Below the pieces are notes generated by a model. The model saw only the letters and a list, made by a program, of their open reading frames with translations. It made no database searches and had not been told where the DNA came from. Shown piece by piece: positions 1-64,000 of a stretch of DNA of 64,000 bases (positions are counted from its first letter, which is position 1; each line of letters begins with the position of its first letter). Source of the DNA: Zygnema cylindricum (Eukaryota; Streptophyta; Zygnematophyceae; Zygnematales; Zygnemataceae). Location of the stretch: assembly GCA_037447655.1 (NCBI GenBank), contig JBBHKE010002512.1, positions 58,973 through 122,972 on the forward strand. The letters are read 5' to 3'. The position numbers and the translations under genes are program-made.

Positions 1-261
1 CTAAGATCACCTACACGAGTTCCAATCCGGGTTTCTAATGGAAAGGGTTTATGACTTTGGATATTTCCTCTTTTTCAGGATCTAAATCAAGTATAACTGT
101 ATACCCCTGGCTGGTTTCACGGTAGTCAATCTCCCTTTTCTAAATATGAATGATAGTGACTACTAATCAGATCTATGAAATCTCATATAAAGAACTTTTT
201 GTTTAGACTCCGAACTCTAAAAATATTTCTCTTATTTCGTACCTCACTCTTCGAAGTATGG
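1..261. other. No supported feature
   Basis: AT-rich sequence to the left of a decayed Copia pol. Recognisable integrase coding on the minus strand stops near 265. I see no LTR end, terminal repeat or RNA gene here; it may be further diverged Copia sequence. Confidence 0.3.
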
Positions 262-1225
262 AACAGTCTTTTGTTGTTGAACCCCTTCCTCTTTCAAAAA
301 ATCCTCAAACTCATTAGAAGTGTATCCCCCCCCATTGTCACTCCTCACTCTCTTTGTCAATGTCTCATGAAGCTTCTCACTCCATGCTTTATTCTCTTTA
401 TAAAAATCTCAAGCCTCAGATTTGTTTTTCAAGAAATATACTCTAAAGTATCTAGACTAATCATCAGTGATAGTAAGTATAAATCTTTTCCCTCTAACTG
501 ATGGCACTTTGGTCGGTCCCCATATGTCAATATGAACTAAATCTAGGACTTTTTCTCCTTTATAGGTTTCAGTATTTGGGAAAGGTAATCTTTGGGCCTA
601 ACCTTGAGCACATCCACTAGAATCATCAAAGGTCTTATTATCTCCAAAATATATTCCCTCAACTACACCCAATTTCTTTATTTCTTTCAATCTATGTAGA
701 TGTACATGTCTCAATCTTTTATGCCACATCATGAAATTACTTACACCGGCATAGTAAAATCCCGTCTTTCCATTAGTCAAATTCAGCCTAAACATTCTTT
801 GGCTACCCTTTTCAGATGTGAAGTACACTTCATTCTTATAGCTAACAACAAAGACTCCCGTCTTAGTACTTGTCTCAAAACCATTATCATCTAAGACCGA
901 CGTAGAGATAAGATTCTTGTTCAACTTTGGAATAAAAATATCATCAAAAAAAGTGATTGTGGATGTCTTGCCATCAACTAAGACTCTCAGATCCACAAAT
1001 CTCACTAAATTAGTGGTTCCTATTCTCCCATCCCCATACTCTATCTCTACACTAGGGATCTTTCTCATTTTGGTAAACAATGGTTTTTCTCTACATATAT
1101 GCACAGAGGCTCCTGAATCAATTATCCATCCTTCTTTAGGAGCTTCTTTTACTCCACTGAAAGCACATTTTTACCTCATTGGAATCCACGACTCACCTAT
1201 CACCTCCAGCTCCTCGTTGAGGATG
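262..1225 (-). pseudogene. Copia pol remnant (gag end, protease, integrase)
   Basis: Read on the minus strand, this is Ty1/Copia polyprotein. The order is a gag tail, the aspartic protease signature DSGAS (about 1107-1121), the flap and GAG-pre-integrase region with MMWHKRL and the CxxC of the HHCC zinc finger (598-1104), then an integrase with the IDIWGP and RSDNGG-type acidic motifs (about 300-560). The match to the better copy at 37700-38600 is clear but diverged, so this is another subfamily or an older insertion. Stops and frameshifts break it, and it ends near 265, before the third catalytic residue (Glu). No LTR is recognisable on either side, so it is a truncated relic. Confidence 0.85.
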
Positions 1226-1864
1226 TCATGCCGCATCACGTCGACGCACCAAATTGTATTTATTTGGATGGTAATGGTCCGTAATATAAAGGACGCCACA
1301 CTAATTTACTTATGGGGATATTTCAGTGGGGACAGGACCGTACATATTTTTGTCCGACGCCGTGAAACCCGCAGACTTTTCAGATTCTGTCCGCGAAGTC
1401 GTCAGCCGCCGGAATTTACGCGAACCGATGTGGTTTGCTGTCCGAGAATTTTGGCAAACCGACATACTTCGTTGGCCGAAATTTCCGCGACCAAGTTTGA
1501 ATCGATGTACGGACAGTTGCAAACCGAAACATCAACTCCAAATAATGTCGACGCCAGCGTGGATTCAAACGCAAATCTACGGTCACGAAGGATGTAGACA
1601 AATGGACGATCCGGATGCCAACTGCACCCGTCGACGCTGATTGGTCCATTTTAAGTCATGGATCCTTGGAGGTCGCACGCATTCACATGTAGCGTAGGAA
1701 GGGGTTTTATCCGCAAGTTGTAGATTCTGTAACGTAAGGCATACGATTCTGGTTGCCTATTGGCCAAAATCCAAACTAGGAGAAAACAGCTACATAAAAC
1801 GCATGTATTCGTAGTAAGGTAGACTTTTAGCTGTAGACTTTGTACTTTTAGGTGAAATATGTGC
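1226..1864. other. Unassigned, CG-richer stretch
   Basis: Overlapping short open frames occur on both strands between 1310 and 1650, but none resembles a known protein. The stretch is rich in CG dinucleotides compared with its surroundings. Possibly old LTR or repeat sequence; no ends were found. Confidence 0.25.
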
Positions 1865-2397
1865 ACACAATTTCAAGAGCACGGGAATTCTCTTTTTGGA
1901 AGAGTTAACCTAAACTCTCATTATTTTCTTGTGAAATTGTCAAGATAGATTTAGTGACTATTTTTTTGGTCATTAAGCATTCTGCTGCCTAGCTCGCTCT
2001 CACCTTTCGTTGAAATCTAACTTACAATTTAATCTACGCGGCTCACGCCGAGACCTAGCCGGTTTCCCTTCACTTCTTCTCTCGTCATATCAAGTGGATT
2101 GCTGCTCAGCCTTCTTTCTCAGGCTGTTTCTGAACTTTGGATTACGATTGGACAGTTTTGGGTTTGCTTGTGTGGTTTACTTGGGGATAGTGGATTAGGG
2201 TTGAATTTTCTTATATGTTTTGTGTGTGACCAAATCTGGATATCTAAGATTTGCTTGCAGTTTGCTACATTTGCAGTTTATGTGTTGTGATATTAGGATA
2301 AATCTTTATTTATTGAACTCTTGTAAGGAATATAAACTGACCAAGGAGCCTAGTGGTTATCCGTTGGCTTAATATTCCTGTGCTCTTGAAATTGTGT
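1865..2397. repeat. 533-bp segment with about 25-bp terminal inverted repeats
   Basis: The left end (1865-1890) begins ACACAATTTCAAGAGCAC. The right end (2372-2397) is its reverse complement with about 3 mismatches. The inside is AT-rich and non-coding. This could be a small non-autonomous DNA transposon, but no target-site duplication is visible beside it, so the class is open. Confidence 0.4.
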
Positions 2398-3519
2398 CTT
2401 TTATCTGCAATTTAAGATTGTCTGTTATTCTTCTATTTTCTGCAATTTATCATTTTCAGTTTTGCTCTATTTTCTGCAATTTGAAAATGTCAGTTTTGCT
2501 AAGTTTCTTGATTACTTTTGTCAATTTGTCTGAATGTTTATATTTCTAGATTTCTGCTATGCTTTATTTTCATTTCATTTGTTGTCTAGTTTGTTTTTGA
2601 GTTGTTGAATTTGAGATTGCTGAACTGTCCGGTATCGTTTTCTCTTCGGTCTTCCTACCGGATTAACTCACTCAGAAAACCTATAAAACTTATAAACTTA
2701 TAACAAAATAAAAGATAAAAAAAAATACCTGAATATATATACATTAGGTTGCACGAATTATCACGAAAATTATCATGGTTTTAAAGACGGGAAGAGCATG
2801 GTATAGTGGCGATATGCGTGCCCTAACAGGCTACTAACTACGTTGGTATTTTGAGCTGTGATCTCTTCTCGACAATTCAGAATTGGAGGGAGGTTAGATT
2901 ATCGCTGGGAGACCTTACACATCGCTCCAGGTGAGTAATCGTGTCCTTGTGGTTGCAGGCGCATGATAAGTTGTTAAGCGCGATAACCTAGAGGGGTTAG
3001 GATCCGGCCGAAGGCTGTGCCTTCCTTTCGGCATTGGCATTGTGGTTGTATTTTCTTTAGATCTGACCGTGATTGGTCTTGGAAAGCGACTTCTTGTCTA
3101 TTACACCTGGCCTTGTTGGGCCTAGATAATTTCCTGTTTTATTACATCTGGCCTTGTGGGCATTGGATAGTTTCCTGTTTTACTACATCTGGCCTTGTGG
3201 GCCTTGAATAGTTTCTAGTTTTATTTAATTTGGCCACAAGTGGCCTTGCATAGGTAACATGCTTTTTCTTGGAGTGGCTTGAAGTGACTTATTGTGGTAT
3301 TGCTTAGATCTGGCTGTGAACAGCCTTGTTAGGGGTGTTCACTATTAGACTAACCCCAGTAATACAAAATAGATCAAATCCTTTCGGAGGTGCCTGTTTG
3401 CGTTGGTCATGTTTCTGTGAATTTGAAGACTTCTTGTGTGATTTGATCCGTAGATCTGGCAGTGGGCATATGCCCACTGACCTTGAGTAGGATCCGACAT
3501 CTAGTTACATCCGGATAGG
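2398..3519. other. Non-coding region upstream of retroelement M
   Basis: AT-rich to about 2780, then mixed sequence. It holds a 41-bp tandem repeat (listed separately) and a short hairpin near 3006-3032. It may be leader or LTR sequence of the retroelement starting near 3520, but I find no primer site or LTR end. Confidence 0.3.
3103..3225 (+). repeat. 41-bp tandem repeat, 3 copies
   Basis: Units start at 3103, 3144 and 3185, each near ACATCTGGCCTTGTGGGC followed by a TTTCCTGTTTTA-like tail. Decayed half-units (GGCC-TTG motifs) continue to about 3330. Confidence 0.85.
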
Positions 3520-4422
3520 ATGACCGAACGACTGTCTGATTACATGCCAACTGACTGGAACAATTTACCGTTTCCAGCTGGTACCACTACACGTAGTGGT
3601 GGAACTTTCCGTTCGTCAAATTTTGATCAATCGAATTTATCAAATTGGGTTCCTTTGACATTAAGTCCTTTAATTGAATCTAGAGCGTCCTCTACTCGTT
3701 CAGATTTAACCACAGTCTCATCTTTGTCATCCATTCTTTCCACGCTATTTGTGGAAGAGGTTGATAACGAAAGGGCCCGATTCCGATTTTTTTTCTTTTT
3801 GGTCTCCGTTAGCACCGATTCAGGCTTGGAATTTGAGTAATTCGTGTCTTTTGATGGCCTCCACATCGGAGGGTAATCCTGGTAAACTTCAATTCTGCTT
3901 TTCCGGAATGAAGGATACCATGAGTTTATCTCATTTTCGAATGTTATTCAACACTGAAATGCGAGATCTAGCTTTCCGTTATCAAGATAGATTTGACATG
4001 CGTGTCGCTTTCTCCCTTCTCGGGCGTTACCTTCGCGGGTCCGCCCTTACGTTATATTCCCGCAAGTATGATGGCATACTTGCGATGACTAAATATTCTC
4101 CAAAGTTTGCTAGTACGCCTGAGGTAATAGGTCAAGCATAAATTCCGTATCAAGCTGCTATTTCCGAGGTCTTAGATGCGCATGGCAATGTTCTTTACCC
4201 GGATGTGGCGGAGGTCCCCCACCAATATGCCATTGTAGCCCGAGCCGCCGTCCCGGCACGACCCGGGATGACTATTCCGTTACGAGACCCTCTCACCATA
4301 ATGTTTAATTTGTTACAAGAGGAGTATCGCATGCAAATTCCTGACCAAGTTAAGGAATTAATGAATTTTGAGCGTAAACCGGGCGAAACTGCCCCCACTT
4401 TACGAGCCAGCATGGAGACCTT
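3520..4422 (+). pseudogene. Retroelement M: Gag, first part
   Basis: The first part of a Gag-like protein begins at an ATG at 3520 (MTERLSDYMP). A frameshift occurs in a T run near 3790 and a stop at 4139-4141. The reading continues through 4142-4422 with capsid-like helical sequence such as NLLQEEYRMQIPDQVKEL. It breaks off exactly at a solo LTR (next feature) and resumes at 5799. I did not recognise the family from this part alone. Its retroelement nature follows from the zinc knuckles and protease further along in the same order and direction. Confidence 0.65.
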
Positions 4423-5798
4423 TGAAATTCTATGGGCACCATTGCGACACAGAATTCGCAGATCCAAAGAAGCTAACCTAGATAGTGCCGACTCCAACTT
4501 TATATACACCTAAATTATTGACCCTTTGACAATCAGAACCCCATTAGAGCTTTACCTCTGTGAAATAAGACTTTCTGTGTGCTCAATTCCACCACAGAAT
4601 GCAAAGTTAGAATATGAGTTTTGGATAACATTCCCCACTTTGACTTTCCCTTAGAAATGCAGCCACCCAGGCAGGCAAAGACTCTGACCGACTACACCCC
4701 TGTGTAGCCTGGACTCCCCTGAGTCCGCAGCAAAAAGAATCACTGAATTTGCTCACCTGAGCATTAAGTTATGGCTGACCAAAGTTGGTCCATAAATACA
4801 GAAGCTCTCTGGGAGAGAGGCTGAATCCAAGAATATTCTAAGTCTTAAACTACCTCTCTAAGCTTACTACTAATGTATCTATCCAATCAAATGACTGTAA
4901 GGTACAAGAAAGTACGGGTACCGCTGTACTTCTTGTACGGCCATAACACGGCATGGCCGCTCCGCTGACGCGTGTCAGTTCCTGAACCGAAGTTGCTCCC
5001 TCCATGATACCCGTTTTCCAATCATCTTTCGCCACGTGTCACCCGCTGACATATGCTCAGCAAACCGCCAAAAACCATTCCGGAATCACTGCTTCCAAAT
5101 CTTATCCCTCCACGTGGCGACAGATCATGCCACGTTTTAAAAACGGTACCGTACAGAAAGTACATGTGCCGGAGTACTTTCTGTACGTACATTGTACGAA
5201 GTCGCCATAGTGCCACATTTGTCACTTTCAGATTTGTTTTCTTCCGTTCCGAAAATTCCGTAAGCCCGTATGATGGTGCCACGTGTCATCCGGAGCGGCG
5301 GCGTTTGCAAACTGCCAAATTTTCCTTTCTGCGATGTCGGCGCTAACCGCGGCTGTCCGATTAACATCGTCATTTAAAACAGACGGTCGAAACAAATGTC
5401 CCTACTACTTATTTCGTCCGGTACTAAAAGTACAACTGTTTCTATGCCCTATAGACCGTAATCTAGTTAAATGGGAAAACCTACGTGTATATGTTTAAAT
5501 AAATATCAAACCCTATATTCCTTAGCACATGTTCTAGACTAAACGGTCAAAGCTAACGGCTACTATGACAGACGGCAGGTACCAGGATCAAATCCTGCGT
5601 CCGTCATACCTTTTGGTAAATCTACTCACATTCTGCTCCCTGTCTCTCTAGCCAGCTTAGGCAGCCATGGCTCTAGCTCCCTCTTCAGCCTCCAGTGACT
5701 ACAACAAGTGTGGGGGCTTGGAGAAGAAGTTTAGAGGCAGACTGCCTCTGCTATTTTCCTATCCTAAAATAGACCTAGAAAATACTCAAATATCAACA
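4423..5798 (-). mobile_element. Solo Copia LTR, family X
   Basis: A 1,376-bp LTR runs from TGAAATTC (4423) to TATCAACA (5798), with TG...CA ends. It is flanked by a perfect 5-bp duplication ACCTT (4418-4422 and 5799-5803). It matches the LTR fragments at 44273-45344, 46906-47360 and 50143-50703. No internal sequence is left, so it arose by LTR-LTR recombination. It carries the shared tRNA-like hairpin (about 5545-5612) and several GTAC motifs (about 4895-5190). The 186-codon ORF starting at 5667 begins in the LTR and is not a gene start. Confidence 0.95.
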
Positions 5799-6204
5799 AC
5801 CTTGCGGGAAGCGTTACCCGATTTGATATCAGATGCCGAAGCTGTCCAGAAGTTTGTGGGACAGTTTCCTATCCAGTCAAAGGAATTTATTCAAAGCCAT
5901 CTTACCCAAACATATGGTCTTAAATTTACGTTCGACCAGGCAGCTGAATACGAGATGAAAAATTGTTGGTGGGAGGCCCACGATCAACCAAAAGCCCCTC
6001 AAAAAAAAACTAACCCTTTCAATTTCCCAAATCCTCATAACTTGGGGCCAAATAATCGGCTACCACGGGTCCCAACCATGGGGACCCCACCAAGTCAACC
6101 ATCCAATCGGATTTGTTTCCGATGTGGCAAGACCGGGCATGATGCTCGGATGTGTCTGGATAAATATGCGACCTGTACACACTGCAAACAGACCGGCCAC
6201 TTTC
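5799..6204 (+). pseudogene. Retroelement M: Gag, second part with CCHC knuckles
   Basis: Gag resumes in frame after the solo LTR (LREALPDLISDAEAVQKF). It runs through a basic, proline-rich linker to one full zinc knuckle CFRCGKTGHDARMC (about 6114-6155) and a second that begins CTHCKQTGH. The second knuckle lacks its last cysteine because another solo LTR inserted at 6205. The missing cysteine codon follows that insertion at about 8510, giving the expected Cx2Cx4Hx4C spacing across the two parts. This shows that the parts belong to one gag gene, which binds genomic RNA during particle assembly. Confidence 0.85.
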
Positions 6205-8496
6205 TGTTGTTCTTTGGTCTAAAATAGACCGCAGAAGCCACCCAAACTATCATGCAAAAGCTAAGCAAAAATAGGTCAACGAAATATCATATGAAATGCA
6301 TCCTCCATATACGTACACAGACGCAACAAACAACATTTAGGGTTTCATGGAATAATCAACATAAATAAACCCTATGACAACATCTAAGGTTTGATGGAAT
6401 AATCGACATAAACAAACCCTAGGACAAATGCATAAACAATGCATATCAACCAAATATAAAATAACATAAATAAATAATAAAACAAATGCATCACACATAA
6501 ACAAGAGTATAATCAAAGTATAATCAAATAATCATTATATCATTCAAAGTGCATGACCTAATCGACAACCCTAAAATACTACAACTTTGGTCCCCACTTT
6601 ACTAACCAGCATTGATGATTAATTCCTAACAAAGCTCATTCCTATATATACACTTGTGAGCTGTCAATGAATTGCTACATGTCAAAATAGCCAACGTACC
6701 TTCCACTAAGTAGTATTACATCATGAGAACCTATTACGACAAATAATCCTAACTGTAAGTGTACACCTGAAAGTCAACCAATCATAAGCGTACACTTTTC
6801 TGTAAGTACGATATCGTACACACACAAATTAAACTATCAAAACCATAATTGATCACTTAAATGAAAATGTCATAATCAATACTAAATTAATAATACACAT
6901 AAGACAAAATAATGTTGTATCAAATATTTATACTAGTGTTGTGTATCGGTAAAAAAATTATCGCGATAACACCGATACCGATAGTTATCGGTTATCGAAC
7001 GGTCAGAGGTCCCGATATATCGGTCTGAGACCAACAAATTCCATATCGACGATAACTTAAAAAATTATAGTATGCATACAATAGTACTTTATAACATACT
7101 GTATTATATTATTTACTTTATATAGCGTGGCATGCCACATATAAGAATCTGCTACGTCTTTGTTTAACTGCGATTTATCACGGACAGCGCAACACATAAA
7201 CGTTGTTCGGTTAACTGAAAAGTAGTTTTACGGAAACTTACGCAATTGTATCGACAAACTGGTGAACATGGAACGGTAAAAGTACAACGGACGCAAAATA
7301 ACATTCTGCACGCCGCCGAAATCGAACGGACAACTTGGATGAGAAAATACGAGCGGACGGCCAACGTGAGCGCCGACATCCCGGAATGGCTCTTTTGGCA
7401 GCTTATGCCAAAATGCCAACAAATTGACACGTGGCAGGTCCCAAGTGGATCCCAAGGAAGAAAGGGACAAAGCCATGGCGCCGGATGTGAATGGTACATC
7501 GTTTTTAATGGATCCGTTCCAAAACCGTACTGATTTCATGGCGGCCTCTGTACTTTTTTGTGTAATTTTTGTTCAATCTGATTGGTACACCTCAGTAGAT
7601 AGGGTTTGTTAGAAGGGCGCGCCCTGGGGAATAAAACGTACAGTTGAGTGTACTAGCCGTACATTTATCTGTACGTTCCGTACAATTATCGCCGATAGTT
7701 ATCGATATCGGTGTTATCGCCGATAAAACCGATAAATATCGGGTATTTATCGGCGATTATACCGATAGCCATATATCGTACCAATATATCGATTATCGGG
7801 TACCCGAAAGAAGGTCCATATCGGTTATCGGGAAATCCTTACCGATACACAACACTAATTTATACCGACGCGTCCGCAAAATACGCGTCATATGCGACAA
7901 CTCGCTTAGTCACTCGTAGATAATTCCACGTAGTGAACCGACATCGTATATGTACGGTCCACCTAATTAACACGTCATCAAACAATATGATCCCTTGGAA
8001 ATATCGGCGGACGTCGTCCGCCCTCCACGTGTACCTCGAACAACTTGCCGAAATCAATTCGTACGATCCAAATCCTGTCCGTACCGAAATCACGTACTTC
8101 GTCATAAATGCGCCTTGTCGCATTTAAGGTACACGTCATTTTCGATAAATGCATGTCGCAATAAGCGACAACTTAAAGTACACCTGTCAAATACGACGCT
8201 CCGTACCGGCGGCGTCCCATGTAATAAATTTCATCTGTCGCATTATGTTTCATACGTGCGACGTACCATTTTATCTTCGTCGATTATCTCACGTCGGATT
8301 GCTTCGCGATCCGCCGTCCATTTCCTCTCACATTTCGCGCCACTCAATTACTCCATTAATTTTACGTGTACATTTAATTCCCCGATCCATAAATCCTTTC
8401 GAACCTCCACACTACATCGCGTAAATGCGCACGCACGCGAACACGCGCACGCACGAAACGCTACATACGCACGAAACTAAGATTTCAAAAACAACA
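6205..8496 (-). mobile_element. Solo LTR, family K (D-like), carrying a hAT insertion
   Basis: Ends TGTTGTTC... (6205) and ...AACAACA (8496) are flanked by a perfect TSD CTTTC (6200-6204 and 8497-8501). The inserted hAT plus its duplication (932 bp) leaves an LTR of about 1,360 bp. About 330 bp at the left end (6205-6546) is repeated in inverse orientation at 63370-63716. The right third resembles the LTR of element D (32600-32833). There are no internal genes. It interrupts the second zinc knuckle of the M gag. Confidence 0.9.
6934..7857. mobile_element. Non-autonomous hAT-type element
   Basis: A 924-bp element has 19-bp inverted termini, TAGTGTTGTGTATCGGTAA at the left and its reverse complement at the right. 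It is flanked by a perfect 8-bp duplication ATTTATAC (6926-6933 and 7858-7865). An 8-bp TSD and TAGTG-type ends are diagnostic of the hAT superfamily. The ends are filled with TATCGG/CCGATA repeats (6950-7050 and 7690-7850), as expected for subterminal transposase-binding sites. No transposase is present, so it would need an enzyme supplied from elsewhere. A truncated inverse-orientation relative lies at 46352-46905. Confidence 0.93.
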
Positions 8497-8501
8497 CTTT
8501 C

Positions 8502-9082
8502 TGTATCGTTGTCACATCAAAAACCCTAAATTTTTATATCAAAATCAGATTCGAAATAGTGGAATACCCGTTAGATCTACCAAAGTAGTCCAACCAGTTA
8601 TAGAGCCAGAAAAAAACTCTCCACCTAAAATGTCTCGGAGAGAAAATGAAAAAGAGGAAATGCAAACTCAAATGGCCACTATGATCAAAGACCAGTTTGC
8701 AGCCCTTATGGTTCAAATGAAACCGCCGACTCACTTAACCGGTATGGCTTTTACAGTTGTCCACCTTTCCACGCTAGCTAGTCGAGTTTTACGAGATTCA
8801 ACCATTCAAAAGCGGGCAACCACGTTTGACAAGGGGACAGTTGATCACAATCGCGAGGGTAAACAATCTAGCACCTGTCTACCATTATCATTTTCCAAAG
8901 AAACTTCAACCAATTTGCCCGAAACAACTTCCACCATCATGGCTGAAACACTCACTATTTTGGACCGCTCTATTCATGACAGCCATAGGGTTAAGGAAAG
9001 ATTATGTTTTTTGTCTACTATGATTTCTGATGCACCCAACCTAAAAACTACTGTCACATCCATGCGATTTGCAACATCATAG
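8502..9082 (+). pseudogene. Retroelement M: post-knuckle Gag/linker region
   Basis: The open frame continues the M gag after the solo LTR. It includes the last cysteine of the second knuckle, a lysine/proline-rich stretch and a glutamine- and methionine-rich helix (KEEMQTQMATMIKDQFAAL, about 8650-8706). It ends at a stop at 9080-9082, just before the protease segment. No catalytic motif is seen. Its role is inferred from position only. Confidence 0.6.
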
Positions 9083-9091
9083 GATTTACAA

Positions 9092-9517
9092 ATGAACCGT
9101 AATCTTGACGCTCTTAGGCCTATCTCTACCGACGAGCGTAGTTCACTTGACCCACACATCAGTTTTCTAGATAATGGGAAGGGTGCATTTTCAGTCAATG
9201 GTGTCATTCCGTCATTACCACTTATGGACACCGGTGCGAAACCAGTTATTTTGGGGTCATCTTTTGCACTGAAACTAGGTCTGACAGTTGATAAACTTCA
9301 GTCCACTTCCACACGTTTACTCACCTCAGCGGGAACAACCGGACTAGTTTTGGGCATTACGAAGGATCCACTCTGTTTTAGGTTTCAAAATGGTACAAGT
9401 TCTGATTTTGCAGAAGTTCGTGCTCACGCATTGGTCACCAAATGTAATGATTACGAGTGTTTATTGGGGCAAGATGTAATTTTCAGAGTAGAAGGCGTCG
9501 TTGATATGTACGATTAG
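9092..9517 (+). pseudogene. Retroelement M: aspartic protease domain
   Basis: A retropepsin-like segment of 141 codons. It shows the catalytic LPLMDTGAKPVIL motif (DTG loop, about 9217-9255), a flap-like glycine-rich segment (TSAGTTGLVLG) and a closing ECLLGQDVI strand that matches the (A/L)LG-x-D region of Ty3/Gypsy-type proteases. In LTR elements this enzyme cuts the Gag-Pol polyprotein. Stops at both ends (9080-9082, 9515-9517) separate it from the neighbouring segments, so the original polyprotein is broken or used recoding. Confidence 0.75.
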
Positions 9518-9852
9518 ACTTTTCGTACCGTCCTACCAATTATCCGGAAAAGAAAATCTGTCTCCCTCTAATTTCAGCACGCCAACCCATACCCATTATG
9601 GCTCACGCAACCCAATCTGTCCCTGCTTATTCCGAAAATTCGGTGGGATTTGAAAATTTTCAATCTCTTTTCGTAAAGGAAATTTTGCCCGACAGTCCTT
9701 CTTTGGCTGAACTTTTCGATAATCCAGGTTTTATTATTGATTCTCGCGAGTTTGATCACATCTATAAACACACCTTTCAGATTCCTTTATCGCGGGTTCC
9801 ACCTCTTCCTCTTATTTCTGTAGATCCTTCCGGTTTTTTTCCCATTAATTAG
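9518..9852 (+). pseudogene. Retroelement M: linker between protease and methyltransferase
   Basis: An open frame from about 9535 (an ATG at 9598) to a TAG at 9850-9852. It contains acidic, aromatic-rich sequence such as SLFVKEILPDSPSLAELF and a proline-rich end. I do not recognise a domain. The frame is the same as that of the following methyltransferase segment, separated only by the TAG, so the two were probably one protein. Confidence 0.5.
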
Positions 9853-10005
9853 AAACCAGTTCAGGTCACACCTTATCAAGATGGTCTAGTCATTTTAGAC
9901 CTATTTGCAGGCATAGGTACCTCTCTACTCTCATGCCTTCACAACGGATTACTTATCAAATACTATTACTCAGTTGACACTAACCCTTTAGTTCGGAAAG
10001 CATAA
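9853..10005 (+). pseudogene. Cytosine-5 DNA methyltransferase fragment (motifs I-II) in retroelement M
   Basis: Fifty codons read VILDLFAGIGTSLLSC, then YYYSVDTNPLVRKA and a stop at 10003-10005. The first block is motif I of C5-cytosine methyltransferases (the FxGxG loop that holds S-adenosylmethionine). The second fits motif II, with the acidic residue (Asp in SVD) that binds the cofactor ribose. The family transfers a methyl group to C5 of cytosine in DNA. The later motifs (PC catalytic loop, ENV, QRR) are absent because the element is truncated here. It lies in the same strand, order and frame as the Gag and protease of M, which argues for a retroelement-borne enzyme rather than a host gene. 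A generic Rossmann methyltransferase cannot be fully excluded on 50 residues. Confidence 0.62.
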
Positions 10006-10194
10006 ACTGAGCCTCCTAGCTTCCTCTCTAACCCTACCTTGATTTTTCTTATGATATGTTTATTTGCTGCTTGCTACTTGTACATAATTATTCTCACTTG
10101 TTTTCTGAGATTATCATTACTTTCTTGCTTATTTCGTTATCATTTATCTTTCACCTGGTTGTGTTGCATGTTTATCATAATCTTTGTCACATGC
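10006..10194. other. AT-rich junction, no feature
   Basis: Sequence between the truncated methyltransferase and the minus-strand Copia gag. There is no LTR end or coding similarity; the 3' part of the Copia element and the rest of M have both been lost here. Confidence 0.3.
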
Positions 10195-11258
10195 ACGACA
10201 AGGAGAAGTTCTCCATTTTCCTCATTCGAATCCTCTCCTATGACTTGTGTTGCCACAAATGACTTTTTCTTTCTTGCGGTTTATTTTCCGATCTGCCCCT
10301 CCTTCAATCTCAACTTTGTTAGTTTAGTACATTCCGCCATGTAGTGTCCCGACTTCTTACAAAAGTGACAAAGCTCATTCGGAGGCCTCGATCTAGATCC
10401 GTTCGATTGGTTTCCTCTTCCTCCTCCACCAAAGTTTCTATAAGCTTTCTTGGAATCCTTATCCCCACAATTAGTTCCACCAGCCAATGCTTCAACACTC
10501 TTTCCTCCTCTCCGAATCTCAATTTTTCTTTCCCGAAACCAAAATCATCCCCACAACGGAGTTACAGATCCATCGATGATCTGGCAAGTCTTGAACACTG
10601 TTAACAATATTTTCATAATCATCTTGGAGTTTCATCAACAGAGTGTCCACCTTATGTTTCTCAGTCTCTCTTTTCCCTACACTCTCCAACTCCATAAATA
10701 ACTCGGCCAAGTTATTACAATAGTTCAACATCTTTCCCCCTTTGTACAGATATGCATGTACCTTCTAATAAGCCAGCTTGTGCCGTTGAATCGTACCACT
10801 CTTGTAAATGTTGACAAGAGCCTCCCATAACTCGTTCGCTCTGTCCACATAAAGATGAGGTGTTAAACTGCTTGAGGGAGACACTTCAGAAATAAAATGA
10901 GTCGCCACGATGTTGTTGAAATCTTAGATTTCAGTATCATTTGCCTCGGTTTTGTGAATATCTGCTACTGGAACCAATTCAATAGCCATCGATGTCAGTT
11001 TCTCCTTCCCGTTCTCCTTCATGTGTCCGACACGATACTTTCTCCAGCATCTTTTACCACCTCTGCCTCCGTAGATCCTCCTATGAATCGTGATCCTCCA
11101 AACCCTGTTGGAGCTCATAATTTTGCAGTTCGCCGACGCACACGATCACTCACAATGCCCCATAGCCGTTTTTCAAAAAATGCACCCGTCATTATTGTTT
11201 CCCACTAAATGAACCCTGTTCCATTGGAAATGGGCACCCTAGAGGGTGGGCCTATAAT
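10195..11258 (-). pseudogene. Copia element N: gag (decayed)
   Basis: The minus strand reads a Copia Gag from the LTR edge. It starts with a PPSRVPISNGTGF-type N-terminus, continues with UBN2-like helices (LMKLQDDYENIVNSVQDLP, about 10570-10640) and ends with one zinc knuckle CHFCKKSGHYMAEC (about 10335-10376) and an acidic tail. Several stops and frameshifts are present. It is clearly related to, but diverged from, the gag of R (36604-38158). Protease and pol are missing on the left. Confidence 0.85.
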
Positions 11259-12330
11259 TCTGTGACCTCCATTGGTCCACAGAATGTCCAGTCTATATGA
11301 AGCCTCTAGAAGAATATTTGCACTTTTGACTTGGGCAATGAATAAGTGCCACCTTGGCACGCAAAATCTTTCACCGACTACATACATCTGTAGCCTAGAC
11401 TCCTTTGAGTCCGGAGCAAAAAAAATCATTGAATTTGCTCACTTGAGCATTAAGTTAGGGTTGTTCAAAGAAAACAAATTTATGCAGATGGCTTTAGGCG
11501 AGAGGGCTTTCAAAAATGTTTAAGTCCTAAAAACCTACTCATAGCCTTTCTAGACCAATCAAATTACCAAACACTACATAAAGTACATACAAAGTACGGT
11601 AGCTGCCGTACTTTATGTACGGAAATATTCGGCACCACTCTCAGTCTGCCATGTGGTAAATAAATCGTCGCCGTTCTGTCATTTTATTCTCTAGCTTCCT
11701 ATAGGATGGTGCCACGTGTCAGTTTTCCTCCGCTTGGTGAAGTGCTGCCAAAAAGGTCTTTATGGTATGCCATCACTCACGCGTGCCGTCCGTTTGTAAT
11801 TTGGCGATCAATGTTGGCCGTTTGATCTTTATGGCGCGCAAAATAATCTTTGTTGACCGTTGAAATTCTACACCGTCGTTCTGTGTTAACCGTTGAATTT
11901 CGACGGCCGTCATTCCGTGTTGACCATTGAAATTCTGGCTCCTCTGTGAGCCGTCGATCATGAACGTCATTTCATTTCGTCGTTGAAATTAAACGTCGTT
12001 TTGTTCATTTCGTGCGGTACAGTATTTTGTGCGATACTGTACGTTTCAATGTTCATTTCGTAAGTTGCTAAATGAAATGTGTCGCCACGTAATTATTTAT
12101 ATGTTTATCAAATACAATATGTAGAATCATTCACTAGGACCTATTGGATAAAGCGTACGTCATTTTTGCACGGTTGTCATTTTGGAGGTTGAAGAAACAA
12201 ATTCTAGTAATGACACTCTATTTTTTTGCACGAGCTATGCATTCTGCCTGTCTTCTCATCTGCCTGAGGCAGCCATGGCTGCCTGCCAGTTCTTAGTGAC
12301 TGCAACAAGTATGAGAACTGTAGAATGACC
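11259..12330 (-). mobile_element. Copia element N: 5' LTR
   Basis: An LTR related to family X lies directly next to a mutated primer-binding site (reverse complement TGGGCCTATAATT, 11248-11260). It shares the GTAC-rich block (about 11585-11630) and the CATGGCTGCCT-AGTGACTGCAACAAG block (about 12272-12310) with the other LTRs here. The outer end is not clear: similarity fades between 12325 and 12365. No TSD can be assigned. Confidence 0.7.
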
Positions 12331-12365
12331 ATAGACTAACAAAAAAGATAGAATATAAAATACCT

Positions 12366-12984
12366 TTTTTCAATAGATTTGGCGCGAAGGAATAATATGA
12401 GAAACCTCCCAACGCAAAGAAAAGCCCCCATTCGAAGCGATAGTCGCAACAACGTCACGAATAATGTCGTGCGCCTAGATCAACTCTCCCTCATGGGAGC
12501 AACGAAGTAAATGGACACCATCGGCCCCCAAAACACGACCACAAGCACAAACAAGAGAGCCAAGTAAAAGAGGATGGGGGAGGCCAAGGCGGAAACGCGA
12601 GGGCGGTAGTGAACTGAGCAGGTGAGAATCAGAGGGTGGAAAAAATAGGCGTGCCAAATAGCCAAGGCCCAAAACTAGGGCCACCAAAAGAGGGAAGACG
12701 GGCACACAAAGAATCAGAGGGAAGCGCCTTGAGAAGCTCGGATTTAATAGCGGCGACAACTTGATCGGAAATCGATTCCTGGACATGTGCAACGGATTTC
12801 ATAACAAGGCGAAGAAAATCGGAACATCCACTAGGGCATGAGGAGAAAGAGAACGTGACGCGTCCAATAGAAACCGTTTGATGGCGAACACACCGTCCGA
12901 AACCCGGGGACCACGGTGGCGGAGAACGGGGGCAGCCCTGCCAAAAAGCGAGAAACAAGAGTGGAGGCAATAAGGCACCCACTT
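12366..12984 (-). pseudogene. RT retroelement (second type): C-terminal part
   Basis: The minus strand carries the C-terminus of the protein whose N-terminus and polymerase are at 32839-35550 on the plus strand. After GGLG (35535-35550) the reading continues here from the TTGGG target site as KWVPYCLHSC. It goes on to a zinc-knuckle-like CACGRVLGADGVHLLRC (about 12505-12555), then HDIIRDVVATIASNGG, an HD...RD block seen before nuclease-like tails in several RT-protein families. One frameshift lies near 12800. The split is explained by the inversion between L and R. Truncated near 12366. Confidence 0.65.
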
Positions 12985-13023
12985 CCCAAATATGCTGCGG
13001 GAGCAATATGGGGCAGTCGATAA

Positions 13024-14075
13024 TAAAACTCTGATACCTCTATAAGTCCTCAGAGTGGACAGCTTCCAAGAAGCCTCTAGGATAACTCTGACCCCTTTGT
13101 GTTTCTGCAAAAACAACTGCCACCCTGACAGACAAAAACACTGACTACCTGTACCCCTGTGAAGGCAAGACTCCTCTGAGTCTATAGCAAAAAGAATCTC
13201 TGAATTTCCTCCCCTGAGCAGTAAGTTATGGAGGGTCAAAGTTGACCTTTTGTACAGAAGCTCTTTGGGAGAGAGGGTCCTATCTTCTAATTTTCCTAAG
13301 TCCTATCTCTCTCACAGACTCTATCTACTGATGTACGGAACAAATCAGATTACAGTTCCGTACGCAAAAATACAGCTGCCGGTGTACTTTATGTACGGAA
13401 ACAGTACGACATGGCCTAAATGTCCACACGTGGTATGTCCGGATTCGCTCCTTTAATTCTCGGAGATGTCGCCCTCCAATGTAACATCGCCACGTGTCAT
13501 CTGATGTGGCGATGCCCACAAACCGCCGAATTCTTCTCCCGCGATCTCGACGCTAATTCCGGCCGTCCGATTTAAACTCGCATTTGATCGTAGCCGTAAT
13601 AAATACATGCGCGGGTATTTGTTTCGCTTACGAAATCAATGCTCGGTATTGATTTCTTATCCGTACCGCAATTTGTACTTTTACACAACCAGATCTATGT
13701 ATCCCGTTAACAATTATAGTTAAATGATTTAACCTACGAATTAATGTTTAATTAATTATTGTACTATATAATACGTAATACTACTGCTAGACTTAACGGC
13801 TAAGGCTACCGGCTATCTACTGTTTGTCCGCCGGTAAGGTACCAGGATCGAATCCTGTGGCCGGCACATACCTTTTAGTAAATAATCCCTTAAACTAATA
13901 TAAATTTCCCGTAAACCTCAGGATAGCCTAGGTAGCCATGGCTCTAGCTTCCTTTCCAATTTCTCAGTGACTGTGACAAGTTTGAGAGTTGGAGAGAGAA
14001 GTTAGAGGTAGACTGCCTCGGCTCTTTATTTCTATTCAGACCTAGAAAATATTTTAAAACCATTAGGTTTCTACA
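13024..14075 (-). repeat. L: left LTR (3' LTR)
   Basis: A 1,052-bp LTR whose right end is TTTCTACA. It is the same subtype as the R 5' LTR (35556-36603), sharing for example the GAATAGAAATAAAGAGCC block and the TTAATTAATTATTGTAC block, and is unlike the LTR at the other end of L. Its outer end carries 34 extra bases (12990-13023) before the CCCAA target repeat. The tRNA-like hairpin lies at about 13795-13870. Confidence 0.93.
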
Positions 14076-16615
14076 CTCCCCTTATTTTCTAGTCAATCTT
14101 TAATTTCAGACCACACTTCTCCCTGCAGAAAATTAGCTTAGGGGAAGGCACAGGTTTGGTCATCATATCTGCTACCATCTCACTATCTGGTCTGTACTCT
14201 AAACTGATTATTTTGTTTTCTACTTTCTCTCTAACAAAGCTGAGTCTGATGTCCATGTGTTTGGCTTTAAAATGATGTTTAGGATTGGCAGAACTAGCGA
14301 TTGCTGCCCTGATTATGACAAAAAAAATTCTGCACACCATTCTTAAGGTGACCAAGCTCACCAAGCAAAGACTTGACCCACATCAATTCTTTTACAGCAG
14401 AGCAAGAGGCCATATACTCAGCCTCCATGGTGGACTGAGCAATAACCTTTTGCTGTTTGCTACTCCAACAGCAAGCCCCATCACCCACATATAATACATA
14501 TCCAGAAGTGCATTCTCCTCATCGAAGCATCACCATAACTGGCATCACTCCAAGTAGTGATGTCAGTATTCTCCCCACCCAAATGCAACCATAGATCCCT
14601 AGTTCCTATTAAATATCTAAGGACTCTCTTAGCTGCCTCCCAATCCTTCTTAGTGGGAGCATTTAGACTTCTACTCAAAACTCCTACAGCTGCAGCTAAA
14701 TCCGGCCGGGGTACAATTCATAAAATAGATTAGACTTCCCACTACTTGCCTGTAAGGAATAGTCTGCATGAACTTTTGTTCTTCAGGAGATAATTCTTCG
14801 TCTAAGACTATTACTCCTTCTTCCTCACACCCCCCACTTCCCTTCTTCAACTCCATTGGAGTTGTACAACTATTAGCTTTATCCATTTGAAATTTTTCAA
14901 GCATGTTCCCTATTGCTTCCTTTTGAGTCAGTCTTATAATTTTTCTTTTTCGGTCTCTCTCTACTTGAGTTCCCAAAATATATTTTGCTTCCCCCATATC
15001 CTTCATTTCAAATCTCCACTTAAGATCGGTTTTCAGTTTATTAATTTTTTCCATTGATTTACTTAACAGAAGCAAATCATCAACATTAATTGCAATAAAT
15101 ACAAAACCTTCCTCATCTTCAAAACATAGATTGAATGATCTCAGCTAATCCGAATATATCCCAAACCGGTAAGAAACTCATCAAGCTTCTTATTCCATTG
15201 TCGAGGCGCCTGTTTCAAACCATAAAGAGATTTAATCAGCCGGCATACCTTACTCTCCTCTCCTTCCTCCACAAAACCTTCGGGTTGTCGCATGAAGATC
15301 TCTCTTCCAATTCTCCATGCAAAAAGGTTGTCTTGATGTCCATCTGGTGCACTTCCATGTCTTCCGTTGCTGCTAAAGTGAGAAGTATGCGGACGGAGGG
15401 AAATCTGACCACCATGGCAAAGGTTTCCTCGTAGTCAATTCCCTTCTTTTGTGTAAATCCCTTTGCCACTAATCTAGCCTTGTAGCGATCGATTGTGTTA
15501 TCTAGGTTCAGTTTTAATTTGAAAACCCATTTACCAAACCGATTGGTTTTTCGGTTAGGTGGACAATCCACCAGCTCTCAAGTATCGGCTGCCATGATTG
15601 AGGCCATCTCCTCATTGTTGGCTGTCTTCCACCAGTTTCTTTCTGGACAAGTCATCGCCTCTCCATAAGTTTGAGGTTCATCTTGATGAGATAGTTTAGT
15701 TACCCTGTTATTAACCTGTTTTCTTGCAGTCTTTTGCTACTTCTCCTCCCCCCCCTCAAAATCTGAGGCCGGAATAGATGGTTCTCGTGGATTCTTTCGA
15801 ACAAACTCGGCTTCTCCCCTATCCCTTGATTCCGAATCAATTTCCACCACGTCTTCCGCTTCGGGTAGAGTTGTCACTGGAGTTTCCACAGCCGAGTCCT
15901 TTTCGGTCTGATTTGTACCTGCAAGAATGTCACCTTCTCTAAAACCAAGATAGTTAGGAAGCTCAAAGTCATCGGAATTTTCTGACTCAAATCTGATTTT
16001 TACTGACTTCGTATATTTGAAGGGATCCACAGACTTTCCTTCATCCATAACTACTAGATGCTTTACTAAGATTATATCTTCCCTTTTTAGATCATAAACT
16101 CTATATCCTTTAACATCCTCATCATATCCTAATAAGTATCCCGGTTTTCCTTTAGGATCTAGCTTCCAATTGGACCGATCAGTATCTAGACTGAATACTT
16201 GACCTGCCGAAAACCTTTAAGTGAGATATGTCCGGTTTTCGGCCTGTCCATCTCTCATAAGGTGTTTGATCTTTTATAGCTGAAGTAAGAACTCTATTTT
16301 TGAGGTAATTAGCACAGTTCATTGCTTCTGCCCCAAAACCTTTTTCCTATCTTCTTATCTGACAACATACTTCTAGCACTATCACTTAGTGTTCTATTTA
16401 ACCTTTCAACAACCCCATTCTGTTCCGGGTTTTCTGGGACTGTCTTTTGGTGTTGGACTCCATCTTCCCCTCAGAAAATCCTCAAACTGGTTAGAAGTAT
16501 ACTCTCCACCATTGTCACTCCGTATTCTCTTGATTGGAGTTTCATGGAGTTTTTCCGCTCCATGCTTTATATTGTCTAAAACAATCCTGAGCTTCGGATT
16601 TGTTTTTCAAAAAAT
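14076..16615 (-). pseudogene. L: RT-RNase H and integrase C-terminal part
   Basis: Minus-strand Copia pol. From the LTR leftwards in coding order reversed: a polypurine tract (rc of CTCCCCTTATTTTCTAG, 14074-14090), the RNase H end (QSTMEAEYMASCSAVKEL), RNase H start (TTWSDASYGD), RT with LLLSKS after a lost [14 protein letters not shown]-type fingers and the acidic linker. Numerous single-base frameshifts break the frame (for example near 14500, 15080 and 15250). The segment ends at 16615 in the integrase, where B inserted. Confidence 0.88.
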
Positions 16616-16620
16616 ACACT

Positions 16621-17668
16621 TGTAGAAACTAATGGTTTTTATTAGTATTTTCTAGGTCTAAATAGAAATATAGAAAGAAGCCGAGGCAGTCTAACCTCTA
16701 ACTTCTCTCTCCAAATCTCAAACTTGTCGCAGTCACTGAGAAATTGGAGAGGAAGCTAGAGCCATGGCTACCTTGGCTATCCTGAGGTTTACGGGAATTT
16801 TATACTAGGGTTTATTTATTTATCTAAAAGGAATGTGCCGGCGGCAGGATTTGATCCTTGTACCTACTGGCCGGCAGACAGGAAATAGCCGGTAGCCTTA
16901 GCCGTTAGATCTAACAGTAGTATTACGTGATATGTAGTTTGATAATTATATAAATTAGAATACGTACGATAATTCATTTAACTGTTACGATTTACGGGAT
17001 GCATAGATCCGGTACGAATGACAGTACGGATTACGAATCAATACCGCGCATTTGTTTCGGAAGTGAAATAAATACCCGCGCATGTATTTATTACGGCCAC
17101 GATTAAATCTGAATTTAATCGGACGGCCGGGATTAGCGCCGAGATCACGGAGGAAGATTTCGGCGGTTTGTGGCCATCGCCACATCGGATGACGCGTGGC
17201 GAAATTCCGTTGGATCGTAGAATCTCCGGAGATCATGGCACCGAATCCGGATTTGACATGTGTCGACATTTAGGGCATGTCGTACAATGTCCGTACATAA
17301 AGTACACCGGCGACTGTACTTTTACGTACGGAACTCAATTCTGATTGGTTCCGTACATCAGTAGATAGAGTCTGTGAGAGAGATAGGACTTAGAAAAATT
17401 AGAAGATAGGACCCCCTCTCCCAGAGAGCTTCTGTACAAAAGGTCAACTTTGACCCCCCCATAACTTACTGCTCAGGGGGGAGCAAATTCAAAGATTCTT
17501 TTTGCTATCGACTCAGGGGAGTCTTGTCTTCACAGGGGTGAAGTTGGTCAGCGTTTTTGTCTGCAGGGGTGGCAGTTATTTTTGCTTAAACACAAAGGGG
17601 TCAGGATTATCCTAGAGGCTTCTTGGAAGCTGTCCACTCTGAGGACTTATGGAGGTCTCAGAGTTACA
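16621..17668 (+). repeat. B: 5' LTR
   Basis: Begins TGTAGAAACTAATGG and ends CAGAGTTACA (TG...CA). The U3-like part holds the tRNA-like hairpin in antisense (16845-16915) and a dense GTAC cluster (17281-17362) followed by a CCAAT-type ATTGGTT. The primer-binding site follows with no spacer at 17669. Confidence 0.95.
17281..17362. promoter_or_regulatory. GTAC-cluster block of the LTR
   Basis: Six GTAC tetramers occur within about 80 bases, several as inverted pairs (TCCGTACATAAAGTAC, then TGTACTTTTACGTACGG), followed by TTGGTTCCGTACATCAG. The block is conserved in every LTR of the R/L/B/E and X families and partly in D. GTAC is the core bound by SBP/SPL-type plant factors, including copper-response regulators, so this may be a promoter element. 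That role is inference from the motif only. Confidence 0.4.
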
Positions 17669-19143
17669 GGTTATGGGGCCCACCCTCTAGGGTACCAATC
17701 TTTAATGGAACTGGCTTCATATACTGGGAAAGTATGATGATAGGAGCTCTATGCGAAAAAAGGTTTTTGGGGGATAGTGAGTGGACGATTGGGGCGTCCA
17801 TCAAGTCTTGGAATTCCTCCAGGGTTTGGAGGAAGCAGATTCACCAGGAAAGAGGATTCACCTTCAACGGAGGAAACAAAGGAAGGAGAGGTGGTGGACA
17901 AAGGAAAGGAGAAGGAGGCGACCACACCAATAGCAACTGGTTTAGCATTCATGTCACCTATTCCGAGGAACGAGGAGAATGATACTGAAACCTGGGACTT
18001 CAACAATATGGCGGCAAAGCACTTCATCCTACGCCATCTCACTCAAGGACTTGCATGTCCTCATTTGCAGGTAGAAAGGGCATCCGATCTTTGGATGGCT
18101 CTTATAGAGATGTACCGAAGTGGTACGATTCAGCAACAACAGTTGGCTGATCAGAAAGTTAAGGAGTATGTATACAAAGGGGGAATATGTTTGGATTTTT
18201 GCAATGAGCTTGCTACACTCTTCATGGAGCTACAGAGTGCGGGAAAAGATTTGAGTGAAAAAGAAAAGGTTAACTGTTTACTGATGAAGTTACCTGATGA
18301 GTTCGTGAACATAGTTTACCGTGTGCAGGACTTGCCTGACTCAAGGTGGATATGGAACTCAGTGGTAGGAATGATTCTCGTTCAAGAAAATACAATTGAG
18401 ATCCGAAGGGGAGGAAAGAGTGGCCAAGCCTTGGCAACAGCGACTGATTGGAGGAACAGGGATTCCCGAAAACCGGTCGGAAAACTATGGGGGTAGGGAG
18501 CAGAAAAAACCGGCCGATGAGTTCGAACCAAGGGCTCCCAAAGGACTATGTCATTTTTGTAAGAAACCGGGGGCACTATATGGCAGAGTGCACTAAGCTA
18601 ACCGAGCTTCGGTTAAAGGAGGGGCAGACCGGTGGTACCCCGAGAGGAAAGAAAAAGGCCCTTGTCACACAGGTACTTGAGGCTGAATCCGAGGACGAGG
18701 ACGATGAGCTCCTTTTGGATGAGGAGTTGGAGGCGAAAAATGAGGTCGAAATTCCACGGAGGCAGAAATGTGCTTACGGTGGATTGAAAGGTGAAGCAGG
18801 CTGGATTGTAGATTCAGGTGCCTCCATGCACATGTGTAAGGATAGACACCTGTTCACTAAGATAAGAAAGATTCCCACCGTAGAGATAGAGTACGGGGAT
18901 GGGAGGATAGTCACCACTACTCTTGTAGGATCGGTAGATCTAAAAGTGTTAGTAAAAGGAAAGACATCCATATTAACATTCTCCGATGTATTGTTTATTC
19001 CGGAGCTGAACAAAAATCTTATCTCTACATCAGTATTAGATGATAAGGGTTTTTTTACTAGCACTAGGGAAGGAGTCTTTACTGCTAGTTTTGAGGATGA
19101 TGTCTATTTCATTGCTGAGAAAGGTAGCCATGGATGTTTAGGC
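17669..19143 (+). pseudogene. B: gag and protease region
   Basis: Gag starts at the primer site (here GGTTATGGGGCCCA, one extra G against R). The reading shifts several times: 17777-18496 holds the Gag helices (ACPHLQVERASDLWMALIEM), 18448-19146 holds the knuckle region and the protease DSGAS with the flap region. The zinc knuckle is damaged by an inserted G (CHFCKKPGALYG where R has PGHYMAEC, about 18550-18595). The product would not be functional as read. Confidence 0.9.
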
Positions 19144-19146
19144 TGA

Positions 19147-20350
19147 TCTTAAGTAATGAAAAGAAGAAACTTTATTATGCTGGTGTTCATGATATTATGA
19201 TGTGGCATAAGAGGCTTGGGCATGTGAATCTAGATAAGTTAAGAGAGATGAAAAAGATGGGAGTGGTGGAAGGGATTCAGTTCAGTGAGAGTGATGATAA
19301 GTGAATGTAGTGGATGATGTGCTGAAGGTAAAGCACACAGATTACCCTTTCCTAAGTCAGCCACCTATAAGGGAGAAAAAATTCTAGATCTAGTACACAC
19401 AGATATTTGGGGACCGGCTAAAGTGCCCCTCACCGGGTGGGAAGAGATTTATGATGACTATAACTGATGATTGGTCTCGGTATTCCCCGGGTATATTTTT
19501 TGAAAAACAAGTCCGAAGCTGAGGATTGTTTTAGACAATATAAAGCATGGAGCGAAAAAACTCCATGAAACTCCAATCAAGAGAGTAAGGAGTGACAATG
19601 GTGGAGAGTATACTTCTAACCAGTTTGAGGATTTTCTGAGGGAAGATGGGGTTCAACACCAAAAGACAGTTCCAGAAAATCCTGAACAGAATGGGGTAGC
19701 CGAGAGGTTAAATAGAACACTAAGTGATAGTGCTAGAAGTATGTTGTCAGATAAAAGGATAGGGAAAAGGTTTTGGGCAGAAGCAATGAACTGTGCTAAT
19801 TACCTCAAGAATAGAGTTCTTACTTCAGCTATAAAAGATCAAACACCTTATGAGAGATGGACAGGCCGGAGGAAACCAGACATATCTCACTTAAAGGTTT
19901 TCGGCAGTCAAGTGTTCAGTCTAGATACTGATCGGTCCAAATTGGAAGCTAGATCCTAAAGGAAAATCCAGGATATCTTATTAGGATATGATGAAGATGT
20001 TAAAGGATATAGAGTTTATGATCTAAAAAGGGAAGATATAATCTTAGTAAAGCATCTAGTATTATGGATGAAGGAAAGTCTGTAGATCCCTTCAAATATA
20101 CGAAGTCAGTAAAAATCAGATTTGAGTCAGAAAATTCCGATGACTTTGAGCTTCCTAACTATCCAGGTTTTAGAGAAGATGACATTCTTGCAGGTACAAA
20201 TCAGACCGAAAAGGACCCGGCTGTGGAAACTCCAGTGACAACTCTACTCGAAGCGGAAGAGCGTGGTGGAAATTGATTCGGAATCAAGGGAGAGGGGAGA
20301 AGTCGAGTTTGTTCGAAAGAATCCACGAGAACCATCTATTCCGGGCCTCA
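19147..20350 (+). pseudogene. B: integrase and acidic linker
   Basis: The GAG-pre-integrase MMWHKRLGHVNLDK, integrase DIWGP, SDNGGEYTS and the Glu in GVAERLNRT are readable across frames. About ten single-base insertions (mostly in G, C or A runs, for example 19305, 19427, 19485, 19555, 19869) break it. The acidic linker follows at 20064-20340. Confidence 0.88.
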
Positions 20351-20354
20351 GATT

Positions 20355-22029
20355 TTGAGGGGGGGGAGGAGAAGTAGCAAAAGACTGCAAGAAAAACAGG
20401 TTAATAACAAGGTAACTAAACTATCTCATCAAGATGAACCTCAAACTTATGGAGAGGCGATGACTTGTCCAGAAAGAAACCGGTGGAAGACAGCCATCAA
20501 TGAGGAGATGGCTTCAATCATGGCAGCCGATACTTGGGAGCTGGTGGACTGTCCACCTAACCGAAAACCAATCGGTTGTAAGTGGGTTTTCAAACTAAAA
20601 CTGAACCCAGATAACACAATCGAGCGCTACAAGGCCAGATTAGTGGCAAAGGGATTTACACAAAAGGAAGGAATTGACTACGAGGAGAACCTTTGCTCCG
20701 GTGGTCAGATTTCCCTCCGTCCGCATACTTCTCAGTTTAGCGGCAGCGGAAAGACATGGAAGTGCACCAGATGGACATAAAAACAGCCTTTTTGCATGGA
20801 GAATTGGAAGAGGAGATCTTCATGCGACAACCCGAAGGGTTTGTGGAAGAAGGAGAGGAGAGTAAGGTATGCCGGCTGATTAAATCTCTTTATGGTTTGA
20901 AACAGGCACCTCGACAATGAATAAGAAGCTTGATGAGTTTCTTACCGGCTCTGGGATATATTCGGATCAGCTCAGATCACTCAATCTATGTTTTCGAAGA
21001 TGAGGAAGGTTTGATATTTATTGCAATTTATGTTGATGATTTGCTTGTATTAAGTAAATCAATGGAAAAAAATTAACAAACTGAAAACCGATCTTAAGGG
21101 GAGATTTGAAATGAAGGATATGGGAGAAGCAAGATATATTTTGGGGAATTCAAGTAGAGAGAGACCGAAAAAGGAAAATTATAAGATTGACTCAAAAAGA
21201 AGCAATAGGGAACATGCTTGAAAAATTTCAAATGGATAAAACTAATAGTTGTACAACTCCAATGGAGTTGAAGAAGGGAAGTGAGGGGAGTGAGGAAGAA
21301 GGAGTCATAGTCTTAGACGAGGAATTATCTCATGATGAACAGAAGTTCATGCAGACTATTCCTTACAGGCAAGTAGTGGGAAGTCTAATCTATTTTATGA
21401 ATTGTACCCGGCCGGATTTAGCTGCAGCTGTAGGAGTGCTGAGTAGAAGTCTAAATGCTCCCACTAAGAAGGATTGGGAGGCAGCTAAGAGAGTCCTTAG
21501 ATACTTGGTAGGAACTAGAGATCTATGGTTGCATTTGGGTGGGGGAGAATACTGACATCACTACTTGGAGTGATGCCAGTTATGGTGATGCTCCGATGAG
21601 GAGATGTACTTCTGGATATGTATTATATGTGGGTGATGGGGCTTGCTGTTGGAGTAGCAAACAGCAAAAAGGTTATTGTCTCAGTCCACCATGGAGGCTG
21701 AGTATATGGCCTCTTGCTCTGCTGTAAAAGAATTGATGTGGGTCAAGTCTTTGCTTGGTGAGCTTGGTCACCTTAAGAGTGGTGTGCAGAAAATATTTGT
21801 GATAATCAGGCAGCCAATCGCTATCTCTGCCAATCCTAAACACCATTTTAAAGCCAAACACATGGACATCAGACTCAGTTTTGTTAGAGAGAAAGTAGAA
21901 AACAAAATAATCAGTTTAGAGTACAGACCAGATAGTGAGATGGTAGCAGATATGATGACAAAACCTGTGCCTTCCCCTAAGCTAATTTTTTGCAGGGAGA
22001 AGTGTGGTCTGAAATTAAAGATTGACTAG
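20355..22029 (+). pseudogene. B: reverse transcriptase and RNase H
   Basis: RT fingers (GCKWVFKLKLNPDNT), a catalytic [14 protein letters not shown] (across a frameshift near 20680-20790), YGLKQAPRQ, the YVDD box at about 21029-21040 (YVDDLLVLSKS), then RNase H (TTWSDASYGD, GDGACCWSSKQQK, STMEAEYMASCSAVKELMW). The last 117 codons (21676-22029) are open to the natural end, 13 bases before the 3' LTR, with a GGGGAG polypurine tract in between. Confidence 0.92.
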
Positions 22030-22042
22030 AAAATAAGGGGAG

Positions 22043-23084
22043 TGTAGAAACTAATGGTTTTATTAGTATTTTCTAGGTCTAAATAGAAATATAGAAAGAA
22101 GCCGAGGCAGTCTACCTCTAACTTCTCTCTCCAAATCTCAAACTTGTCGCAGTCACTGAGAAATTGGAGAGGAAGCTAGAGCCATGGCTACCTTGGCTAT
22201 CCTGAGGTTTACGGGAATTTTATACTAGGGTTTATTTATTTATCTAAAAGGAATGTGCCGGCGGCAGGATTTGATCCTTGTACCTACCGGCCGGCAGACA
22301 GGAAATAGCCGGTAGCCTTAGCCGTTAGATCTAACAGTAGTATTACGTGATATGTAGTTTGATAATTATATAAATTAGAATACGTACGATAATTCATTTA
22401 ACTGTTACGATTTACGGGATGCATAGATCCGTACGAATGACAGTACGGATACGAATCAATACCGCGCATTTGTTTCGGAAGTGAAATAAATACCGCGCAT
22501 GTATTTATTACGGCCACGATTAAATCTGAATTTAATCGGACGGCCGGGATTAGCGCCGAGATCACGGAGGAAGATTTCGGCGGTTTTGTGGCCATCGCCA
22601 CATCGGATGACGCGTGGCGAAATTCCGTTGGATCGTAGAATCTCCGGAGATCATGGCACCGAATCCGGATTTGACATGTGTCGACATTTAGGGCACGTCG
22701 TACAATGTCCGTACATAAAGTACACCGGCGGCTGTACTTTTACGTACGGAACTCAATTCTGATTGGTTCCGTACATCAGTAGATAGAGTCTGTGAGAGAG
22801 ATAGGACTTAGAAAAATTAGAAGATAGGACCCCCCCTCTCCCAGAGAGCTTCTGTACAAAAGGTCAACTTTGACCCCCCATAACTTACTGCTCAGGGGAG
22901 CAAATTCAAAGATTCTTTTTGCTATCGACTCAGGGGAGTCTGTCTTCACAGGGGTGAAGTTGGTCAGCATTTTTGTCTGCCAGGGTGGCAGTTATTTTTG
23001 CTTAAACACAAAGGGGTCAGGATTATCCTAGAGGCTTCTTGGAAGCTGTCCACTCTGAGGACTTATGGAGGTCTCAGAGTTACA
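22043..23084 (+). repeat. B: 3' LTR
   Basis: A 1,042-bp partner of 16621-17668. Differences are mainly one-base length changes in homopolymers plus about five substitutions. The tRNA-like hairpin is at 22257-22330. Confidence 0.95.
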
Positions 23085-23089
23085 ACACT

Positions 23090-24906
23090 CGGGAATACCG
23101 AGACCAATCATCAGTGATAGTCATCATAAATTTCTTCCCCCCTGGTGAGGGCACTTTAGCCGGTCCCCAAATACCTGTGTGTACTAGACCTAGAATTTTT
23201 TCTCCCTTATAGGTGGCTGTTTTAGGAAAAGGTAATCTGTGTGTTTTTACCTTGAGCACATCCACTACAATCACTTATATTATCATTCTCACTGAACTTA
23301 ATCCCTTCCACCCACTCCCATCTTTTTCATTTCTCTTAATTTGTCTAGATTCACATGCCCAAGCCTCTTATGCCACATCATAATATCATGGACACCAGCA
23401 TAATAAAGTTTCTTCCTTTCATTACTTAAAATCAGCCTAAACATCCCATGGCTACCTTTCTCAGCAATGAAATAGACATCCTCCTCAAAACTAGCAGTAA
23501 AGACTCCCTTCCCTAGTGCTGAGTAAAAAAACCCTTATCATCTAATACGGATGTAGAGATGAGGTTTTTGTTCAGCTCCGGAATAAAAAATACATCGGAG
23601 AATGTTACTATGGATGTCTTTCCTTCTACTAACACTTTCAAATCTACCGATCCTACAAGAGTAGTGGTGACTATCCTCCCATCCCCTTACTCTATCTCTA
23701 CGGTGGGAATATTTCTTATCTTAGTGAACAGGTGCCTATCCTTACACATGTGCATGGAGGCACCTGAATCTACAATCCAGCCTGCTTCACCTTTCAATCC
23801 ACCGTAAGCACATTTTCTGCCTTCGTGGAATTTCGACCTCGTTTTTCGCCTCCCAACTCCTCATCCAAAAGGAGCTCATCCTCCTCGTCCTCGGATTCCG
23901 CCTCATGTACCTGTGTCACAAGGGCCTTTTTCTTTCCTCTCGGGGTACCACCGGTTTGCCCCTCCTTTAACCGAAGCTCGGTTATCTTAGTGCACTCTGC
24001 CATATAGTGCCCAAGTTTCTTACAAAAATGACATAAACCTTTGGGAGCCCTTGGTCCAAACTCGTCGGTCTGATTTTTCTGCTCCCTCCCCCCATAGTTT
24101 GCGACCCGGTTTCCGCGAATCCTTGTTTCTCCAATCGGTCGCACTTGCCAAGGCTTGGCCACTCTTTCCTCCCCTTCGGATCTCAATCGTATTCTCCTGA
24201 ACGAGAATCATCCCTACCACTGAGTTCCATATCCACCTTGAGTCCGGCAAGTCCTGCACACGGTTGACTATGTTTTTGAACTCATCGGGTAACTTCATTA
24301 GTAAACAGTTAACCTTTTCTTTTTCACTAAAAACTTTTCCTGCACTTTCTAGCTCCAGAAAGAGTGTAGCAAGCTCATTGCAAAAATCCAACATCTTCCC
24401 CCCTTTGTATACATACTCCTTAACTTTCTGATCAGCCAAACTGTTGTTGCTGAATCGTACCACTTCGGTACATCTCTATGAGAGCCATCCAAAGATCGGA
24501 TGCCCTTTCTACTTGCAAATGGGGACATGCAAGTCCTTGAGTGAGATCGCGTAGGATGAAGTGCTTTGCGCCATATTGTTGAAGTCCCAGGTTTCAGTAT
24601 CATTCTCCCCGTTCCTCAGAATAGGTGACATGAATGCCGAACCCACTTGCTATTGGTGTGGTCGCCCTCCTTCTCCCTTTCCTTTGTCCACCACCTCTCC
24701 TTCTTTTGTTTCCTCCGTTGAAGGTGGATCCTCTTTTTCTAGTGAATCTGCTTCCTCCAAACCCTCGAGGAATTCCAAGACTTGATGGACGCCTCAACCG
24801 TCCACTCACTATCCCCCCCAAAACCTTTTTTTCGCATAGAGCTCCTATCATCATACTTTCCCAGTATATGAAGCCGAGTTCCATTAAAGATTGGTACCCT
24901 AGAGGG
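23090..24906 (-). pseudogene. L: gag, protease and integrase N-terminal part
   Basis: The 5' half of L pol on the other side of B. In coding order it has Gag from the primer site (24919 downwards, PPSRVPIFNGT), UBN2-like helices, the zinc knuckle CHFCKKLGHYMAEC (about 24000-24045), protease DSGAS (about 23762-23776), GAG-pre-integrase and the start of integrase to 23090. Frameshifts occur near 24460, 24570 and 23530. The primer site rc TGGGCCCATAACC is intact at 24907-24919. Confidence 0.9.
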
Positions 24907-24919
24907 TGGGCCCATAACC

Positions 24920-25975
24920 TGAAACTCTGAGACCTCCATAAGTCCTCAGAGTGGACAACTTCCAAGAAGCCTCTAGGATAATCTGACCCCTTTGTGTTTC
25001 AGCGAAAACAACTGCCTCCCTGGCAGACAAAAACTCTGACCACCTGCACCCCTTTGAAGGCAAGACTCTGTTGAGTCTATAGCAAAAAGAATCTCTGAAT
25101 TTGCTCCCCTGAGCAGTAAGTTATGGGGGGTCAAAGTTGACCTTTTGTACAGAAGCTCTCCGGGAGAGAGGGTCCTATCTCCTAATTTTTCTAGGTCCTA
25201 TCTCTCTCACAGACTCTATCTACTGATGTACGGAACCAATCAGAATACAGTTCCGTACGCAAAAGTACAGCTGCCGGTGTACTTTATGTACGGACATTGT
25301 ACGACATGGCCTAAAATGTCGACACATGTCATATCCGGATTCGGTGCCATAATCTTCGGAGATTCCACGATCCAATATAATTTCGCCACGTGTCATCCGA
25401 TGTGGCGATGGCCAAAAACCGCCGAAATCTTCTTCCGCGATCTCGGCGCTAATTCCGGCCGTCCGATTAAATTCAGATTTAATCGTAGCCGTAATAAATA
25501 CATGCGCGGTATTCGTTTCAGTTAAGAAATAAATGCGCGGTATTGATTTCTTGTCCGTACCGTAATCCGTACTTTACACATTAACGGATCTATGTATCCC
25601 GTAATAAATTAGAGTTAATGATTAATCCTACGTATACATGTTTAAATAAATATCAAACTATATACTACGTAACACTAGTCCTAGACTTAACGGCTAAGGC
25701 TACCGCTATCTGCTGTTTGCCGGCCGGTAGGTATAGGGATCAAATCCTTGGCCGGCACATACCTTTTAGATAAAATAAACCCTTTAACTAATATAAATTT
25801 CCCGTAAACCTCTGGATAGCCTAGGTAGCCATGGCTCTAGCTCCCTCTCCAATTTCTCAGTGACTGCGACAAGTTTGAGAGTTGCAGAAAAAAGTTAGAG
25901 GTAGACTGCCTCGACTTCTTTCTATATTTCTATTTAGACCTAGAAAATACTATAAATGGACCACTAATTTCTACA
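24920..25975 (-). repeat. L: right LTR (5' LTR)
   Basis: A 1,056-bp LTR, TGAAACTC... to ...TTTCTACA. It is the same subtype as the R 3' LTR (40946-42002), sharing the GGTCCATTTATAGTATTTTC start (as rc), and unlike the left LTR of L. Its outer flank TGACG pairs with CGTCA after R. Hairpin at about 25687-25760. Confidence 0.94.
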
Positions 25976-28900
25976 TGACGATCTCCTCTTCCAATTTTCC
26001 ATGCAAAAAGGTTGTTTGTATGTCCATATGGTGCACCTCCATGTCTTCCGCTGCTGCCAGACTGAGAAGTATGCGGACGGAGGGAATCTGACGACCGGGG
26101 CAAAGGTTTCATCGTAGTCGATTCCTTCTTTCTGTGTAAATCCTTTTGCCACTAATCGGGCTTTGTAACGCTCAATGGTGTTATCCATGTTCAACTTTAA
26201 TTTGAAAACCCACTTACATCCGATTAGTTTTCGATTAGGTGGACAATCCACTAGCTCCCAAGTATCTGGTGCCATAATTGAGGCCATCTCCTCATTGATG
26301 GTTTTCTTCCACCAGTTCCATTCTGGACAAGTCATCGCCTCTCCATAAGTCTGAGGTTCATTTTGATGAGATAGTTTTGTTACCTTGTTATTAAACTGTT
26401 TTTCTTGAAAACTTTTGCTACTTCTCCTTCCCCCCTCAAAAACTGTGGCCGGAATTGATGGTTCTCGTGGGTTCTTTCGAACAAACTCAGCTTCTCCCCT
26501 ATCCCTTGATTCCGAATCAATTTCCACCTCGTCTTCCGCTTCGGGTAGAGTTGACACTGGAGTTTCCGCAGCCGAGTCCTTTTCGGTCTGATTTGTACCT
26601 GCAAGAATGTAATCTTCTCTAAAACCTGGATAGTGAGGAAGCTCAAAGTCATCGGAATTTTTTGACTCAAACCTGATTTTTAATGACTTTGTATACTTGA
26701 AGGGATCCAAATACTTTCCTTCATCCATAAGTACTAGATGCTTTAGTAAGATTGTATCTTCCCTTTTTAGATCATATATTCTATATCCTTTAACATCCTC
26801 ATCATATCCTAATAAGTATCTCAGTTTTCCTTTAGGATCTAGCGTCCAATTAGACGGATCTGTATCTAGACTGAATACTTGACTGCCGAAAACCTTTAAG
26901 TTAGATATGTCTGGTTTTCCGACCGGTCCATCTCTCATAAGGTGTTTGATCTTTTATAGCTGAAGTAAGAACTCTATTTTTTGAGATAATTAGTATTGTT
27001 CATTGCTTCTGCCCAAAACCTTTTTCCTATTTTCTTATCCCACAACATACTTCTAGCACTATCACTTAGTGTCCTATTTAATCTTTCAGCTGCCCCATTC
27101 ACTGGAACTGTCCTTTGGTGTTGGACTCCATCTTCCCTGAGAAAATCCTCAAACTGGTTAGAAGTATACTCTCCACATTGTCACTCCTTACTCTCTTAAT
27201 TGGAGTTTCATGGTGTTTTTCGCTCTATGCTTTATATTGTTTAAAACAATCTTGAGCTTCTGACTTGTTTTCCAAAAAATACACCCCTGAATACCGAGAC
27301 TAATATCAGTGATAGTCATCAGAAATCTCTTCTCCCCCGGTGAGGGCACTTTGGCAGGTCCCCAAATATTTGTGTGTACTAAATCTAGAATTTTTTTTCT
27401 CCCTTATAGGTGGCTGTTTTGGGAAATGGTAATCTGTGTGCTTTACCTTGAGCACATTCACTAGAATCACTTAGATTATACATCTCACCGAACTGAATCC
27501 CTTCCACCACTCCCATCTTTTTCATATCTTTTAACTTGTCTAGATTCACATGCCCAAGCCTCTTATGCCACATCATAATATCATGAACACCAGCATAATA
27601 AAGTTTATTCGTTTCATTACTCAAAACCAGCCTAAACATCCCATGGCTACCTTTCTCATCAATGAAATAGACATCCTCCTCAAAACTAGCAGTAAAGACT
27701 CCTTCCCTAGTGCTAGTAAAAAAACCCTTATCATCTAATACAGATGTAAAGATGAGGTTTTTGTTCAGCTCCGGAATATACAATACATCAAAGAATGTTA
27801 CTATGGATGTCTTTCCTTCTACTAACACTTTCAAATCTACCGATCCTACAAGAGTAGTGGTGACTATCCTCCCATCCCCGTACTCTATCTCTACGGTGGG
27901 AATCTTTCTTATCTTAGTGAACAGGTGTTTATCCTTACACTTGTGTATGGAGGTTCCTAAATCTACAATCTAGCCTGCTTCACCTTCCAATCCACCGAAA
28001 GCACATTTATGCTTTTGTGGAATTTCTACCTTGTTTGTGGCTTCTAACTCCTCATCCAATAAGAGCTCATCGCCCTCGTCTTTGGATTCCACCTCATGTA
28101 CCTACGTCACAAGGTCATTTTTCTTTCCTCTCGGCGTTCCACTGGTCTGCCCCTCCTTTAACCGAAGCTCAGTTAGCTCTGTGCACTCCGCCATATAGTG
28201 CCCTGGTTTCTTACAAAAATGACATAAACCCTTGGGAGCCTTTGGTCCGAACTCGTCGGTCTAATTTTTCTGCTCCACCCCTCCGTAATTTCCGACCGGT
28301 CTCCGGAATTCTTGTTCCTCCAATCGGTCCCAACTGCCATGGCTTGCCCTCTCTTTCCTCCCCTTCGGATCTCCATCGTATTCTCCCGAACAAGAATCAT
28401 TCCTACCACTGAGTTCCATATCCACCTTGAGTGCGACAAGTCATGCACACTGTTGACTATGTTCTCGAACTCATCAGGTACCTTCATCAGTAGACAGTTA
28501 ACCTTTTTTTATCAATAAAATATTTTTCGAACACTCTCTAGCTCCATGAAAAGTGTAGCAAGCTCATTGCAAAAATCCAACATCTTCCCCCCTTTGTATA
28601 CATAGTCTTTAAATTTTGGATCAGCAAACTGTTGTTACTGAATCGTACCACTTTGGTACATCTCTATAAGAGCCATCCAAAGATCAGATGCCCTTTCTAC
28701 CTGTAAATGAGGACATGCAAGCCCTTGAGTAAGATGGCGGAGGATGAAGTGCTTTGCCGCCATATTGTTGAAGTTCCAGATATAAGTATCATTCTCTTCT
28801 CCTTGTTCCTCGGATTAGGTGACATGAATGCAGATTCAAATGCTATTGGTGTGGTCGTCTCCTTCTCGTTTCCTTTGTCCACTACCTCTCCTTCCTTTGA

Positions 28901-29092
28901 CTCCTCCGTTGAAGATGGATCTACTTTCGTTGTGAATCTGATTCTTCCAAACCCTGGAGGGATTCAAAGACTTGATGGACGCCCCAGTTGTCCACTCACT
29001 ATCCCCCAAAACCTTTTCTCGCATAGAGCTCATGTCATCATACTTTACTAGTATATGAAGCCAATTCGATTAAAGATGGGTACCCTAGAGGG
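25976..29092 (-). pseudogene. Copia element E: 5' part (gag to RT fingers)
   Basis: Minus-strand Copia reading from the primer site near 29093-29105: Gag fragments (28697-29033, 28173-28487), zinc knuckle near 28200, protease and GAG-pre-integrase (27385-27834), integrase (27000-27380, broken), then a long open stretch (25964-26938) with the acidic linker and RT fingers ending at GELEEEIV. The protein stops exactly at the CGTCA target site. Its continuation (the rest of RT and RNase H) lies on the plus strand from 42003. The protease aspartate region has decayed (DSGAS replaced near 27955-27970). Confidence 0.88.
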
Positions 29093-29105
29093 TCGGCCCA
29101 TAACC

Positions 29106-30155
29106 TGCAACTCTCAGACCTCAATAGGTCCTCCGAATGGACAGCTTGCAAGAAGCCTCTAGGATAACCCTGACCCCTTCGTGTTTCACAAGAATAACTG
29201 CCACCTTGGCACACAAAAACTCTGACCACTTGCACCCCTGTGAAGGTAAGACTCCCCTGAGTCGATAGCAAAATGAACCTCTGAATTTGCTCCTTTGAGC
29301 AGTAAGTTATGGAGGGTCAAAGTTGAGCTTTTGTACAAAAGCTCTTTGGGAGAGAGGGTCCTATCTACCAAATTTTTCTAACTCCTATCTCTCTCTAAAA
29401 CTCTATCTATTGACATACGCCACCAATCATATTACTGTACCGTACAGAAAGGTACAGCTATCGGTGTACTTTCTGTACGGACATTGTACGACATGACCAA
29501 AAAGTCGACACATGTTTTATCTAGATTCGTTTCCGTAATCCCTGTAGATGCGGAAATCTAATGTCGTGGTGCCACGTGTCATCCGATGTGGCGGTGACCA
29601 TAAACCGCCGAAATCCCTTTCCGCGATCTCGGCATTCTTTCCGGTCGTCCGATTCAATGCCGATTTGAATCATAGCCGTCATAAATATTTGCGCTGTATT
29701 TGTTTCGCTATCAATTTAAATGCGCGGTACTTGTTTCTTCTCCGTACTCGTAATCCGTACTTTTCATAACTGACATTATGTATCCCGTATATAGTTGTCG
29801 TTAAATGAATTAGCCTATATGTTAACGTTTATATTTTTATTATACTCTATATCCTTTACCACTAATCTTAGACTAAATGGATGAGGCTATCGCCTACCAG
29901 CGGCGTTACCTATCTGTAGGTACCAGGATCAAATCTTGGAACCGACATCTTTCCTTTTAGTAAATCAACTACTTTCCTACCCTGTAAATCTATGGATAGC
30001 ATAGGCAGCCATGGCACTAGCTTCCTCTCCAACTTCTCAGTGACTGCAACAAGTGTGGGAGTTGGAGAGAGAAGTTTGAGACAAATTGCCTCGGCTTCTC
30101 TTTCTGCGTTTCATTTTAGGCCTAGAAAATACTAAAAGAACCATCAATTTCTACA
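29106..30155 (-). repeat. E: 5' LTR
   Basis: A 1,050-bp LTR, TGCAACTC... to ...ATTTCTACA. It matches the LTR at 43223-44272 far better than any other LTR here (shared TGTAGAAATTGATGGTTC start). The outer flank (30156-30160, TTCTT) has no matching repeat at the other end. Hairpin at about 29870-29955. Confidence 0.92.
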
Positions 30156-30434
30156 TTCTTCTGTGTGATTGATTCTGCAACATGTTTATTCTACTAGTAG
30201 TTTTCCGCAATCTGTATCTTTTCCTTGTTTTTTTTATGTCTTCCTGATCTAATTTTGGACTTTGTAGTGTTTTCACAGTTTGCCTTCTCATTACCTCTTT
30301 AAAGTGTGGTTTTTCTCACTAATTTCTGGTCTTTCTCCATAGATCTTCCACTTCTCTTAAGCGTACGCATTCTCAATATATTCATTTTGATCCACTTTTC
30401 ATTTAACTACTCTTCCTCTTTCTAGTATTCTCTT
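30156..30434. other. Non-coding part of element D
   Basis: AT-rich sequence downstream of the D gag frame (minus strand). No further pol domain is visible before the E LTR. Confidence 0.35.
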
Positions 30435-31070
30435 TTATTTTCCACATTCCTCCAAATTTATGACCTTTTCCGATCTCATAAACTTCCTCTTTAACCTCAT
30501 TTTCTTAACAATTTTTACCGGATTTTCACTAAGTTCATTACATTTTAAATCCACTGTATTTTCTACTCCTGATGTTGATTCCCCAATTTTTGTGAATATA
30601 CTATTCCCTATCTCATCATCTTCTCTTTGCACTTTTTCAGGTTCCGTTTTCAGTTCAGTGTTCTTTATATCTAAATAATTTTCTTCTGTCAAATTTAAGT
30701 TTGCTTCTCCAACTCCCATTTTTTCTTGAATCTCTTCCCTTTGTAAGTCATTATCACACATTAATTTGTCATAGGAAATATTGAGAGCAATCGAATCGTT
30801 TTCTGCCACCTCTTTCACCTCATTCCGAACAACATGTAAGGTCGGTAAGTAAATAAATTCGTCAACACACGGTGTATCCCTTTTGTCATTGGTCGAATCT
30901 TGTCTCTCACTCACGAAAGCACTTGATTCTCTTCTTGTTGATGATCGAACTAGGTTGTTGTCCCATCCATTTTTTAATTTCCCTGTAACACATGCACTTT
31001 TATACGACGGACATACCCTAAAGGTATGTCCCAAATCACTACAATAAAAGCAATTCTTTGACCGATCTGT
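30435..31070 (-). pseudogene. Copia element D: Gag C-terminal part with zinc knuckle
   Basis: The minus strand reads a knuckle CFYCSDLGHTFRVC (about 31008-31055; the 199-codon ORF starts inside it) followed by a long acidic and lysine-rich region. The latter has no match I can name. In this position other Copia elements have a gag-protease linker. The frame ends at 30435 without protease motifs. Confidence 0.65.
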
Positions 31071-31261
31071 GAACTCGCTATTCTTTTTAATTTTCTGAAA
31101 CTGAAACTTAGATTACTTCATATTCCTCTTACTTAATAAAACCTTTCTATTAGCCTCTTCATCTAGAACAACATGTCTTGCTACAGTTAAGCTCCAATCA
31201 CTTTTATCAATTAAAGTCAATCGATCTTATGCACTTTTATTTTCTTCAAGTAGAATTCTCA

Positions 31262-31714
31262 TTAACAATATAGTTTGTTGGGCATCTGTAAAGTTTCCTC
31301 CTGCCAAATCATTTTTGCAAATAATACTTGTAAGTCAATATAGTGTTTCTCCATACTACCTCCTACATACTTGTGTTCAACTATTTTGGTAACACAGCTA
31401 AGCCAATGATATAAAGAAGTCTTTGCATACATACATTCTAAGCACTTCCATAATTCATATGCCTTTTTAAAACTTAGGTATGACATTACGAAATCCTCAG
31501 TCAAGGAGTTCTTGATAACCCTTAGACACTCATGAATTTTTCTTTTCCATCCATTTGATGTTTCGGCCAAGGTACCATCCACCACATCCATTAGTTCCAT
31601 CATCTCGAAGTAGCTCTCGAGTGCACCCTTCAAGTACTGATATTTTGATCCATCAAATATGGGTAGCCATGGGTGTGGGCCCATAACCTGTTGTCCATAG
31701 CCTATTTCAGCCAT
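31262..31714 (-). pseudogene. Copia element D: Gag N-terminal part
   Basis: One hundred and fifty codons beginning in the LTR (MAEIGYGQQVMGPHPWLPIF). They cross the primer-binding site (31676-31688) and contain the DUF4219-like start and UBN2-like helices (SYLSFKKAYELWKCLECMYA). It ends at a stop at 31262; the following 190 bases to the zinc knuckle are broken. It is a different Copia family from R but has the same LTR-PBS-gag arrangement. Confidence 0.8.
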
Positions 31715-32833
31715 GGACTACTCTCGGAAACACCACAGACTACCCCTCAAACAGTTGTGTTTTAGACAACACAGATTACTCCACAATGAATAAAATCCTC
31801 TCAAACTTCACAAATAGGCAGTATACTATAGACACTGTAAGCTCCCAATTTTTCAGCCAAATCCACCAAGGAATCTAGAAGATATAAGCTCCAGAGTTTC
31901 ATAAAAACAGTTGACAGCTTCACAAACTAACCACTTAGACCTCTCACATAATCTTACAAAAATAACAGAATAGAATGAAATTGCACACACACATAGATTC
32001 TATATCATATAATAACTTCAGAAAGTTTCACATGAAAATACCAATCAGGGTGATCACACCAAACAGGGTGATCACACCAACAGGTCAAAGATGCAGAAAA
32101 CAGTCTGCCATTGCTTTAATAAACTTGACTGTGATACTCAAAATATTCTAAGTCCTACAAGTTATACTCAAAAAGTTCACTACTGAATGTACTAAGGCAT
32201 ACCAGCCGTACGGTAGCTACCATCTACCTAAACTATTGTAAGTATACCCGAATAGTTCGAGGTATGTCAGACTGAACAAATCTACACTAATAAACTAATT
32301 AGCAAAAAGACAAACCTATGTTGTATAGAATATTTACACCGACATCTCCACAATCTTCTTACGTCAAAAACCAAGCTACCACTAAGCAACCACTAAACAA
32401 ATATCATTACTCAGAATCTATACAAGTCATATTATCCGCAGTTGCGACAGCTGTTTTGTCCGTACGGATCATGTCAAATTTTCCGCAGCTGCGTTGACTT
32501 GTTTGCATCGCAGCTGCTCCGTACCGGCGGCGCGTATTTATCCCAAATAGCTGCAGCTGCGTTGTCTTGTCTGCGTCGCAGCTGCGCCGTACCGGCGATG
32601 CCTATTTCAACATTTCGTTTATTCCACTTCAGATTGCTTCGCGATCCACCGTCCATTTGTCAATGCTTGTTCACGCCACTCAATGAGTCTTTTACGTCAC
32701 TTAAATTATATTTGTTCATTCGCTCCCCCAATTTGTGAATCCATTTGAACCTCCACATCAATTTCCATTGCACACGAACTGTCACAAGCCCCCAAAATGT
32801 CGCGTACGCACGAAACAAACTTTTCAAAACACA
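31689..32833 (-). repeat. D: 5' LTR
   Basis: A 1,145-bp LTR, TGTTGTCC... to ...CAAAACACA. It matches the LTR halves at 51591-51931 and 59709-60454. Its outer flank CTAGG (32834-32838) is the reverse complement of the CCTAG after the other LTR (60455-60459): a TSD whose halves now face opposite ways, as expected if this side was inverted. It has a GATCACACC tandem near 32050-32085. Confidence 0.9.
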
Positions 32834-32838
32834 CTAGG

Positions 32839-33448
32839 ATCCCCCTATCCGCGGTTGTGCACCCGTCTTCCTATGACCGTGCGGACGATAGTACAAGATG
32901 CCCTCCACCTCCCCTTGTCCCACATTTCTTCAAACTCGACAGTTATTGCTCCTTGGCACCTTCTTCTTTTGTTTTCTCTCTAGGTCCTAGTCCTTCCTAC
33001 GGAGGGGGCAATGGGGCTAGAGAGACTATGGCGCGATGTCATCAATTCCTTCCTGGTGACTTGAAGGCCCTCCACGCCGAGCATCAAGATCGGTTATCGA
33101 ACGCCTTTTTCATATCGCGTCGCCCATCCAGGCCATCAGATGTCCCGGCCTCTTATCGTCGAGCAATTCATATAGACCGTGTAGGTTGGCTTTCTCGAGC
33201 GGTTCAGGCCATACAACCATTAACTCCTACCCCCCGATCTTATTCCACTATTAAGGTCCTTCGAACTCTCCACCCCCTTGCACTTTCCCCTCTACCTCAT
33301 TCCATCCACGCCTTTGAGCCTTCTGAGAGCTTTACTTTAGATTAAGTTTTCATTAAGGCCCTTAGCTCTTCTCCTCACTTTTCACCGTAGGGTCCCTCGA
33401 GCACAATGTATGAGTTGTTTCGCGCTGTTTTGCCCCCGGATTCAGGTG
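32839..33448 (+). pseudogene. RT retroelement (second type): N-terminal region
   Basis: The plus-strand frame 32797-33345 and its continuation read HEHQDRLSNAFF-like sequence, then GWLSRAVQAIQPLTPTP and a LRTLHP block, then a GPSS...ELFRAVLP block. These fit the conserved region before the RT palm in a family of non-LTR-type RT proteins (GxLSRA...LHP...GPSG). Two stops (33343-33345, 33388-33390) break it. It is cut by a solo LTR at 33454. The beginning of the protein was lost or altered by the D insertion at 32834. Confidence 0.6.
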
Positions 33449-33453
33449 CCCAT

Positions 33454-34452
33454 TGTTGAAATAACTAGTTTTATTTGGGTATTTTCTAGGTCTAAATAGA
33501 TTAGCGGAAAAAGAAAAAAAAGGTGCAGGCTGCCTGCCTCCATCCCTTCTCTAGCCCCCACTTGTTGCAGTCACTGAAGGAGAGAGAGAGTGATGGAGCC
33601 ATAGCTGCCTCAATTCCAAAGGCAGGACTAAAGAGTGACTTAAGTCACTCTCAACAAAAGGTTGAGTCCGGCAAGACTCAAACCTCCGACCGGCAGAGAG
33701 CGGCGTAGCCGTTAGCTCTAACCAATCTGTCGTAGAAGTCTGTTAGGATACATAGGATTTGATGTCTATTTTAACTAGTGTACGGTCTTGAAAATGATTA
33801 ACTAAAATATGAACGAAGGAGCATAGAAATAGTGAAAGTTTAGTGCGGACGTCATTTTGCACGAAACAAATGAATCGGACATTTGTTTCGACGAATCAAA
33901 TTCAATGTCAGATTTAATCCTACGGCATATATCGCTGCCGAGATCCCGGAATGGTCACTTTGTCGTTTATGGACGCGGCATGATCTGGCGCCACGTGGAG
34001 GGATAACATTTGGTCGTAGGAATTTCGGATAGCGTAAGGACGAGTGAAAGGTTGACACGCGTCCACTCAGCGGCCTTGTCGTACACAAGCCATACAGAGA
34101 AGACATCGGGTGTAGTACTTTTCTGTACTTTACAGTTATGTGATTTGGTCGTACATTAGTAGATAGGGGTTGTGAGAGGGAAGTAGGACTTAGCATATTT
34201 TTAGACAGTCACCTCTCCTTTAGGAGCTTTGTATAAATTGGCATCTTTGCCACCTCATAACTTATCGGTTGGTTGGCCGTTTTCAGTGACTCTTTTTGCT
34301 ACAGACTTAGGGGAGTCCTAAATTCACAAGGGTGCAGTCAGAATGTCAATTTGTCCTCTTGGGCAGCAGTGGTTGTGGCTTGAAGTGGGTTAGTTAAAAG
34401 TTATCTAGAGGCTTTCGAAACTCTGTAGTCCAATGAAGGACACAAAATTGCA
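33454..34452 (+). mobile_element. Solo LTR inside the RT retroelement
   Basis: A 999-bp LTR, TGTTGAAATAAC... to ...AAAATTGCA, related to family X. It is flanked by CCCAT (33449-33453) and CCCAG (34453-34457), a 5-bp duplication with one mismatch. There are no internal genes. Its tRNA-like module (33660-33740, antisense) is the most tRNA-like copy in the window, with a GATTGGTTAGAGC A-box-like block and a GGTTTGAGTC B-box-like block when read on the minus strand. Confidence 0.88.
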
Positions 34453-34457
34453 CCCAG

Positions 34458-35550
34458 GGGGTTCGATGTGTTTTTTTGAGTATGTTCTCTTATTACTCGT
34501 GGGATGTTCCCCCTCGGATTTGTGATCTTCTCACGGCGTCTCGCCTTATTGCGGCCGCCAAACCTCACGGAGGAATATGCCTATTGCCGCGGGAGAGGTT
34601 TTATACAGATTAGTGGTTCGTGTGATATGTCTTCACCTCCAACTAGCATTTCATGACTATTTCTCTCCTCATCAGCTTGGAGTGGCTATTAGATAAGGTT
34701 GTGAGGCCGTGGTCCACATGATTTGGGCTTTGTTTAATGTATATTCAAATTGGTTGGTTCTTGAGGTCGACGTTTCCAATGCCTTCAATACGGTGGATCG
34801 GAACGTCATTTTTTTAGGGCTTCTGGCGGCTCCATCTTTGATTGTCCAATTATTCCCCTTTGTGAGGGCTTTTTATTCTTTGACTAGCAACCTTTCCTTC
34901 TCAGCCAACGGGGATCTCATTCCTCTCTCCTCTGCGACAAGCACTCGCCAAGGTGACACTTGGGCGCACCTTTGTTCGCCCCCGCCCATTACCAGGCCCT
35001 CCATGCTTCTGCAACCGCTTTCCCTTCTTGCCTTTTCCCTTCGGTTGCAGATCATACTCACATTATTGGACTTAAGGAACAAGTCATGTCGGCATATAAT
35101 TTTTTCAAAGAACTTTCAACCTTTCAGTCTAGTCTTTGAAGTTTGCTATTTGGTCCGCTAGGGATATTCCACTTCCTTTACTCCCCCTCTTGATTTTCAA
35201 ACTCCTTCTCCCTTTGATGGCATTTGTGTGCTGGGTTGCCCCCTTGGTTTGTATACTTTAGTGACCTAACTTCTTGATGATGTCTACAAACAGATCTGTT
35301 CAAAGTGGACGACGTTCCTCACCTTTCCGATTCCCAAGTAGCTTTTGCTATTTTGAACAAGTGTTTCCCTCACCGCCTTTTTAACCTTACTCGTACTTCC
35401 CCTTCCACCACGACATTTGTCTCATCTCTCTCAGCCTTTGGTGATCCCCTCATTGATGTCCTCCACACTTTGCTAGGTCGTGGGGCATTCGATCATGAGT
35501 TTGGGTCTTCAACCCGCATTGAGGCATTTCTCCCCGTCTTTCGGGGGGGG
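34458..35550 (+). pseudogene. RT retroelement (second type): reverse transcriptase domain
   Basis: The frame reads LTASRLIAAAKPHGGICLLP, then an HQLGVAIR block, the palm motif LEVDVSNAFNTVDRNVIF (about 34760-34815, catalytic Asp in VDVSNAFN), FYSLTSNLSF and a TSTRQGDTW block (about 34936-34965). All are RT motifs 1-4 in order. The second catalytic motif (xxDD) is not clear around 35190-35260, where a frameshift and stops occur. The protein continues to GGLG at the TTGGG target site of R (35551-35555) and resumes at 12984 on the minus strand. Confidence 0.75.
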
Positions 35551-35555
35551 TTGGG

Positions 35556-36603
35556 TGTAGAAACTAATGGTTTTAAAGTATTTTCTAGGTCTGAATAGAA
35601 ATAAAGAGCCGAGGCAGTCTACCTCTAACTTCTCTCTCCAACTCTCAAACTAGTCGCAGTCACTGAGAAATTGGAGAGGAAGCTAGAGCCATGGCTACCT
35701 AGGCTATCCTGAGGTTTACGGGAAATTTATATTAGTTTAAGGGATTATTTACTAAAAGGTATGTGCCGGCCACAGGATTCGATCCTGGTACCTGCCGGCC
35801 GACAAACAGTAGATAGCCGGTAGCCTTAGCCGTTAAGTCTAGCAGTAGTATTACGTATTATATAGTACAATAATTAATTAAACATTAATTCGTAGGTTAA
35901 ATCATTTAACTTTAATTGTTAACGGGATACATAGATCTGGTAGTGTAAAAGTACGAATTGCGGTACGGATAAGAAATCAATATCGCGCATTGATTTCGTA
36001 AGCGAAACAAATACCGCGCATGTATTTATTATGGCTACGATCAAATGCGAGTTTAATCGGACGGCCGGAATTAGCGTCGAGATCGCGGGAGAAGAATTCG
36101 GCGGTTTGTGGGCATTGCCACATCAGATGACACGTGGCGATTTTACATTGGAGGGCGACATCTCCGAGAATTAAAAGGGCGAATCCGTACATACCACATG
36201 TGGACATTTAGGCCATGTCGTACAGTTTCCGTATATAAAGTACACCGGCAGCTGTACTTTTGCGTACAGAATTGTATTCTTATTGGCTCCGTACATCAGT
36301 AGATAGAGTCTGTGAGAGAGATAAGACTTGGAAAAATTAGAAGATATGACCCTCGCTCCCAGAGAGCTTCTGTACAAAAGGTCAACTTTGACCCTCCATA
36401 ACTTACTGCTCAGGGGAGCAAATTCAAAGATTCTTTTTGCAATAGACTCAGCGAAGTCTTCCCTTCACAGGGGTGCAGGTGGTCAGAGTTTTTGTCTGTT
36501 AAGGTGGCATTTGTTTTTGCAGAAACACAAAGGGGTCAGAGTTATCCTAGAGGCTTCTTGGAAGTTGTCCACTCTGAGGACTTATGGAGGTCTCAGAGTT
36601 TCA
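35556..36603 (+). repeat. R: 5' LTR
   Basis: TGTAGAAACTAATGGTTTTA... to ...CAGAGTTTCA, 1,048 bp. GTAC block at about 36218-36300, tRNA-like hairpin at 35763-35845. It matches 13024-14075 rather than 40946-42002. Confidence 0.95.
35763..35845 (-). repeat. tRNA-like hairpin module shared by LTRs
   Basis: On the minus strand: TAGACTTAACGGCTAAGGC (A-box-like), about 35 bases, then CCAGGATCGAATCCTG (B-box-like, 5-bp stem and 7-base loop like a T arm), inside an outer GGCCGGC/GCCGGCC stem. Copies sit in every LTR family: about 5545-5612, 13795-13870, 16845-16915, 22257-22330, 25687-25760, 29870-29955, 33660-33740, 41164-41245, 43430-43515, 45075-45150 and 47085-47165. The acceptor stem of a real tRNA does not form, so it is not a tRNA gene. 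Confidence 0.7.
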
Positions 36604-38158
36604 GGTTATGGGCCCACCCTCTAGGGTACCAATCTTTAATGGAACTGGCTTCATATACTGGGAAAGTATGATGATAGGAGCTCTATGCGGAAAAAGGTTT
36701 TGGGGGATAGTGAGTGGACGATTGGGGCGTCCATTAAGTCTTGGAATCCCTCCAGGGTTTGGAGGAAGCAGATTCACCAGGAAAAGGGATCCACCTTCAA
36801 CAGATGAGACAACGGAAGGAGAGGTGGTGAACAAAGGAAAGGAGAAGGAGACGACCACACCAATAGCAACTGGTTCGGCATTCATGTCACCTATTCCGAG
36901 GAACAAGGAGAATGATACTGAAACCTGGGACTTCAACAATATGGCGGCAAAGCACTTCATCCTACACCATCTCACTCAAGGACTTGCTTGTCCTCATTTG
37001 CAGGTAGAAAGGGCATCCGATCTTTGGATGGCTCTCATAGAGATGTACCGAAGTGGTACGATTCAGCAACAACAGTTGGCTGATAAGAAAGTTAAGGAGT
37101 ATGTATACAAAGGGGGAAATATGTTGGATTTTTGCAATGAGCTTGCTACACTCTTTATAGAGCTAGAAAGTGCGGGAATAGTTTTTAGTGAAAATGAAAA
37201 GGTTAACTGTTTACTAATGAAGTTACCCGATGAGTTCGAAAACATAGTCAACCGTGTGCAGGACTTGCCGGACTCAAGGTGGATATGGAACTCAGTGGTA
37301 GGGATGATTCTTGTTCAGGAGAATACGATTGAGATCCGAAGGGGAGGAAAGAGTGACCAAGCCTTGGCAAGTGCGACCGATTGGAGGAAAAAGGATTCGC
37401 GGAAACCGGTCGGAAACAATGGGGTGAGGGAGCAGAAAAATCAGACCGACGAGTTTGGACCAAGGGCTCCCAAAGGTTTATGTCATTTTTGTAAGAAACC
37501 TGGGCACTATATGGCAGAGTGCACTAAGATAACCGAGCTTCGGTTAAAGGAGGGGCAGACCGGTGGTACCCCGAGAGGAAAGAAAAAGGCCCTTGTGACA
37601 CAGGTACATGAGGCGGAATCCGAGGACGAGGACGATGAGCTCTTTTTGGATGAGGAGTTGGAGGCGAAAAACGAGGTCGAAATTCCACGAAGGCAGAAAT
37701 GTGCTTACGGTGGATTGAAAGGTGAAGCAGGCTGGATTGTAGATTCAGGTGCCTCCATGCACATGTGTAAGGATAGGCACCTGTTCACTAAGATAAGAAA
37801 TATTCCCACCGTAGAGATAGAGTACGGGGATGGGAGGATAGTCACCACTACTCTTGTAGGATCGGTAGATTTAAAAGTGTTAGTAGAAGGAAAGACATCC
37901 ATAGTAACATTCTCCGATGTGTTGTTTATTCCGGAGCTGAACAAAAACCTCATCTCTACATCCGTATTAGATGATAAGGGTTTTTTTACTAGCACTAGGG
38001 AAGGAGTCTTTACTGCTAGTTTTGAGGAGGATGTCTATTTCATTGCTGAGAAAGGTAGCCATGGGATGTTTAGGCTGGTTTTAAGTAATGAAAGGAAGAA
38101 ACTTTATTATGCTGGTGTCCATGATATTATGATGTGGCATAAGAGGCTTGGCATGTGA
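36584..38158 (+). pseudogene. gag: R: Gag and protease
   Basis: Five hundred and twenty-four codons. An ATG at 36584 lies in the LTR and a second in-frame ATG (36608-36610) lies in the primer site. Residues 110-250 are the UBN2/Gag capsid region (ACPHLQVERASDLWMALIEM), 300-313 the zinc knuckle CHFCKKPGHYMAEC, 340-370 an acidic linker, and 387-391 the protease DSGAS. The following 100 residues are the protease body and GAG-pre-integrase (MMWHKRLG). Gag packages the RNA; the protease cuts the polyprotein. The frame is lost at about 38150, where one G of a GGG run is missing compared with B. Start choice between the two ATGs is uncertain. Confidence 0.9.
36604..36616 (+). promoter_or_regulatory. 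R: primer-binding site (half-tRNA type)
   Basis: GGTTATGGGCCCA starts at the first base after the LTR. It is complementary to the anticodon stem-loop of initiator tRNA-Met (TGGGCCCATAACC), not to the tRNA 3' end, as in Drosophila copia and yeast Ty5, which prime from a cleaved half tRNA. The same site lies beside the LTRs of B (17669, one extra G), L (24907-24919), D (31676-31688) and G (50130-50142), and in mutated form of E (29093-29105) and N (11248-11260). Confidence 0.9.
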
Positions 38159-39456
38159 ATCTAGACAAATTAAGAGAAATGAAAAAGATGGGAGTGGTGG
38201 AAGGGATTAAGTTCAGTGAGAATGATAATATAAGTGATTGTAGTGGATGTGCTCAAGGTAAAACACACAGATTACCTTTTCCTAAAACAACCACCTATAA
38301 GGGAGAAAAAATTCTAAATCTAGTACACACAGATATTTGGGGACCGGCTAAAGTGCCCTCACCGAGGTGGAAGAGATTTATGATGACTATCACTGATGAT
38401 TGGTCTCGGTATTCCCGAGTGTATTTTTTGAAAAACAAGTCCGAAGCTCAGGATTGTTTTAGACAATATAAAGCATGGAGCGAAAAACTCCATGAAACTC
38501 CAATCAAGAGAATACGGAGTGACAATGGTGGAGAGTATACTTCTAACCAGTTTGAGGATTTTTGGAGGGAAGATGGAGTCCAACACCAAAAGACAATCCC
38601 AGAAAACCCGGAACAGAATGGGGTGGCTGAATGGTTAAATAGAACACTAAGTGATAGTGCTAGAAGTATGTTGTCAGATAAGAAGATAGGAAAAAGGTTT
38701 TGGGCAGAAGCAATGAACTGTGCTAATTACCTCAAAAATAGAGTTCTTACTTCAGCTATAAAAGATCAAACACCTTATGAGAGATGGACAGGCCGAAAAC
38801 CGGACATATCTCGCTTAAAGGTTTTCGGCAGTCAAGTATTCAGTCTAGATACTGATCGGTCCAATTGGAAGCTAGATCCTAAAGGAAAACCGGGATACTT
38901 ATTAGGATATGATGAGGATGTTAAAGGATATAGAGTTTATGATCTAAAAAGGGAAGATATAATCTTAGTAAAGCATCTAGTAGTTATGGATGAAGGAAAG
39001 TCTGTGGATCCCTTCAAATATACGAAGTCAGTAAAAATCAGATTTGAGTCAAAAAATTCCGATGACTTTGAGCTTCCTAACTATCCTGGTTTTAGAGAAG
39101 ATGACATTCTTGCAGGTACAAATCAGACCGAAAAGGACTCGGCTGTGGAAACTCCAGTGACAACTCTACCCGAAGCGGAAGACGTGGTGGAAATTGATTC
39201 GGAATCAAGGGATAGGGGAGAAGCCGAGTTTGTTCGAAAGAATCCACGAGAACCATCTATACCGGCCTCAGATTTTGAGGGGGGGAGGAGAAGTAGCAAA
39301 AGACTGCAAGAAAAACAGGTTAATAACAAGGTAACTAAACTATTTCATCAAGATGAACCTCAAACTTATCGAGAGGCTATGACTTGCCCAGAAAGAAACC
39401 GGTGGAAGACAGCCATCAATGAGGAGATGGCCTCAATAATGGCAGCCGATACTTGA
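38155..39456 (+). pseudogene. R: integrase and linker
   Basis: Four hundred and thirty-three codons in one open frame. The HHCC finger ends with CSGC (29-32). The catalytic triad is D60 (HTDIWGP), D123 (RSDNGGEYTS) and E159 (GVAEWLNRT), with DD35E spacing. A GKxxGYLLGY-type C-terminal domain is followed by a long acidic linker. The integrase inserts the cDNA into host DNA, making 5-bp TSDs here. It is separated from Gag-protease by a one-base deletion and from RT by TGA at 39454-39456, where the relatives have TGG (Trp). Confidence 0.92.
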
Positions 39457-39462
39457 GAGCTG

Positions 39463-40932
39463 GTGGATTGTCCACCTAACCGAAAACCAATCGGTTGTAA
39501 GTGGGTTTTCAAATTAAAACTGAACCTAGATAACACAATCGAGCGGTACAAGGCCAGATTAGTGGCAAAGGGATTTACACAAAAGGAGGGAATTGACTAC
39601 GAGGAAACCTTTGCCCCAGTGGTCAGATTTCCCTTCGTCCGCATACTTCTCAGTTTAGCAGCAGCGGAAGACATGGAAGTGCACGAGATGGACATCAAGA
39701 CAGCCTTTTTGCATGGAGAATTGGAAGAGGAGATTTTTATTCGACAACCCGAAGGTTTTGTGGAGGAAGGAGAGGAGAGTAAGTTATGTCGGCTGATTAA
39801 ATCTCTTTATGGTTTGAAACAGGTGCCTCGACAATGGAATAAGAAGCTTGATGAGTTTCTTACTGGTTTGGGATATATTCGGATCAGCTCAGATCACTCA
39901 ATCTATGTTTTCGAAGATGAGGAAGGTTTTATATTTATTGCAATTTATGTTGATGATTTGTTTGTTTTAAGTAAATCAATGGAAAAAATTAACAAACTGA
40001 AAACCGATCTTAAGGGGAGATTTGAAATGAAGGATATGGGGGAAGCAAAATATATTTTGGGAATTCAAGTAGAGAGAGACCGAAAAAGAAAAATTATAAG
40101 ACTGACTCAAAAGGAAGCAATAGGGAACATGCTTGAAAAATTTCAAATGGATAAAGCTAATAGTTGTACAACTCCAATGGAGTTGAAGAGGGGAAGTGAG
40201 GGGAGTGAGGAAGAAGGAGTCATAGTCTTAGACGAGGAATTATCTCCTGAAGAACAGAAGTTCATGCAGACTATTCCTTATAGGCAAGTAGTGGGAAGTC
40301 TAATATATTTTATGAATTGTACCCGGCCGGATTTAGCTGCAGCTGTAGGAGTAAGTCTAAATGCTCCCACTAAGAATGATTGGGAGGCAGCTAAAAGAGT
40401 TCTTAGATATTTGACAGGAACTAGGGATCTATGGTTGCATTTGGGTGGGGAGAATACTGACATCACTACTTGGAGTGATGCCAGTTATGGTGATGCTCCG
40501 ATGAGGAGATGCACTTCTGGATATGTATTATATGTGAATGATGAGGCTTGTTGTTGGAGTAGCAAACAACAAAAAGTTATTGCTTAGTCCACCATGGAGG
40601 CTGAGTATATGGCCTCTTGCTTTGCTGTAAAAGAATTGATGTGGGTCAAGTCTTTGCTTGGCGAGCTTGGTCACCTTAAGAGTGGTGTGCAATTTTTTTT
40701 TTGTGATAAACAGGCAGCAATTGCTATTTCTGCCAATCTTAAACATAATTTTAAAGCTAAACACATGGACATCAGATTCAGCTTTGTTACAGAGAAAGTA
40801 GAAAACAAAATAATCAGTTTAGAGTACAGACCAAATAGTGAGATGGTAGCAGATATGATGACCGAACCTGTGCCTTCCCCTAAACTATTTTTTTGCAGGG
40901 AGAAGTGCGGTCTGAAATTAAAGATTGACTAG
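39463..40932 (+). pseudogene. R: reverse transcriptase and RNase H
   Basis: The open frame 39463-40587 holds RT: fingers GCKWVFKLKLN, catalytic D77 in [26 protein letters not shown] (162-165), then the connection and RNase H start (TTWSDASYGD). A TAG at 40585-40587 replaces a Gln codon (CAG in B). The frame then continues 40594-40932 with MEAEYMASCFAVKELMWVKS to the natural end. A 9-base deletion near 40350 removes three residues found in B. The enzyme copies element RNA to DNA. As read it would be truncated. Confidence 0.93.
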
Positions 40933-40945
40933 AAAATAAGGGGAG
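40930..40945 (+). promoter_or_regulatory. R: polypurine tract
   Basis: TAGAAAATAAGGGGAG runs up to the 3' LTR start at 40946. The GGGGAG end is the usual plus-strand priming site. The same tract precedes the 3' LTRs of B, E and L, and GGGGAG precedes that of D. Confidence 0.85.
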
Positions 40946-42002
40946 TGTAGAAATTAATGGTCCATTTATAGTATTTTCTAGGTCTAAATAGAAATATAGA
41001 AAGAAGCCGAGGCAGTCTACCTCTAACTTCTTTCTGCAACTCTCAAACTTGTCGCAGTCACTGAGAAATTGGAGAGGGAGCTAGAGCTATGGCTACCTAG
41101 GCTATCCAGAGGTTTACGGAATATTAATATTAGTTAAAGGGTTTATTTTATCCAAAAGGTATGTGCCGGCCACAAGATTTGATCCCTATACCTACCGGCC
41201 AGCAGACAGCAGATTGCCGGTAGCCTTAGCCGTTAAGTCTATGACTAGTGTTACATAGTATATAGTTTGATATTTATTTAAACATGTATACGTAGGATTA
41301 ATCATTTAACTGTAATTTATTACGGGATACATAGATCCGTTAATGTGTAAAGTACGGATTACGGTACGGACAAGAAATCAATACCGCGCATTTATTTCTT
41401 AACTGAAACGAATACCGCGCGTGTATTTATCACGGCTACGATTAAATCTGAATTTTATCGGGCGGCCGGAATTAGCGCCAAGATCGCGGAAGAAGATTTC
41501 GTCGGTTTGTGGCCATCGCCACATCGGATGACACGTGGCAAAATTATATTGGATCGTGGAATCTCCAGAGATTATGGCACCGAATCCGGATATGACATGT
41601 GTCGACATTTAGGCCATGTCGTACAATGTCCGTACATAAAGTACACCGGCAGCTGTACTTTTGCGTACGGAACTGTATTCTGATTGGTTCCGTACATCAG
41701 TAGATAGAGTCTGTGAGAGAGAAAGGACTTAGAAAAATTAGGAGATAGGACCCTCTCTCCCAGAGAGCTTCTGTACAAAAGGTCAACTTTGACCCCCCAT
41801 AACTTACTGCTCGAGGAGCAAATTCAGAGATTCTTTTTGCTATAGACTCAGGGGAGTCTTGCCTTCACAGGGGTGCACGTGGTTAGAGTTTTTCTCTGCC
41901 AGGGAGGCAGTTGTTTTCGCTGAAACACAAAGGGGTCAGATTATCCTAGAGGCTTCTTGGAAGCTGTCCACTCTGAGGACTTATGGAAGTCTCAGAGTTT
42001 CA
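40946..42002 (+). repeat. R: 3' LTR
   Basis: TGTAGAAATTAATGGTCC... to ...CAGAGTTTCA, 1,057 bp. It matches the L right LTR (24920-25975). It is followed by CGTCA and then directly by RT sequence of element E. Hairpin at 41164-41245. Confidence 0.95.
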
Positions 42003-43222
42003 CGTCATGCGATAACCCGAAGGTTTTATCGAGATAGGAGAGGAGAGTAAGGTATGCCGGCTGATTAAATCTCTTTATGGTTTGAAACAGGCGCCTCGAC
42101 ATTGGGAGAAGAAGCTTGATGAGTTTCTTACCGGTCTAGGATATATTCAAACCAGCTCAGATCACTCAATCTATATTTTTGAAGATGAGGACGATATTAT
42201 ATTTATTGCAATTTCTCTTGATGATTTGCTTATTTTAAGTAAATCAATGGAAAATATTAATAAACAGAAAACCGATCTTAAGGGGAGATTTGAAATGAAG
42301 GATATGGGGGAAGCAAAATATATTTTGAGAATTCAAGTAGAAAGAGACCGAGAAAGAAAGATTATGAGATTGACTCAAAAAGAAGCAATAGGGAACATGC
42401 TGGAAAAAATTTAGATGGAAAATGCCAATAGTTGTACAACTCCAATGGAGTTAAAAATGGGAAGTGTAGGGAGTGAGGAAGAAGGAGTAATAGTATTAGA
42501 CGAGGAATTAAGTAATGAAGAACAGAAGTTCATGCACACTATTCCTTACAGGCAAGTAGTGGGAAGCCTAATCTATTTTATGAATTGTACCTGGCCGGAT
42601 TTTGCTGCAGCTGTAAGAGTACTGAGTAGAAGTTTAAATGCTCCCACTAAGAAGGATTGGGAGGCAGCTAAGAGAGTCCTTAGATATTTGATAGGAACTA
42701 GGGATCTATGGTTGCATTTGGGTGGGGAGAATACTGACATCACTACTTAGAGTGATGCCAGTTATGGTGATGCTCCGATGAGGAGATGTACTTCTGGATA
42801 TGTATTATATGTGGGTGATGGGGCTTGCTGTTGGAGTAACAAACAACAAAAGGTTATTGCTTAGTCCACTATAGAGGCTGAGTATATGGCCTCTTGCTCT
42901 GCTGTAAAAGAATCGATGTGGGTCAAGTCTTTGTTTTGTGACCTTGGTCACCTTAAGAGTGGTGAGCAAATTTTTTTTTGTGATAATCAGGCAACGATCG
43001 CTATTACTGCCAATCCTAAACATCACTTTAAAGCCAAACACATGGACATTAGACTCAGCTTTGTAAGAGAGAAAGTAGAAAACAAAATAATCAGTTTAGA
43101 GTACCGACCAGATAGCGAGATGGTAGCAGATATGATGACCAAACTTGTGCCTTCCCCTAAGCTAATTTTTTGCAGGGAGAAGTGTGGTCTGAAATTAAAG
43201 AGTGACTAGAAAATAAGGGGAG
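42003..43222 (+). pseudogene. Copia element E: 3' part (RT to RNase H)
   Basis: Starts inside RT at the CGTCA target site. It continues with [17 protein letters not shown], a decayed YVDD (SLDDLLILSKS, about 42209-42240), then RNase H (QVVGSLIYFMNC, SDASYGDAP-like, STIEAEYMASCSAVKE) to 43209 and a GGGGAG tract before the LTR. Stops at 42412-42414, 42748-42750 and 42862-42864 are all explained by C-to-T or G-to-A changes. It is the continuation of the minus-strand part at 25976-29092. Confidence 0.9.
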
Positions 43223-44272
43223 TGTAGAAATTGATGGTTCTTTTAGTATTTTTTAGGTCTAAAATTTAATGCAGAAAGAGAAGCCGAGGCAGTCTGTCTT
43301 AAACTTCTCTCTCCAACTCCCACACTTGTTGCAGTCACTGAGAAGTTGGAGAGGAAGCTAGTGCCATGGCTGCCTATGCTATCCAAAGATTTACGTGGTA
43401 GGAAAGTAGTTGATTTACTAAAAGGAAAGCTGCCGGTTCCAAGATTTGATCGTGGTACCTACGGATAGGTAACGCAGCCGGTAGCCGGTAGCCTCATCCA
43501 TTCAATCTAGGATTATTGGTAGACGATATAGAGTTTAATAAATATATAAACGTTAACATATAGGCTAATTCATTTAACGACAACTATATACAGGATACAT
43601 AGAGTCAGTTATGAAAAGTACGGATGACGAGTAGGGAGAAGAAATAAGTACCGCGCATTTGTTTTGATAGCGAAACAAATACATCGCAGATATTTATGAC
43701 GGCTATGATTTAAATTGGCATTCAATTGGACGGCCGGAAAGAATGCCGAGATCGCGGAAGAGGATTTCGGCGGTTTATGGTCGCCGCCACATCGGATGAC
43801 ACGTGGCACCACGACATTGGATTTCGACATCTCCTGGGATTACGGAAACGAATCCAGATAAAACATGTGTCAACTTTTTGGTCATGTCGTACAATGTCCG
43901 TAATGAAAGTGCACCGGCAGCTAAACCTTTATGTATTGTACAGTAATATGATTGGTGTTGTATGTCAATAGATAGAGTTTTAGAGAGAGATAGGAGTTAG
44001 AAAAATTTGGTAGATAAGACCCTATCTTTTAGAGAGCTTTTGTACAAGAGGTCAACTTTGACCCTACATAACTTACTGCTCATGGGAGCAAATTCAGAGA
44101 TTATTTTTGGTATCGCCTCAAGGGAGTCTTGCCTTAACAAGGGTGCAGGTGGTCAAAGTTTTTGTCTGGCAGGGTGGCAGTTATTCTTCCTGAACACGAA
44201 GGGGTCAGGGTTATCCTAAAGGCTTCTTGGAAACTGTCCATTCTGAGGACCTATGGAGGTCTCAAAGTTGCA
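43223..44272 (+). repeat. E: 3' LTR
   Basis: TGTAGAAATTGATGG... to ...AAAGTTGCA, 1,050 bp, partner of 29106-30155. It is followed at once by a truncated family X LTR. Flank TCAAT has no partner beside the 5' LTR. Confidence 0.92.
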
Positions 44273-45344
44273 TCAATCAGAAACCCATTATAGGTTCACC
44301 CCTCTGAAATAATGCTTTCTGTGTGCTCAGTTCCACCACAGAATGCAAAGTTATAATATGAGTGTTGGACACATTCACCTTCTTTGACTTTCCCTTAGAA
44401 ATGTAGCCACCCTTGTAGGCAAAAACTCTAACCAACTACACCCTTGTGTAGCTTGGACTCCCTTGTGTGCGCAGCAAAAAGAATCACTAAAAATGGTCAA
44501 GTAAATTGATAATTATGAATGGTCAAAGATGACCTTTTGTAGAGGAGCTCTCTCGGAGAGAGGTTGCTACCTACTAAATTTTCTAAGTCCTATCTCTCTC
44601 TAAAACTCTATCTACTGACGTACGGCACCAATCAAATTACGTTGTTGTACATAAAAGTACAGGTGCCGGTGTACTTTCTGTACGACCATCGTACGACATG
44701 GCGAAAATGTCGACACATGTCATATCGGGATTTGTTCTCGTGATCTCCGGAGTTGCCGCAATCCAACGTTGTCGCACCACGTGTCACATGACGTGGCAAT
44801 GACAGTAAAACGCCAAAAGTACGTATTCCGTGATCGCGGCGCCTATCGTGTATGTCCGATCAAAACCGGATACAACTATAGCCGTTGAATATATACACGC
44901 GGTATTTGTTTCGTGTTCAAAACAGATGCGAGGTATCCGTTCATATTATTCATTTAAATCCTACAAAAATTAAATCTATGAATTACGTATCTATATCCCG
45001 TTAAATAAAGTACTCTACGTGTGACAAAATAAATATTTATCAAACCTAATAAATCCTACAATTAATCCTATACTTATAGGTTAAGGCTACCGGCTAATTT
45101 GACGAATAACAAGTACCCGGATCAATTCCCGGGTCCGTCAAACATTTTAGGAACTCTATCAAGATTTGCCTTCTTGTCCTCTTTGGACAGCCTATGCAGC
45201 CATGGATCTAACTCCTTTTCAAATCTTCAGTTACTGCGACAACTATGGGGACTTGAGTGAAGAGTTGGAGGCAAGCTCTCAGTGTCTCCTCTTTTGGCTT
45301 TTATTTTACAATCTCTAGACCTATAAAATACTTAAATTTCAACA
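44273..45344 (-). mobile_element. Family X LTR fragment
   Basis: Aligns to the solo LTR 4423-5798 from about its position 100 to the end (...AAATTTCAACA at 45344). The first 100 bases are missing at the junction with the E LTR. It carries the GTAC block (about 44645-44695) and the hairpin (45075-45150). Confidence 0.85.
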
Positions 45345-45524
45345 CATTACACGGGCATGTACCCTGTCCAGTTTAACATGCCCTTTTTTGATGCCGTTTT
45401 TTGATGCCTGTTTTTCATGCGCGTTACAAAAAACACACCCGTACCTTTTTCCTGGAAGGTCCTGTACCTTTTCTAGTAGTCGTTCGTAGAGTCAGTTGAT
45501 GGGAACATTATATTCTATCTGTTG
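45345..45524. other. Short spacer, no feature
   Basis: Contains TGATGCC- and CATGCCC-type short repeats (45370-45420) and leads into the minisatellite. Nothing codes. Confidence 0.3.
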
Positions 45525-46083
45525 TACGGCAGTTTATACTGCCGACGGATGGCAACGTTACATTACGCCAACAGTACGGCGGTCTGCACATCGACGATTG
45601 GCAATGTTACATCACGCCAACCGTACGGCGGTCTTCACAACGACGGTTGGCAATGTTACATTACGTCATCTGTACGGTGGTATGCACAGCGACGGTTGAC
45701 AATGATACATTACGCCAGCGGTACGGCGGTCTTCACAGCGACGGTTGGCAATGTTACATTACGCCATCCGTACGGTGGCCTGCACAGCGACGGTTGACAA
45801 TGATACATTACGCCAGCGGTACGGCGGTCTATATAATGACGGTTGGCAAAGTTACATTACGCAAGCCGTACGGCGGTCTGCACAGCGACGGTTGGCAATG
45901 TTACATTACGTTTTCCGTACGACGGTCTGCACAACGACTGTTGGCAATGCTACATTACGCCATCCGTACGGCGGTCTGCACAGCAACGGTTGGCAATGTT
46001 ACATTACGCCATCGTATGGCGGTCTGTACTACGACGGGTGGCATGTTACATTGTGCCAGCGGTACAGCCGTCTGTACTGCGGA
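45525..46083. repeat. 49-bp minisatellite, about 12 copies
   Basis: Units start with GTACGGCGGTCTGCACAGCG at 45525, 45574, 45623, 45672, 45721, 45770, 45819 and on at 49-bp steps to about 46062. Each also holds ACGGTTGGCAATGTTACATTACGCC (given here in two parts: ACGGTTGGCAATG and TTACATTACGCC). As 49 is one more than a multiple of three, all frames are cycled every 147 bp and long overlapping open frames appear on the plus strand. They are products of the repeat and do not look like genes. Confidence 0.95.
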
Positions 46084-46351
46084 CAGACAAAAAAAAACCA
46101 TGACAGACACACCGCCTATATAACGCTTTCCAGAAAGGTGAACATTGTTCTCTTGTTTATATATTGAAACTGATTACGCTTTCCCTACCTTTTCGTACAT
46201 GTTCGTACAGCGAAAACTAAACGAATTTTACGAATAGTATAAAAGTCATGAATACTACGTAAAAATAGGAAAAAAATCCTAATCCGTACCAATCGGACAA
46301 TTAGGGCTCAAACCTTTACACTAGCTTAAAAATCTATACAAGCATAAACAC
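46084..46351. other. Spacer, no feature
   Basis: AT-rich, with short GTAC-containing words. No coding or terminal repeat. Confidence 0.3.
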
Positions 46352-46905
46352 TAGTGTTGTGTATCGGTAAGGATTTGCCGATAATCGATATGGGCCTTTT
46401 TTTCGGGTATCCGATAAGCGATATATTGGTACGATATATCCACATCGGTCTTATCGCCAATAAGTAGCCGATAATATCAGGTACTTATCAGCGATAATGC
46501 CGATAACGATAATTATCGGCGATAACTGTACGGACCGTACAGGTAAATGTACGGTCTGTACACTCAACTGTACGTCATATTCTCTGGACGTGTACAAGCA
46601 TAGAAAGTACCGTAGCCGCCATAAAATCTGTACGATTTTGATACGGATCCTGTAAAAACGATGTACCTTTCACATCCGACGCCATGGATTTGTCCTTTAA
46701 TTTCTTAAGATCCAACTGCCGGTTTTTTTGGCAAAAGCTACCAAAAGAGCCATTCCTTGATGCCGGCGCTCACGCTGGCCCGTCCGTTTGTGTTTTCTCA
46801 TTCCAAGTCGTCCATTCGATTCCGGCGGCGCGCAGAATGTTATTTTGCGTCCGTTGTACTTTTGTGTCCGCCGTCCTTTTCTAGTTCCATGTTCACCAGT
46901 TTTTT
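46352..46905. mobile_element. Truncated hAT-type element
   Basis: Starts TAGTGTTGTGTATCGGTAA and follows the hAT at 6934-7857 in inverse orientation through the CCGATA-rich end, the GTAC-rich block and the GTTCACCAG block. It then stops where family X LTR sequence begins. Only one terminus is present, so no TSD can be tested. Confidence 0.85.
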
Positions 46906-47360
46906 AGTAAATTTCCGGTATTTGTTTCTTCTCCGTACCGTACTCTTGACTCTATATAATTGAAACTATGCATCCCGATATATAATTGAAACTATGCATC
47001 CCGATTAAAGTTTCTGTTGAATGAATTAGTGTACGTGTAAGTCTTTATATAATGATTAAACTTTATATCATTTAACACTAGTCTTAGACTAAACGGATAA
47101 AGCTAACGACAAGTTTGACAGACGGCGGGTACCTGGATTAATTCTTGGGTCCGTCGAAACCTTTTAGGTAACTCTATTAAGATTTGCCTTTCTGTCCTCT
47201 TTGGACAGCCTAGGCAGCCATGGATCTAACTCCTCTTGAAGTCTTCAGTGACTGCGACAAGTGTGGGACTTGAGTGAAGATTTAGAGGCAGGCTGGCACT
47301 GTCTCCTCTTTGCCTTTTATTTTACAATCTCTAGACCTAGAAAATACTTGAATTTCAACA
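46906..47360 (-). repeat. Copia element G: partial 3' LTR
   Basis: The outer half is missing (replaced by the hAT fragment). The right end ...GAATTTCAACA at 47360 is followed by CTCCCCTTATTTTCTAG, the polypurine tract in reverse. It holds a 26-27-bp tandem duplication (ATATAATTGAAACTATGCATCCCG, given as ATATAATTGAAAC and TATGCATCCCG) near 46955-47005. Confidence 0.8.
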
Positions 47361-48153
47361 CTCCCCTTATTTTCTAGTCTACTTTACTTTCAACTCCCAT
47401 CAAAAACAACAAATACACATATATATATTTCCCTTTCCTTTTTCCTTCATGAAGATTCAAGCGAATACCTTTCTATTTAAAAAATTGATTTAGATGACCA
47501 AAAATAATTCCATCTTGTCGATCATACATTTCAATTTTGCATGCCACTTTTGATAAACCCGAGCAAATATTTTATCCACCTCCTCCTCTTTTCATCCAAC
47601 CAAAATCCACTTTCCCTTTTGCATTTCCAACAGTCAGCCCCATCCCCAATCTGCAACACATACCCGGATGATAACCCTTTTACATGCACATCTTCACAAG
47701 CGACAACACACCAAGTAGTGATGTGAAATCCACCCCCCGTCAAATATTCCCAAAAATCACTAGTCCTCACTAAGTTCCTCATAAAATCTACATCTTTCGA
47801 ACTCATGTTTTAATCCATGATAAGTATCTCATTTTCTGAATTTACCTCACTCTCTCCCATGGAATTCTTTCCGCTGTCACTTTCTATTTTTACACCCAAA
47901 AAATATTTCAACTCCCCTAAACCTATAATCGAATATTTCTCTTCTCTCTTATCCTTTGAAACCCCCTCTATAATTAATTCTCCCCTTTCCTCGGAATCCG
48001 TTGAAGTCTCCCTTTCCGACCAGTTTTCTGTTTCCAAAATATCTATGAAACTATCCTCAATATTATGAAATCCCTCAAGTATCTCCTCTCTCTTTACTTC
48101 CCTTATACCTCCAAAAGCACATTGTTGCTTACGTGGAATATCTGTGTGTTTTT
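47361..48153 (-). pseudogene. Copia element G: RNase H/RT and protease-edge remnants
   Basis: The minus strand reads degraded RNase H (HITTWCVVACEDVHVKGL, SGYVLQIGDGADCW, 47531-47806), a piece of the RT end (LGELKYFLGVKI, about 47890-47925), then directly a gag-protease edge (DIPRKQQCAFGG, about 48110-48150). The integrase and most of RT are deleted. A non-functional, internally deleted relic. Confidence 0.75.
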
Positions 48154-48940
48154 TGTTGTTTTTAGAAAGCTTTAGTCCGCTCTATGCCTCAGCTGTGAGG
48201 GAGAGAGAGCTATTCATGACTTAAGCTACTTTTGGTTGAGTTCGGTTCAGTGGTTACCAAAATTAGTGTGACGGTGAAGTTGGGAGTTCACGGTTCATTC
48301 ACACTTGGGACACGCGTCGTCACTTGAGAGAAATGCGTGAGTATGTCCTCCGTGGACGTACGGAAATTCGGCAGGACCACGGGACTTCGTGAAGTCAGTT
48401 CTACAGTGCCAAATCCTCTAATCGGACGGCTGACAGCCGCCGCCAAAAAATACTGACGAGGCGTGACTAGATCACTATCACTTGCCAACAAATACTGACG
48501 AGGCGTGACTAGATCACTATCACTTTACGTTGTCTGAACTTCGGTGTAAATATTTGGTAGAATAGAATTTTGTCTGTAGTGAATTAGTTGTTTAGTGTTG
48601 AGAATGTGATTTATGACATACCTTCAGTACACAAGTATACTCACAATATTTGTTGTGTTAAAATGTTATATGTACGGCTAGAATGCCTCCGTACAGATTA
48701 GTGTAGTTTCGGTGTATAGAAGTAGGACTTAGTGAATTTGATTCATTAGGAACAAATGATATGAAAACTGTGCACTCAGTTTGATGTAATTTCATTTCTG
48801 CATATCTCACAGATCTGTGAGCAGAATTTATTGAAATTTTGTGTGTGTGTTCTTTTGTATGTTATCTAAACTGTGCCAAATTTTCAGGACCATTGAAGCC
48901 TATTTCTGAAAGTTATAGTCTGTAAAAGTTGCTGTTCAGC
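48154..48940 (+). mobile_element. D-like LTR (family Y) inserted in G
   Basis: Starts TGTTGTTTTTAGAAAGC and shares with the D LTR the TATGTACGGCTAGAATGCCTCCGTAC region (given as TATGTACGGCTAG and AATGCCTCCGTAC, about 48670-48695) and the AAGTAGGACTTAG block. It separates the G gag from the G protease edge. The right end is not sharply defined (48930-48960) and no TSD was found. It holds a 42-bp tandem duplication at 48448-48525. Confidence 0.65.
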
Positions 48941-48959
48941 CATTGATATTTGTGGAAGC

Positions 48960-50129
48960 TTCCGCTTTTGAATTGTTATACGATGACTACTGCTGCATTT
49001 TCTTCTTCATCTTCAGTGCCAGCGGTTGTCTCAGATCAACACTTTTCTCTCTTCCCCATACTATCGATGCGGAGAAGCTCCGACGTATCTTCATCCTCTT
49101 TCTCCTCTTCCCCTTCTTCCTCCTCATCCACATTCCAACTTCTAAGTTCTTTCAAACAAGGGCATTCCTATATACAATGACCCGGTTCCCTACAAAAGAA
49201 GCAAACCCCCTTTTTCAAAGCTCTCGTTTCTTTTCATCTTCCTTTCTTTCCACCAAAGTTCTGATAAGGTTTACCTTTGTCTTTCTTCCTCTCATCACGC
49301 TTCTGCTCGTCACCGCTGTTCCTCTCATCACACTTCCGCCAATCACCACCAGCTGTAAATGCATTCACTCTGTCATTTCCCCTACAAAGATCCAAAGTGT
49401 TTTCCCTCACAAGAATTATCCCCACGGTAAAGCTCCAAGTCCATGAGGAGCCATCCATTGCCTGCATACGACAAATGATGTTTTCGTACTCATCTGGGAG
49501 TTTCATGAGTAGTGTGTTAATCTTCCTCTCCTCAGATTCTACATATCCCGCACTAGCAAGCTCAACATATAGCGCAGCAATATCATTGCAAAACTCTATC
49601 ATGCTACCGCCTTTATAAACGTAGGAATCTATTTCTTGTTTCACTAATTGCTTCCTCTGAATAGTCTCACTCTTATAAATCTGACTTAGTGCTTCCCATA
49701 TCTCTGAAGACTTCGTTAAGTTTATAAGAGTGATGCTATGGACTTAGACACGTTTCTAAATATGAGATGCTTTGCTATAGTGTTTGTGTATTCCCGTATT
49801 TTTCTGTCATTTTCTTCAGTTTTAATCCCTACAAGTGGTACCATAGCTGAGAGCCTAGCTCCCCTCACCATAGGTGTCCCTTTTACCTTCTCCCTTATTT
49901 CCCCATCCACGGCAAGGTTTTTCCTTTCACCTTTCGTTGCATCTGAACTTCGGTTGATATTCTGTGCAGCCTTAGATGATTCTCCATAGTAAGCTCCTCC
50001 AAAGCCAGGTGGCGGACATCTCACTTGTCCCAAAGCAATTCCCCATAAGTACTTCTCGAAAAGCAATCACTCCATTGAAAACGCCCAATAAGTGAAGTCT
50101 GTTCCATCGAACAAAGGCACCCTAGATGG
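48960..50129 (-). pseudogene. Copia element G: gag
   Basis: Minus-strand Gag in two main frames: 49722-50066 (N-terminal part) and 49234-49644 (YVYKGGSMIEFCNDIAALYV, LLMKLPDEYENIICRMQAMD). A knuckle CFFCREPGHC-Ile-stop-EC (about 49166-49207) has a nonsense codon within it. A glutamate-rich tail follows. Diverged from R but the same layout. Primer site rc at 50130-50142 is intact. Confidence 0.85.
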
Positions 50130-50142
50130 TGGGCCCATAACC

Positions 50143-50703
50143 TAAAACTCTGTGTGCTCCATTGCCCACAGAAATCACAGATCCAAAAGTAACTAATCTA
50201 AATAGTGCTGACTCCAAGTTGATAAAAACCCAAATGATTGACCCGTTGACAATCAGAAACCTATTTTAGCTTCACCCCTGTAAAATAAGACTTTTTGTGT
50301 GTTAAGTTCCACCACAGAATGCAAAGTTAGAATATGAGTTTTGGACACATTCACCCACTTTGTCTTTCTAATAGAAATCCAACCACCCTGGCAGGCAAAA
50401 ACTCTAACCGACTACACCTTTGTGTAGCCTAGACTCCCCTAAGTCCGCAGGAAAAAGAATCACTGAAAATGGCCAAGTAAATTGATAGTTATGAATGGTC
50501 AAAGATTACCTTTTGTACAGGTGCTCTCTCGAAGAGAGGTTGCTACCTACTAAATTTTCTAAGTCCTATCTCTCTTTAAAACTCTATCTACAGATATATG
50601 GCACCAATCAAATTACTGTGTCGTACAGAAAAGTACAGGTGCCGGTGTACTTTTTGTACGGCCATCGTACGACATGGCCAAAATGTCGACACATGTCATA
50701 TCT
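50143..50703 (-). repeat. Copia element G: partial 5' LTR
   Basis: Family X LTR from its PBS-side end (TAAAACTCTG, 50143) to ATGTCATATCTGG (50703), where similarity stops in the middle of the LTR. The GTAC block is present (50630-50670). Confidence 0.85.
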
Positions 50704-51275
50704 GGAACGCAAAAGCAACGCAGCAGATGGTGTGGAAGTATCTGATAGGGGAGGAGGTACAATAATTGTTTGATGAAAGTGTGTAGAAGATAGATTCTCG
50801 ACAAATCAGATAACATGGCAATATGACGAATACGAGTGGAAATTCAGATTTACTGGAGAGGTGTAATAACATTAGTAAATGGACAGTTTGGTCATTCATG
50901 GCATAAAAAGAGCTGTTACAGGATGATATTAATTTTGTATGAATGTTTAGATTCTGCACTGAAAACCAAAACAAAAAGGGTACAAAAAAGTAAAAAAACA
51001 ATGTACATTCAAGAAGAACGAATTTTGCAAGGAAGCAGTTAAAGAACTCGAAGGATGGAAGACATGGAAGGAAGCAGCAAGAGCACTGGTGACGTCAGCA
51101 GAAGCAGTAATGTTGTGATTGTTTGTGTAAAGTTTTGAATGTTTAACAGTGGAGGTTGTGAGACAAAAAAAATCAAATTTTGAATATTATATACGTCCTT
51201 ACTTTTTGTATGTACGTCCATTAGAGTCTAAATGTTTACAGAGAGAATGAAGTACTGAGTCTAAAGCTTTAGGGG
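50704..51275. other. Unassigned sequence, perhaps internal D or Y element
   Basis: AT-rich plus-strand sequence with short frames and no recognised domain. It ends in AGGGGAG (51269-51275), which looks like a polypurine tract before TGTTGTTTTGAAAGC. Confidence 0.3.
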
Positions 51276-51590
51276 AGTGTTGTTTTGAAAGCTTTAGTCC
51301 TCACTAGATGAGGCTGTGAGGGGGAAGTTGAGAGTAGAATCGAGCAGCTGCTATTGCTGCGATGTCAAAGTAGCGCAGCATGGCAGCATAACTATATTAC
51401 ACGCTACATATTGAAGTCAAACTGAGTTGCGGTGTCGAAGTGTCGAAATAGCGCAGCATAGCACAATAGCAGTAAACACTGCATATTGTATTCAGATCGG
51501 GCTGCAATGGCAAACTAGCGCAGCATAGCAACATAGCATTTCACGCTGCATATTGTATTCTGGGTGCACGAAACTAAATTTTCCGGGGAG
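51276..51590 (+). repeat. Family Y LTR start, about 72-bp repeats and polypurine tract of D
   Basis: Begins like the LTR at 48154 (TGTTGTTTTGAAAGC). It then has three diverged units of about 72 bp with TAGCGCAGCATAGCA and GCATATTGTATTC words (51345-51563). It ends with TTCCGGGGAG (51581-51590) just before the D 3' LTR. Confidence 0.6.
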
Positions 51591-51931
51591 TGCTGTACTG
51601 TATTGAAAAGTTTGTTTCTTGTGTACGCAACATTTTGTGCGATTGTGACAGTTCGTGCGCAATGGAATTTAATATGGAGGTTCGAATGGATTCACTGATT
51701 GGGGGAGCGAACGAACGGATATAATTTATGTGACATAAAAAACTCATTGAGTGGCGTGAACAAGCATTGACAAATGGACGGTGGATCGCAAAGCGATCCG
51801 AAGTGGAATAAACGAAATGTTGAAATATGCACCGCCGGCACGACGCAGACAAAACTACGCAGCTGCAGTTAATTTGGATAAATACGCTCTGCCGGTACGG
51901 AGCACCTGCAATGCAGACAAGTCAACGCACC

Positions 51932-52894
51932 TGTAACAGGATCTCCTACCTCTCAGAAAATCCCATTACTACAAACAATTCCAACCACACATTCCACACA
52001 TTGGAAAACACACATCCACATTTGACAACACTCACATAAGGATAAACTTTAAATTAGAAGAAGCTTCTGTCCACATAACATCAGCTTGGTCTCTTGCCCT
52101 CGTGGCTCAACCCTTCTTATTAAAGTATTTTCCACTACTCTCCACTCTTAATAATTCTATCTCTTAACTACTAAAACACTATTTAGTTAGTAAGAGATTT
52201 CAATGCAAAATGCCTTTTCTCCAATTTGGTATTAATCGCTCAGGACCAAGATCAGCCGGAATTTCCACAAACTTTCCCCAAAGGAAAAGATCTCTACTCT
52301 CCTCTTACACTTCTCCATTTATCCATCATCGCCCTGGACTCGCCAGGCCAGAGTCAAAGCTCCGTTTGAACAGGCTTTTACCTGGGCCAATCATTGATCA
52401 GCAAGGACTCGGACTGACCAATGCAAAAACGTGCGAAATCTCTTACTAACTACTTAGCGCTTTATTAACCAATCCAACGCTACGTTTCACTACGTAACAT
52501 TTACGTGCAAAAGCGCGCGCCAAACGAAACGCGACTTTGCACGATCATGCGTCACAAATTTCGCACGTGAAACTTCCTACGAAATTCCCTTAAGTGAAAG
52601 TGACGTTTCGTACTAAAAATTGTACGAAACGAAGTACCATGCATACTGAACGTTTCATTAGAACTTTATGAAACGTTCACGCGAAATTTCGGTACTAATT
52701 TTAACCCGTTTCAATGATACCCACCTGTTATTTAGACCCCACACTGCCACCTAAGTGCACCCATAGCTATAACTTTTGAAATATAACTCCAAATCGCGTG
52801 ATTCTTTCGCGAACGTCTACCAAATTTAATAATCTATAATCATAACTCCTAAATACCCTTTTATAAATTAGTTCGATCCGCTATTACTGTTACA
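51932..52894 (-). repeat. Gypsy: 3' LTR
   Basis: A 963-bp LTR, TGTAACAGG... to ...CTGTTACA, with a 7-bp TGTAACA/TGTTACA terminal inverted repeat. A 79-codon open frame inside (52210-52449) recurs identically in the other LTR and is not taken as a gene. Confidence 0.97.
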
Positions 52895-52915
52895 TCATCC
52901 CCTCCTTATTTTTAA
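52895..52915 (-). promoter_or_regulatory. Gypsy: polypurine tract
   Basis: On the minus strand AAATAAGGAGGGGATGA abuts the 3' LTR. Purine-rich plus-strand primer site. Confidence 0.8.
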
Positions 52916-52943
52916 CTGCCCTCAGTTAAAACATTTTTAATTC

Positions 52944-55900
52944 TCAAGACGGGACCTCTATATTATTGTCTCTCCAATACCTCTGTAAAAATTCAGAATT
53001 TTTATCCTCTAGAGTCAACTCATCCTCAGGCCTCCCTAGATAATGCACTTGCCAGAATATAGTATCTCCGACCTTGAACCGTTGACCAACCCAATCTATT
53101 ACCCATCTGTGTACTTCAGGTTCTATAATTACTGAGGGATCCAATTCCAATTCTCCTTCGGTTGGTCGAAGATTCGCTGGTTTCAATTGGCTAATGTGTA
53201 TCACTGGATGAATTTTTGTTGACGCCGGAAAGTGCAATTTGGCAGCAACTGACGATATCATCTCGATTACAGTAAATGGTCCAATGAACTTAGGAGCAAA
53301 TTTCCCCGTAGGATCCGATTGTCCGTCGATCTTGCACCTGTAATGAGTTGTAGAAAGCCAAACCTTGTCACCTGTGCGTAACACCCAATCACCCCGTTTG
53401 CGGTTAGCATTTAATTCTTGCCTCCTTTGTGCCTCTACTAATGCATCACGGACAGTTCTCCAAACTGTTTGAAAATATTCCCAAAATTCCGTTCCTGAAC
53501 CCCTATTCTCTTGTGTGATCCCTGTTATTAAGTCTAATGCTTCTCTCGGTTGGTATCCGTATGCAACTTCAAATGGTGAGAATCCTGTACTAGCATGTTT
53601 ACATGAATTGTATGCAAATTCCATTAATGGCAGTTTGGATTCCCATGTGTTTTGAACTCCACTGCAAATAGTCCTAAGCATTTCTTCCAGTGTACGATTC
53701 ATCCTTTCTGTTTGTCCATCTGTCTGAGGATGGTAAGAGGTACTCATTTTTAATTCAGTACCTAAATTTTGCTGCAATTCTTTCCAAAATGCAGATGTAA
53801 ATTTAGAATCCCTATCACTGACTATAGACAGGGGAACACCATGATGTCTGACCACATTGTCAAAATATAACTTTGAAATATCTACAACTGAATGAGTAGT
53901 TTTGCAAGGGATAAATATTGCCATTTTACTGAACCTATCGACTACGACCATGATACTGTCATTCCTTTTAGATGTAGCAGGCAACCTAACAATAAAATCC
54001 ATACTGACAGATTCCCACGGTCTTTCGGGATTATCCAAAGGTTTTAAGAGACCTTTAGGTTTTTGGGTACTAGGTTTACTCTGTTGGCAAGGGACACAAC
54101 TTTCTACGTGTTTTGACACCTCTTTTGCCATCCCAGGCCAAAACAATCTACTTTGCAACCGACTAAGGGTTTTATCTCGACCTAGATGTCCTAAATGCTC
54201 ATGAGCTTCCCGTAAAATTTGTTTTCTTAAGTCTCCGACTTCAGGAATGCATAATCTATCCCCAATTTGCAAATACAGTAAACCAGCCTCTAGTCTAAAA
54301 TTTTTGACATGCCTCTCATTCAATGGGTCAGAATTTCCTCCCGAAATATTTTTGCAAATCACAGCAAAATAAGGATCTTTATCATAACCATTTCTAACAG
54401 TATCTAAAAACAATTCATCCTGAACCATAACACTTATTTCAAAACATCTACTTAAAGGATCTGCAACTACATTTGTCTTCCCAGGAATATGTTTGACATT
54501 AAATTTGAAATATGCTAATTTTTGCATCCACCTAACCTGTCTGCCAGTCATAATCTGTGCATCACTTAATCTCTGCAAATAAGAAAGGGCTTTATTATCA
54601 CAGTGAACTGTAAATTCTTTATTATGCAAATAACATCGCCATTTCACCAATGCATGTACAATTGCAAGTAATTCTTTTTCTTGTGCTGTATAGTTCTTTT
54701 CAGCATCATTGAATTTTCTGGACTCAAAAGCAATAGGATGAAAGTGTTTGCCGACTTTTTGACTTATGACTGCACCTAGACCTTTGTCAGATGCATCTGT
54801 AGTAATCAGAACTTCAAATTCCCCAGCAGGGTCAGGATACACTAGTGTAGGAGCAGAGGTCAACTTCCCTTTTAGTTCCTCGAATGCTCTCTCTTGATCA
54901 GCTCCCCACGCAAACATCTCCTTTTCCCGAAGCAAATCCGTCAAAGGTGCAGCGATCATACTGAAGTTCTTTATAAATTTCCTGTAGTAAGTGGCCAATC
55001 CCAAAAATGATCTAACTTCCGTGACATTAGTAGGTTGCTTCCAACTTTGGATTGCAGTGATTTTGGATGGATCTGTTTTAACACCTTCCCCACTAACTAT
55101 ATGTCCCAAAAATAATTGTTCACTTTTAAGAAAGCTGGATTTTGACAATTTTCCGTATAATTTTCTTTCTTTTAACCTTTCTAACACTTTTCTTAAATGA
55201 ATTACATGTTGTTCTCTAGATTCACTGTAAATTAGAATATCATCAATAAACACCTGAACGAACTCATCTATGTAATCAGAAAAAGTTTGGTTCATTAATC
55301 TTTGGTAAGTAGGCGGTGCATTCGTTAAACCGAATGGCATTACTATCCATTCAAAATGACCCACCCTAGTCCTGAAAGCAGTTTTATCAACATCCCCAAT
55401 TCTGATTGGCACCTGATTAAAGCCACTACGCAGGTCAATCAATGAAAATACTTTAGCACCTTTTAAACGATCTATCAAATCAGAAATTAAAGGTAACGGA
55501 TACTTATCCTTCACCGTAATCTTGTTCAGACTACGATAATCGACACACATTCTCAACGTTCCGTCCTTTTTTTTGACAAAGAGAACTGGTGCTCCATACG
55601 GTGATTTGCTGGGCTGAATATGTCCTTTCTCTAAGAGTTCTTTGATCTGTTTCTTTAACTCCTCTTGCTCAAAGAAACTGTGCTTATAAATTCCTGTGAC
55701 AGGAGGATTACATCCAGGTTCAAGGTTAATAACATGTTCTACATCTCGGGAAGGTGGCCTTCCTGAGGGTAAATCACTAGGAAAAACATCTTGAAATTCA
55801 AAAATCAAATCTTTAACAGCAACATCAGATGTATTAATGTCAGTTACAAAATCATATTTTAGTTTTTCAAAAGTTTTAGTGGTGTCTGATTTAGAGATGA

Positions 55901-56657
55901 CATCAATGTTATTGTTTTCTCCCCCTCTTTCATCAGTAACTGCCTCAGTTACTAACAACAAGAAAGCATGATTTGTTTTATCTTTTAAGTGCTTTTTAAA
56001 TTGTTTAGCAGATATTAAACCTTCCACTCCTAATCTGGTTATATTGTTTATATGATTCCTATGCAATTTCTTAGGAGATAATGCTTGCAAAACCTTCCAA
56101 CCGTTTTCAGACTTCACTTTTAAGGTGTTAATTTCCCAATTAATTTGAGGATTATGTTCTGTTAACCAAGGCTTTCCCAGAATTAGTTCCTCACTTCCTA
56201 AATTCATTATTTCACACACAACTTTCATTTTATGACCCTGAATATCCACTTCAATTGTGTCAGTTTGTAAGTCTAATGTGGACTTATTACCATTTGCCAC
56301 TTGAACATGTAAAGGTTTTTCCCTTATGACAGTAGGAATTTTATTTTCCTCTACAAACTTATGTGAAATAAAATTATGTGTGGCACCTGAATCAACCATT
56401 ACTTTCAACGGTTTTCCTTCCACTAGTGACTCGAATCTAATCAAACTGTGTCTGGTGTCATCATTACTTAACTGTCCTAACATAGGTCTGTTGTTGAGAA
56501 TTTCATCAGAAGGATTCTTTAAACTATGCAGTGTAGTTAGAATCATAATAAATTCAGCTATCCTAACTTTTCCATTCATTAATTTGCCCTCCAAAGTTAA
56601 CTCTTTAACTTCTGGATCTGGTTGACTCAACTGAGGACTTTCAGTCAGTCCTTTCCG
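52944..56657 (-). CDS. pol: Gypsy Pol: protease, RT, RNase H, integrase, chromodomain-like tail
   Basis: An uninterrupted frame of about 1,238 codons entered by -1 frameshift from gag. The codon at 56630 is TTG, so there is no Met start there. Numbering from that TTG: protease [10 protein letters not shown] (DSG at 80-82); RT with YPLP (377-380), [10 protein letters not shown] (Asp 399) and a FIDD box (461-464); RNase H starting [11 protein letters not shown] (610-620); integrase zinc finger H810/H815/C845/C848 and catalytic D878, D939, E975 (DD35E). The last 50 residues ([20 protein letters not shown]) resemble a diverged chromodomain, which in chromoviruses guides insertion to chromatin. 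All catalytic residues are present. Confidence 0.96.
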
Positions 56658-57967
56658 TTTCCCACTTCTTGGGCTTCCTGCTCAGCTAGGTATAATGCAA
56701 TATCCTCTTGGAGACCTTCATTTACTTCGGCTATTTTTAGAGAACCTTTATCTGTACAGTCTTTAGCGTAATGATCTGGACCTCCACATTTGAAACAAGT
56801 GACTTTCTTTTTGGGTTTTATGCACTCTCTACTAAAATGTCCCTCCTCTCCACAGTTATAACAGTTAATCTTTTTCAGTTGTGCACACTCAAATGCCCTA
56901 TGACCCTTTTTCTGACAAATAGTGCATGTGGGGATGGTAAGGTTAGACTTCTGGGCATTAATGTTTGGTTTAGGACTTTTAATGTACCCCCCTCTATTGT
57001 TAAATTTATTTCCTGCATTAACACTATGTCCACCCCTTTGATTTCCCCTGAAGATATTTTGCCTATTCACCAGACCAGCATTCAGACCCTCTTCAACAAA
57101 TTCCTCATCATCCCACTGTGATACTTCATTTAAATTACCCCTTACTGATCGTGTTTCCCGATTATACCCCAACTGATCCTCTAATTCCAATGACTTATCT
57201 TGTAATTCTTTCAAATTATTAAAATTTTGATGTTTTAGCTCTGATTTCAGTACAGGATTCAAATAGTTCAAGAAATGCAATTTAGCCATTTCATCAGTCA
57301 AACCTATGACATGAATACTAGATGAGTCAAATTCTACAATATAATCCTTCACAGATCCAGTCTGCTTACAATTCAACCACTTTTCTTCCATTCTGGATTT
57401 AAAAGTGACAGACAAGAAACGCGATTTGATCGCGGTTTTAAAAGTTTCCCAATCAGCATTATCAGGAATCAATTTAGACCTTCTCTGAGTATAATACCAA
57501 ATTTGAGCATCGCCTTTCAGACAGCTAACTGCAAAAGAAGTATAATCATCGCGATCACAATTCCTAGATTCCAAATAATACTCCATATGAAAAATCCAAG
57601 CATCCAACTCATCAATCTTCTTACCATCAAACGATGGTGCCTCACTAATAGACAATTTCAGATCCCTTATCTTCTTAGGTCTATCATGATCATCCTCCCT
57701 AAAATTGGCATTTCTTTTACTACTTTCACCCTTTTGGTCATTAACATCATTCTTTGCCTGAATTAAATTAATGAGCTCATCCAATTTCTCATTTGAAACA
57801 TTCCCATTTTCTTTAACAACTTTCAATTCACTTTTCAATTCGCAAATTTGTTCATCCACAGCAGCAGAATGATTATTAAATTTTTTTACCAATTTTACAG
57901 TTCGTTTCTTCAACACATTCAAAGCATTCTCCATTTCACGTTTCCATGCAGAATTTGCCATTATCAC
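56645..57967 (-). CDS. gag: Gypsy Gag with three zinc knuckles
   Basis: Four hundred and forty codons from ATG (57967) to TGA (56645). The N-terminal 100 residues are basic and helical (coiled-coil-like). Residues 105-270 hold the retrotransposon Gag capsid domain ([20 protein letters not shown], then W...FK..I..RFL and [17 protein letters not shown]). The C-terminal part has three CCHC knuckles: [14 protein letters not shown] (348-361), [14 protein letters not shown] (369-382) and [14 protein letters not shown] (391-404). It forms the particle and binds RNA. The last codons overlap the frameshift site. Confidence 0.96.
56657..56663 (-). promoter_or_regulatory. Programmed -1 frameshift heptamer GGGAAAC
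   Basis: In the gag frame the codons are GTG-GGA-AAC, so the heptamer is correctly phased (X-XXY-YYZ), four codons before the gag stop. Slipping back one base leads straight into the open pol frame (AAA CGG AAA GGA CTG). GGGAAAC is a known retroviral slippery site. A downstream structure was not examined. Confidence 0.82.
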
Positions 57968-58738
57968 ACAATTAAATCAAGCAAAAGGAAAGATAGAGTA
58001 TAATTTCCCAAAGAAATTTGCTGCAGAATTGAAGTCCTTAGATTGCTCCAATCCAAAACTTCTTCTCCTTAACAAATCCTTTGAAAAGATCAAGATCTGA
58101 GAAATTAAAAAGACATTGACAATAAGTTAGTACAAATTCAAATTTTCAATTTCCCAACATTGAAACATAAATGTAAGAATTTCCCCACCAATTTTGCAAT
58201 AGCAAAAATTGAAAGCTCTCAAAAGTAAGATTTAACCATAAATTTTGCAACAGCAAAACTGAAATCAATCAAGGTAACAATTTAGGGTTTGAAAAGTTTT
58301 GAGTCATTTCTGGACTCCTTTGCTCTTGAAGAAGTAAAGTACTCCACTTTCCTTCTCCTCCATTAGCAAATTCCCATTTCCCACTACATCAGGATCTTTT
58401 GTTCTATAATCCTCACATCCTCACCCTTCATGGCTTCAAGCCCTCCCTCTACACATGAATCATTGCTAGGAGAAGGCAAGTTTGTTTGGCCTCTGGTAAT
58501 TGGAGTGAGCTTCGGCGGTGGCTACACTGCCCACCCCGCCTTAGTCCTTAGGACCTGAGCACGCCCCACATCTAACCAGCGGCCGCTGGCAGTGTGATCA
58601 CTCAGTTTCCCTCCAATCCCCTACCACTTCACATTGTGGTTCTACCGACACAGGTTAGAGCACCCTCACCGGTCACGGCAATCGATTTTCGGGTGAGCAA
58701 ACTTCTCCTTGGTTTCTAACCAAAGCTCCGATACCATA
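57968..58738 (-). promoter_or_regulatory. Gypsy: leader and primer-binding site
   Basis: On the minus strand TGGTATCGGAGC (58725-58736) lies two bases after the 5' LTR. It is complementary to the 3' end of initiator tRNA-Met (usual TGGTATCAGAGC, one mismatch). The 757 bases from there to the gag ATG are a non-coding leader, likely with the packaging signal. Confidence 0.88.
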
Positions 58739-59708
58739 TGTAACAGGATCTCCTACCTCTCAAAAAATCCCATTACTACAAACAATTCCAACCACACATT
58801 CCACACATTGGAAAACACACATCCACATTTGACAACACTCACATAAGGATAAACTTTAAATTAGAAGAAGCTTCTGTCCACATAACATCAGCTTGGTCTC
58901 TTGCCCTCGTGGCTCAACCCTTCTTATTAAAGTATTTTCCACTACTCTCCACTCTTAATAATTCTATCTCTTAACTACTAAAACACTATTTAGTTAGTAA
59001 GAGATTTCAATGCAAAATGCCTTTTCTCCAATTTGGTATTAATCGCTCAGGACCAAGATCAGCCGGAATTTCCACAAACTTTCCCCAAAGGAAAAGATCT
59101 CTACTCTCCTCTTACACTTCTCCATTTATCCATCATCGCCCTGGACTCGCCAGGCCAGAGTCAAAGCTCCGTTTGAACAGGCTTTTACCTGGGCCAATCA
59201 TTGATCAGCAAGGACTCGGACTGACCAATGCAAAAACGTGCGAAATCTCTTACTAACTACTTAGCGCTTTATTAACCAATCCAACGCTACGTTTCACTAC
59301 GTAACATTTACGTGCAAAAGCGCGCGCCAAACGAAACGCGACTTTGCACGATCATGCGTCACAAATTTCGCACGTGAAACTTCCTACGAAATTCCCTTAA
59401 GTGAAAGTGACGTTTCGTACTAAAAATTGTACGAAACGAAGTACCATGCATACTGAACGTTTCATTAGAACTTTATGAAACGTTCACGCGAAATTTCGGT
59501 ACTAATTTTGACCCTTAACCCGTTTCAATGATACCCACCTGTTATTTAGACCCCACACTGCCACCTAAGTGCACCCATAGCTATAACTTTTGAAATATAA
59601 CTCCAAATCGCGTGATTCTTTCGCGAACGTCTACCAAATTTAATAATCTATAATCATAACTCCTAAATACCCTTTTATAAATTAGTTCGATCCGCTATTA
59701 CTGTTACA
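58739..59708 (-). repeat. Gypsy: 5' LTR
   Basis: A 970-bp partner of 51932-52894. The length difference is the 7-bp tandem copy near 59508-59520. It drives transcription leftwards. Confidence 0.97.
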
Positions 59709-60454
59709 GCACCTGCGGATAATTTGATACGATCAGTACGGACAAAGTAGTTGTCACAGCTGCAGATAATATGCCTAATACATATTCTGAGTAATGATAT
59801 TTGTTTAGTGGTTGCTTAGTGGTAGCTTGGTTTTTGACGTACGAAGATTGTGGAGATGTCGGTGTAAATATTCTGTACAACATAGGTTTGTCTTTTTGCT
59901 AATTAGTTTATCAGTGTAGATTTGTTCAGTCTGACATACCTCGAACTGTTCGGGTATACTTACAATAGTTTAGGTAGATGGTAGCTACCGTACGGCTGGT
60001 ATGCCTCCGTACATTAAGTTGTGAACTCTCTGAGTATAACTTGTAGGACTTAGAATATTTTGAGTATCACAGTCTTGTTTATCAAAGCAATGGCAGACTG
60101 TTTTTCTGCATCTTTGACCTGCTAGTGTGATCACCCTGTTTGGTATTTTCATGTGAAACTTTCTGAAGTTATTATATGATATAGAATCTATGTGTGTGTA
60201 CAATTTCATTCTATACTGTTATTTTTGTAAGATTCTGTGAGAGGTCTAATTGGTTAGTTTGTGAAACTGTCAGCTATTTTTGTGAAACTCTGGAGCTTGT
60301 ATCTTCTAGATTCCTTGGTGGATTTGGCTGAGTGCAGTTTGAGGGTATTTTATTTATTGTGGAGTAATCTGTGCTGTCTGAAACACAACTGTTTGAGGGG
60401 TAGTCTGTGGTGCTTCCGAGAGTAGTCCATGGCTGAAATAGGCTATGGACAACA

Positions 60455-61566
60455 CCTAGATCATAAGCCCCCAAAACATCTAACTCACGGACGAATTCTC
60501 AGTCTGCATCTGTGGGGCCGGACAGGAGTGTGGTCGATGACGGTTAAGGAGAGGTGATAAGCAAAGGAGCACCAAGGGCTATACAACACTTCGCCTTCCT
60601 CTATAATTTTGCCTAAATGCATCAAATTTTGTGATGTGTGTATCACGTCAGTTTAAGACAGACAGCAACGTCTGTGCACACTGTATAGCTCATACGAAGA
60701 CTTACTTATACAATAGGAAGGGGCGCGTAAATAATTATGACGCAGATAGTAAGTGCAAAATAAATGATTGAATTAGTGTTACTTCAAGCATGTTCAACAT
60801 GTTTTTGAACACATATGATTTACTATTGAACTTTTTGCAATAAAGACCCATACCGTGTTTTTCATTTTCCACTTCGAGCAAAGGATGTTGTAAATGACCA
60901 TAGTTTATAACTCGTGTTAAATATGCGTTGCCGAATCGCGCTAAACGATGCTTTGGCGAACCGCAACATTCATCGGGTTCGAGAACGAAACATTCAACTT
61001 CGATTTGTGAAGTTATATGTGGTACACGCTACAAGACTGTACCGCTACATTACCTGTTGAAAATCAATGTTTTAGCTTCTACACGCTACACCACGAATCG
61101 CTATTTGCGTAGAAGTTTTTTTAGCGTATATAAATAATTAGCGTTATTAACCCTAATTGGGAATTTGAAAATTTTCAAAAAAAACATATTTTCTAATTTT
61201 TTACTAATGCTAATTTGGGTTTTTCAAAAAATTAGAAAAAAACCCTTAACATGCTTACACTAATATAGGCATTTGCCCATCCGTACTTGTTAGACTATTT
61301 TATGTGAGTTAAATTTTCACTTTCTTCTAGTGCACATTCACATGCGCGCGCCTATGTTAAATTATTTTCTGTACTTTTTTCAATTAGAAAGGTACAATTC
61401 TGTACGGTCAGACAATGACCGTACACCACACTATTTAAATCGCAGTGTACTTTTGTTTGTTACGCTAATTGGAACATAACCCTAAATGGCGTAAAGGAAA
61501 AAATGATCAATGCTATTTTTGGATTTTTTTCAAAATTTGAGGGAATCGAATTAGCCTTCAATACGC
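60455..61566. other. Unassigned, with diverged MITE-like ends
   Basis: No coding similarity. From about 61065 it holds a diverged copy of the palindromic repeat family (CTACACCACGAATCGCTATTTGCGTAGAAG, given as CTACACCACGAATCG and CTATTTGCGTAGAAG). Upstream, 60455-61000 is unassigned sequence next to the D target site. Confidence 0.35.
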
Positions 61567-61969
61567 CACACCGCCAATCACTATTAGCGTAGAAGTTTCT
61601 TTAACGTATACGAATAATTAGCGTGGTTTACGCTAATTGGGAATTTGGAAATTTTTGAAGAAATCGATTACTCTAATTAGGAATTAGGTTTTTTTTAAAT
61701 GGTGTGGATAATTCTATTTGAGAATAAATAAAAAAAAAGCTGGACGGGATTAGCGTACACAACGCAAATAACGATTGGCGGTACGCTAATCCCGTCCCGC
61801 CTTTTTTTTTATTCTCAAATAGAATTATCCACACTATTTAAAAAAACCCTAATTCCTAGTTAGAATAGACGATTTCTTCGAAAATTTTCAAATTCCCAAT
61901 TAGCGTAAACCACGCTAATTATTCGTATACGCTAAAAAATCTTACACGCTAATAACGATTGGCGGTGTA
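61567..61969. repeat. Large palindrome (fold-back repeat)
   Basis: Two arms of about 190 bp (61567-61757 and 61782-61969) are reverse complements with few mismatches around a 24-base loop. Inner arm GACGGGATTAGCGTA/TACGCTAATCCCGTC; outer ends CACCGCCAATCRYTATTAGCG. It would extrude as a long hairpin. It looks like two inverted copies of the MITE listed next. Confidence 0.9.
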
Positions 61970-62044
61970 CTGTAGCGATTGCGATTGGCGGTGTACTGTA
62001 CTGTACTGTATACATTACTCAGATTGGCTGAAGATTTTCCGGTA

Positions 62045-62580
62045 CACCGCCAATCGTTATTAGCGTGTAAGTTTTTTTAGCGTATAAAAATAATTACCGT
62101 GGTGTACGCTATTTAAGAATTTGAAAATTTTGGAAAAAATCATACATTCTAATTGTTTGGTTATGGTAATTTGGATCTTTGAAAAAAAAAATGTCGGTCG
62201 CAAACATGCTTACACTAATATAAGTCTCCGTACAAAATCTGACAAATCGTACACTAATCGTACACTCACACGGTCGAAACGCGGCTGTCGGACGAATATG
62301 TGCGAGCGGGATTTTTTACGACCTGGTTTTTTCTCCTTTTAAGAACGCACATTCTCATGCGTCCTCGGTTACTAAAACTAATTTATTGTACTTTTTACTT
62401 AAAAAGGTACACGTATGTACGGTCTGACAGTGACCGTACATCACTCTATTTAAGAGACAACGTACTGAAAATAACCCTAAATAGAATAAAGAAAAAATAG
62501 AATGAACCACACTAATGGAGAATAAAAAAAAAAAAGTGGGACGGAATTAGCGTACACAATGCTAATAACGATTGGCGGTG
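62045..62580. mobile_element. MITE-like element with CACCGCCAATCG termini
   Basis: A 536-bp element with a 20-bp inverted terminus CACCGCCAATCGTTATTAGC at both ends and TA on each side (62043-62044 and 62581-62582). A TA duplication would fit Tc1/mariner, but a longer TSD cannot be excluded. The interior is AT-rich with AGCGTA repeats and no transposase. Confidence 0.75.
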
Positions 62581-62582
62581 TA

Positions 62583-63050
62583 GCTTGACCCATCACATTA
62601 CCGAATGTACGAAATGTAATGGTTCGCCGTAAAATTGAAGTACGTGTTGAAGTGTACGATATTTTCGCCATGGCTTCTTTATTCCGGTTTTTTTGTGTTA
62701 ATCTTTCCACGGAAAGAGGTAAGGAGACGCCGTGGTGGAGAGTTCTGCAAATGACGTTGGAGGTCCGAGAACCGTGCAATGATTCCGTACATGCACCCTT
62801 CGGGCAAAAATGAAAATCCGTGTACTTTATTGTGCGATGCGATTGAAACCAAAAATAGTGTATCCTATTTTCTCGTTTTAGAGACTGCCCGTGAACAAAA
62901 TGCAACTGTACGGTCCTACTGCTATAGAAAGAGAAGCGCGGGACCACTTGCCGATTAATATCGCGCCACGTAAGTGGTGTTGCCGTGTTGGTACCGGCTG
63001 CGAGTAAAGATTCCTTCAATTCGGAATCTCCGTGATCCTCAAGTACTGTA
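62583..63050. other. Unassigned sequence before the gap
   Basis: GTAC- and CG-containing, LTR-like in composition, but with no end or family match that I can support. Confidence 0.25.
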
Positions 63051-63330
63051 NNNNNNNNNNNNNNNNNNNNNNNNNNNNNNNNNNNNNNNNNNNNNNNNNN
63101 NNNNNNNNNNNNNNNNNNNNNNNNNNNNNNNNNNNNNNNNNNNNNNNNNNNNNNNNNNNNNNNNNNNNNNNNNNNNNNNNNNNNNNNNNNNNNNNNNNNN
63201 NNNNNNNNNNNNNNNNNNNNNNNNNNNNNNNNNNNNNNNNNNNNNNNNNNNNNNNNNNNNNNNNNNNNNNNNNNNNNNNNNNNNNNNNNNNNNNNNNNNN
63301 NNNNNNNNNNNNNNNNNNNNNNNNNNNNNN
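63051..63330. other. Assembly gap (280 N)
   Basis: A run of N. Open frames across it are meaningless. Confidence 1.
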
Positions 63331-63716
63331 TTTCATATTAGTTTATTAGTAATATAGTAAGTTTCACGTATTGAATGATATAATGATTATTTGATTATAC
63401 TTTGATTATACTTTTGTTTATGTGTGATGCATTTGTTTGTTATTATTATTTATGTTATTTTATATATGTTTGATATGCATTGTTTATGCATTTGTCATAG
63501 GGTTTGTTTATGTCGATTATTCCATCAAACCTTAGATGTTGTCATATGGGTTTATTTATGTTGATTATTCCATGAAACCCTAAATGTTGCTTGTTGTGTC
63601 TGTGTACGCATATGGAGGATACATTTCAAATGATTGTTCATTGGCCTAACTTTGCTTAGTTTCTTGCATGATAGTTTGGGTTGCTTCTGCGGTCTTTTTT
63701 AGACCAAAGAACAACA
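63331..63716 (+). mobile_element. Family K LTR, 3' end
   Basis: 63370-63716 is the reverse complement of 6205-6546 and ends ...AAAGAACAACA. The rest of the LTR would lie in or beyond the gap; the sequence from 63331 to 63370 already differs. No primer site follows, so it is a solo or truncated LTR. Confidence 0.8.
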
Positions 63717-64000
63717 CAACTCAACCCTGTTACTATTATTTTTCATTTTGCGACCAATACAATATAGGTCATAAGGTCATATTGTATGTTTTACAGACAA
63801 TAGGCATATTGTATGGGCCTACTTTCACCTACTTTTGAACTATGGTTTAATCATTTACTCTGATTAGACATTAGGGTTTTTAAATTGTATGGATAATTCT
63901 CTTTGAGAAAAAAAAATATGGGGCACCGAATTAGCGTTATTGACGCTAATAGCGATTGGCGGTGTAATGTACACCGGGAATCGTAATTAGAGTAAATAAC
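63717..64000. repeat. AT-rich tail with another MITE terminus
   Basis: 63930-63962 has GAATTAGCGTTATTGACGC and CGATTGGCGGTGTA, the right terminus of the MITE family. It is followed after ATG by TACACCGGGAATCG, a second terminus facing away, so two copies abut at the window edge. Confidence 0.6.

Follow-up and report, generated by a model that had tools for sequence, protein, structure and literature searches.

Retrotransposons that carry a cytosine methyltransferase of their own have been described in dinoflagellates and a charophyte alga (PMC5890265), as the first-pass annotation of the locus studied here had correctly noted. SymbioDIRS-Dnmt3 and SymbioLINE-Dnmt of Symbiodinium are of this type, and KnitGypsy-Dnmt3 of Klebsormidium nitens combines Gypsy domains with a DIRS-like repeat layout (PMC5890265). 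In yeast, the SymbioDIRS-Dnmt3 domains gave de novo CG methylation; the K. nitens Gypsy-Dnmt3 and SymbioLINE domains gave none, a null result that the authors regarded as inconclusive because human DNMT3B failed too (PMC5890265). Methylase-bearing Ty3/Gypsy and DIRS elements have also been reported from algae and other eukaryotes, with none in tracheophytes according to that account (PMC6338049); like the element described here, they join a DNA methylase to a Ty3/Gypsy or DIRS element, and that account pools adenine and cytosine methylases. The streptophyte and dinoflagellate cases are repeated in a further paper, which names them Copia and DIRS (PMC12344493).

The element described here, from Zygnema cylindricum, belongs to a rare kind that is already known, that of KnitGypsy-Dnmt3 (PMC5890265). 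It has the Gypsy domains, the DNMT3 in the Pol frame, the A-B-A-B repeats and the purifying selection that define this class, and the K. nitens element, as described in that paper, is like it in having Gypsy domains, an intronless DNMT3 in the Pol frame, unrearranged motifs, purifying selection and a DIRS-type repeat layout. The key residues of the K. nitens element are described as conserved in that paper; in the Zygnema element motif IV of the methyltransferase reads WEC, a possible difference between the two. The two differ in that the Zygnema genome holds 469 first-look candidates (150 of them scored) and its element makes 4-bp duplications, whereas K. nitens is described as having fewer copies than Symbiodinium (PMC5890265). 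SymbioDIRS shares the A-coding-B-A-B repeats with the Zygnema element, but the Symbiodinium elements carry a tyrosine recombinase or an endonuclease where the Zygnema element has a DDE integrase (PMC5890265). What differs from, or adds to, the known kind is the retention of WEC across the places read, the existence of WPC relatives, the occurrence of split repeats together with 4-bp duplications, and the number of copies.

Identity of the segment and full copies in the genome

The starting point was a segment at 9853–10005 of a 64,000-nt stretch of Z. cylindricum DNA (the window), which had been annotated as a cytosine-5 methyltransferase domain. Its plus-strand frame translates as KPVQVTPYQDGLVILDLFAGIGTSLLSCLHNGLLIKYYYSVDTNPLVRKA followed by a stop and does show, as annotated, motif I and a sequence resembling motif II. 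Taken alone, the 50-aa piece gave no PF00145 hit in a Pfam search, where the sole hit was TRM5/TYW2 (E 0.041, below the cut-off), and no solved structure matched it better than E 0.86, the PDB hits being two chains with E close to 1; the piece by itself was therefore dropped as proof of a C5 methyltransferase. The HMM check proposed for 9535–10005 was run on 9853–10002 and 9505–9849 separately and yielded no PF00145 hit in either. A reading as a TRM5 tRNA methyltransferase was dropped as well, since its score lies under the cut-off and the full copies supersede it.

The genome searched comprised 352.8 Mb in 2689 contigs, including C1892, which carries the window, and it holds at least 150 methyltransferase places (469 first-look candidates and 150 scored, the window being one of the 150), counts that are lower bounds. 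The other 149 scored places matched the piece with 62–86% identity (E 8.1e-23 to 2.6e-15), so the segment is not a chance match. The ten 8-kb loci with the longest open frames among the scored places (L031–L040) were scanned for motifs in frames of at least 200 aa. CCHC and DLFAGIG were found in 10/10, the DTGA protease motif and YIDD in 8/10 each, and an HHCC-like pattern in 7/10, the order of the parts, as far as present, being Gag-protease-methyltransferase-RT-integrase. In L031, the longest copy, Gag (with two CCHC), protease, methyltransferase, RT/RNase H and DDE integrase follow one another in a single 2395-aa frame, and its methyltransferase domain is 78% identical to the window piece; in L032–L040 the parts found are distributed over one to three frames. 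Pfam searches with three pieces of L031 returned PF00145 (E 3.9e-12; 46.7 bits against a cut-off of 22), RVT_1 (3.4e-30), RT_RNaseH (6.9e-35), Integrase_H2C2 (1.9e-15) and rve (4.2e-12), with zf-CCHC and protease scores below the cut-offs and no tyrosine recombinase among the hits. L031 therefore has the PR-RT-RNase H-integrase order with a DDE integrase that defines Ty3/Gypsy elements. The search for full copies in gag-PR-DNMT-RT order, suggested in the first-pass annotation, thus succeeded with a significant C5-MTase hit, and the proposed membership in a class of methyltransferase-bearing retrotransposons is borne out by matches to PF00145 (3.9e-12) and DNMT3A (2.9e-10) inside a gag-protease-RT-integrase frame.

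A host gene or an unrelated Rossmann methyltransferase merely lying near a retroelement would be compatible with the weak TRM5/TYW2 score and the poor PDB matches (two chains, E about 1) that the piece gave when taken alone. This explanation is refuted by the PF00145 hit of L031 and by the one frame in which its methyltransferase lies together with Gag, protease, RT and integrase. Wherever the parts can be read, the remaining nine 8-kb loci agree with L031 in their order, and practically no chance is left to this explanation. The C5-type identity of 9853–10005 follows from these full copies elsewhere in the genome, not from a PF00145 hit of the piece, and the other copies show the segment to be the surviving N-terminal end of a predicted DNMT3-type methyltransferase in a Ty3/Gypsy-type polyprotein. 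Outside the genome, none of 39 pattern stretches in a viral contigs database and none of 44 in a genome contigs database was confirmed as a relative.

Structure and decay of the window copy

The window copy follows the full copies in collinear order between about 1634 and 10005 (Table 1).

Table 1. Features of the methyltransferase-bearing element copy in the window
Feature	Position	Strand	Basis or remark
Probable remnant of left terminal repeat (A)	1634–1810	+	77.5% to C2577 5′ region
Element 5′ leader and gag start	2021–3589	+	L037 and L039 matches
Broken N-terminal Gag	3541–4420	+	tblastn, L031 residues 40–112, 154–246, 252–342
Insertion within gag	4423–5797		Collinearity with L031 interrupted
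Gag with CCHC knuckles	5799–6206	+	L031 residues 342–480, 68% identity
Second insertion, 2.3 kb, between CCHC part and remaining Gag	6208–8485		Collinearity gap
Gag end and aspartic protease	8486–9523	+	L031 residues 475–818
Linker preceding methyltransferase	9520–9852	+	In-frame TAG (9850–9852) at its end
N-terminal end of probable DNMT3-type methyltransferase, cut off	9853–10005	+	Motif I DLFAGIG and motif II region

Near its left end, 1653–1725 is 76.6% identical to the A1 repeat of the C1344 copy, and the leader is matched by L037 at 2021–2081 and 2316–2402 and by L039 at 2628–3589 (81%). Parts of the first insertion recur at many places in the window, and it is probably a solo LTR, which we infer to be of the copia type. 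One CCHC knuckle was matched by pattern at 6114–6155, and the DTGA protease motif lies at 9221–9238 on the plus strand, in a protease that scored E 5.5e-5 with PF13650 (24.2 bits, cut-off 24.3). A CCHC Gag and a DTGA protease are accordingly found upstream on the same strand and in the order originally annotated, although the second insertion parts them so that they do not adjoin. The annotated sharing of one frame is not literally true of this copy, which uses frame 3 for the CCHC stretch, frame 2 for DTGA and frame 1 for the methyltransferase piece; the change from protease to methyltransferase falls near 9520, and the TAG comes just before the segment. Across that change, 9520–10002 aligns to L031 residues 818–978 (63%).

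The L040 copy, in C82, is 90.6% identical to window 8495–10007, where its match stops, and no element parts were found in the window downstream of 10005. Truncation before the catalytic motif, as first annotated, is real, but in other copies that motif reads WEC and not PC. Two insertions, frame changes, a TAG and the cut near 10005 mark the window copy as a dead relic.

Matches to RT and integrase at 54.1–55.5 kb on the minus strand were considered as the remainder of the element and rejected, as they belong to another Ty3 element with no PF00145 hit. That Ty3/Gypsy element (52944–57976, minus strand) has a 443-aa Gag frame with CCHC knuckles and a 1245-aa PR-RT-RNase H-integrase-SH3 frame. 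The window also holds nested copia elements, comprising a long copy at 36578–40587 (plus strand), with gag, integrase and RVT_2 over three frames, and partial copies at 13–44 kb, as well as a direct repeat array at 45445–46062 with 49-bp spacing and nine registers.

A probable DNMT3-type domain with an altered motif IV

Among solved structures, DNMT3A was nearest to the L031 domain (E 2.9e-10; DNMT2, E 0.59). A profile of eight stop-free domains, one truncated at 301 aa, likewise found DNMT3A first in the PDB (8.8e-10), then DNMT3C and DNMT3B, with HhaI at 8.6e-4 and DNMT2 at 2e-3. In this alignment the motifs follow the order I, IV, VI, VIII, with an ENV-type VI and an RxR-type VIII; the domain is thus not rearranged as in DRM. 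Motif IV reads GWECQG, in which the catalytic Cys is retained and Glu takes the place of the preceding Pro, so that the WEC family lacks the Pro-Cys of motif IV that marks C5 methyltransferases. Residues were counted at 59 distinct places (60 loci minus one duplicate, the truncated place of the window included), a non-random set picked by similarity to the 50-aa query and by long frames, of which 55 were readable at motif IV. The catalytic Cys was present in 53/55; the residue before it was Glu in 53/55, Lys in 2/55 and Pro in none. The motif VI Glu was found in 50/53 readable places and the two motif VIII Arg in 43/52 and 39/52.

Synonymous sites were saturated in 23 of the 28 pairs among the eight domains (pS 0.75–0.82), with pN at 0.11–0.17, and the five close pairs gave dN/dS values of 0.17, 0.27, 0.38, 0.40 and 0.42. 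The choice of stop-free sequences favours low pN, but we judge the gap between pS and pN too large to come from that choice alone; given this saturated synonymous change with low pN, the motif IV Glu has been retained over a deep divergence. Many copies have stops or gaps within the domain, as would be expected if the methyltransferase were a neutral passenger with no effect on the element. Against that stands the contrast between saturated synonymous change and low pN between subfamilies, even though the eight sequences were chosen stop-free, and we consider a neutral passenger very improbable.

The motif IV Pro has been called invariant and hydrogen-bonds the cytosine amino group (PMC2965745). 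DNMT3L and plant DRM3 are, like the WEC domains, DNMT3 relatives with an altered motif IV, and rice OsDRM3, which has the Cys without the preceding Pro, is predicted to be inactive (PMC2965745). Compared with the description of these proteins, the WEC family keeps the Cys and the motif VI Glu, and its motifs are unrearranged, unlike those of DRM (PMC2965745). Masc1/RID, considered as a possible parallel for the change in motif IV, is not one, as its PCQ is conserved and it is motif VI that is altered. Because the active site is otherwise kept, the WEC domain would be either an enzyme with an altered contact to cytosine or a dead partner of the DNMT3L/DRM3 kind.

If the latter, catalysis would have been lost and the domain would persist for binding or as a scaffold, the role suggested for DNMT3L and DRM3; it might then direct host DNMTs or the WPC enzymes found in related elements. 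The absence of the Pro from all 55 readable places, the lack of Pro-Cys in DRM3 and Dnmt3L together with the predicted inactivity of OsDRM3 (PMC2965745), the presence of WPC relatives in the same genome, and the lack of observed activity when the Gypsy domain of K. nitens was assayed in yeast, a result that its authors regard as inconclusive (PMC5890265), all point this way. However, motif I, the Cys and the motif VI Glu are largely conserved, as are the two Arg of motif VIII, and in a dead paralogue relaxation at the Cys would be expected. Loss of catalysis is thus a possible reading, although not the one we favour.

An altered motif IV could also mean an altered substrate, and RNA methylation has been raised for the LINE-type elements (PMC5890265); the enzyme might then methylate RNA, either the genomic RNA of the element or a tRNA, rather than cDNA. 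With DNMT3s as the nearest solved relatives and DNMT2 much weaker in both searches (E 0.59 and 0.002), this appears improbable.

WPC relatives and a possible origin of the WEC family

A PF00145 search of the genome (123 scored of 782 candidates) led to loci of a different kind. All four that were read (L071–L074) have GWPCQG, and their domains are 40–42% identical to the WEC domain; L071 matched DNMT3A at 4.7e-14. In the WPC copy in C1374 the methyltransferase frame continues into RT and RNase H. The RT of C1374 is 58% identical to that of the WEC copy in C1344, and the two are 38% and 41% identical, respectively, to the RT of the methyltransferase-less Ty3 element of the window. This pattern, with one outgroup and unrooted, fits a methyltransferase gained once by a common ancestor of the two families, one of which later exchanged Pro for Glu. 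L074, in C412, represents a further methyltransferase lineage, with WPC and 58% identity to the WPC domain of L071 and C1374.

Terminal repeats and integration

Two copies traced from end to end, in C1344 and C1063, have the layout A1-coding-B1-A2-B2. The C1344 copy (85514–96154; 10,641 bp by coordinates) has TG..CA ends and is flanked by TTGG on both sides; its A1 of 931 bp is 100% identical to A2, and its B1 of about 243 bp is 99.6% identical to B2. As its terminal A repeats are identical, it is a recent insertion. The C1063 copy (86801–98098; 11,298 bp by coordinates) has TTGT on both flanks, with A1 and A2 99.6% identical over 1212 bp and B1 and B2 99% identical over 191 bp. Target duplications of 4 bp were therefore found in two of the three copies checked, the third being C783. 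In that copy (L048 1449–1697) A1 and a single B were found, A2 was not, and the flanking 4 bp are unmatched, a state that perhaps arose by recombination between B1 and B2. In C1407, B1-A2-B2 is present, and no A1 could be identified within the sequence examined. Tandem repeats of about 62–67 bp were observed in L031 at 156–289, just after the left terminal repeat, and in L044 at 844–1164, beside the C1407 copy.

The end-to-start junction GCACGACA-GC-TGTCATGCCG, with at most one mismatch, occurs 287 times in the genome, against once for a reversed control. Among the 100 junctions listed of the 287, one lay 3.5–6 kb downstream on the same strand for 15 of the 150 methyltransferase places, and none lay upstream or on the opposite strand of any of them. 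None of these 100 accompanied any of 20 PF00145 places that were taken, by profile range, to be of the other kind and of which four were read as WPC.

The element departs from the plain LTRs of Ty3/Gypsy, its ends being A1 and B2 and its repeats being split as A-B-A-B. Of the DIRS characters it has the split direct repeats but not the tyrosine recombinase, rve (4.2e-12) being in the same frame. A G run immediately precedes B1 and looks like a plus-strand primer site. If it acts as one, synthesis of the plus strand would begin at B1, which is not the integrated end (A1), a discrepancy that would be resolved if a circular intermediate were opened at the B-A junction.

Self-methylation as the working interpretation

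By precedent, and with a probability that we put at about one half, the built-in enzyme would methylate the cDNA of the element, the exchange of Pro for Glu not abolishing catalysis. The methyltransferase would most likely travel in the particle with RT, new cDNA would be methylated before or during integration, and the copy would arrive already marked. The Glu probably alters the contact with the base, or the rate, while catalysis is retained. Our confidence in an active enzyme is lowered, and that in a dead partner raised, by the absence of yeast methylation with the domain of K. nitens, whose element is the nearest relative known. The replacement of a Pro described as invariant and the predicted inactivity of OsDRM3 (PMC2965745) also weigh against this interpretation, as do the sub-threshold protease and CCHC scores of L031.

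A more far-reaching version seems to us rather unlikely. It would have a DDE-integrase lineage that replicates with DIRS-like split repeats and carries an active Glu-for-Pro DNMT3-type enzyme, with a new recognition or sequence preference for self-marking. The B1-GC-A2 junction (..ACA-GC-TGT..) would then supply both termini and may be the substrate of the integrase in circular cDNA.

Chlorophyll-binding protein genes

Independently of the element, at least 68 matches to chlorophyll-binding proteins were found in the genome (150 scored of 160 candidates). The best hit of L078 among solved structures was CP24 (5.7e-90), a protein that is not known outside streptophytes, which by itself makes a charophyte alga or land plant the probable host. 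Of the next three, one was a CP24/Lhcb6 and the others were chlorophyll a-b binding proteins not so named; multi-domain 9vfj antenna chains aside, later hits were at 3.9e-34 or weaker. The Rubisco large subunit, used as a further host marker, had 0 matches. L076 and L077 match major-type chlorophyll a-b binding proteins, 9vfj first. LHCII-like genes are clustered in C519 (one read) and, by score, in C2590, and short chlorophyll-binding genes, which we take to be possibly ELIP-like, are clustered in C610 and C1077.

Significance

With its 469 first-look candidates, domains of two kinds or more (WEC and WPC) and one recent copy, the Z. cylindricum genome is a large natural experiment. It presents an element that combines a DDE integrase with split repeats and with short target duplications, an arrangement normally associated with tyrosine recombinases. 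Whether an element marks its own cDNA, and what role the ‘invariant’ Pro of C5 methyltransferases plays, can now be put to the test.
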